Source: Verrucomicrobiota bacterium | GTDB lineage: Bacteria; Verrucomicrobiota; Verrucomicrobiia; Limisphaerales; UBA9464 | DNA: 37,326 nucleotides | Reading direction: 5' to 3' | NCBI GenBank assembly: GCA_947471985.1 | Contig: CANIZL010000068.1 | Span: 1-37,326, forward strand | Part shown: positions 1 to 37,326 of the stretch, piece after piece | Numbering within the stretch: the stretch's first letter is position 1 | Layout of the letters: each line of letters begins with the position of its first letter | Position numbers and translations under genes: made by a program | Notes under the pieces: generated by a model | Database searches by the model: none | What the model saw: the letters and a program-made list of their open reading frames with translations, nothing else | Told to the model about the DNA's origin: nothing

Positions 1-1
1 C

Positions 2-1180
2 GCGGAGACGGCAGCCCGGGCCTCGGGCGCGCGCTTTCGCGAGTCGGAGGAACGGTTCCGTACCGGGTTCCGCTCCATTCCCGCCCGCGTCATGATGGTG
101 CGGACCACGGACCGCCGCATCATCGAGGTCAACGAGGCGCTGGTCTTGAACTCGGGATACAGCCGTGCCGAAATGGTGGGCCGTACCACGGAGGAATTGA
201 ATTTTTGGGCGGATCTTGAGCAACGCGAACGCTTCTTCGCGCTGCTTTTTCGGCAAGGCTATGTGCATTCGTTCGAAGCCGGATTCAAGGCCAAGAACGG
301 GCGCCTCGACTGGGCCCTGTTGTCGGCGGAGTTCATCGAACTCGACGGCGAAAAATGCATTCTTTCCCTGACCCTGCCGATCAATGACCGAAAGCGGGCC
401 GAGGAGGAACTCCAACATGCGTTGACCCGGGAACGCGAATTGAGCCGCCTGCGCACGGCGTTCGTTTCCCTCGTCTCTCATGAATTCCGCACCCCCATCG
501 GAGTCATCCACTCGTCCGCCGAGATTCTCGAACGGTACGGCGACCAGCTCGAAAGCAACGAACGTCTGGATCACCTGCAGGCGATCCAGACGCATGCCTG
601 GCGCATGGCGGAATTGATGGAGGGAGTGCTGGTCTTCGGCCGGGCCGAGGCGAATCGACTGGAATTCAATCCCGGCGAATTTGCCCTGGCCGCAGCGTGC
701 CGCGGCTGGGCGCAAGAGTTGACCCGGGCAACCGGACATCGTTGCCCGATCCTGCTGGAAGCGGATCCGGATCTTCCCACCGCGTTTGGCGATTCCACGC
801 TGCTGCGCCACGTGGTGTTGAACCTGCTGTCCAATGCGGTGAAGTATTCTCCGGGCGGCACGGAGGTGGGACTGCGGTTGGAACGGCGAGGGGAGCGGGC
901 CTTGATCCAGGTTCGTGACCGGGGCATCGGCATCCCGGAAGCGGATCGGGCGCGCCTTTTCCAAGCCTTTGAACGCGGCTCCAATACCGCGTCGATTCCT
1001 GGCACGGGGCTGGGGCTGGTGGTCATTCGCCGGTGCCTCGATTTGCAAGGTGGTTCGATTGCGATTGAATCGGCGGAATCCGCGGGGACCGTGGCCACCG
1101 TCGATCTGCCTCTCTTCCCGTCGATCGGGCGGGCAACGCCTGCGGCCCTTCCACCGCAAACCCAGGGAAGCACACCATGA
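2..1180 (+). CDS. PAS-domain sensor histidine kinase, C-terminal part (5' end outside window)
   Basis: The frame is open to the left edge. The first in-frame ATG (92) falls inside a PAS domain, because the residues before it (RFRESEERFR) are the usual start of a PAS fold, so the true start lies upstream of the window. After the PAS domain come the HisKA helix with the phospho-acceptor motif SHEFRTP (His codon 479-481), an N-box (NLLSNAVKYS, near 820-850), and the ATP-lid glycine motifs DRGIGIP (near 920) and GTGLGLVV (near 1005-1028). These are all the elements of a HATPase_c kinase core. No membrane segment is visible in the part present. The stop codon overlaps the ATG of the response regulator (ATGA), so the two are translationally coupled and almost certainly cognate partners. 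The stimulus cannot be read from the sequence. Confidence 0.93.
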   Translation, partial: AETAARASGARFRESEERFRTGFRSIPARVMMVRTTDRRIIEVNEALVLNSGYSRAEMVGRTTEELNFWADLEQRERFFALLFRQGYVHSFEAGFKAKNGRLDWALLSAEFIELDGEKCILSLTLPINDRKRAEEELQHALTRERELSRLRTAFVSLVSHEFRTPIGVIHSSAEILERYGDQLESNERLDHLQAIQTHAWRMAELMEGVLVFGRAEANRLEFNPGEFALAAACRGWAQELTRATGHRCPILLEADPDLPTAFGDSTLLRHVVLNLLSNAVKYSPGGTEVGLRLERRGERALIQVRDRGIGIPEADRARLFQAFERGSNTASIPGTGLGLVVIRRCLDLQGGSIAIESAESAGTVATVDLPLFPSIGRATPAALPPQTQGSTP

Positions 1181-1821
1181 TCCGGCCGAAGATTCTCGTC
1201 ATTGAGGATGAGCCGCAGATGCTCACCAATCTGCTGACCGTACTGCGGGCGGAGCGGTTTGCGGCGCTGGGCGCAGCGGATGGCTTTATCGGTCTGGAGC
1301 TGGCCCGCACCGAGCGGCCGGATGTGATTCTCTGCGATATCACGATGCCGGGTTTGGATGGCTTCGGCGTACTGGAGCGACTCCGCACCCAGGCCGAGAC
1401 CGCCCGCGTGCCCTTTATTTTTCTGACCGCGCGCGGCGAACATTCGGACGTCCGGTTGGGAATGAATCTCGGCGCGGACGATTACCTGATCAAGCCGGTG
1501 CGGATCGACGATTTGTTGGCCGCCGTGAATGCGCGGCTGACGCGGCTGGCCCAGGAAGCCGCCGTGACGGGACCCGCAAACCCGCCCGAGGCCTTGCCGG
1601 CGACGTCGGCCGAATTGGTGCCGCTGGGGCTGACCGGGCGGGAGGCCGACGTGCTGTTCTGGTTGATCCGCAGCAAGAGCAACGCCGAGATCGGTGGGCT
1701 GCTTCAGATCACTCCAGCCACAGTGAAAAAGCACGTGGAACACGTGTTTGAGAAACTGGGGGCGGAGAATCGCACGGCGGCGACCCTTATCGGCCTGGAG
1801 CGTTGGCGGAAGCTGCGGTGA
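1177..1821 (+). CDS. Two-component response regulator, receiver plus LuxR-type HTH
   Basis: 214 residues. The N-terminal receiver domain (about 3-120) has the acidic pair E10/D11, phospho-acceptor D54 in CDITMPG, T84 and K106 (in KP). A linker of about 25 residues rich in Ala and Pro leads to a C-terminal GerE/LuxR helix-turn-helix (about 150-205, LTGREADVLFWL...TPATVKKHVEHVFEKLG). This is the NarL/FixJ architecture of a DNA-binding transcription factor switched on by phosphorylation from the kinase encoded immediately upstream, with a 4-bp overlap. The receiver, with LIKPVRIDDLL, is closer to OmpR-style receivers than to classic NarL ones. Targets are unknown; the giant secreted-protein gene 160 bp downstream is one candidate. 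Confidence 0.94.
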   Translation: MIRPKILVIEDEPQMLTNLLTVLRAERFAALGAADGFIGLELARTERPDVILCDITMPGLDGFGVLERLRTQAETARVPFIFLTARGEHSDVRLGMNLGADDYLIKPVRIDDLLAAVNARLTRLAQEAAVTGPANPPEALPATSAELVPLGLTGREADVLFWLIRSKSNAEIGGLLQITPATVKKHVEHVFEKLGAENRTAATLIGLERWRKLR

Positions 1822-1928
1822 TTCAGGAGTCGCGGGACACACCTCCCGGGATAGGACGCCGTAGTTGGCCAAGGGACCGAATTGTGCCAAGGTTAAAAAA
1901 CCACATCCGCCGGCAGCTGCGGTGATTC
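1811..1928 (+). repeat. 14-bp perfect direct repeat flanking the intergenic region
   Basis: AGCTGCGGTGATTC occurs at 1811-1824, spanning the stop codon of the response regulator, and again at 1915-1928, 54 bp before the giant gene's start. The copies are 104 bp apart in the same orientation. This could be a chance repeat, a small duplication scar or a regulator-binding pair; the sequence alone does not decide. Confidence 0.4.
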
Positions 1929-1963
1929 CTTTTCGGGCTCCGGTTCGAGATTCCGGCACGTGG

Positions 1964-1969
1964 TATGCT
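1964..1969 (+). promoter_or_regulatory. Possible -10 element (TATGCT) for the CotH/LTD gene
   Basis: TATGCT lies 12 nt before the chosen ATG at 1982, which would give a very short or leaderless transcript. No clear -35 hexamer is seen. Confidence 0.25.
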
Positions 1970-1981
1970 AACGTGCGCCTC

Positions 1982-4900
1982 ATGTATTGCTTCTTCCAAC
2001 GGCTGCTCGCCGTCTGGCTTCTGTCGTGGAGTGCGGTGACCCTCGGGGCCGCCCCGCTGTTCTTTTCAGAAGTGATGTACCATCCACCCGGTACCAACGT
2101 GCTGGAGGAATGGGTGGAATTGCGCAATCCCAACGCCGAATCCGTCGATCTCTCCGGCTGGCAATTGACGCAGGGTGTGCGGATCACGCTCCCGGCCGCC
2201 ACCCGGATTGCCGGCAACGGATACCTGGTGATTGCCGCGCATCTGCCCACGTTTGCCGCCGCGCATCCGACCGTGACTAATGTGGTTGGCGGCTGGACCG
2301 GCGTGCTGAGCGACAGCGGCGAGACGTTGGAACTCCAGGATGCCGCGGGGATTACCCAGGCCAGCCTGACGTATGCTACGGAAGGCGATTGGGCCGTGCG
2401 ACGCCTTTCGGCCCCGGATCGGTACGGAAAGAGCGGCTGGGAATGGTCGACCGCCCACGACGGGGGCGGTAGTTCCTTGGAATTGGTGAACGAACAACTT
2501 CCGTTGACCGAGGGCCAGAACTGGCTGTCCAGCCTCACCGCCGGCGGCACTCCCGGCCGGGCGAATTCTGTCGCGGCCAGCGATATCGCACCCTTGATCA
2601 CCGAGTTGCATCACTTCCCGCCGGTGCCCCGGTCCTCGGAAGCGGTCACGATTTCCGTGCGGCTGGTGGACGAACTCACTTCCGGCGTCAGCGGCGCGGT
2701 GCATTGGCGACTCGATACCAGCGCAACCTTCACCACGCTTCCATTGGTGGACGATGGGGCCCACGGTGACGGATTGGTCCATGACGGTGTCTTTGGTGCG
2801 GTGATTCCCGCACAGGCGAACAACGCGGTGATCGAGTTCTACGTCACGACCACCGATGGCAACGGTCACACCCGCACTTTGCCAAATTTCCTGCCGACCG
2901 CCGAAGCCCGGAGCCCTTACCTCGTGTATCAGGTCGATGACGCAGTCTATTCCGGCAGCCAGCCGCTTTATAAGCTGGTCGCCAGCCGGACCGAGAAGGC
3001 CTTTCTGGAAACCCAGATCTGGGGTGGTTCCCCGCTGAGCGATGCGGAGATCAATGGGACGTTCATCGCCGCCGACGGAGTCGTCTCTAGTGAGGGGACG
3101 CCGCAGGTGCGGTATCAAGTCAGCTATCGCAATCGCGGGCACGGCACGCGTACTTCTGTGCCCCACAATTTTCTGGTCAAATTTCCCAACGACCGGCTGT
3201 GGCGGCATCGCAGTGCGCTCAATTTGAACAGCCAGTCCACGCCCGGACAGACGCTCGGAAGCGCCATATTCCGTTCGCTCGGCATCACCATGGCGGAATC
3301 GCATCTGGCGCAGGTCCGTTGGAACGGCGTCAACCTCGCGTCGCCCAACGCCCCGCAATGGGGCAGCTACGCGGCCAACGAGGTGATCGACGGTGAGCTG
3401 CTCAAACGCCAGATCCCCCACGACGCCGACGGCAACATTTATCGGGGCATCCGGAGCTTCGACGTCTCCATCACTCCAAACCTGGTGTGGCATGGCAGCG
3501 AATTCAATGGTTATACCAACGCCTACTTCAAGCAAAACAACTCCCTGGCCAACGATTGGTCCGATTTCATCAAGTTGCTGGATGTGCTCAACAACACTCC
3601 CGCGGGCGACTACGTGACCCGGATCAACCAGTCCGTAAACGTGCCCGAGTGGATGCGTTATTTCGCCATCAACTCGCTGCTCGACAATCAGGAGACGTGT
3701 CTGGGTACCGGCGTGGGCGATGACTATATTCTCTACATTCCCACACAGGATCGTCGCGCCCAAGTGTGGTCCTACGACATGGATTCCATCGTGGGCGGCG
3801 GCACCCTGACCACGGCTACCAGCACCGGCATTTTCAAGATGGCCGACCTGGCGACGGTCTCGCGGTTGGTGAAGACGCCGGAATTCGCGGCCGAATACTT
3901 TCGCCAGCTGCAGGAGTTGTCGACGGGGTTTTTCGCTCCCGCCCAGTTTGATGCCTTCATCGACCAATGGCGCGGCCAGTTGGAATCCACGCCGGCCATC
4001 GAACAATTAGTGCGGAATCTGAAGGCGTATAACGCCAGCCGGGTGGCCATCGTGCGCGCGCTGATTCCGTCCGAGCTCACCGTGGTCTCGCCTCTGCCGG
4101 TGGTCTCCGGTTATCCGCATGCCACGACCGCCACCACGTCCTTGTCGGGAACGGCAGATGCCGCACAAACCGCGGTGGTCCGCGTCAATGGAATCAACGC
4201 CACCTACACGGCGTGGCAGGGGCACTGGACCAATGCCGCCGTGAGCCTGCATCCAGGTGTTAACCGCATTCTCGTCGAAGCCTTCAATGCGGGAGGCACT
4301 TTGATTGGCAATCGGACCGTGGACGTCTGGTATGACGATGCCTCAGTCGCCTCCAAGGGAGGCACCGTCGCCGGCAACGAAACCTGGTCGGCGTCCGGTG
4401 GCCCCTACCTGATTACTTCCAGCCTGACCGTTCTGGGCGGCGCGACCCTGACCCTGGAACCGGGTACCAGCGTGTATCTGGCCGCGGGAGTGAATCTGAC
4501 GATTGCGAATGGCGGTCGCTTGCTGGCGGAAGGCACGGCACAGGCGCCCATTGTGCTGAGTCGTCCGCCGGGCGTGGCCACCAAGTGGGGCGGCATTGTC
4601 ATCAACGGCGCGGCGGGGTCCCCGGAAACGCGTCTGGTTCACGCCTACATCGAAGGCAACGGCACGACCTGCATTCATTCCTCGGGCGGAACCCTCTTCC
4701 TCGACTACCTCAATTTTGGCTCACCGGATCAACAATTCGTCTCGCTCGACAATTCGTCGTTTGTGGTGAGTCACTGTCATTTTCCGACCCCCACGGCGGG
4801 ATTCGAACCCCTGCACGGTACGGGCGGAGTCAAAGCGGGCGGCCACGGGCTTTTCCTGCGCAATTTCATCGGCGCGCCTAATGGCTATAATGACGTCATT

Positions 4901-7900
4901 GATTTCACGGGGAGCAATCGACCTGGTCAGCCGCTGGCGCATTTCATTGGCAACGTCCTGATCGGGAGCGGCGACGATGGACTCGATCTGGATGGTACGG
5001 ATGCCTGGGTGGAAGGGAACATTTTCCTCCACATTCATCGCAACGGGGCCCCGGATAGTTCCGCCGCGATCTCGGGGGGCAATACCGGCTCCGACACGTC
5101 TGAGGTGACGATCATCAACAACCTGTTTTTCGATTGCGACAACGCTGCCACGGCGAAGCAGGGCAACTTCTACACCCTCATTGGAAATACGATCGTTCAC
5201 ACCACCCGCCAGGGCGGTGTGGATTTCGCCTCCGGCATTGTGAACGTGCGCGACACCACACCGGATCTCACCACGCCGGGCAAGGGATTCTATCTCGAGA
5301 ACAATGTGATCACGGATGCCGAGCAACTGGTACGGAATCCCACCGCCGGCTCGCTGGTGACGTTCGTGAACAACTTGTTGCCGCTGGCGTGGGACGGACC
5401 CGGGACGGGCAATCGAGTGCTGCCGGCCGGGCTGCGGCACCTGCCGGAGATTTCGGAGACGCAGTTTACCAACTGGGAATCGGCCCAGGTCCTGTGGAAT
5501 TGGTTGTCACCGGCGCCGGGCTCGCCCGCCCGCGGCGCCGGAATTGGCGGACGGGATCTGGGGGGTGTGTTGCCCTTGGGCGTCGTCGTAAGTGGCGCGC
5601 CGGTGGGCGTCACCGCCGCTACCGGGGCTACTCTGAGCGTCGGGCCGAACCGGACCGGCGACGGGATTCCCAGCGCGGGATTTCCGCAAGGCAGCGGGTA
5701 TATCGCCTACCGCTGGCGGTTGGACGGCGGCGAGTGGAGCGCCGAAATTCCCATCGCTCAACCCATCGTGCTGGCTGCGCTCACCCCGGGTGAACACTTC
5801 GTGGAGGTTTCCGGCAAACGCGACAGTGGGATGTATCAGGATGATCCGTTGCTGGCGGATGCGGCGGTCGTTTCCCGCAGTGCGACGTGGACGGTGGACC
5901 CGAACTACGTACCTCCCGTGGCCGCGTTGCCCATCCGGCTCAATGAAATCCTGGCGGCGAATCTGACGACGTTCACCAATGCCGGTGCGACGCCCGATTT
6001 GGTGGAGTTGTACAACGCGGGCGCCGCGGCGATCGACCTCGGCGGTGTGTCGCTGAGTGATTCCGCCACTCTCCCGCGCAAGTTTACCTTTGCGCCCGGC
6101 ACAACGCTTGCCGCAGGCGGTTATCTGGTGCTGTTGGCCGACAGTGTCAGCAACGCTCCGGGCCTGCACCTGGGCTTCAGCCTGAAGGCCGCCGGGGATG
6201 AAGTGATCCTCACCGACAGCGTGGCCCGCGGGGCCGGCGTGCTGGATCGGGTGCAATTCGGAATGCAGGTACCCGATCTCTCGCTGGGACGCGGCTATGA
6301 CGGCGAATGGACGCTGGGGCGGCCGACACTGGCTGCCGCCAATCAGCCCGTTGCTTTGGGCAATCCGGCTCAACTGCGCCTTAATGAATGGCTGGCGAGT
6401 GCCATCTTCACGAGCGGAAATGATTTCCTGGAACTGTATAATCGGGACCTGCTGCCGGTGGCCCTCGGTGGCCTGCGGATTTCCGATGCGGCAGCGGCGC
6501 CGGATCGATCCGTCATTGCCCCGCTGAGTTTCATCGCCGGCCGGGGCCACGTGCGATTCATTGCCGACGGGTCACCGGGGCAGGGCGCGGATCATCTGGC
6601 GTTCAAGCTGCCAGCCGACAGTGCGCTGCTGCGTTTGAGCGATGCGGAGAACCGCACCCTGGACCTGATTTCGTACGGTCCGCAGCGCACGGATGTCTCC
6701 CAAGGGCGCTCGCCCGACGGCACCACCCAAGTCATCTCTTTTGGCCAGCCCAGTCCCGGTGGCCCGAATCCGGGGAGTGTCGACGGCAACTGCACGCTGG
6801 CGGTGGAGACCATTCCGCTGTTGTCGCTGGGGTCGTCGTGGCGCTATCAGCAGACCACCAATCTGGACGGAACGGCCTGGAAGACCCCCGGCTACGTCGA
6901 CTCCGCGTGGCCGGTGGGTGCGGGGCTGTTGGGGGTTGAGGACTGCAACTGTCTACCGGTGCCCGGTCTTAAGACCGTACTGACGCTGGGGCGGACCACG
7001 TATTATTTCCGGACGCAATTCACCGTGAATACCAACCTCGCCGGTTTCAACCTGGCACTCACCACAGTGCTGGATGACGGTGCGGTGATTTACCTGAACG
7101 GCGTGGAGTTGGCGCGACCGGGCATGGCCGCGGGAACTGTGAACTACGCGACGTTCAGTTCACGGAATGTCGGCAATGGCAGCACGGAATTCTTCCCGCT
7201 GCCATCCACCCAGTTGGTCGAGGGCGTCAACACGCTGGCTGTCGAGGTCCATCAAACCAGCGCCGGCAGCTCGGATATTGTCTGGGGTGCCGCGCTCGAA
7301 GCAACGCGGACCATTACCAATTGCTCGTCCATTTCGACTTCGCCGGTTTTATTGAACGAGGTTTTCGCCCGGAATCTGACGCGGACGAATCTTGACGGAG
7401 TGGTGGCGGATTGGATCGAACTCTATAACCCCGCCAGTACCAGTGCTTCGCTGGATGGGCTGAGTTTAACCGATAATCCTGGCGAGCCGCGCAAATGGGT
7501 GATGCCGGACGGAGTGGTGCTGGCGCCGGGCAAATTCCTCACGATCGCGTGCGATCCTCTGCAATTGCCCGCGGCGGGCAACACCGGTTTTGGCCTCAAT
7601 GGATCGGGCGGGGCTCTCTACCTGTTTGATCGGTCGGAACGCGGAGGGGCCTTGCTGGACGCGGTTTTCTACGGCGTGCAGGCGGCGGACTTTGCCATTG
7701 GCCGCGTACCGGACGGATCGCCCACGTGGCTGCTGACGGTGCCCACCGCCGGCCAGGTCAATACGGCAGCGGCATTGGGCAACCCCGCACTTTGCCGCAT
7801 CAATGAATGGATGGCCGATCCGGCAACGGGTGATGATTGGTTTGAGGTCTTCAATAGCGATACCCGGCCGATTTCCCTCGGAGGCCTGTTTTTCACCGAC

Positions 7901-8584
7901 AATTTTGAGACGCCGTTTACCTCGCCGGTGTCTCCACTGTCCTTCGTCGGCGTCGGCGCGGATGCGTATCGGCAGTACTTCGCCGACGGCAAACCCGGCA
8001 ATGGGGCCAACCACGTGAATTTCAGTCTCAAGAAATCCGGGGAAGCCATCGGCCTCTATACCGTCGCTGGTCAACTCCTCGATGGGGTGACACTTGGCGG
8101 TCAGCTGGCCGATGTTTCGCAGGGCCGGTTCCCCGATGGCAGTGCCACGATTGTCGCGTTCCCGGGGCGGGCAACACCTCAGGCGCCGAACACCTTTAGT
8201 GTGGTCACGGACGCCGATGGCGATGGACTTCCGGACGTCTGGGAAACGGCCCACGGTCTGGATCCGAAGGACCCCTCCGATGCCGCGAAGGATCCAGATG
8301 GCGATGGCTTAACCAACCTGCAGGAATTTCTGGCCGGCACGAACCCGCGCGATGCGAATAGCGGACTGCGCCTGGATGTGGAGATGGGAGCCTCTGTGCT
8401 CTTGCGTTTCAACGGCGTCACCGGACGCAGCTATACCCTCCAATCACGTGAAGCGTTCGGCTCCGGGGACTGGGCGAATCAGATCGCCATCCCGGTCAGG
8501 AATGCCGATGGCCCGATCGCGGTGACCGACCCGGCGCCACCCTCCGTCGTACGCTTCTACCGGTTGATTACCCCGGCTCGGTAG
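1982..8584 (+). CDS. Giant secreted CotH-kinase / lamin-tail-domain / beta-helix protein
   Basis: 2200 residues. The frame is open further upstream (TTG at 1865), but the ATG at 1982 is chosen because it begins a clear signal peptide (MYCFFQRLLAVWLL..., cleavage after LGAAP). Approximate domain order: lamin-tail domain (25-190); CotH-like domain (about 320-690, with FLVKFPNDRLW, a long insertion, and WSYDMDSIVGGG); right-handed beta-helix (800-1115, with repeated 'NLFFDCDNAA / NTIVHTT' style rungs); two lamin-tail domains (1316-1596); a galactose-binding-like beta-sandwich (1600-1776); two more lamin-tail domains (1784-2069); type-3 calcium repeats DADGDGLPD and DPDGDGLTN (2076-2123); and a C-terminal module (LQSREAFGSGDW...FYRLI). 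CotH proteins of this kind are surface or spore-coat associated, and some members are protein kinases. Whether this one is active was not established. The most likely role is an exported adhesive or structural surface protein. Confidence 0.88.
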   Translation: MYCFFQRLLAVWLLSWSAVTLGAAPLFFSEVMYHPPGTNVLEEWVELRNPNAESVDLSGWQLTQGVRITLPAATRIAGNGYLVIAAHLPTFAAAHPTVTNVVGGWTGVLSDSGETLELQDAAGITQASLTYATEGDWAVRRLSAPDRYGKSGWEWSTAHDGGGSSLELVNEQLPLTEGQNWLSSLTAGGTPGRANSVAASDIAPLITELHHFPPVPRSSEAVTISVRLVDELTSGVSGAVHWRLDTSATFTTLPLVDDGAHGDGLVHDGVFGAVIPAQANNAVIEFYVTTTDGNGHTRTLPNFLPTAEARSPYLVYQVDDAVYSGSQPLYKLVASRTEKAFLETQIWGGSPLSDAEINGTFIAADGVVSSEGTPQVRYQVSYRNRGHGTRTSVPHNFLVKFPNDRLWRHRSALNLNSQSTPGQTLGSAIFRSLGITMAESHLAQVRWNGVNLASPNAPQWGSYAANEVIDGELLKRQIPHDADGNIYRGIRSFDVSITPNLVWHGSEFNGYTNAYFKQNNSLANDWSDFIKLLDVLNNTPAGDYVTRINQSVNVPEWMRYFAINSLLDNQETCLGTGVGDDYILYIPTQDRRAQVWSYDMDSIVGGGTLTTATSTGIFKMADLATVSRLVKTPEFAAEYFRQLQELSTGFFAPAQFDAFIDQWRGQLESTPAIEQLVRNLKAYNASRVAIVRALIPSELTVVSPLPVVSGYPHATTATTSLSGTADAAQTAVVRVNGINATYTAWQGHWTNAAVSLHPGVNRILVEAFNAGGTLIGNRTVDVWYDDASVASKGGTVAGNETWSASGGPYLITSSLTVLGGATLTLEPGTSVYLAAGVNLTIANGGRLLAEGTAQAPIVLSRPPGVATKWGGIVINGAAGSPETRLVHAYIEGNGTTCIHSSGGTLFLDYLNFGSPDQQFVSLDNSSFVVSHCHFPTPTAGFEPLHGTGGVKAGGHGLFLRNFIGAPNGYNDVIDFTGSNRPGQPLAHFIGNVLIGSGDDGLDLDGTDAWVEGNIFLHIHRNGAPDSSAAISGGNTGSDTSEVTIINNLFFDCDNAATAKQGNFYTLIGNTIVHTTRQGGVDFASGIVNVRDTTPDLTTPGKGFYLENNVITDAEQLVRNPTAGSLVTFVNNLLPLAWDGPGTGNRVLPAGLRHLPEISETQFTNWESAQVLWNWLSPAPGSPARGAGIGGRDLGGVLPLGVVVSGAPVGVTAATGATLSVGPNRTGDGIPSAGFPQGSGYIAYRWRLDGGEWSAEIPIAQPIVLAALTPGEHFVEVSGKRDSGMYQDDPLLADAAVVSRSATWTVDPNYVPPVAALPIRLNEILAANLTTFTNAGATPDLVELYNAGAAAIDLGGVSLSDSATLPRKFTFAPGTTLAAGGYLVLLADSVSNAPGLHLGFSLKAAGDEVILTDSVARGAGVLDRVQFGMQVPDLSLGRGYDGEWTLGRPTLAAANQPVALGNPAQLRLNEWLASAIFTSGNDFLELYNRDLLPVALGGLRISDAAAAPDRSVIAPLSFIAGRGHVRFIADGSPGQGADHLAFKLPADSALLRLSDAENRTLDLISYGPQRTDVSQGRSPDGTTQVISFGQPSPGGPNPGSVDGNCTLAVETIPLLSLGSSWRYQQTTNLDGTAWKTPGYVDSAWPVGAGLLGVEDCNCLPVPGLKTVLTLGRTTYYFRTQFTVNTNLAGFNLALTTVLDDGAVIYLNGVELARPGMAAGTVNYATFSSRNVGNGSTEFFPLPSTQLVEGVNTLAVEVHQTSAGSSDIVWGAALEATRTITNCSSISTSPVLLNEVFARNLTRTNLDGVVADWIELYNPASTSASLDGLSLTDNPGEPRKWVMPDGVVLAPGKFLTIACDPLQLPAAGNTGFGLNGSGGALYLFDRSERGGALLDAVFYGVQAADFAIGRVPDGSPTWLLTVPTAGQVNTAAALGNPALCRINEWMADPATGDDWFEVFNSDTRPISLGGLFFTDNFETPFTSPVSPLSFVGVGADAYRQYFADGKPGNGANHVNFSLKKSGEAIGLYTVAGQLLDGVTLGGQLADVSQGRFPDGSATIVAFPGRATPQAPNTFSVVTDADGDGLPDVWETAHGLDPKDPSDAAKDPDGDGLTNLQEFLAGTNPRDANSGLRLDVEMGASVLLRFNGVTGRSYTLQSREAFGSGDWANQIAIPVRNADGPIAVTDPAPPSVVRFYRLITPAR

Positions 8585-9188
8585 ACGGATTCCCATCAAA
8601 TGCGACCGGCAATCGGCGGATATCGCCGGGCGCCGGATCCAGGTGCACCGGAAAGTCACCCGGTGAGTGGTCGGGGATCGAGTATTTGGCGTCCACGGTC
8701 CAATGGCGAAGATCAGCTGAGGATTGCAGTTCCAATGGACCGGTGGTGGCCGGGAAGGTCATCGCCAACGTTCGGTCGCCCACCGATACCGCCCAAGGAT
8801 GCCCGCCGAAACTACGGACGGGCATGACGAAGCTGTTACCGGAGGGTAGTCGGGTGGTTAGTCCCCGCTCGTCGGTGACTTGAATATCGGGACACAATTC
8901 GGGCTCCGGTGTGAAGGGCTTGGCCCGGATGTGGATAAGGTTGCTGGCGCCCGGAACCTTGGAGGTAATTTCGCCAGTCCAGGTGCTCCGGGGGACGCTG
9001 CTGAACAAGGACGCCCTGCGTGCGGAGGCGATGTATCCGTCGCGATCCCAAACTTCGAGCACCGCAGCGATGGTGTTGTAATAATAGTACACCCGGGGGT
9101 GCGCCGGTGGCCAGGCGACCCGGTCGCGGGGCGTGATTTTGGTATGGTTTTGCTGCTGTTTAAGTCTCGTGACGAAAGCCTGCCTTGC
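8568..9188 (-). pseudogene. 3' part of a secreted-protein gene lacking a convincing start
   Basis: On the minus strand the frame is open from the TGA at 9189-9191 to the stop at 8568. The only plausible start codon is a GTG at 9092-9090, which lies in the middle of coding-looking sequence (DRVAWPPAHPRVYYYY); from it 174 residues are encoded. No signal peptide is present. The C-terminus contains LELQSSADLRHWTVD, the same module that ends the neighbouring giant protein and two other exported proteins in this window. I read it as the surviving tail of a larger exported protein that has lost its 5' end, although a short GTG-started gene is possible. Its 3' end overlaps the convergent giant gene by 17 bp. 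Confidence 0.45.
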
Positions 9189-9322
9189 TCACCGGCCGAT
9201 ATGCCAAAACATGAAAATGGTTACATCCGTTCCGTGAAATTATAGACCTCCCAAAAGCGTCGTTGACCGGTCGCCGCGTCCCGACCGTCCGCAAAATTTC
9301 CAGCTTCTCCCGGTTTTACTGC

Positions 9323-9328
9323 TATACC
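9323..9328 (+). promoter_or_regulatory. Possible -10 element (TATACC) 7 nt before the SDR start
   Basis: TATACC followed by seven bases and ATG has the spacing expected for a leaderless mRNA. There is no Shine-Dalgarno sequence before 9336. The same hexamer occurs 5 nt before the PBP2 start. Confidence 0.35.
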
Positions 9329-9335
9329 CATTTGC

Positions 9336-10103
9336 ATGGGACTCGAAATTTTTGGACTGAAGGGCCGGGTGGCGTGGATCACCGGTGGATCCAAGGGCTT
9401 GGGGCTGCAAATGGCCAACGCGTTGGCGAGCGTCGGCGCGGACATCGTCATCAACTCGCGGCATGCCGCCGAAGCCGAAGCGGCGGCCCACGCAATCGCC
9501 CGGCAACATGGCGTGCGCACACTGGGTCTGGCGGCGGATGTCACGAATGAAACCGCGATCAACGCCCTCGTCGAGCGGGCCACGGCCACGCTGGGGGGTA
9601 TCGATATCCTGATCAACAACGCCGGCATCAACGTGCGGCAACCCACCACGGAAATGGCGCTGGTCGACTGGCAACGGGTGTTGGACATCAATCTGACCGG
9701 CCCGTTTGTCTGCTCCAAGGCGGTCATTCCCGCGATGCGTGCGCGGGGGTGGGGTCGGATTATTCACATGTCGAGCATCCTGGGTCAGGTCGGTCTGGCC
9801 GGCCGGCCCCCGTACACGGCCAGCAAGGGTGGTTTGATTCTGCTCACCAAGACCCAGGCGCTGGAGCTGGCCACCACCGGAGTCACCGTAAACGCGATCT
9901 GTCCCGGACCGTTTGCCACGGAGATGAATCGCCCGCTGCTCGACGATCCCGAAAAGTACGCGGCCTTTGTGGCAAAGATCCCGATGGGGCGCTGGGGCGA
10001 ATTGCCCGAAATCGATGGGGCGGCGATCTTCCTGGCGTCGCCGGCGGCCAGTTTCATCACTGGAACGACCTTGCTGGTGGACGGTGGCTGGACCGCCCAG
10101 TGA
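9336..10103 (+). CDS. Short-chain dehydrogenase/reductase (SDR), gluconate-5-dehydrogenase/KduD-like
   Basis: 255 residues, the classical SDR length. It has the cofactor motif TGGSKGLG (16-23), NNAG (94-97), the catalytic tetrad N119, S147, Y160 and K164 (YTASK), and a C-terminus ending in the usual TGTTLLVDGGW. S40-R42 after beta-2 (NSR) suggests NADP(H) use. The nearest familiar families are gluconate 5-dehydrogenase and 2-dehydro-3-deoxygluconate dehydrogenase, or FabG-like reductases. The substrate cannot be assigned safely. It is followed directly by an ABC-2 permease pair, and the two may be co-transcribed, since a GTG overlapping its stop (10100) is in frame with the next gene. Confidence 0.9.
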   Translation: MGLEIFGLKGRVAWITGGSKGLGLQMANALASVGADIVINSRHAAEAEAAAHAIARQHGVRTLGLAADVTNETAINALVERATATLGGIDILINNAGINVRQPTTEMALVDWQRVLDINLTGPFVCSKAVIPAMRARGWGRIIHMSSILGQVGLAGRPPYTASKGGLILLTKTQALELATTGVTVNAICPGPFATEMNRPLLDDPEKYAAFVAKIPMGRWGELPEIDGAAIFLASPAASFITGTTLLVDGGWTAQ

Positions 10104-10168
10104 GCGCGGCGCCCAGGGGCCTCCTTCCACTGGCCGAACGGCTAATTCTCCCCAACGCTGGCGGGTCG

Positions 10169-10975
10169 ATGGGCAAGTATCTGCATGTCCTGAGCATTGG
10201 GTTGCAAAACACGCTGGTCTACCGCGCGAACTTTTTGTTCCGGGCGGCGTTCGGCCTCATTCCCCTGGCGGGAACTTTGTACCTCTGGCGGGCGATCTAC
10301 GGCGAACCCGGGGCCGGGGCGGTGATCAATGGCTACACGCTGGCGCAGATGATGAGCTACTACCTCGTCCTGACGATGGTGGACGCCTTCACCGCCGTCG
10401 CGGAGGATGACTGGCAAATCGCGGGCGACATTAAGGATGGTCAGATCAGCCAGTTCCTGCTCAAGCCGATCGATTATCTCCAATACCGGCTCAGCCTCTA
10501 TGCCGCCGGCCGCTTGATCTACACGACCTGCGCGCTGGTACCGGTGGCGGTGTTCCTCGCCTTTCAATGGTCGGCGGTCGTCGGACCGGTGAGTGTGCTG
10601 GCTTTGGGACAGACGGCCCTGGCCACGCTGTTGGCCGGAATGTTGCAATTCTTCATCGCCTACACGGTGGCGCTCCTCGCCTTTTGGGTACTGGATGTGA
10701 GCACCTTCATCTTCACGCAATTCGCTCTGGAGTACATCGCCAGCGGGCATCTGTTTCCGCTCGATCTGCTACCCCCGTGGCTGCATCAAGTGCTCATGGG
10801 CACGCCGTATCCGTATCTCGCGTATTTTCCGGTGGGCTTGTATTTGGGCCGGATTTCCGGAAATGCGGCGTGGCTCGGACTGGGGATTCAGATTTTCTGG
10901 GTGCTGGCGGCGTACCTCCTGGCGCGCCTGGTCTTCCGGTTGGGGGTGCGAAAATACTCGGCGGTGGGTGGCTGA
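10169..10975 (+). CDS. ABC-2 family transporter permease (DUF990/PF06182-like), first of a pair
   Basis: 268 residues from the ATG at 10169, chosen because relatives begin just before the conserved 'NALxYRANFLF' first helix. A GTG at 10100, overlapping the SDR stop, is an in-frame alternative that adds 23 residues. About six hydrophobic helices are visible (e.g. AAFGLIPLAGTLYLW, VLALGQTALATLLAG, AWLGLGIQIFWVLAAYLL). The cytoplasmic motif GQISQFLLKPIDYLQYRL after helix 2 is characteristic of this family. These permeases work as heterodimers with a DrrA-like ATPase to export small molecules. The second permease starts 6 bp downstream. No ATPase gene is present in the window. Confidence 0.85.
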   Translation: MGKYLHVLSIGLQNTLVYRANFLFRAAFGLIPLAGTLYLWRAIYGEPGAGAVINGYTLAQMMSYYLVLTMVDAFTAVAEDDWQIAGDIKDGQISQFLLKPIDYLQYRLSLYAAGRLIYTTCALVPVAVFLAFQWSAVVGPVSVLALGQTALATLLAGMLQFFIAYTVALLAFWVLDVSTFIFTQFALEYIASGHLFPLDLLPPWLHQVLMGTPYPYLAYFPVGLYLGRISGNAAWLGLGIQIFWVLAAYLLARLVFRLGVRKYSAVGG

Positions 10976-10981
10976 AATTCC

Positions 10982-11785
10982 ATGAAGACCCTCCGTCGTT
11001 ACGCGCAAGTTTACGGCGCTCTGATGCGGTATTCGGTGATCCATGAGATGCAGTTCAAGGTGAACTTCCTCCTATGGATCGTCGTGGAGTGCCTGTGGTT
11101 CGGATTGCAGTTGGCCTACATGGCGGTGCTGTACGGGCATACGGAAAGCATCGCCGGTTGGACCCGCTGGCAGGTGGTGCTGCTACTGGGCTGCAATCAG
11201 GTGGTGCAACAGCTGTTCCACGTTTTCTTTGTCACCAACTTGTCGAATCTCTCGGAATTGATCCGCCGCGGGACACTCGATCTGCTGATCCTGCAGCCGA
11301 TGAATCTGCGGTTTCTGGTGTCGGTAAAGAAGTTCGAGATTGGCAATGTGGCCAATGCCGGCCTGGGGCTGGTGGTGATCGGTTGGGCGCTGGCCAAGCT
11401 GGGGCAATGGCCGTCGGCCCTGGAGTGGTTGGGCTTTGTGGTCGTGTGCTGCGCGGGCCTGCTGATCCACTACTCGTTGTGCTTCATGCTCGCCTGTGTG
11501 GCCTTCTGGACAGTGCGGGCGCAGGGCATCCTGTGGGGTTACTACAATCTGTTCAATATCGCACGACTCCCGGCGGAGGCCTTCCCCCGGGGGCTGTATC
11601 GCACTTTCTTTACCTGGGTGCTGCCCATGCTGCTGGTGTCGAATGTTCCGGCGCGTTTGCTCGCAGGAACGCTGACGTCGCCGGGGCCGCTGGTGGCTCT
11701 GGTGGGCATCGCCGCGGCGTGTTTTGCCGCGAGTGAAGGGGTCTGGCGGTGGTCGCTGCGGCACTACAGCAGCGCGTCTTCGTAG
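10982..11785 (+). CDS. ABC-2 family transporter permease (DUF990/PF06182-like), second of a pair
   Basis: 267 residues with about six membrane helices (FKVNFLLWIVVECLWFGLQ, AGLGLVVIGWALAKLG, WLGFVVVCCAGLLIHYSL and others). The family motif after helix 2 is present (SELIRRGTLDLLILQPMNLRF), parallel to the sister permease. It starts 6 bp after the previous stop and ends 48 bp before the convergent SbcC-like gene. It should form the membrane half of a heterodimeric ABC exporter with the gene at 10169. The nucleotide-binding subunit that this family normally needs, usually encoded just upstream, is missing from this locus and must be supplied elsewhere if the transporter works. Confidence 0.85.
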   Translation: MKTLRRYAQVYGALMRYSVIHEMQFKVNFLLWIVVECLWFGLQLAYMAVLYGHTESIAGWTRWQVVLLLGCNQVVQQLFHVFFVTNLSNLSELIRRGTLDLLILQPMNLRFLVSVKKFEIGNVANAGLGLVVIGWALAKLGQWPSALEWLGFVVVCCAGLLIHYSLCFMLACVAFWTVRAQGILWGYYNLFNIARLPAEAFPRGLYRTFFTWVLPMLLVSNVPARLLAGTLTSPGPLVALVGIAAACFAASEGVWRWSLRHYSSASS

Positions 11786-11810
11786 GCAAGACGGCGCGGG
11801 AAAGGTGCGA

Positions 11811-11827
11811 CGGAAACCCCTTTTCCG
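11811..11827. terminator. Short hairpin between convergent genes
   Basis: CGGAAA and TTTCCG are separated by a 5-nt loop in the 47-bp gap between the converging permease and ATPase genes. The stem is only 6 bp and no long T-run follows on either strand, so termination activity is uncertain. Confidence 0.25.
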
Positions 11828-11832
11828 GCGGA

Positions 11833-14544
11833 TCAAACGGGCGTCGCGGGGGTTGGAGTTCCCAACTGGATGCCGGTGGCCCCCAGGGCAGCGTAATCGG
11901 TGGGATTGCACGTCAGCACAATGACCTGCAAACCGCGTGCGGCGGCGAGGTCGAGCATGCGCTGGAGCTGATGCACCCGTTCGGGATCGGAAAACGCAAA
12001 GGCATCGTCAAAGAGGACCGGCAGGCAGCCATCGAAATCCGCCGCCAGCACCTCCGCCATGGCGAGGCGGACGGCCGCGCCCATCTGCTCCCGGGCGCCA
12101 CCGCTGAGGGAGCCGAAACTGAAAGTCCCGCCACCCGCCCGGGCCCGCGTGAGCTGCAGTCCGGTGAATTCCTGATCGTGCAGCGTTACTTGCGCGCCCG
12201 CTCCCGGGCCGAAAAGACACTGCAGGTAACCGGAGATTTTATCCGCCAACGGCTGGGTAAACTGCGATGCCAGCGTCTGTTGTTCCGCGCGAAACAGATC
12301 GTCCAACAGGATCATCGCGTCGGCCTGTCGCCGTGTGACTTCGCGATGCTCGGTGGCCGAACGCAAGTGCGCTTCCGCGAGCGCGAGACTGGCCGTCGGG
12401 TCATCACTACCGTCGGAGCGCAGCGTGGTTTGGGCGACGGCGATGCGCACGCGGGCGTCGTCGCGTTCGGCAGTCTTTTGTTGCAGCGCCCGATCGATTC
12501 GCTGGGCATCGCCGGTCAGGAGGTCGGGTTGCAGGGCCGCGATCGCCGCCCGGGTGCTTTGGAGCACGGTCCCGGCAGTGATACGCGCTGCCTGGGCCCG
12601 CTGCAGGGCGTCCTCACGGGCGGCGTCGCTCCCGTGCGTTTGCACCAGCAACTCCCACTGGGCCCGGAGGGCGGTGAGTTGGTGACCCTGATCCATCAGC
12701 TCGCGCTGACTCTTCAACCACGCGGTGTCCGCCTGATCACGGGCGGTAACTGCCGCAGCAGCGACGGACTTGGCGATCTTGGCCGCCGCTTCGCCCTCGG
12801 AGAGTTCCCGGGCCAGGACTTGCGTCCACGCCCGGGCAGCGTCAGCGGTCGCGGGCAATGGCCGGTCGGGACTCAACGCGGCCAATCGTTCCACGTTGGC
12901 CGTCGCGGCTTGGGCTTCCATCTGCGCTTTGGCCAGATCGACGCCGATGCGACCGGCGCCGAGGCCTTTGAGTTCGGCTTCCGCCGCCTGAAGTTCCTGG
13001 GTCAACAGTTCCCGTCGGAGTTGCGTTTCGAGGGCGGCCGCGATGGTGGCGACACCCAGCGAATCCAAGGTTTGTCGCAGCTGATGTTGGGCCGCGGCTT
13101 CCTGCCGTCGCGCCTCCGCCAAGCTGGTGCCTCCGCCGGGTTGGAGTCGCAGGTGCACGCCGGCGCCGACGTGCAGGTCCGTGGTTTCCGTCAGGATCTG
13201 TTTCTCTCCCACCCCGAGGAGTTGATCACCCGCCTGGACGGAAAGGTCCGCAGCCAACACTTCCACCCCGGTGGCCATGGCCTGGAGGGCGACGCGAGTC
13301 TGGGCGCAGCGGGAATCCAATTCCTGCAGGTTCCGCAACGCGGGGGCGTCGACGGGCGCCAGCCGGGACAGTTGTTCCTTGAGTTGCGCGGCCGCGCTCT
13401 GTCGCTCCGCCACCTTGGCCGCCTGGCTCTGGAGTTGTTCCAGTGCTTCCGTGGTGCTGAGTTCGGCCTGGCGGGCGGTCGCCAATTCCAGACGCAATCG
13501 GGCGACGCCGGTCGCCAGTGCCGCCTGTTGATGGGCCTCTTCCGCTAGGTCGGCCCGCTCGCGGGTCGCTTCGCGGTGGGCTTCCGCCACGGCCAGGGCC
13601 GCTTGCTGCGGCGCCACCACGGACACCAGGCGGGTCATTTCCGCGTGAGCTGCGAGGATCTGCTGGTGGGCGGCAAGGCGGGATTGCCATTGCTGTTCGG
13701 CTTCCTTCTCAGCATGCAGTTGCTCGGTCTCCTGACGACGCCAGGTCTCCAGTTCCGCCCGACGCGCCGCGAGCTCCGCGCGGCTCCGCTCCAGTTCGGC
13801 CAGACTGCCGGTGGCATCCTGCAGTGTTCGTGAGGCGGAAGTCAGGGCCGTGGCAGCGCCTTCGAGTTGCTGAATGCGGTCCGCACACCGGCCGAAATCA
13901 TCGCGGGCGGATTGCAGCTGACGCTCGGCGAGTTCCAGCGCTGAGCCCGCTTTGGGTTTGCCGGTCTGGGTGAATATCTGTTCGCGCGCGGTCGAAAAAT
14001 GTCGGGCCACCCGGGCATCGAGCTCCGATTGCAGCGCCGCGGCACCGCCCAGGGCCTGCAGCCGATGCAGCAAGCCCTCCTGCTGCATCGTGGCGTGGAC
14101 GGCGGGGTCGTCCCCGGCCTGTCCCTGCCAGACCCACAGGTGCGCCCACTGCAGATTGACCGCCTTGCCGGTGACGCCCGCATCGACGCCCAGGAGGCGG
14201 GCCAGTTCCGTTTCGGCGGCGTCGCCGCTCAACCCCACGGAATGCGAAGGCGCCAGCGTGGTGGTGCCGGCGGGGCCAAAACGTTTTTTCAGGTGGTAAT
14301 TGAAACCGCCCGTGGTGAAGGTCAGCTCCACCTCCGGCTGACCGGGATGGGTGCTGGAAATCATGGCCCGGTGGTGCTCCGTGTTGCCCTTCGCCTTGAG
14401 AAAGAGCACCCGGTGCAGGGCTTCCACGAGGGTGCTTTTACCCGCCTCATTCGGGCCGCCGATGAGCGTGCGGGCCGGATCAAACTGGAGGGCCAGTTCC
14501 CGGTGCACCCGGTAGTGGCGGAGCTTGAGGGTGAGAAAGCGCAT
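11833..14544 (-). CDS. SbcC/Rad50-like (YhaN-type) AAA ATPase with long coiled coil
   Basis: 903 residues. The N-terminal lobe has Walker A GGPNEAGKST (29-38). The middle, about 180-760, is a long Ala/Gln/Glu/Arg-rich coiled coil. The C-terminal lobe has the ABC signature SLSGGAREQMG (about 805-820) and Walker B LPVLFDDAF (about 840) followed by a D-loop-like FSDPERV. This is the SMC/Rad50 layout, in which the two lobes meet to form the ATPase head. No CxxC zinc hook is seen at the coiled-coil apex, which fits the YhaN-like branch better than canonical SbcC. It lies 24 bp downstream of the nuclease gene and should form a complex with it, acting on DNA ends or hairpins. Confidence 0.88.
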   Translation of the reverse strand: MRFLTLKLRHYRVHRELALQFDPARTLIGGPNEAGKSTLVEALHRVLFLKAKGNTEHHRAMISSTHPGQPEVELTFTTGGFNYHLKKRFGPAGTTTLAPSHSVGLSGDAAETELARLLGVDAGVTGKAVNLQWAHLWVWQGQAGDDPAVHATMQQEGLLHRLQALGGAAALQSELDARVARHFSTAREQIFTQTGKPKAGSALELAERQLQSARDDFGRCADRIQQLEGAATALTSASRTLQDATGSLAELERSRAELAARRAELETWRRQETEQLHAEKEAEQQWQSRLAAHQQILAAHAEMTRLVSVVAPQQAALAVAEAHREATRERADLAEEAHQQAALATGVARLRLELATARQAELSTTEALEQLQSQAAKVAERQSAAAQLKEQLSRLAPVDAPALRNLQELDSRCAQTRVALQAMATGVEVLAADLSVQAGDQLLGVGEKQILTETTDLHVGAGVHLRLQPGGGTSLAEARRQEAAAQHQLRQTLDSLGVATIAAALETQLRRELLTQELQAAEAELKGLGAGRIGVDLAKAQMEAQAATANVERLAALSPDRPLPATADAARAWTQVLARELSEGEAAAKIAKSVAAAAVTARDQADTAWLKSQRELMDQGHQLTALRAQWELLVQTHGSDAAREDALQRAQAARITAGTVLQSTRAAIAALQPDLLTGDAQRIDRALQQKTAERDDARVRIAVAQTTLRSDGSDDPTASLALAEAHLRSATEHREVTRRQADAMILLDDLFRAEQQTLASQFTQPLADKISGYLQCLFGPGAGAQVTLHDQEFTGLQLTRARAGGGTFSFGSLSGGAREQMGAAVRLAMAEVLAADFDGCLPVLFDDAFAFSDPERVHQLQRMLDLAAARGLQVIVLTCNPTDYAALGATGIQLGTPTPATPV

Positions 14545-14568
14545 GAGTTGGAATGGTGGAGAAGTTTC

Positions 14569-15741
14569 TCAGCGGGTCTGGCAGACCGCGTGCAGGGCGC
14601 GCAGTGCGGTGCGGGCCACCGCCGCCGGTTCATCGGCATCGGCCGCGAGCGCCACGAGCTTGGCGGCGACGCGCGCCAAGAGCGGATCTCCCACCCGCCG
14701 GGTAAGCGATTCAACCTCCGCGGCGGAAGGGGCCAGGGTGGTTTGATTTTCCAACTTCACCCGCAGCAGCCGGGCGCTCCAGCTCTCGATCCAATGCTCG
14801 AGTTGCGTCGCCGCTTCGATGCCGAGGGTGCCGGTCAGTTGGAGGCGGAGCAGATCCTCGTTGGCGCGATGTCCCACGGCGGACTCCACCTGAGCCTTGA
14901 GATGAAGCAGGCTTTCATCGCTGGTAAAGTGGGCGGTCAGTTCATGCCACCGCAGGGCGCCGGTTCGGATGGGATGAACCACCGGCGGAGCGCCACGGCG
15001 GGCGGAGACCATGAGGACGTTGCCGGGGTTGTGCTCGCTGCCTTTTACAAATCGATCCAATTCCGGCGTCCCGGAATACCAGGAATGGGGCGAAATCTGT
15101 TTGGTTCCGTGCCAATCCCCCAAGGCCACGTAGTCGAAGAATCCTTCCGGGAAGCGCGACAAATCCAGCAGGTTTGCGGGGCCGGCGTCCGGTTCGTCGG
15201 GATCAGAAGCAGCGCCAAAATTCAGGACACTACCGTGCGCGAGAACAATCCGGGGCCGATTGCCGAAGCGTTCGGCAAATACCTCGCTGTTCCGCAGCCA
15301 GGCGGTGGGGTCCTGCATCTCGTGCCGGCGCAGCAGAGGGCAGGGGAAGAGGACGGCGCTGGCGAGTTCGACCGGTTCCGCGGTGAGCAGGATGCGAAAA
15401 TTGGGCGCCAACTCCGCCTGTTCCCGGCGGAAGAATTCCTGCGCCCACAAGCTCCCGGGCCCGCCGTGATCGTGGTTTCCCGGGATCGCCAATACGGGCA
15501 CACCCAGCGCGCCGATGGCGCTGCACGCGGCGGCCACAGTGGCCTTGGTGGCATTTGGGGAATCAAACAGATCTCCAGCCACCAGGATGAACTCCGCAGC
15601 GTGTTGCCGGGCAATGCCAGCGAGGCGCTGGAGCACGGTGAAGCGCTCGGCCTGAAGACGCGCCCGCTTCGTCGGGTCGTCCACCCCGGCGAAGGGTTTG
15701 CCGAGCTGCCAATCCGCAGTATGGAGGAACGTCACACTCAT
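14569..15741 (-). CDS. SbcD/Mre11-like (YhaO-type) metallophosphoesterase, DNA repair exonuclease
   Basis: 390 residues. Calcineurin-like phosphoesterase motifs are in order: D10-W11-Q12 (HTADWQLG), GDLFDS (56-61), GNHDHGG (88-94), LAHGS (near 177) and LGDWHG (near 217). Canonical SbcD has DxH in the first motif, and here the His is Gln. I recall the same Gln in YhaO-like proteins, so this is probably a subfamily trait rather than a lesion. The C-terminal third is a capping domain. It is first gene of a two-gene unit with the SbcC-like ATPase. The role inferred from the family is Mn-dependent nuclease processing of DNA ends powered or gated by the ATPase. Confidence 0.9.
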   Translation of the reverse strand: MSVTFLHTADWQLGKPFAGVDDPTKRARLQAERFTVLQRLAGIARQHAAEFILVAGDLFDSPNATKATVAAACSAIGALGVPVLAIPGNHDHGGPGSLWAQEFFRREQAELAPNFRILLTAEPVELASAVLFPCPLLRRHEMQDPTAWLRNSEVFAERFGNRPRIVLAHGSVLNFGAASDPDEPDAGPANLLDLSRFPEGFFDYVALGDWHGTKQISPHSWYSGTPELDRFVKGSEHNPGNVLMVSARRGAPPVVHPIRTGALRWHELTAHFTSDESLLHLKAQVESAVGHRANEDLLRLQLTGTLGIEAATQLEHWIESWSARLLRVKLENQTTLAPSAAEVESLTRRVGDPLLARVAAKLVALAADADEPAAVARTALRALHAVCQTR

Positions 15742-15867
15742 GTCCGGAGTACCCCATAATCGACGAACGCCCGGACAGAAACTTCATCTCCATCACCGCC
15801 CGCGCCCGCATCGGTGGATTGCCTTCGGTCCGGGGCGGCGTAGCTTCGCCCAACGTTCGTCCCGCTC

Positions 15868-16548
15868 ATGCATCGCTCCTGGTTTTCCTTTGTCCGCCGT
15901 CCGGGCAGCGGCGTGGCGCTGACCTTCGGGGCCATGGTGGCCGTCGCGCAGGGCCAGTTGACCTTCGAGCAACCGGCGGACGGGGCGACCTTCAAAGCGG
16001 GCGCCGAGGTTCCGGTGCGGTTGAACGCTGCGGCGCCGGACGACGTTTTTCCCGGCGCCCAATTGTCGGCCAACGGGACCGTCTTTGCCTCCGCGGGTTT
16101 CTGCTGCTGGCTCTGTCCGTGCGCACGGCCCATCGCCGGAATGGCCACCACACTGCAAATCCCGGCCCCCCACGAGCTGGAACGGCCGTCCGTGAAGCCG
16201 TGGCAGGGTTGGCGGTTTCGCGCACCCGGGACCTACGTGCTCACCGCCTCGGCCACCGGGGAAAACGGCACCCAGCTTTCCGCCCAGCCGGTGACGATTC
16301 ATATTGAGGAAATTGATCTGCAGCTGCGAATGACGATCGATGCGGACAGCCTCGTGCGTCTGGCCTTGCCGGAGGGTTCGCTGTTTCCCGAACCGCTGGA
16401 GATGGAGATGAGTCACGACCTGACGAACTGGACCCGCCTGGGTCCGCTCGAACCGGGCAATGTCGCCGCCTTCTTCCGGGAAGCCATCACGCCCCCGGAT
16501 CCCCGCCCGCGCTATTACCGGGCCGTATCGACGGGGCCGGCGCCATAG
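15868..16548 (+). CDS. Secreted protein with Ig-like domain, Cys-rich turn and Verrucomicrobia-type C-terminal module
   Basis: 226 residues. A signal peptide is likely (MHRSWFSFVRR..., hydrophobic GVALTFGAMVAVAQG, cleavage near 28-30). It is followed by an Ig/cadherin-like segment beginning FEQPADGATFKAG. Four cysteines fall within seven residues at C79, C80, C83 and C85 (FCCWLCPC), followed by PWQGWRF and APGTYVLTASATG. The C-terminus (about 165-226: MEMSHDLTNWTRLGPL...RYYRAV) matches the module ending the giant CotH protein. It lies between the divergent nuclease gene (126-bp gap) and the ceramidase-like gene (69-bp gap). Function is unknown; an exported surface or matrix protein is likely. 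Confidence 0.7.
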   Translation: MHRSWFSFVRRPGSGVALTFGAMVAVAQGQLTFEQPADGATFKAGAEVPVRLNAAAPDDVFPGAQLSANGTVFASAGFCCWLCPCARPIAGMATTLQIPAPHELERPSVKPWQGWRFRAPGTYVLTASATGENGTQLSAQPVTIHIEEIDLQLRMTIDADSLVRLALPEGSLFPEPLEMEMSHDLTNWTRLGPLEPGNVAAFFREAITPPDPRPRYYRAVSTGPAP

Positions 16549-16617
16549 CGTTACTTTTGGCGCGGATCGGCGGGTCGCGGCTTGTCAGAGGGCGGGCGAA
16601 TCCGCACGCTTCGCGGG

Positions 16618-17961
16618 ATGTCCCGCCTGATTTCCCGCCTTGGGGTGCTCCGTTGGCTGTGCCTGCTCAGCGTTTTGCCCCTGACTTCCCTTCGGGTGCA
16701 GGGATTCACCGTGGGGGCCGCCGCGGTGAATCTGGTGGCGGATGACGCCATGGTGATCGCCGGCGGTATCAGCCCGGGGAAATCGGCGGGGCAGGAAGGG
16801 CAGTTGCGCACCGTGGCGACGGTACTGGAACAGGACGGAACCCGGGTGGCCATCGTGGCGTGTGATGTGCTGATGCTGACCCGCAAGACGCTGGATCCGG
16901 TGGTCGCTGAGATCACGCGGCGCACCAGTATTCCTTCGGCCAATGTGCTGATCAATTGCACCCACACACATCACGCGCCCAGCACCATGCGGGTGCATGA
17001 TTACGATCTCGATCCGGTGTTCACGGCGCGGGTGGCCGAGGGCATTGTGCAGGCGGTGCAGCGGGCCGACTCCAATCGAGCCCCCAGTCATCTGCAATTT
17101 CAACTCGGCTACGAGCACAGCGTCGGACAGAACAGCCGGCAATTGTTGGACGATGGGCAGATATACTGGATCGGACCGCGCACGAATTTTGTCCGGGCGA
17201 CGGGGCCGTTCGATCCCGAATTGCCCGTGCTGGCCTTCCGCGGGGACGACCGGCGGTTGCAGGCGCTGTGGTTCAATCACAGCACGCACTCCATCGGTAC
17301 CCGTCGCCCCGGAGTGCGATCGCCCAGCATTTATGGCCTCGCGGCACAGGAAATTGAAGCAGGGCAGGGAGGCGTGGTGACCTTTTTGGAAGGGGCGTCC
17401 GGGTCCACCCACAACCTGGTCTTCACGGGCGACGAATGCATGACCCGCATCCAGGCTGCCGTACTCGGCACACTGGCCCAGGCCACCGATCGCCCGGTGA
17501 ATCGCCTCGCTGCCTTGAAACGACCGATAAAATTCCGGGTGCGCCATTTCGATGAAGCGGCCGAGGAACTGGCCGTGACGCGGTACTGTCGCAAGTATGC
17601 GCCGGGCTACAGCGAAGTCATTGCGCCGGTGTTCCGGCAGATGCGCCGGGAACTGGCATCGGCGCAGGGAGAGGAACGAGAAACCTGGGTGCAGGTGGTG
17701 CGGATTGGCGACATCGCCGTCGTTGGTGTGCCGGCGGAGTACTTCACCCAGCTCGGGCTCGACATCAAAAACCGGTCCCCATTCCGGCACACGATCATTG
17801 CGGAACTGGCCAATGATTGGATCGGGTACCTGCCGAATCTGGAGGGGCACAAATTGGGCGGTTACCAGGTTTGGACCGGCCATCATAGCTACGCCGAGCC
17901 GGGCACCGGGGAGCGCATTGCGGAATTGGCGGTGGAACTGCTGCGGGAGGTGGCCCGATGA
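16618..17961 (+). CDS. Secreted neutral/alkaline ceramidase-like hydrolase
   Basis: 447 residues from the ATG at 16618, chosen because it starts a signal peptide (MSRLISRLGVLRWLCLLSVLPL, cleavage near VQG); the frame also runs upstream to 16582. Features typical of the ceramidase N-terminal-domain family are the VAIVACDVLMLTR strand, the metal-ligand-like NCTHTHHAP, FNHSTHS and FLEGASGSTHN, and a late GDIAVVGVPAEYFTQLG. Neutral ceramidases are Zn-dependent amidases for N-acyl-sphingosines, but many environmental relatives have unknown substrates, so hydrolase is the safe call. Its last codons overlap the ATG of the cytochrome gene (ATGA), indicating coupled expression. Confidence 0.8.
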   Translation: MSRLISRLGVLRWLCLLSVLPLTSLRVQGFTVGAAAVNLVADDAMVIAGGISPGKSAGQEGQLRTVATVLEQDGTRVAIVACDVLMLTRKTLDPVVAEITRRTSIPSANVLINCTHTHHAPSTMRVHDYDLDPVFTARVAEGIVQAVQRADSNRAPSHLQFQLGYEHSVGQNSRQLLDDGQIYWIGPRTNFVRATGPFDPELPVLAFRGDDRRLQALWFNHSTHSIGTRRPGVRSPSIYGLAAQEIEAGQGGVVTFLEGASGSTHNLVFTGDECMTRIQAAVLGTLAQATDRPVNRLAALKRPIKFRVRHFDEAAEELAVTRYCRKYAPGYSEVIAPVFRQMRRELASAQGEERETWVQVVRIGDIAVVGVPAEYFTQLGLDIKNRSPFRHTIIAELANDWIGYLPNLEGHKLGGYQVWTGHHSYAEPGTGERIAELAVELLREVAR

Positions 17962-20252
17962 AGCGTTCACTCTGGCAGTGCTGCCTCCTTCTGGGTTGGG
18001 CCGGGCTGGCATCGAGTGCCGCCAGCATGCCCGCCTCGCCTCTGTCCCCGGCGGAGGAACTCGCGGGCTTCGAGTTGGCCGATCCGGAATTGATGGTGGA
18101 ATTGGTCGCCGCGGAACCGGCGGTTTCGAGTCCGGTGGCCCTGACTTGGGACGCCGCGGGCCGGCTGTTTGTGGCGGAGATGCGGGATTACCCGAAAGGC
18201 ACGAACGGCGGTTCCATTCGCCGGTTGGAGGATCGCGACGGAGACGGACGCTTTGAGAGCTCCACGGTGTTTGCCGACGGACTTCAGTTCCCCAATTCCG
18301 TCCTGCCGTGGCGGGGTGGTCTGCTGGTCACGGCGGCACCGGATCTTTGGTTCCTGCGCGACAACGACGGCGACGGCCGGGCGGAGGAACGGCGGGTGTT
18401 GTTCACCGGCTTCGGCACGGGAAATCAACAGCTGCGGGCCAACGGCCTGGCGTGGGGCCTGGACGGCTGGGTTTATGGCGCGAACGGCCGGAGCGATGGG
18501 ACGGTCCATCGGCCGGGCGAAACCAAAGGGGTTTCCCTCCGGGGCCGCGATTTCCGATTTCAACCCGGCACCGGCGCCTGGGAAACGCTGGCGGGCCGCA
18601 GTCAGTTCGGGCTGGGGCTGGATGAATGGGGAAATCGCTTTCTTTCCTGGAATACCATCCCGATCCGCCACGAGGTGTTGCCGGATCGCTACCTGGCCCG
18701 CAATCCCCAGCTGCCGTTCACCGAAGTCCTGGTGGATCTCCTGCCGGCAAATGACACCGGCCGGGTCTTTCCGTTGACCGCACCACCCCGGGTTTTCAAC
18801 AACGAGTCGTCCAGTCACTTCAATGCGCTGGCCGGGCTGTATCTGTATCGGGGGGCGGAATTGGGAGTGGCCTACCGGGGGAATGCGTTTGTCGGCGAAA
18901 GCCTCCGCAACGTGGTTCATCGCCGGGTGCTGGAGCCCGCCGGGGTTACGTTTGTGGCCCGGCGGCTCGAAACCGAGACGGAATTCCTGCGCAGTCGCGA
19001 TCCCTGGTTTCACCCCGTGAATTTCGCCACCGGACCGGACGGATGGCTCTACATCGCCGATTTCCATCGGGAATATGTCGAGCACCCCGACTTCGTGCCC
19101 AGCGAAATGCGGACGCGCGTGGAGTGGCGGACCGGGCATGAACAGGGCCGAATCTGGCGGGTACGACGGCGCGATCACCGGATTTCCCGGGCTCCGGTAC
19201 AGTTCGCCGGCCGATCGCCGGCCGACTGGGTTCGACAGCTGGGCCATGCGGGATCCTGGCAGCGAGAGACCGCTCAACGTCTGTTGCTGGAGCGGGAAGA
19301 ACGGCCGGATCCGGCGATCCTCCGGCGCCTCGCCAAACAGGTTGAGGGTTCGCGCCAACCGGAAACCCGACTCCGGGCGTTATACACGTTGGCCGCGTTG
19401 TCGCGCCTGACCGAACCGGTGCTGGTGCGGGCTTTGCGCGACGCCCATGCCGGGGTTCGGGCGGGGGCGGCGGAATTGGCCGGAGGGATCCTGAGCCAGG
19501 CGGGGCCCCATCACGTCTTGCTGACGGAGATTCAACGGGGCACCCGGGATAAGGCCCCCCGTGTCCAGCTGGAATCCGCCCTGGCCTTGGGCGGGATCCG
19601 CGACGAGGGACCGCGGGAATCCGCGCTGGCGGCCGTCCTGGCCGAGAACACGAACCGGTGGGTGCGGCTCGCCGCCCTCAGCGGCAGTTCCCGGCCGGTT
19701 CCCCCGACGTTGCGAGCCGAACTTTGGCCGCCACCGGCCGCGCCGCTGCGCCCCGCGCCCCGCCCGTCCACTCCGGCGCCAGACCGCGAACGGGTGGTGG
19801 CGCAGTACCAATCCGCTCTGGCCCTGACCGGCGACCGGGTACAGGGCGCGGCGATCTTCGCCCAACTGTGCCTGGCCTGCCATTCGCTGCAGGGGCAGGG
19901 CCAGCGGGTGGGGCCGGATCTGGCCGGCATCGGGGCCCGCCCGGCGGACGCCTTGCTCAGCGATATCCTGGATCCCAGCCGGCAGGTGGCCCCGGATTAC
20001 GCAGCGTACGAGTTCGCGTTGAAGGACGGCGAAGCGGTGGTCGGCCTGTTTGCCAGCGAAACTCCCACGCGAATCACGGTCCGCCGCCCCGGGGCGCCCG
20101 ACGAAAATCTGGCCCGCACCGCGCTGCGTTCGGTGACGCCCACTGGTAAATCCTTGATGCCGGATGGCCTGGAAGCAGAGATTACGGTTCAGGGAATGTC
20201 CGATTTGATAGCCTTTCTACGGCAGTCCGCGGAGGTGGAGTTGCCACGGTAA
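17958..20252 (+). CDS. PVC-type membrane-bound dehydrogenase / HEAT-repeat / cytochrome c (CxxCH) protein
   Basis: 764 residues, exported (signal peptide MKRSLWQCCLLLGWAGLASS). Residues about 40-410 form a beta-propeller of the NHL/sorbosone-dehydrogenase-like type common in Planctomycetes and Verrucomicrobia (LTWDAAGRLFVAEMRDYPKG, NGLAWGLDGWVYGANG, FATGPDGWLYIADFHREYVEHP). Two Ca-type DGDG motifs are present (EDRDGDGRFE, DNDGDGRAEE). About 415-590 are HEAT-like helical repeats. The C-terminus is a cytochrome c domain with CLACH (C638, C641, H642) and a likely axial Met734 (SLMPDG). The probable role is periplasmic oxidation of an organic substrate with electrons passed to heme c; the substrate is unknown. 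It overlaps the ceramidase-like gene by 4 bp, so both may act on the same material. Confidence 0.87.
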   Translation: MKRSLWQCCLLLGWAGLASSAASMPASPLSPAEELAGFELADPELMVELVAAEPAVSSPVALTWDAAGRLFVAEMRDYPKGTNGGSIRRLEDRDGDGRFESSTVFADGLQFPNSVLPWRGGLLVTAAPDLWFLRDNDGDGRAEERRVLFTGFGTGNQQLRANGLAWGLDGWVYGANGRSDGTVHRPGETKGVSLRGRDFRFQPGTGAWETLAGRSQFGLGLDEWGNRFLSWNTIPIRHEVLPDRYLARNPQLPFTEVLVDLLPANDTGRVFPLTAPPRVFNNESSSHFNALAGLYLYRGAELGVAYRGNAFVGESLRNVVHRRVLEPAGVTFVARRLETETEFLRSRDPWFHPVNFATGPDGWLYIADFHREYVEHPDFVPSEMRTRVEWRTGHEQGRIWRVRRRDHRISRAPVQFAGRSPADWVRQLGHAGSWQRETAQRLLLEREERPDPAILRRLAKQVEGSRQPETRLRALYTLAALSRLTEPVLVRALRDAHAGVRAGAAELAGGILSQAGPHHVLLTEIQRGTRDKAPRVQLESALALGGIRDEGPRESALAAVLAENTNRWVRLAALSGSSRPVPPTLRAELWPPPAAPLRPAPRPSTPAPDRERVVAQYQSALALTGDRVQGAAIFAQLCLACHSLQGQGQRVGPDLAGIGARPADALLSDILDPSRQVAPDYAAYEFALKDGEAVVGLFASETPTRITVRRPGAPDENLARTALRSVTPTGKSLMPDGLEAEITVQGMSDLIAFLRQSAEVELPR

Positions 20253-20331
20253 GGCGGAGGGCAGGGGGCGGAAACGAGGGACGCGGGGTGTCGGGGTGCC
20301 CTCCCGACGATTCACGAATGGCATTGCTGCC

Positions 20332-20351
20332 TTATCCACATATTATTCACA
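20332..20351 (+). promoter_or_regulatory. Tandem DnaA-box-like sites upstream of mreB
   Basis: TTATCCACA (20332-20340) is a perfect match to the strict DnaA box. TTATTCACA (20343-20351) fits the relaxed TTATNCACA consensus. Both point the same way with start-to-start spacing of 11 bp, about one helical turn. They sit about 65-80 bp before the mreB start in the 161-bp gap after the cytochrome gene. DnaA binding is inferred from sequence only. Confidence 0.5.
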
Positions 20352-20399
20352 ACCGCCGCTTGACCCTTGGAATCGCTCCCCCACTCTGAGCGCGGGTCT

Positions 20400-20404
20400 A
20401 AGGA
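20400..20404 (+). promoter_or_regulatory. Shine-Dalgarno sequence of mreB (AAGGA)
   Basis: AAGGA is 9 nt before the ATG at 20414. It is one of the few recognisable ribosome binding sites in the window and supports this mreB start. Confidence 0.5.
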
Positions 20405-20413
20405 CCCGTTTAC

Positions 20414-21439
20414 ATGTTTGCGCAGCTGAAAGGTCTCTTTTCGAACGACATCGGGATCGATTTAGGCACGGCCAACTCGCTGGTGTATGTGCGAGACCAA
20501 GGCATCGTGCTGCGGGAGCCTTCCGTGGTCGCCATTCAAGCCGGCACCACCAACGTTTTGGCCGTGGGCGAGGAAGCCAAGCGGATGCTTGGCCGTACCC
20601 CGGGCAATATCGTCGCCATTCGTCCCATGAAGGACGGCGTGATCGCGGATTTCGAGATCACGGAGGCGATGTTGCGACATTTCATCCAAAAGGTTCACCA
20701 CCGCAAACTCATCGCTCCCCGGGTCGTCGTCGCGGTCCCTTCGGGTATCACCGAGGTGGAGAAACGCGCCGTCAAGGATTCGGCCACGCACGCGGGTGCC
20801 CGCGAAGTCTATTTGATCGAACAACCCATGGCTTCGGCCATTGGGGTGGGTCTGCCGGTGCATGAGCCGGCCGGCAACATGATCGTGGATATCGGGGGTG
20901 GCACGTGTGAGATCGCCATCATCTCGCTGGCCGGCATAGTTTTCAGCCGGAGTGTGCGGGTGGGTGGGGATGAGTTCGATGAGACCATCGTTGCGCACTT
21001 GAAACGGGCTCACAACCTCATGATCGGCGAACGCACCGCCGAGGAAATCAAGATTCGCATAGGGTCAGCCTATTCCTTGGAACAGGAACTGACCATGGAA
21101 GTCAAAGGCCGGGATTTGTCCGCCGGCCTGCCCCGGACCGTATTGGTCCGGTCCGAAGAAATTCGTGAAGCCCTGAAAGAACCCCTTTCCAGCATCGTTG
21201 AATCCGTCCGCATCACGTTGGAACGTTGTCCCCCGGAACTCTCGGCAGATCTGGTGGACCGCGGCATCATGATGGCGGGCGGTGGCGCGCTCTTGCGCGG
21301 CATCGACCGGCTGGTCTCACAGGAGACCGGTCTGCCCGTCCATATTGCCGATGACCCGCTGACGGCGGTGGCCACCGGCACCGGACGGGTCTTGCAGGAA
21401 CTGGCCTTCTTGAAGCGCGTCACGTCGTCTTCCACTTGA
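20414..21439 (+). CDS. mreB: Rod shape-determining protein MreB
   Basis: 341 residues, normal length. Actin-fold nucleotide motifs are clear: phosphate-1 [15 protein letters not shown] (12-26), KDGVIADFE, the [13 protein letters not shown] strand, phosphate-2 [13 protein letters not shown], and the adenosine loop [10 protein letters not shown]. MreB polymerises on the inner membrane face and directs lateral peptidoglycan synthesis. The second glycine motif reads GGGTCEIAI, where many MreBs have GGGTTEVAV; this is a conservative change. It is the first gene of the mreB-mreC-mreD-mrdA-mrdB cluster and likely its promoter-proximal gene. The upstream gap holds the DnaA-box-like pair. mreC follows after 37 bp. 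Confidence 0.98.
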
Positions 21440-21476
21440 TTTGCTCGGGTGCGTTCGGCCGGACTGACGGACGAAC

Positions 21477-22328
21477 GTGTTCAGACGCGCACAGATTCTA
21501 GTACTGGTCACCGTTGGGGTGCTGGTGTTGACGCTCTTGAACCTCCCGCCCTCCGTGGCGGCGCGGCTCAAGCTGGCGTGCGGAGCCATCTTCCTGCCGC
21601 TCTTCGGCCTGGCGCGCGGCGGCGCCTCCTTCATGGATCATGCGAGCTACGCGCCGCTGCCCCGGTCCGCGCTGATCGCCGAGGTGGAGCGCTTGCGCGA
21701 GGAAAACGACCGGCTCAAGTTGGAAAGCATTCACGCCTCCGAAGCCCTCGCGGAAAATACCCGACTGCGGGCCCAACTGGGAGCCCCACCCCGCGGCGCT
21801 TGGAATCGCCGACTGGCCCGCGTGGTGGCCCGGGAACCCAGCGCGTGGTGGCGCTCAGTGACCATCGATTATGGTACGCGCGACGGCGCTGCGGTCAGCC
21901 AACCGGTGGTGACCTCCGAAGGCCTCGTCGGCCGCATCTCCGCCGTGGGCTACAGCCACAGCCAGGTGGCGCTCGTCGGCGACGCCGATTGCGGGGTGGC
22001 GGCGCTGGTGGCCGAAACCCGGGACAACGGTTTCATTAAGGGCGGCCAATCGACGCTCGATGCCGGGTTGGTCGAATGGACGTCCATGGTGCACAGCCCG
22101 CGCATCCTGGCTGGCCAGACCATCGTCACCAGCGGTCTCGGCGGCGTCTTCCCCAAAAACATTCCGGTGGGACAGGTTCTGGATACTCGGACGGAACGTT
22201 CCGGGGTGACTACGACCGCCCGGGTCCGGCTGGCGGCCAACTTGGATCGGCTCGAGGAGGTCTTCGTCCTGCGACTGGAACCACTGCCTGCGGATTCCGA
22301 GGCCACTACCCCACGTCCCCGCCGATGA
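21477..22328 (+). CDS. mreC: Rod shape-determining protein MreC
   Basis: 283 residues from a GTG start. There is one N-terminal membrane anchor (ILVLVTVGVLVLTLLNL, 7-23), then a coiled coil (about 65-100, ALIAEVERLREENDRLKLE), then the two beta-barrel subdomains of MreC with VVAREPSAWWRSVTIDYGT, GLVGRISAV and GQTIVTSGLGGVFPKNIPVG. MreC is periplasmic and activates the RodA-PBP2 synthase by opening PBP2. The short C-terminal tail (ATTPRPRR) is basic. It overlaps mreD by 4 bp (ATGA). Confidence 0.96.
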   Translation: MFRRAQILVLVTVGVLVLTLLNLPPSVAARLKLACGAIFLPLFGLARGGASFMDHASYAPLPRSALIAEVERLREENDRLKLESIHASEALAENTRLRAQLGAPPRGAWNRRLARVVAREPSAWWRSVTIDYGTRDGAAVSQPVVTSEGLVGRISAVGYSHSQVALVGDADCGVAALVAETRDNGFIKGGQSTLDAGLVEWTSMVHSPRILAGQTIVTSGLGGVFPKNIPVGQVLDTRTERSGVTTTARVRLAANLDRLEEVFVLRLEPLPADSEATTPRPRR

Positions 22329-22876
22329 ACCGACTGCAAATCATCCTGATGTTTGTGGTGCTCTGGCTCGCCGTGTTTTTGCAAACCCAGTTCGGGGTAC
22401 TGCACCGGTTGATCGGCGTTCCCGTGTGCGTCCTGCCCGCGCTGATGGTCTATGCGGCACTGACGCACGGCTTGGCAATGACGACGCTCTTCAGTGTGGT
22501 GGCCGGCCTGTGGTTGGACTCAGTTTCGGCCTCCCGTTTCGGGGTCAGTGTCCTGCCTCTGTTCGCTTTTGCCTTCGTGGTGCAGACCCGGAGCCACCTG
22601 CTTTTGCGGGAACAACGCTTTGCCCAATTCTGGCTGGGGGCGGCCGGCGGCTTTTTTGTCCCCCTGGTTACCGCCGGGATCCTGCAGTTGGGGCAACGGG
22701 AGCCCGCCTTCACTCAAGGCACCTGGTGGCAGCTCCTGGTGCTCGCACTGATGAATGGGATCGTCTGCCCACTCGCTTTTGGGCTCTTCGATCAGCTCAA
22801 CCAGACCTTCAACTACCAGGCCATCGAAACCCACAGTTTCCGGCTCGACCGGCAAATCGTCCGGGGACGCAACTAA
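22325..22876 (+). CDS. mreD: Rod shape-determining protein MreD
   Basis: 183 residues from the ATG at 22325, which overlaps the mreC stop; the open frame continues upstream inside mreC but has no coding meaning there. It is a highly hydrophobic protein with about five membrane helices (IILMFVVLWLAVFLQTQ, VLPALMVYAALTHGLAM, FFVPLVTAGILQL, LLVLALMNGIVCPLAFGLF) and the family's SRFGVSVLPLFAF turn. MreD is poorly conserved in sequence, so the call relies on position between mreC and mrdA together with topology. It interacts with MreC in the elongasome. Confidence 0.92.
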   Translation: MNRLQIILMFVVLWLAVFLQTQFGVLHRLIGVPVCVLPALMVYAALTHGLAMTTLFSVVAGLWLDSVSASRFGVSVLPLFAFAFVVQTRSHLLLREQRFAQFWLGAAGGFFVPLVTAGILQLGQREPAFTQGTWWQLLVLALMNGIVCPLAFGLFDQLNQTFNYQAIETHSFRLDRQIVRGRN

Positions 22877-22895
22877 GCCGAAAGCCTTCCCTTTT

Positions 22896-22901
22896 TATAC
22901 C
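22896..22901 (+). promoter_or_regulatory. Possible -10 element (TATACC) 5 nt before the PBP2 start
   Basis: It sits in the 30-bp mreD-PBP2 gap, preceded by a T-rich run. It could give an internal leaderless transcript. No Shine-Dalgarno sequence is present before 22907. Confidence 0.25.
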
Positions 22902-22906
22902 CGGCC

Positions 22907-24970
22907 ATGTTGCTCTTCGATGCGCTCAACAAAGGTGAACGGCCCCTGCGGCTGCTCGCTTGGGGCGTGCTGTCGGGGCTGCTGGTTCTGGCCTTTGGAT
23001 TGTGGCGCATCCAGGTCCTGAACGGACCCCGCTACAAGGAGCGCCAACTGGTGCAGAACTTCCGCTCCGTAAGGGTACCGGCCGTGCGCGGAAGGATCCT
23101 CGACCGGGAAGGCCATGTGCTCGCTGATAGCCGGCCCCGGTATCGGCTGGATCTTTACCTCGACGAATTGGCGGTGCCCTTTGCCACCGAACACGCCCGC
23201 CTGCGCCGCGAATTGGCGCTCGCCCGGGGCGCCCAGGCCGGTCCACCGCCTGGATTGTGGACCCGCCTCGTCAATCGCCTGCGTCGCACCAAAACCGCCC
23301 CGCTAATTTCGCCCGCCGAGAACGAACAGCTGCGGCTGGCCGCCCGCTTTGGCGTGGTGAGCAACTTAATGGCGGCGGCCGGGGCTCGTCTGGGGACCAA
23401 CCTGATCCGGACCAACTCGGACCTCTATCGTCAGTTCGATCGACATTGGCGGAATCAGCGGTACCTGCCGTTTCCCATCCTGGAGAATCTGACCACGGAG
23501 CAGGTGGCCATCGTCACCGAGCAGGGTTGGAACTATCCCGGGCTGGAAATGGAGCAGGCGCCGATCCGGACCTATCCGGAAGGGCGCACCGCGGCACACA
23601 TTCTCGGCCACCTCCGCCGCGACAATACGGCCGAGCCCGATGAGCCGGATTACAATTATTACCTGCCCGATTACCGCGGTTACAAGGGCTTGGAATTCAG
23701 CTTCGACGACAAGCTGCGCGGACAGGCCGGCGCCAAGAGCATTTTGGTAAACAGCGGCGGCTATCGCGTCGGCGAACGGATCCTGGTCGAGTCGATGCCC
23801 GGCAATAACCTGATTACCACCCTGGATCTGCGCCTGCAGCAGGAGTGTGAGCGATCCCTGGATCTGGTAAGCGGCGATGAAAAGGGGGCCGTCGTGGTCA
23901 TGGATTGCCGAAACGGGGATATCCTCGCGTTGGCTTCGGCGCCGACGTTTGATCCCAATTCGTTCATTCCCAGTCTATCGACTGCCGAGGCAGCGCGCAT
24001 GACCAACCAGATCCTCCGCCCGATGCTGAATCGCGCGGCGGACGAAATCTATGCGCCTGGCTCCACCTTCAAGGTCTTCACAGCGCTCGCGCTGATGGAT
24101 GCGGGGGTGGAGCTGGACGATAATTTCGAGGTCAAGGTGGACCCGTCGCGTTCGCCGCGTGGAGCCTACTGGCTGGGCAACCGAAAAATCGAAGATACCG
24201 CGCCGGCGGGGATTTATGATTTCAACCGCGCCTTTATCAAATCCTCCAACAGCTATTTCATCGATCATGCCCAACGCCTCGGCATGAAGCGTTTTCTGGA
24301 CTTCGGGCATCGGTTCGGATTCGGTGAATCGACCCACCTCAAGGTCACCCGCGACGAGGCCGGAATTTTCCCGCAGTACGGCGAAACGCTGCAAAACGGT
24401 CAGACCTACGACGTGCGCAATAAGGGTGCGCTGGCGGATGTCTCGATCGGTCAGCAGATCGCGGTGACGCCCTTACAGATGGCCATCGCCTATTGTGCGG
24501 TGGCCAATGGCGGAACGTTGTACTGGCCCCGCATCGTCGAGCGAGTGGAACCCGGGGACGTACTGTCGGATCGCAATCCGGATCAGGTGCTCCCCGGGCA
24601 GATCCGTTCCCGCCTGGGCTTGAAGCCCGAGCATTTGACGCGGGTGCACGCCGCGATGCGCGACGACGTGGCGGACGATGCCGGTTCGGGGAAGGGGGCG
24701 CGAGTCGAGGGATTTGCCGTCTGCGGCAAAACCGGCACGGCGGAAATCAAGAGCGCGGGACGGAAGGACAACGTGACGTGGTTCGCCAGTTTTGGACCGT
24801 TTGAACAACCGCACTACGTGGTGATCGTCATGGTGCAAAGCGGCCGCTCGGGCGGTGGCACCTGCGCACCGGTGGCCCGGCGCATCTATCAATACCTGCA
24901 CGATCGCGACCTGGGGTTGCGGATGGCCAGCAGCAGTCCGGCGCCGACGCCGGTTGGAGGGGGGCTTTAA
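22907..24970 (+). CDS. mrdA: Penicillin-binding protein 2 (elongasome transpeptidase)
   Basis: 687 residues, somewhat longer than typical PBP2. There is an N-terminal membrane anchor (LLAWGVLSGLLVLAFGLWRIQ), then the class B PBP dimerisation domain (VPAVRGRILDREGHVLADS, and later ERILVESMPGNNLITTLDLRLQQ), with an insertion of about 100 residues between about 105 and 205 that includes a basic Arg-rich stretch. The transpeptidase domain has the active-site S386-T-F-K, the SSN motif (446-448) and KTGT (608-611). It crosslinks new glycan strands made by RodA during side-wall growth and is the target of mecillinam-like beta-lactams in other bacteria. rodA begins 2 bp after its stop. Confidence 0.96.
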   Translation: MLLFDALNKGERPLRLLAWGVLSGLLVLAFGLWRIQVLNGPRYKERQLVQNFRSVRVPAVRGRILDREGHVLADSRPRYRLDLYLDELAVPFATEHARLRRELALARGAQAGPPPGLWTRLVNRLRRTKTAPLISPAENEQLRLAARFGVVSNLMAAAGARLGTNLIRTNSDLYRQFDRHWRNQRYLPFPILENLTTEQVAIVTEQGWNYPGLEMEQAPIRTYPEGRTAAHILGHLRRDNTAEPDEPDYNYYLPDYRGYKGLEFSFDDKLRGQAGAKSILVNSGGYRVGERILVESMPGNNLITTLDLRLQQECERSLDLVSGDEKGAVVVMDCRNGDILALASAPTFDPNSFIPSLSTAEAARMTNQILRPMLNRAADEIYAPGSTFKVFTALALMDAGVELDDNFEVKVDPSRSPRGAYWLGNRKIEDTAPAGIYDFNRAFIKSSNSYFIDHAQRLGMKRFLDFGHRFGFGESTHLKVTRDEAGIFPQYGETLQNGQTYDVRNKGALADVSIGQQIAVTPLQMAIAYCAVANGGTLYWPRIVERVEPGDVLSDRNPDQVLPGQIRSRLGLKPEHLTRVHAAMRDDVADDAGSGKGARVEGFAVCGKTGTAEIKSAGRKDNVTWFASFGPFEQPHYVVIVMVQSGRSGGGTCAPVARRIYQYLHDRDLGLRMASSSPAPTPVGGGL

Positions 24971-24972
24971 TC

Positions 24973-26178
24973 ATGCTGACCGAGGCGATCAATCGACGCG
25001 AACGGGGCATTGAATGGCCGCTCTGGCTGGCGGTATTTGGCCTGATGGCGGTCGGGGCGGCGTTCATCTACAGCGCCACCGGCAGCCGTGAAGCGGCGCG
25101 CGGCGCGGCGTGGTATGACTACACCGCGGTGCGCCAGATCGCCTTTTATTCGGTGGGATTCGGGCTGGCGGTCGCCCTTTGCCTCGTCGAGTACGGACGG
25201 CTCGCCCGGTGGTCGCTACTCGCCTATTGGGTCGGCATTCTGCTCTTGGTCGCCGTACCCCTCTTCGGGGTGGATCGATTGGGGGCGCGACGGTGGATTG
25301 ACTTCGGGCTCATTCAATTTCAGCCGTCCGAATTCGCCAAGCTCAGCTTCCTCTTTGCGTTGGCCAATTTCCTCGCCCGCCCGGTGGGCGAACTCGCCTC
25401 GCCAGCGCTGTTTCTTAAGGCTCTGGGCATGGCCTTGCTGCCCTTCGTCCTCATTCTCAAGCAACCGGACCTCGGTTCCGCCCTGGTGATCATGCCAGTG
25501 GCTTTGTCGATGATGTTCGTGGCCGGCGTGCCGCACCGGTTCATCCTGAAGTTTCTTGCCGGGTCGAGCTTGATCGTCGCCCTGGTGCTGGTGGACGTGT
25601 TGTTCGCGTCGCAGCGCTGGCAGTTCATCAAACTCAAGGAGTACCAACGCCAGCGCCTTTTGGTGTACTTCGATCTCGATTTTGCTCCGCGCAGCGCCAC
25701 GGATCTGGAGCGGCGCCTGGCTGGGGAGCTCAAACAGCAGAAGCAGTACAATGTCGAGCAGGCTTTGATTTCGGTCGGCAGCGGCGGCTTGACGGGCGTC
25801 GGCTGGCGCCAGGGGAAACAGGGGGCCCTCGGCTACCTCCCTCGCGCAGTCGCCCACAACGACTTCATCTTTTCCGTGCTGGCCGAGGAAAAGGGCTTCA
25901 CCGGAGCGATCGTCGTGCTGTTCCTGTATGGCACGGTCTGTGTGGCCGGCATCCGTATTGCGGGACAGGCGCGGGACCGATTGGGGCGCATCCTCGCCGC
26001 GGGAGTGGTGACACTCCTCTTTACTCACGTTTTCGTAAACATCGGAATGAACATCCGGCTGATGCCGGTCACGGGCATTCCGTTGCCTTTATTAAGCGCC
26101 GGTGGCACCTCCGTGCTTTGCTCGTTGGTCGCCATCGGCATTCTCCAAAATATTCACCTTTATCGCCGGCACTATTAG
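24973..26178 (+). CDS. mrdB: RodA peptidoglycan glycosyltransferase (SEDS family)
   Basis: 401 residues and about ten membrane helices. SEDS hallmarks are GARRWIDFGLIQFQPSEFAKL, the LKQPDLGSALVIMP segment after the large turn, the QYNVEQALISVGSGGLTGVGW loop, HNDFIFSVLAEEKGF, and near the C-terminus NIRLMPVTGIPLPLLSAGG. RodA polymerises lipid II into glycan strands in complex with PBP2. The loop before the catalytic-face region (ERRLAGELKQQKQYN) is slightly longer than in E. coli. It is the fifth gene of the shape cluster. Confidence 0.96.
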   Translation: MLTEAINRRERGIEWPLWLAVFGLMAVGAAFIYSATGSREAARGAAWYDYTAVRQIAFYSVGFGLAVALCLVEYGRLARWSLLAYWVGILLLVAVPLFGVDRLGARRWIDFGLIQFQPSEFAKLSFLFALANFLARPVGELASPALFLKALGMALLPFVLILKQPDLGSALVIMPVALSMMFVAGVPHRFILKFLAGSSLIVALVLVDVLFASQRWQFIKLKEYQRQRLLVYFDLDFAPRSATDLERRLAGELKQQKQYNVEQALISVGSGGLTGVGWRQGKQGALGYLPRAVAHNDFIFSVLAEEKGFTGAIVVLFLYGTVCVAGIRIAGQARDRLGRILAAGVVTLLFTHVFVNIGMNIRLMPVTGIPLPLLSAGGTSVLCSLVAIGILQNIHLYRRHY

Positions 26179-26197
26179 CAAGCGCCGGTGGCAACCT

Positions 26198-26203
26198 TAA
26201 TAA
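26198..26203 (+). promoter_or_regulatory. Possible -10 element (TAATAA) 6 nt before the RNase start
   Basis: An AT-rich patch in the 31-bp gap after rodA, spaced as for a leaderless mRNA. There is no Shine-Dalgarno sequence. It could allow the RNase gene to be expressed apart from the shape genes. Confidence 0.3.
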
Positions 26204-26209
26204 TACTCC

Positions 26210-28213
26210 ATGAGTCAAAACTTCAAACGCGGGCGCAGCACCCTCAGCTTCAAGCCGAAGCAGGGGATCGGCGCCCCCAACCCGCACGGCGCCCGCACGG
26301 CCCGGGCGGAGGCGATCGGCCAGAAGGCGGCGGACGAGAATCTCTTCGACAACCGCCGGCACGAGGCCGAGGTGCGCCGATCGGAAAACCTGGCCGCCGG
26401 CCTGCCCGAGGATGCCAATGATCCCACCGAAGAGGTCCAACGCTCCAAATCGGGGCGCGACCTCAGTTACCGCGCCCCAAGTCCGTCCCACGGGGAAGAG
26501 GGCGGGGGCGACGGCTCGGAGGATCATCCGGCGGAAGACGCGCCGGTCGAACCGCCGCGCCGGCCCAAGGGTCTCATCGAGAAGGCCCGCGCCGCGGTGA
26601 AGGAAGTGGTCAAGAAAGTCCGGCAATTCATCCAGCCGGAACCCAAGATCGTCAAGGAAGTGGTCATCAACGCCGAACCCCTCGAAACCCGGGTGGCGGT
26701 CCTGGAGGATTCCCGCCTGGAGGACTTCACCGTGGAGCGGGCCAGCGACGACCGTCTGGTCGGTTCGATCTTCAAGGGCAAGGTGAAGAACCTGGAGGAC
26801 AATCTGAAGGCCGCGTTCGTCGACATCGGTTTCGAGAAAAACGCCTTCCTGCATTACTGGGATATCGTGCCGAGCAATTTCGACTCGAGCGTGGAATTGG
26901 TGGAGCGCGAGGGCGATCGGCAGAAACAGCGGGCCAAGCCGAAAATCACCCAGAAGGACGTGCCCAAACTGTTCCCGCCGGGCTCGGAAATCATCGTGCA
27001 GGTCACCAAGGGGGCCATTGGCACCAAGGGGCCGCGCGTGACCACGAATCTTTCGCTACCGGGACGCTATCTCGTCCTGCTGCCGAATTCGGATCAGTCC
27101 GGTATCTCCCGTAAGATCGAGCACGGCGAGGAGCGTCAGCGGCTCAAAAAGATCGTCCGCGAATTGACCATTCCCGAGGGCATGGGTGTCATCATCCGTA
27201 CCGCGGGCGAAGGTAAACTCCGTCGTTATTTCGTCCGGGATCTCGCCTTGCTGCTGGAGGAGTGGAAGGAGATCGAATCCCGGATCAAGGCGCAGCCACT
27301 GGCGTCCTGCGTGTTTCAGGAGCCGGATCTCGTCGAGCGTACGGTGCGCGACTTCCTCACGGAAGACGTCAGCCGGATTGTCATCGATGATCCCAAGCAG
27401 TTCGAACGGGTGAAGGGCATGATCTCCAAGATCAGCAGCCGTTCGACCAAGAAGATCCATTTCTATAACGAGGCCCAACCGCTGTTTGATCGGTTCAACA
27501 TCAGCCGGCAGCTCGAGCAGGCCTTCAGCCGCCAGGTGGCGCTGAAGAGCGGTGGTTACCTGGTCATCGATGAAACCGAAGCGCTGGTGGCCATCGACGT
27601 GAACACCGGCAAGCACAAGGGCGGCAAGGACCACGAAAACGCCATCCTCAAGGTCAACATGGAGGCCGCGGAGGAAATCTGCCGCCAACTCCGCCTGCGC
27701 AACATCGGCGGGATCATCGTGCTGGATTTCATCGATATGAAACACCGCCGGGATCAGCAGCAGGTTTACGCGCGGGTGAAGCACCTCCTGAGGCGGGACA
27801 AGTCCAAGACCCACGTGCTGCCGTTGTCGCAGCTGGGCCTGATGGAAATGACCCGGCAGCGGCACACCGAATCCGTGGCCAGCTCGCTCTACGAGGATTG
27901 CCCGCATTGCCGCGGTCGTGGGGTGCTGAAGAGCGCCGAGACGATGAGCATCGAACTGCAGCGCAAGTTGACCTCGATCCTGAAGGGACGTCCGCGCGAC
28001 GAGAACGATTTCCAAGTCAAGGTCACCTGCAATCCCAAGGTCCTGGACCGCCTGCGCACGCGGGATGAAAAGCTGTTGATCGAGCTGGAAAAGAAGTTTT
28101 TCGCGCGGCTGACATTCCGGCCGGATCCGACCTTCCACAACGAGGAATGGACGATCCTGAACGCGCTGACCAACGAGGAATTGGCGCGAAACCAACACCG
28201 CCAAGATTCGTAA
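26210..28213 (+). CDS. rng: Ribonuclease E/G family protein
   Basis: 667 residues. The first 160 or so are a polar, low-complexity extension (Arg/Glu/Pro rich, then a basic KARAAVKEVVKKVRQF helix) not found in RNase G. The catalytic core starts with VINAEPLETRVAVLED. An S1 RNA-binding domain follows (SIFKGKVKNLEDNLKAAFVDIGFEKNAFLH), then the 5'-sensor/RNase H-like part and the DNase I-like active site with D463 (AIDVNTGK) and D506/D509 (DFIDM). The zinc-link is C564-P-H-C567. A small domain completes the protein, with none of the long C-terminal degradosome scaffold of E. coli RNase E. It endonucleolytically cleaves rRNA precursors and mRNA. Either rng or rne could be used as a symbol. A strong terminator follows. 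Confidence 0.93.
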   Translation: MSQNFKRGRSTLSFKPKQGIGAPNPHGARTARAEAIGQKAADENLFDNRRHEAEVRRSENLAAGLPEDANDPTEEVQRSKSGRDLSYRAPSPSHGEEGGGDGSEDHPAEDAPVEPPRRPKGLIEKARAAVKEVVKKVRQFIQPEPKIVKEVVINAEPLETRVAVLEDSRLEDFTVERASDDRLVGSIFKGKVKNLEDNLKAAFVDIGFEKNAFLHYWDIVPSNFDSSVELVEREGDRQKQRAKPKITQKDVPKLFPPGSEIIVQVTKGAIGTKGPRVTTNLSLPGRYLVLLPNSDQSGISRKIEHGEERQRLKKIVRELTIPEGMGVIIRTAGEGKLRRYFVRDLALLLEEWKEIESRIKAQPLASCVFQEPDLVERTVRDFLTEDVSRIVIDDPKQFERVKGMISKISSRSTKKIHFYNEAQPLFDRFNISRQLEQAFSRQVALKSGGYLVIDETEALVAIDVNTGKHKGGKDHENAILKVNMEAAEEICRQLRLRNIGGIIVLDFIDMKHRRDQQQVYARVKHLLRRDKSKTHVLPLSQLGLMEMTRQRHTESVASSLYEDCPHCRGRGVLKSAETMSIELQRKLTSILKGRPRDENDFQVKVTCNPKVLDRLRTRDEKLLIELEKKFFARLTFRPDPTFHNEEWTILNALTNEELARNQHRQDS

Positions 28214-28221
28214 CCTCAACC

Positions 28222-28252
28222 ACGGCCGGCGCTTCCCGCCGGCCGTTTTTTT
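28222..28252 (+). terminator. Rho-independent terminator after the shape/RNase cluster
   Basis: Ten-base-pair GC-rich stem (28222-28231 with 28237-28246), 5-nt loop, then a run of seven T (28246-28252). It begins 9 bp after the RNase stop codon. Confidence 0.92.
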
Positions 28253-28581
28253 CTTCAAAATGGGGGCGAAAAGCGGTTTGGGCGGTCCCAACGACGCGCT
28301 TGTGCGATTTTTCCAAAAATCCGCTTGGCACCACTAGGGGTAGTGTTAATCTGGCTGCCTATCCCCAATGGATAGCGTGATGAGCCTTCCCGGAAATATG
28401 GATTATCACCTTTTTTTGGGGTTTTTGTCGTCAGTTTGACCCGCCTGAGGGGGATGTGGCCAAGTTGAGCGACATGTGCAGAATTCCGCCGCCCGCCAAG
28501 TTTGTTGGTTCCGAAAGTTGTGTAACGGATCGCTGAGTCGTCCACCCGCCAGGGCGAACTGCGATCCCACCGTAAACTCCT
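28253..28581. other. Leader/intergenic region upstream of nrdJ
   Basis: About 330 bp without a credible gene. It holds the NrdR-box-like palindrome at 28331-28346, a second dyad CTATCC-N5-GGATAG at 28359-28375, and a T-rich stretch near 28410-28428. I looked for a cobalamin riboswitch because the downstream enzyme needs B12, and did not find convincing core motifs. Confidence 0.6.
28331..28346. promoter_or_regulatory. NrdR-box-like palindrome upstream of nrdJ
   Basis: CCACTA-GGGG-TAGTGT has the arm sequence and 4-bp centre of the NrdR box (ACACTA-N4-TAGTGT), with one arm base off. NrdR is an ATP/dATP-sensing repressor of ribonucleotide reductase genes and normally binds two boxes about 31 bp apart. 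The neighbouring dyad (28359-28375) is at about 28 bp, with poor sequence match. Position about 240 bp before the start codon implies a long leader or an upstream promoter. Confidence 0.45.
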
Positions 28582-31500
28582 ATGATTGACGCCCGCCATC
28601 CACTGTCCCCGCCTACGGCCGGGAGCGCCCGTTCCGCCCGGGCCACCAAGTCCGTGTCCAAGGCCCGCAAGGGCAATGCCCGTCCTGGGTCCGCCCCAGC
28701 CAAGTCCCCGGTTCGTCGTGGTCTCCCGGTGCCCCGGGTGTTCAGCGACGCCAAGGTCCAGCCCTTCGATCAGATCGAATGGGAGAAGCGCACCGCCGAG
28801 ATCACCGATGACTCCGGCAAAACGATCTTCAAGCAGGAAGGCGTCGAGGTGCCCAAGCACTGGTCGCAACTCGCCACCAAGGTGGTTTGCTCCAAGTATT
28901 TTTACGGCGATCCGGCCAAGGCCGAGCGGGAGTACTCGGTTCGCCAGTTGATTCATCGGGTGACGCGGACGATTGCCGATTGGGGGATCGCGGACGGGTA
29001 TTTTAGCGCGGCGGATGGCGAGGTCTTCTACGAGGAGTTGACGTGGTTGTGCGTCAACCAGTTCGGCGCGTTCAACTCGCCGGTCTGGTTTAACGTCGGG
29101 CTCTACCACCAGTACGGCGTGGGCAAGCACAGCGATCGGGGCAACTGGTTCTTCAATCGGGCCACCGGCCAGACCGAACGGGCGCCCACCCAGTACGAAT
29201 ATCCCCAGGGCAGCGCCTGCTTCATCCAGTCCGTGGAGGACAACATGGAGAGCATCATGGAGCTGGCCTACTCGGAGGCCATGCTGTTCAAGTACGGCTC
29301 CGGCACGGGCACCGACCTGACGCCCATCCGTTCCAGCAAGGAGAAGCTCTCCGGCGGCGGACGCCCGTCCGGCCCCATGAGCTTCCTCAAGGTCTACGAT
29401 CAGGTGGCCAACGTGGTGAAATCCGGCGGCAAGACCCGGCGGGCGGCGAAGATGAACACGATCCGCGATACCCACGGGGACGTCGAGGAGTTCATCACGG
29501 CCAAGCAGAAGGAAGAGAAGAAGGCCTGGGCGCTGATCGAACAGGGCTACGATGGCTCGTTTAACGGCGAAGCCTACGGCTCGGTCATGTACCAGAACGA
29601 GAATCTCTCGGTCCGGGTTTCCGACGAATTCATGCAGGCGGCGGTGGACGGGCGGGAGTGGTGGACCCGGGCCACGGTTTCGGGCAAGCCCCTGGAAAAG
29701 AAGGATGCGTCCCAATTGCTGGATTTGATCGCCGAGGGCACCTGGATCTGCGGCGACCCCGGTTTGCAGTACGACGGCGCCATCCAACGCTGGCACACGT
29801 GCTCCGGCACCGAGCCGATTCACTCCACGAATCCCTGTTCGGAATACGTCTTCCTGAACAATACCGCGTGCAATCTGGCGTCGTTGAACTTGGTGAAGTT
29901 CCAGAAACCCGACGGCAGCTTTGACGTGGAACGTTATAAGGCCGCCGTCCGGATCTACATCACGGCGCAGGAAATCATCGTCGACAACGCCAGCTATCCC
30001 ACGGCGCGGATCGCGGAAAATTCCCACATCTACCGCACCCTCGGTTTGGGCTACGCCAATCTGGGCTCGCTCGTCATGGGCTACGGATTCGCGTACGATT
30101 CCGACGAAGGCCGGGCGCTGGCGGGTGCTTTGACGGCCATCATGACCGGCACGGCGTATGAGCAATCGGCCGAAATGTCGGCGGTCCTGGGTTCCTTCCC
30201 GGGCTACCGGGATTCCCGTTGTGCCGGCGTCGCCCAACCGGCGGCGAAGGACAACGTCGCCGGCATGCGACGCGTCGTGCAGCAACATCGCGATGCGGTC
30301 GAGAGCATCCAACCCAGCCGGGAATTCGCCTACCTCAAGGACGAGGCGCGGACGGCGTGGGATCGGGCGATCGCCCGCGGCCAGGAAGTCGGCTATCGCA
30401 ACGCCCAGGTGACGGTGCTCGCTCCCACGGGAACGATTGCCTTCCTCATGGATTGCGACACCACCGGCGTGGAACCGGACATCGCGCTGGTGAAGTACAA
30501 ACTGCTGGCGGGCGGGGGCATGTTGAAGATCGTGAACCGCACGGTGCCCGAAGCGCTGCGCCGGTTGGGCTATACGCCCGGTCAGATCACCTCGATTGAA
30601 AAGCACATCGCGGATCACGACACCATTGAGGACGTGAAGACCGAAGGTGGCTCGGTGATTCCGAGTGGATTGAAAGCCGAGCATCTCTCGGTGTTCGACT
30701 GCGCCTTCAAGCCCAACAAGGGCGAACGGAGCATCCACTACAAGGCCCATCTCAGCATGATGGCCGCCGCTCAGCCGTTCATCTCCGGAGCGATCTCCAA
30801 GACGGTCAACATGCCGAGCGACGCCACGGCCGCGGAAATCCGCAATGCCTATGTGGATGCGTGGCGATTGGGACTGAAGTGCGTGGCGATCTATCGCGAC
30901 GGCTCCAAGCGTTCCCAGCCGCTGAACACGAAGAAGACCAACGAAGGCGCCGACAAGGCCACGCCGACCCAGACGTTGGAAGCGCAGATTGCCGAATTGC
31001 AGGCTCAGGTGGCAGCGCTCAAGGAACAGGCCGAACAACCGCTGCGGAAGCGGTTGCCCGAAACGCGGATGGCGGTGAACCACAAGTTCGACATCGCCGG
31101 CCACGAAGGATACCTCACGGTGGGTCTGTTCGAGGATCACACGCCCGGTGAGCTGTTTGTCACGATGGCGAAGGAAGGCAGCACCATCGGTGGTCTCATG
31201 GACACCATTGGCGCGCTTACCTCGATGTCCCTCCAATATGGCGTGCCGTTGGAATCCTTGGTCCGCAAGTTCGCGCACCAGCGCTTTGAGCCGAGTGGTT
31301 TCACCAAGAACCCCGACATCCGGCAGGCGTCGTCGATCATCGATTACGTTTTCCGCTGGATGGGCTGCCAGTTCCTGCCGGGCTATCGCCAGAGCACCTC
31401 GCCGGAAGGCGCGCAGGGCGAACTCACGATCCCGGGTCTGCTGGAGGAACTGAAAAAAAAAGTAAACCGGCCGGTGGCGGATCTGGCTTTGGCGGATGAG

Positions 31501-31752
31501 TCCCGGACGGAAATCCTGGTCAAGGCTTCCCTGGCCCCCGGCAACGGCAATGGCGGACACGCGGCGGGCGCTGGCCGGAGCAATGGAAACGGAAACGGAA
31601 ACGGCAATGGTCGCAGCCACGGCTCGGCGTTGACGTCGACGATCCAGAACCAGAAGGATGCGCCGCCGTGTCCGAAATGCGGACACATCGCCGTCCGTAA
31701 CGGGGCGTGCTACAAGTGCCTAAACTGCGGCGAAAGCCTCGGCTGCTCGTAG
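28582..31752 (+). CDS. nrdJ: Vitamin B12-dependent (class II) ribonucleotide reductase
   Basis: 1056 residues. A basic, probably disordered N-terminus (1-50) precedes the catalytic 10-stranded barrel. Key residues are C213 (SACFIQS) and C430 (NTACNLAS) as the likely redox pair, and N417-P-C419-S-E421 as the radical Cys/Glu site. After the barrel comes a short coiled coil (about 795-815, LEAQIAELQAQVAALKEQ). It is followed by a TSCPD domain (GYLTVGLFEDHTPGELFV...), a Gly/Asn linker of NGNGNG repeats, and a C-terminal zinc-ribbon-like tail with CPKC, CYKC, LNC and a terminal GCS. It converts ribonucleotides to deoxyribonucleotides using adenosylcobalamin and needs no oxygen. It appears as a single gene with its own terminator. 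A decayed copy of its 3' end lies at 35628-35791. Confidence 0.96.
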   Translation: MIDARHPLSPPTAGSARSARATKSVSKARKGNARPGSAPAKSPVRRGLPVPRVFSDAKVQPFDQIEWEKRTAEITDDSGKTIFKQEGVEVPKHWSQLATKVVCSKYFYGDPAKAEREYSVRQLIHRVTRTIADWGIADGYFSAADGEVFYEELTWLCVNQFGAFNSPVWFNVGLYHQYGVGKHSDRGNWFFNRATGQTERAPTQYEYPQGSACFIQSVEDNMESIMELAYSEAMLFKYGSGTGTDLTPIRSSKEKLSGGGRPSGPMSFLKVYDQVANVVKSGGKTRRAAKMNTIRDTHGDVEEFITAKQKEEKKAWALIEQGYDGSFNGEAYGSVMYQNENLSVRVSDEFMQAAVDGREWWTRATVSGKPLEKKDASQLLDLIAEGTWICGDPGLQYDGAIQRWHTCSGTEPIHSTNPCSEYVFLNNTACNLASLNLVKFQKPDGSFDVERYKAAVRIYITAQEIIVDNASYPTARIAENSHIYRTLGLGYANLGSLVMGYGFAYDSDEGRALAGALTAIMTGTAYEQSAEMSAVLGSFPGYRDSRCAGVAQPAAKDNVAGMRRVVQQHRDAVESIQPSREFAYLKDEARTAWDRAIARGQEVGYRNAQVTVLAPTGTIAFLMDCDTTGVEPDIALVKYKLLAGGGMLKIVNRTVPEALRRLGYTPGQITSIEKHIADHDTIEDVKTEGGSVIPSGLKAEHLSVFDCAFKPNKGERSIHYKAHLSMMAAAQPFISGAISKTVNMPSDATAAEIRNAYVDAWRLGLKCVAIYRDGSKRSQPLNTKKTNEGADKATPTQTLEAQIAELQAQVAALKEQAEQPLRKRLPETRMAVNHKFDIAGHEGYLTVGLFEDHTPGELFVTMAKEGSTIGGLMDTIGALTSMSLQYGVPLESLVRKFAHQRFEPSGFTKNPDIRQASSIIDYVFRWMGCQFLPGYRQSTSPEGAQGELTIPGLLEELKKKVNRPVADLALADESRTEILVKASLAPGNGNGGHAAGAGRSNGNGNGNGNGRSHGSALTSTIQNQKDAPPCPKCGHIAVRNGACYKCLNCGESLGCS

Positions 31753-31807
31753 TCGCTCAAAGAGTGTGGTGTTTAGGCCGGCGGGAACAGTTCCCGCCGG
31801 CCTTTTT
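31480..31807 (+). repeat. nrdJ 3' end: intact copy of a duplicated segment
   Basis: Two blocks of this region, 31480-31554 and 31736-31807, recur in the same order and orientation at 35628-35701 and 35716-35791. The second block is almost identical from the last nrdJ codons through TAG and on to the terminator stem. Confidence 0.75.
31775..31807 (+). terminator. Rho-independent terminator of nrdJ
   Basis: Perfect 13-bp stem (31775-31787 with 31791-31803), 3-nt loop CAG, followed by T5. It starts 22 bp after the nrdJ stop. Confidence 0.93.
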
Positions 31808-32082
31808 GCGTGTAGGCAAGGGCAGGGTGCCACTACGAGATGGATTCTGATGAAAACCAAAGCCACACGCCTACATGAAGGTCAGCGTTACCAGTAGCGC
31901 TGGTTTTCCAACCGGCGAGTCAGCGGTGTCTGGCGATTAAACGCTCAAGCCACTTTTCAATTTCTCTCACGGCGAAGTTGCCGAAAACGCGAATCGCAAG
32001 CCCTGTACTCCATCCAAAACCGACCCTTGGCGATTTCAGAAATTGAACTCTGACGCACACTTCAATCCGCCGTCCGCTGACG
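31808..32082. other. Intergenic region between nrdJ terminator and the RCC1-like gene
   Basis: About 275 bp, with lower GC than the nrdJ side. A 69-codon minus-strand frame (31920-32129) overlaps the RCC1 gene's 3' end and has no recognisable domain. I see no terminator, RNA gene or clear repeat here. Confidence 0.5.
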
Positions 32083-35000
32083 TCATGGCCGGTGCAAGCG
32101 AAACCAACCTGCGTGATTCGTAGTGTCATGAATCACACGAAAATGGTCCTCCAACAGAATCGGAGCCGCCGGGTGATTACTCCACTGAACCGGTGGCGTG
32201 AGTTCGGTGGTAGATTGGAGTTGAAAATCAGTCCAGTCGGCCGGCCAGGAAATCTCAATCCCCGAACCATTCTGTTTCGCCTCAAGCCCTTCAGGAAATC
32301 CAATCAGAGCCACATAAAAGCCGTGGCCGGCTGCGGTGGTGACAATGGAATCGCGCGCCGCCGCGGGAATAAATGATCGACCGTAACCCGGATACCAACG
32401 CGAATCCGAGGTATTCAGTCCCCATGCAATCAGTGACCCATCGCTGGTATAAGCAAGGCTGTGAAAATGGCCTGCCACGATCCGAACTACGTCGTGGGTG
32501 GCCGATCCCGGCACCCTCGATTGCCCGTAATCGTATTCGGACTCTCCCGCCCCAAGAACCCTTCCATTATTGTCGAGCGCCAGTAGATGAAACAAGCCGG
32601 CGGCGATCGACCGGATACCCGTCGCCGAAGTTATCTGGAGCCGCTGCTTTAAGTCCGCTACATTTCCCCAAATACGCACAGTGCCGTTGGACAGTAAGGC
32701 CGCACTGAACCGGCCACCCGCCGCAATCGCAACCGCCTTGCCGGGCAAATTTGCCGGCACGGTCGCCTGGCCCCACAGATTGTCTCCCCAAGCGACCACG
32801 GTGCCATCCCCCTTCAGCGCTAAAATGTGCGCTGAGCCCACCGAAATCGCGACCACGCCGCTACGCGCGCTCTCCGGAACATCGGATTCCCCATATTGAT
32901 TCGATCCGCCCCAGGCGATCACCGCCCCATTGGTCTTCAACGCCACGCCAAAGGAGGCGGCCGTGCCAATAGCCTGTACCCCAGTCTGCGCCTCCGGGGG
33001 TACTGGCGGATTGTAACCGCCTCCAGGATTCCAGGACACCACCGAAGCGTCCCCGCGCAATGCCAAAATGAAATCCTGCGCCGCCGAAACACCAATCATT
33101 CCGGTACGCAGCGCCGTTGGAACTGGGATTGGGTCCGACGAAGTATCCGTCCAGGCGACCAGGGTGCCGTGCGAGGGTTTTACGCTAAGTACTGCTGGAG
33201 GCGAACTCGTTACCGCGCCTAAATAACTGGAAACCACCACGGAATAGGCGCCGGCATCGCTGGGCAGGACAAACGGGATGTCATAACCAGAATTGACGGC
33301 TCCTGGAAGATCCATGCCGTCTTTTTGCCATTTTGAATTTGCTGGGTATCCCTCGGTTTTAACCTCCAAGTGGACGGATGTTCCAACGACTGCGGTAAGC
33401 CCGGCGGGTTGCTGCCGGATGCGGGGAGCCTCAGCCCTCGCCAGTGTCACCACCGAACCGCCACTCAAAGTCACCGCCAACGAAGCGTTGGGATCCGGAA
33501 CTGAAAGTGGCTTGGCAATATTTCCATCCAGTTCCCAGGCGTAAACTTTACCATCGGCTTTCAAGACTGCCAGGTAGTCGCTTTCTGCGACCATGGCCAC
33601 AACGCCCGATTGAGCTTCGTTTGGCACCTTGAGTCCATCTCGCGTAACGTCTCCCCAACGGGTCAAGGTCCCAGTGTCCGTGAGCGCAAATATTTCGGAG
33701 CCCCCGGCAGCGATGGCGACGATCTCGCCTTGAAAGTCGGGAGCAATTGCCTCGCCGGGCCTCGACACTCCACCCCAATAAATAACGGTACCATCCCGCT
33801 TTAGCGCGATTACCAGCCTCGGACCGTTTGAAATGGCTGCGACACCACTTTTGGCGGCCAGGGGAAGATTCGTTTCGCCGAAGGCATTTCTGCCCCAGAC
33901 GACGACTGCCCCGTCGGATTTGAGCGCGATCGACCGAAACTCGCCAGCTTCCACCGCAACGACACCCTGCAAATCATCCGGGACAAATCCAGGATCTATC
34001 GAGATGCCGGGAACTTTGATTCCCCAGGAAATCACCGAACCATCCGACATTAGTACCAAGGAATGGTAATACTCTTTTACCACATCGATGACGTTGCTTT
34101 TTAGTGTATCTGGTAAGATGCCGGCTTCCGATCCCCAGGCGAATACGGAACCGTCCGCCTTTAGTACCAATTGGCCTTTGGTAATCCCAATCACGTCACT
34201 CTGGGCCGGCAGAGGCACGGATGCATCCGCCTTGCCCGTCCAAATCCGAGCCGACCCACTCGGCGCTGGCGGTACGATCAAAGCCGCCGGATTCGTGCTG
34301 GTGACACTGCCTGCCGAATTAGAGACCACAACATCGTACGATCCAGCTTGCTGGGCACGCACTTTTCCCAAGGGCAGCACCCTTCCGGTCGCACCGAAGA
34401 TCTCCTTGCCGTCCTTCCGCCATTGGTACGCCAAGGGATAGCCACGGGCATGGACACTGAAGTAGCCGTTTGAGCCACGGGGGACGGATTGACTCACGGG
34501 TTCGACTGTGATTTCCGGGGGTGACGGAACTACAATTGCCGCGTTGTGGTACCAACCTGCCGCAATCACAGTAGTACCACCGGCTCCGCCGTTTGGTAAA
34601 GGAAGTTGGCCCACACTGTGGCCCCATTCCACAATTGTGCCATCGGCTTTGAGCGCCATTGAGTGTTCGCTGCCCGCAGCGATGGCCACGACCCCGTTCT
34701 TGGCGCCTTCCGGGACTGTTGATTGGCCGTACCGATTGTCGCCCCAGGCAACTACCGAACCATCCTCCTTGAGTGCCAGGGAATGCGCGGCCCCGGCTGC
34801 TATCGCTTGGACCGAAGTACGGACAGAATTTGGAACGTCCGACTGGCCGTCGGAGTTCAGTCCCCATGCCACCACACCACCCTCCGCAGTCAGCGCAATA
34901 CTATGATTGGCCCCAGCAATGACGGCCCTGATGCCGCCCTTGGCCGTTTCGGGGACGTTGGTTTGTCCGGAGGAATTGGATCCCCACGCAAAAACGGATC

Positions 35001-35448
35001 CGTCGGCCTTCAAAACCAACGAATGTTTGGCCCCGGCAGCCACCCCCATGACTTGATTCTGTGCCGCTGCGGGAATGGTTGCTTGTCCGGAGACATTCCA
35101 GCCCCATCCCACGACGCTGCCATCAGATTTGAGGGCCAAAGTGTGCCGGAAGCCCGCCGCAATGGAGACGACATCGCCATTTGCGCTGAGCGGAACGCTG
35201 GTTTGTTGATAAAGGTCGTCACCCCAAGCAATAACCGAACCATTTCGTCTCAGGGCCACGGTATGGCCCCGGCCGCACGAAATAGCCACAACGTCCCGGA
35301 ACGCTGTGGCCGGGACCCGGGATTCCCCGAAGACATTATCGCCCCATGCCAGGACCGCTTCAGCGGTGGCCCCAATTCCCGAGACCGGTAAGCCAGCGAG
35401 AACTACGGCGCACCAAAGAATGCCACCAAGGCGGGGTAGTATGTGCAT
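32083..35448 (-). CDS. Secreted RCC1-repeat / Ig-like protein with Verrucomicrobia-type C-terminal module
   Basis: 1121 residues from the ATG at 35448, preferred over the one at 35478 because it opens a signal peptide (MHILPRLGGILWCAVVLAGL). Three blocks of RCC1-type propeller repeats (about 30-305, 400-670, 760-1045) carry the recurring pattern HSLALKxDGSVVAWGxNxxGQxxVP. They are separated by two Ig-like domains (about 308-395 with QWRKDGKEI, and 674-755 with KWQKDGMDL, each ending AGSYxVVVS or AGAYSVVVS). The end is the module FQLQSTTELTPPVQW...GWFRLH. Exported RCC1/Ig proteins are probably surface or matrix proteins; no enzyme motif is seen. The gene is less GC-rich than the housekeeping block and opposes it in strand, consistent with acquisition. 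Confidence 0.85.
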   Translation of the reverse strand: MHILPRLGGILWCAVVLAGLPVSGIGATAEAVLAWGDNVFGESRVPATAFRDVVAISCGRGHTVALRRNGSVIAWGDDLYQQTSVPLSANGDVVSIAAGFRHTLALKSDGSVVGWGWNVSGQATIPAAAQNQVMGVAAGAKHSLVLKADGSVFAWGSNSSGQTNVPETAKGGIRAVIAGANHSIALTAEGGVVAWGLNSDGQSDVPNSVRTSVQAIAAGAAHSLALKEDGSVVAWGDNRYGQSTVPEGAKNGVVAIAAGSEHSMALKADGTIVEWGHSVGQLPLPNGGAGGTTVIAAGWYHNAAIVVPSPPEITVEPVSQSVPRGSNGYFSVHARGYPLAYQWRKDGKEIFGATGRVLPLGKVRAQQAGSYDVVVSNSAGSVTSTNPAALIVPPAPSGSARIWTGKADASVPLPAQSDVIGITKGQLVLKADGSVFAWGSEAGILPDTLKSNVIDVVKEYYHSLVLMSDGSVISWGIKVPGISIDPGFVPDDLQGVVAVEAGEFRSIALKSDGAVVVWGRNAFGETNLPLAAKSGVAAISNGPRLVIALKRDGTVIYWGGVSRPGEAIAPDFQGEIVAIAAGGSEIFALTDTGTLTRWGDVTRDGLKVPNEAQSGVVAMVAESDYLAVLKADGKVYAWELDGNIAKPLSVPDPNASLAVTLSGGSVVTLARAEAPRIRQQPAGLTAVVGTSVHLEVKTEGYPANSKWQKDGMDLPGAVNSGYDIPFVLPSDAGAYSVVVSSYLGAVTSSPPAVLSVKPSHGTLVAWTDTSSDPIPVPTALRTGMIGVSAAQDFILALRGDASVVSWNPGGGYNPPVPPEAQTGVQAIGTAASFGVALKTNGAVIAWGGSNQYGESDVPESARSGVVAISVGSAHILALKGDGTVVAWGDNLWGQATVPANLPGKAVAIAAGGRFSAALLSNGTVRIWGNVADLKQRLQITSATGIRSIAAGLFHLLALDNNGRVLGAGESEYDYGQSRVPGSATHDVVRIVAGHFHSLAYTSDGSLIAWGLNTSDSRWYPGYGRSFIPAAARDSIVTTAAGHGFYVALIGFPEGLEAKQNGSGIEISWPADWTDFQLQSTTELTPPVQWSNHPAAPILLEDHFRVIHDTTNHAGWFRLHRP

Positions 35449-35627
35449 GCCGGGTTGATGGGTCACCGGAAATTCCAAGTCACGCAGCCAAAATGCCCCG
35501 GAGTTTATCCTCGATTGGATGGCACGGTTCCGTGGACATTTTGCAGGATTGATTTTCGACTAGAGACCTCGCCCTCCCGCTTGTAAAGGCGATTCGTTCA
35601 AGCCACCAAAAGTCGGCCTAAAGTGCA

Positions 35628-35791
35628 GATGCTCTTGGCGGGTGAGTCGCGGACTGAAATCCTCGGCAACCTTCCCTCGCCCCGGGGCAAAGGAAACGGC
35701 CAACCTGCGGCGTATGCCTCGGCTGCTCGTAGTCGCACAAAGAGTGTGGTGTTTAGGCCGGCAAGAACAGGGAGTTCCCGCCGGCTTTTTT
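35628..35791 (+). pseudogene. Decayed duplicate of the nrdJ 3' end with its terminator
   Basis: 35628-35701 translates as LLAGESRTEILGNLPSP, resembling nrdJ LALADESRTEILVKASL. After an internal loss of about 165 bp (relative to nrdJ 31555-31735), 35716-35791 repeats the nrdJ end, stop region and terminator almost base for base. The loss shifts the frame, so the nrdJ stop is no longer in phase. The left arm of the duplicated terminator stem has changed (GGCGGGAAC to GGCAAGAAC), leaving an internal 2x2 mismatch, followed by T6. Confidence 0.7.
35757..35791 (+). terminator. Degenerate terminator in the nrdJ-tail copy
   Basis: Stem GCCGGC (35757-35762) with GCCGGC (35780-35785), an inner stem GAAC/GTTC, a mismatch between them, and T6. 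No plus-strand gene now reads into it. Confidence 0.5.
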
Positions 35792-35966
35792 CCATGTGCT
35801 CAAAGGAAGGGAACTGAATAGCGATCAGCGACCCGAAGGACTCTGGAAACCGGCCTACCGACCGGAAAGTCGGCACAGGCAAACACTCAACGGCCCGGCA
35901 CTGGTGACGTGTGGGTTGCAACCGGAACGCGAGGGCCAAGTCCGCCGGAGCGCATGGGCGTCGTGG

Positions 35967-36479
35967 TCATTTGGAATTCTTGCGCGCTCCCTCATACATT
36001 TTGATCGCGACACTTTTTGTGAAATCGCGCTGACGCCACTCGTCGTAAAGCGGATATGGCGCGAATTCCGACTTGTGTTCCTCCCACCAGAAATACAGGT
36101 CGCCCGCAAAATATCTCTGCTTGCCGTCCTTGTCGGACGTGAAGATGGGAACCGCGTCACCGACGCGCTGGTGAAATGCCTGACCCAATTCCGAGTCGAG
36201 AGGAATGAAACCACCGACCTGAACAACCGCGTAAAACACAAACCGGCCGGGAGCGCGATTGTCTGATTTCCTGAGGGCGATGGTCAGTTCGGCGTCGAAA
36301 CGAGCCTCATTCTTTTTGATGGTTGGAAGCAGATTGTTTTTGCCTTGCGCGAAGCTGTCCCAATTACTGAGGTAGCGGTCTATAAAGGTGAAGTCACCGC
36401 TGGGCTTCTTGATGCATCCACCGAGTTGGAGCGAGACTAGTACCAGGAAAAGTGTGCGAATGGCTTGAAGTGGTTTCAT
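35967..36479 (-). CDS. Small lipoprotein of unknown function
   Basis: 170 residues from the ATG at 36479, chosen because it begins a lipoprotein signal (MKPLQAIRTLFLVLVSLQLGGC) with lipobox LGGC, so Cys22 would be lipidated. The open frame continues upstream to 36668 but overlaps the next gene and has no merit there. The mature part is charged and aromatic (FTFIDRYLSNWDSF, GDLYFWWEEHKSEFAPYPLYDEWRQRDF). I recognise no domain. It is downstream of and in the same strand as the AHSA1-like gene with a 134-bp gap, so they may or may not share a transcript. Confidence 0.65.
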   Translation of the reverse strand: MKPLQAIRTLFLVLVSLQLGGCIKKPSGDFTFIDRYLSNWDSFAQGKNNLLPTIKKNEARFDAELTIALRKSDNRAPGRFVFYAVVQVGGFIPLDSELGQAFHQRVGDAVPIFTSDKDGKQRYFAGDLYFWWEEHKSEFAPYPLYDEWRQRDFTKSVAIKMYEGARKNSK

Positions 36480-36613
36480 GGATTTTCGGAGGTGCGTAAC
36501 GAAGAAATAAACCTTTGCTGTCGAGCGCAGGCGAGGGCGGCGGTCGACGCGATGTTTTTTGGTCAGGATCCGCTGGAGCAGAGAACAGGACCACAGGATT
36601 GTGGTTCGAAGGA

Positions 36614-37024
36614 TCACTCCGGCCGTGCTGCCACATGCCGGGCGAAGCGATCGAGAATCGCCTGCCATCCCTGCCGCTGCTGCTCGAAGGGATGCGTGTT
36701 CTCCGCGTCAAATGTCTCCCGAACTACGACTCCCGCGTCACTGCGAACGAACTCGATGAGCGCAGTACGGCCGCCGAAGGTCATTTCAATTAGCTCGAGG
36801 GGGACGAGCTGGGTGTAAGTCCCGGCGAAGTCGAAGCCAAAGCTGCCGTCCTTGGCCTCCATGCGCGAGGAGAACGCGCCGCCGACTCGCAAATCAACCG
36901 CAGCGGCGGTGGTGTGCCAGTCATCGGATGCGGCGTTCCACTGCTTGATGTCATCCGGCGTAGTCCAGGCACGCCACACCTCTTCGATGGGGGCATTGAC
37001 CGTGGTCTCAACTGTGATTTTCAT
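36614..37024 (-). CDS. AHSA1/SRPBCC-family (START-like) protein
   Basis: 136 residues from the ATG at 37024, which begins at the family's usual first strand (MKITVETTVNAPIEEVWRAWTTP); the frame extends 16 codons further up without support. Family signs are the WRAWTTPDDIKQWN helix, VGGAFSSRM, the FDFAGTYTQLVPLELIEMTF strand pair, and the C-terminal amphipathic helix HPFEQQRQGWQAILDRFARHV. These proteins have a hydrophobic-cavity helix-grip fold. Most bacterial members have no assigned function, and some bind small ligands or occur with ArsR regulators, none of which is seen here. A weak AAGAG ribosome-binding-like sequence lies 8 nt upstream of the start. Confidence 0.88.
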   Translation of the reverse strand: MKITVETTVNAPIEEVWRAWTTPDDIKQWNAASDDWHTTAAAVDLRVGGAFSSRMEAKDGSFGFDFAGTYTQLVPLELIEMTFGGRTALIEFVRSDAGVVVRETFDAENTHPFEQQRQGWQAILDRFARHVAARPE

Positions 37025-37279
37025 ATTTTGTACTCTTTTTAGGGTGGGGGTGTGAACTGGCCATATCACCAATGCACAGTAAACTGGCCGACCCGTCGCA
37101 AACTCAGAATCACACCCGCGGCGCCCGGTTTGCTTCGCATTCCCTCCGTTTCTGAGTTCGTGACCTCAAAGTAAAGGTTCATTACGCTACGGGTTGAAGT
37201 GGGAGGGAATGGTGGAGGGAGCCCGTAGGGCGACCGGAACCATTCCCTCCCACGGGCGGTTCAAAACCGTAACAAAAAA
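37025..37279. other. Intergenic region with repeat at the right edge
   Basis: About 255 bp. It contains the 15-bp inverted repeat at 37199-37253 and a small dyad CGGTT-CAA-AACCG at 37257-37269. Nothing else is recognised. Confidence 0.5.
37199..37253. repeat. Perfect 15-bp inverted repeat with 25-bp loop
   Basis: GTGGGAGGGAATGGT (37199-37213) and its exact reverse complement (37239-37253) enclose a G-rich loop. There is no T-run after either arm, so it is not a standard terminator. It resembles a dispersed palindromic (REP-like) unit or an element end. Confidence 0.65.
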
Positions 37280-37326
37280 ATGACCCGCACCAACTCCACC
37301 GAAACTCCCCCAAAGAGCGCCGGCAA
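37280..37326 (+). CDS. Possible start of a gene cut by the window edge
   Basis: An ATG after a run of A opens a frame (MTRTNSTETPPKSAG...) that continues to the edge. It is only 15 codons long, polar at the N-terminus, and not identifiable. A transposase or unknown cytoplasmic protein is possible. Confidence 0.3.
   Translation, partial: MTRTNSTETPPKSAG

What the first reader, a model, noticed from the sequence alone, without database searches (positions are those of the whole stretch)
31480..35791. RCC1-type surface gene bracketed by intact nrdJ and a decayed second copy of the nrdJ 3' end and terminator
The last nrdJ codons, stop and terminator (31736-31807) recur nearly identically at 35716-35791. 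An upstream nrdJ stretch (31480-31554) is echoed at 35628-35701 in the same order. The two direct copies bracket about 3.8 kb of lower-GC DNA carrying one opposite-strand gene. This is the footprint expected if a DNA segment entered at the nrdJ 3' end by recombination that duplicated the site, or if a paralogous nrdJ tail was left behind. The second copy has an internal loss and a weakened terminator stem, so it is the relic.
Basis: partly seen in the sequence, partly recalled or inferred. Interest (0 to 1): 0.62.

Follow-up and report, generated by a model that had tools for sequence, protein, structure and literature searches.

The report
Decayed second nrdJ gene end
In an uncultured bacterium, the end of a DNA-building enzyme gene was copied once, and a surface-protein gene now lies between the working end and its decaying copy: a real but ordinary scar of past DNA rearrangement.

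Summary
A 371-bp stretch (31457-31827: last 296 nt of nrdJ with stop, plus terminator) recurs in order at 35607-35811 as 205 bp, with 167 nt lost inside. Nothing else like it was found in the 6.38-Mb draft genome. The copy's linker and 3' untranslated parts match no nrdJ region in 43 family sequences below E 0.1, only this genome's own, so it comes from this lineage's nrdJ or a close congener's. It has lost residues that nrdJ keeps, so it is the relic. It brackets one secreted RCC1/Ig-type gene. None of 22 other RCC1/Ig frames examined is bracketed this way, and no integrase was found in the insert. Lower GC is no marker, because the right flank is as low. The best reading is an insertion-with-duplication at the nrdJ 3' end, but this is not proven: no same-genus genome is held, so no empty site can be shown. 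In a parallel case (aminotransferase gene end after an ankyrin gene), a sister genome has the gene without the second end, so gene arrival and end duplication may be separate events. Ordinary; low interest.

The parts
28582..31752 (+). intact nrdJ, vitamin B12-dependent (class II) ribonucleotide reductase, 1056 aa
   Evidence: Pfam PF02867, PF08471, PF12637; NCBIfam NF005122 1290.9 bits vs cutoff 859
31457..31554 (+). copy 1, block 1: nrdJ linker stretch
   Evidence: alignment to 35607-35701, 70 of 93 aligned bases
31555..31721 (+). 167-nt stretch of nrdJ (Gly-Asn linker and most of the Cys-rich tail) missing from copy 2
   Evidence: lies between the two aligned blocks
31722..31827 (+). copy 1, block 2: last nrdJ codons, stop and intrinsic terminator
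   Evidence: alignment to 35702-35811, 92 of 106 aligned bases; hairpin -32.9 kcal/mol
31864..31935 (+). copy of a dispersed intergenic repeat between the nrdJ terminator and the RCC1 gene
   Evidence: best match elsewhere in own genome 84% over 72 nt on C4; 16 other places below E 1e-3
32083..35448 (-). RCC1-repeat and Ig-domain gene with signal-peptide-like N-terminus (by eye), 1121 aa from ATG at 35448 (1131 aa from TTG at 35478)
   Evidence: Pfam RCC1_2, WD40_RLD, Ig_3; translation
35607..35701 (+). copy 2, block 1: decayed nrdJ linker
35702..35811 (+). copy 2, block 2: decayed last codons, stop and terminator
   Evidence: hairpin -24.0 kcal/mol
35967..36668 (-). 233-aa ORF right of copy 2, no Pfam or NCBIfam match; matched only in its own genome of 38 searched
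36614..37072 (-). AHSA1-domain protein gene
   Evidence: Pfam PF08327 1.3e-22

Best explanation
DNA that carried the RCC1/Ig gene together with an nrdJ 3' end joined the chromosome by recombination at the nrdJ 3' end. The event may have been a single crossover of a circular molecule, or a homologous crossover at one side with an illegitimate join at the other. Two copies of the last ~296 coding bases plus terminator were left around the insert. Selection kept the copy attached to nrdJ. The other decayed by substitutions, small indels and a 167-nt internal deletion. Shown: the two copies, their order, the decay and the single bracketed gene. Inferred: that gene and duplicate arrived together, and the kind of recombination.
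For: Direct repeats bracket one long gene, with no likeness detected outside them. Copy 2 block 1 has no match at E 1 or better in 43 family nrdJ loci, and its 3' untranslated part none below 0.1, while both match this genome's nrdJ. Copy 2 departs from residues kept in copy 1 and in most printed relatives (ESLGCS reads VCLGCS, ILVK reads ILGN; window sequence, output cut). Of 38 genomes (28 with any match), only G000 has a real second end: G021's second match is a 119-nt contig-end overlap, and G010's is 29 nt. PMC3240628 (abstract start and passages) reports that single crossovers between a circular molecule carrying a lacZ end and the chromosome left duplications of 109-950 bp of that end, the same footprint.
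Against: No empty site or donor was found, and foreign origin of the copy is unproven. In the parallel aminotransferase-ankyrin case, sister genome G019 has the gene but no second end in the 2.5 kb up to its contig end, so end duplication may be independent of gene arrival. A test for a foreign nrdJ tail was inconclusive: the last window is the most g3-like of 24, but the tail tree places it on a long branch of its own. Copy 1 block 1 is as close to one relative's nrdJ (G007, 75.7% over 74 nt) as to copy 2, so block 1 alone says little about age.
Confidence: 0.45

Rival explanations
1. Two separate events. A local duplication of the nrdJ end (or of more of nrdJ) happened first or later, and the RCC1/Ig gene entered independently. 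Deletion trimmed the duplicate to its present 205 bp.
For: Second gene ends occur elsewhere: in L132 the last 110 nt of nrdJ recur 87 nt after the stop; in L087 117 nt of a gene end recur at 95.7%. In the aminotransferase case the gene and the second end are uncoupled between sister genomes. Block 1 (70 of 93) and the core 31722-31783 (57 of 62) differ in divergence, Fisher p 0.01 with a boundary chosen after seeing the alignment (whole blocks: p 0.045), so the copy may have a mixed history.
Against: What follows copy 2 is not like what follows copy 1, as a plain recent tandem duplication would leave. No second full C-terminal nrdJ match in the 50 family genomes; short extra matches in G014, G021, G048 and split hits in others look like contig breaks or linker gaps.
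Confidence: 0.37
2. Remnant of a site-specific element that integrates at the nrdJ 3' end, brings its own 3' end for nrdJ and displaces the host's, in the manner of phage 21 and e14 at icd (recalled, not from a call).
For: The displaced-end anatomy fits, and a better-conserved core is flanked by more divergent sides.
Against: No integrase: of the ORFs of 100 aa or more between the copies, only the RCC1 frame has Pfam matches; the 7 ORFs overlapping it have none. None of 77 other nrdJ loci with at least 4 kb downstream shows a comparable insert; L132 holds only 87 nt between its two ends. A 25-nt piece of the repeat has no exact match in the viral collection.
Confidence: 0.08
3. Assembly artefact: a metagenome contig joined wrongly at the repeat, or a strain mixture.
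For: The window is a whole contig of a 180-contig draft assembly.
Against: The blocks are only 75-87% alike and the longest identical run is 25 nt (alignment), far below the 119-nt overlap seen between contig ends of another draft genome. The internal deletion is not an assembly pattern.
Confidence: 0.05

Closest known systems
Single-crossover (Campbell-type) integration leaving a gene-end duplication, as at lacZ in E. coli (PMC3240628, abstract start and passages)
   Same: A gene's 3' end is present twice, bracketing added DNA; the duplicate is a few hundred bp long
   Different: Natural and decayed here; donor and recombination route not seen
Homology-facilitated illegitimate recombination (PMC3240628, abstract start and passages)
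   Same: Homology at one side only would explain why the DNA outside the copies is unlike
   Different: In that paper HFIR was predicted to delete, not duplicate, part of the gene
Transformation-made tandem duplications (PMC3784515, abstract excerpts and passages)
   Same: Recombination through repeats leaves duplicated DNA
   Different: The one described in the passages seen is 107.4 kb long, between pre-existing repeats; here only a gene end is doubled
Phage 21/e14 integration in icd (recalled)
   Same: Element-borne 3' end and displaced host 3' end
   Different: No integrase found here

Membership tests
Single-crossover insertion-duplication | direct copies of the homologous stretch at both ends of the insert | tested here: met
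Single-crossover insertion-duplication | uninterrupted empty site in a relative | not testable with these tools
   no second genome of the genus among the 50 of the family; downstream genes differ between genera
Single-crossover insertion-duplication | gene and second copy always occur together | tested here: inconclusive
   only this genome was seen with either at nrdJ; in the aminotransferase parallel they are uncoupled
Site-specific integrative element at a gene 3' end | integrase gene in the insert | tested here: not met
   RCC1 frame and the 7 ORFs of 100 aa or more overlapping it searched against Pfam; no integrase
Site-specific integrative element at a gene 3' end | same site used in relatives | tested here: not met
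   no second end around foreign genes in 77 other loci with at least 4 kb downstream; L132 has a repeated end with only 87 nt between; short weak hits in L086, L128, L144 not followed
Dispersed repeat | copies elsewhere in the genome | tested here: not met
   beside the nrdJ end no match of 35440-35830 below E 0.3 in the draft genome
RCC1/Ig gene mobilised with its neighbour's end as a rule | other RCC1/Ig genes of the genome bracketed by direct repeats | tested here: not met
   0 of 22 other frames, 8 of them near a stretch or contig edge

The most novel reading that the evidence does not exclude
The nrdJ 3' end is a recurrent landing site for elements that supply a replacement nrdJ tail, here stripped down to one surface-protein gene; the repeated end in an Acidobacteriaceae nrdJ (L132) would be a second trace of such traffic.
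Probability: 0.05. Interest if true: 0.45.

Novelty: new member of a known kind. Interest (0 to 1): 0.14.

Why it matters
It is a readable scar of how accessory surface genes may come to lie beside core genes in these bacteria, and a reminder that a second gene end can mark a past recombination event without any mobile-element gene. It does not change any general picture.

Tried and rejected
Dispersed repeat: rejected. Low GC as a sign of foreign DNA: rejected, since right flank GC is 0.567 vs 0.577 in the insert. RNA element: no Rfam family at gathering threshold in 28000-37326. tRNA att site: no tRNA in the window. RCC1 genes as mobile units: 0 of 22 other frames bracketed (repeats overlapping another RCC1 frame were dropped before the count). 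Replacement of the nrdJ tail by a foreign one: the last 42-codon window is the most g3-like of 24 (difference 0.091, others mean -0.003, sd 0.023), but the 141-nt tail tree puts it on a long branch of its own, as the body tree does, so this is inconclusive. G021 as a second case: its second match is a 119-nt overlap of two contig ends. G199, another family of the order: its match runs past the stop, but there it is only a generic terminator hairpin (local score 15). nrdJ as a special hot spot: 1 of 77 other nrdJ loci (L132) against 2 such cases (L153, L087) among 875 gene ends tested of all kinds, some nrdJ among them, after setting aside two tandem-paralogue hits (L172, L191) and L132 itself; no clear enrichment. 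The window's own nrdJ was not among the 875 because my ORF filter kept the longer antisense frame. Weak hits in L086, L128 and L144 were not looked into. An earlier wording of mine, that linkers in other genera are unrelated, was dropped: the first 74 nt of copy 1 block 1 are 75.7% alike in G007.

Full report
What was checked. The window is a whole contig (C68) of a 6.38-Mb draft genome in 180 contigs. That the family belongs to the Pedosphaera-like Verrucomicrobiota is my inference from this.

The repeat. The repeat finder gives 31722-31790/35702-35770 at 91% and 31789-31827/35773-35811 at 79%. Aligned with gaps, block 2 is 92 of 106 bases identical with one 4-nt gap. Block 1 (31457-31554/35607-35701) is 70 of 93 with 7 gap columns. 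Block 1 alone scores 38.9; the best of 1000 shuffles is 18.2 and the best of 3000 first-order Markov sequences is 20.6. So the second copy is a shortened nrdJ end with 167 nt lost inside. Outside the copies no likeness was found: flank scores 12.6 and 10.2, null maxima 19.1 and 18.9 in 100 trials each.

Which copy is the relic. The intact gene is class II ribonucleotide reductase. In the relatives whose ends were printed (output cut in the middle), the last residues of family members are mostly CGESLGCS and the linker often has LVK. Copy 1 keeps these; copy 2 does not. All three coding differences in block 2 fall at first or second codon positions. In block 1, 12 of 23 fall at third positions, which fits a selected copy 1 and an unselected copy 2, though I made no test of it. 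The copy 2 hairpin is weaker on the + strand, -24.0 against -32.9 kcal/mol.

Origin of copy 2. Beside the nrdJ end, 35440-35830 has no match below E 0.3 in the draft genome. Other genomes share the coding tail (73-91% DNA identity in the listed matches; 120 of 320 genomes at E 1e-20, G000 included). Against 43 family nrdJ sequences (23 gene regions and 20 longer loci, some genomes in both), copy 2 block 1 has no match at E 1 or better; the two 3' untranslated stretches have none below 0.1. So the copy derives from this lineage or a close congener. Copy 1 block 1 does match relatives, best 75.7% over 74 nt in G007. In one search one genome of another family, G199, matches past the stop codon; this is a generic GC-rich terminator hairpin. 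The core 31722-31783 is 57 of 62 identical against 70 of 93 in block 1 (Fisher p 0.01, boundary chosen after the fact; whole blocks p 0.045). The cause is unknown; gene conversion between the copies or a mixed origin would do it.

The bracketed gene. One long gene lies between the copies: an opposite-strand, signal-peptide-like protein with RCC1 repeats and Ig domains. The 7 other ORFs of 100 aa or more between the copies overlap it and have no Pfam match. The genome holds many relatives of it (87 matching stretches, itself included), the best other at 50% identity. Relatives in other family genomes at E 1e-60 or better are 37-53% identical and lie on contigs other than those of nrdJ (14 candidates scored per genome at most). 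GC between the copies is 0.577, nrdJ 0.625, right flank 0.567.

Relatives. Of 38 genomes, 28 had any match and only G000 a real second end; G021's is a 119-nt overlap of two contig ends, and G010's second match is 29 nt. In 45 nrdJ loci, many with short downstream DNA, no RCC1 relative (E below 1e-15), 35967-36668 protein or AHSA1 protein (E 1e-4) was seen. In one search, 101 loci including the window were examined (L073 and L167 appear to be the same contig); 78 had at least 4 kb downstream, 23 were left out. Beside the window, one (L132, Acidobacteriaceae) repeats its last 110 coding bases 87 nt after the stop, with the protein tail intact. L077 has an Ig-repeat protein about 2.4 kb after nrdJ and no second end. 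L086, L128 and L144 gave short weak hits not followed. Genes after nrdJ are shared within groups of one genus but hardly between genera in the 35 loci compared, and no second genome of the window's own genus is held in the family set. So no empty site can be shown.

How common the footprint is. In 159 stretches, 875 frames of at least 300 codons with 4 kb downstream were tested for a second copy of their 3' end within 10 kb. There were 5 raw hits, of which L172 and L191 look like tandem paralogues and L132 is nrdJ again. L087 (117 nt, 95.7%) and L153 (57 nt, 84%) remain. L153 looks like our case: an intact class IV aminotransferase gene (probably ilvE, by eye), an ankyrin gene, then a decayed second aminotransferase gene end, with a Mutator-type transposase gene beyond. 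Sister genome G019 has the aminotransferase and ankyrin genes (ankyrin 90% identical) but no second end in the 2.5 kb up to its contig end; in the stretches fetched from G005, G039, G007, G012 and G041 neither the ankyrin gene nor a second end was found. There, gene and end duplication are uncoupled, or G019 lost the second end. This is evidence against taking one event for granted at nrdJ.

Verdict. The best single reading is insertion of DNA with a gene-end duplication by homologous or half-homologous recombination, as reported for lacZ in E. coli, where single crossovers left duplications of 109-950 bp (PMC3240628, passages). Two separate events are nearly as likely. A site-specific element is unlikely: no integrase and no recurrent site were found.

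Noticed in passing
window 31864-31935; L220:9426-12352: A dispersed intergenic repeat (core GCTGGTTTTCCAACCGGCGAGTC) lies between the nrdJ terminator and the RCC1 gene; 16 other places in the genome below E 1e-3, several on C13.
   Followed up: partly
L183:3843-3946 and 4927-5030; L241:3759, 4675, 8260; L244:19165 and 19370: Other intergenic or short repeat families in the same genome, some on either side of a gene.
   Followed up: no
L132:10857-11163: Acidobacteriaceae nrdJ with its last 110 coding bases repeated 87 nt after the stop, protein tail intact.
   Followed up: partly
L153, reverse strand 4286-7786 (locus length 14001): Class IV aminotransferase gene, ankyrin-repeat gene, decayed second aminotransferase gene end and a Mutator-type transposase gene in G022. 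Sister genome G019 lacks the second end in the DNA held.
   Followed up: partly
L087:996-1112 and 2175-2291: A gene end of 117 nt repeated at 95.7% identity about 1.06 kb further on.
   Followed up: no
window 35967-36668: 233-aa ORF without Pfam or NCBIfam match, matched in 1 of 38 genomes searched, its own.
   Followed up: partly
window 1865-8584: 2239-aa frame with a CotH kinase domain and lamin-tail domains.
   Followed up: no
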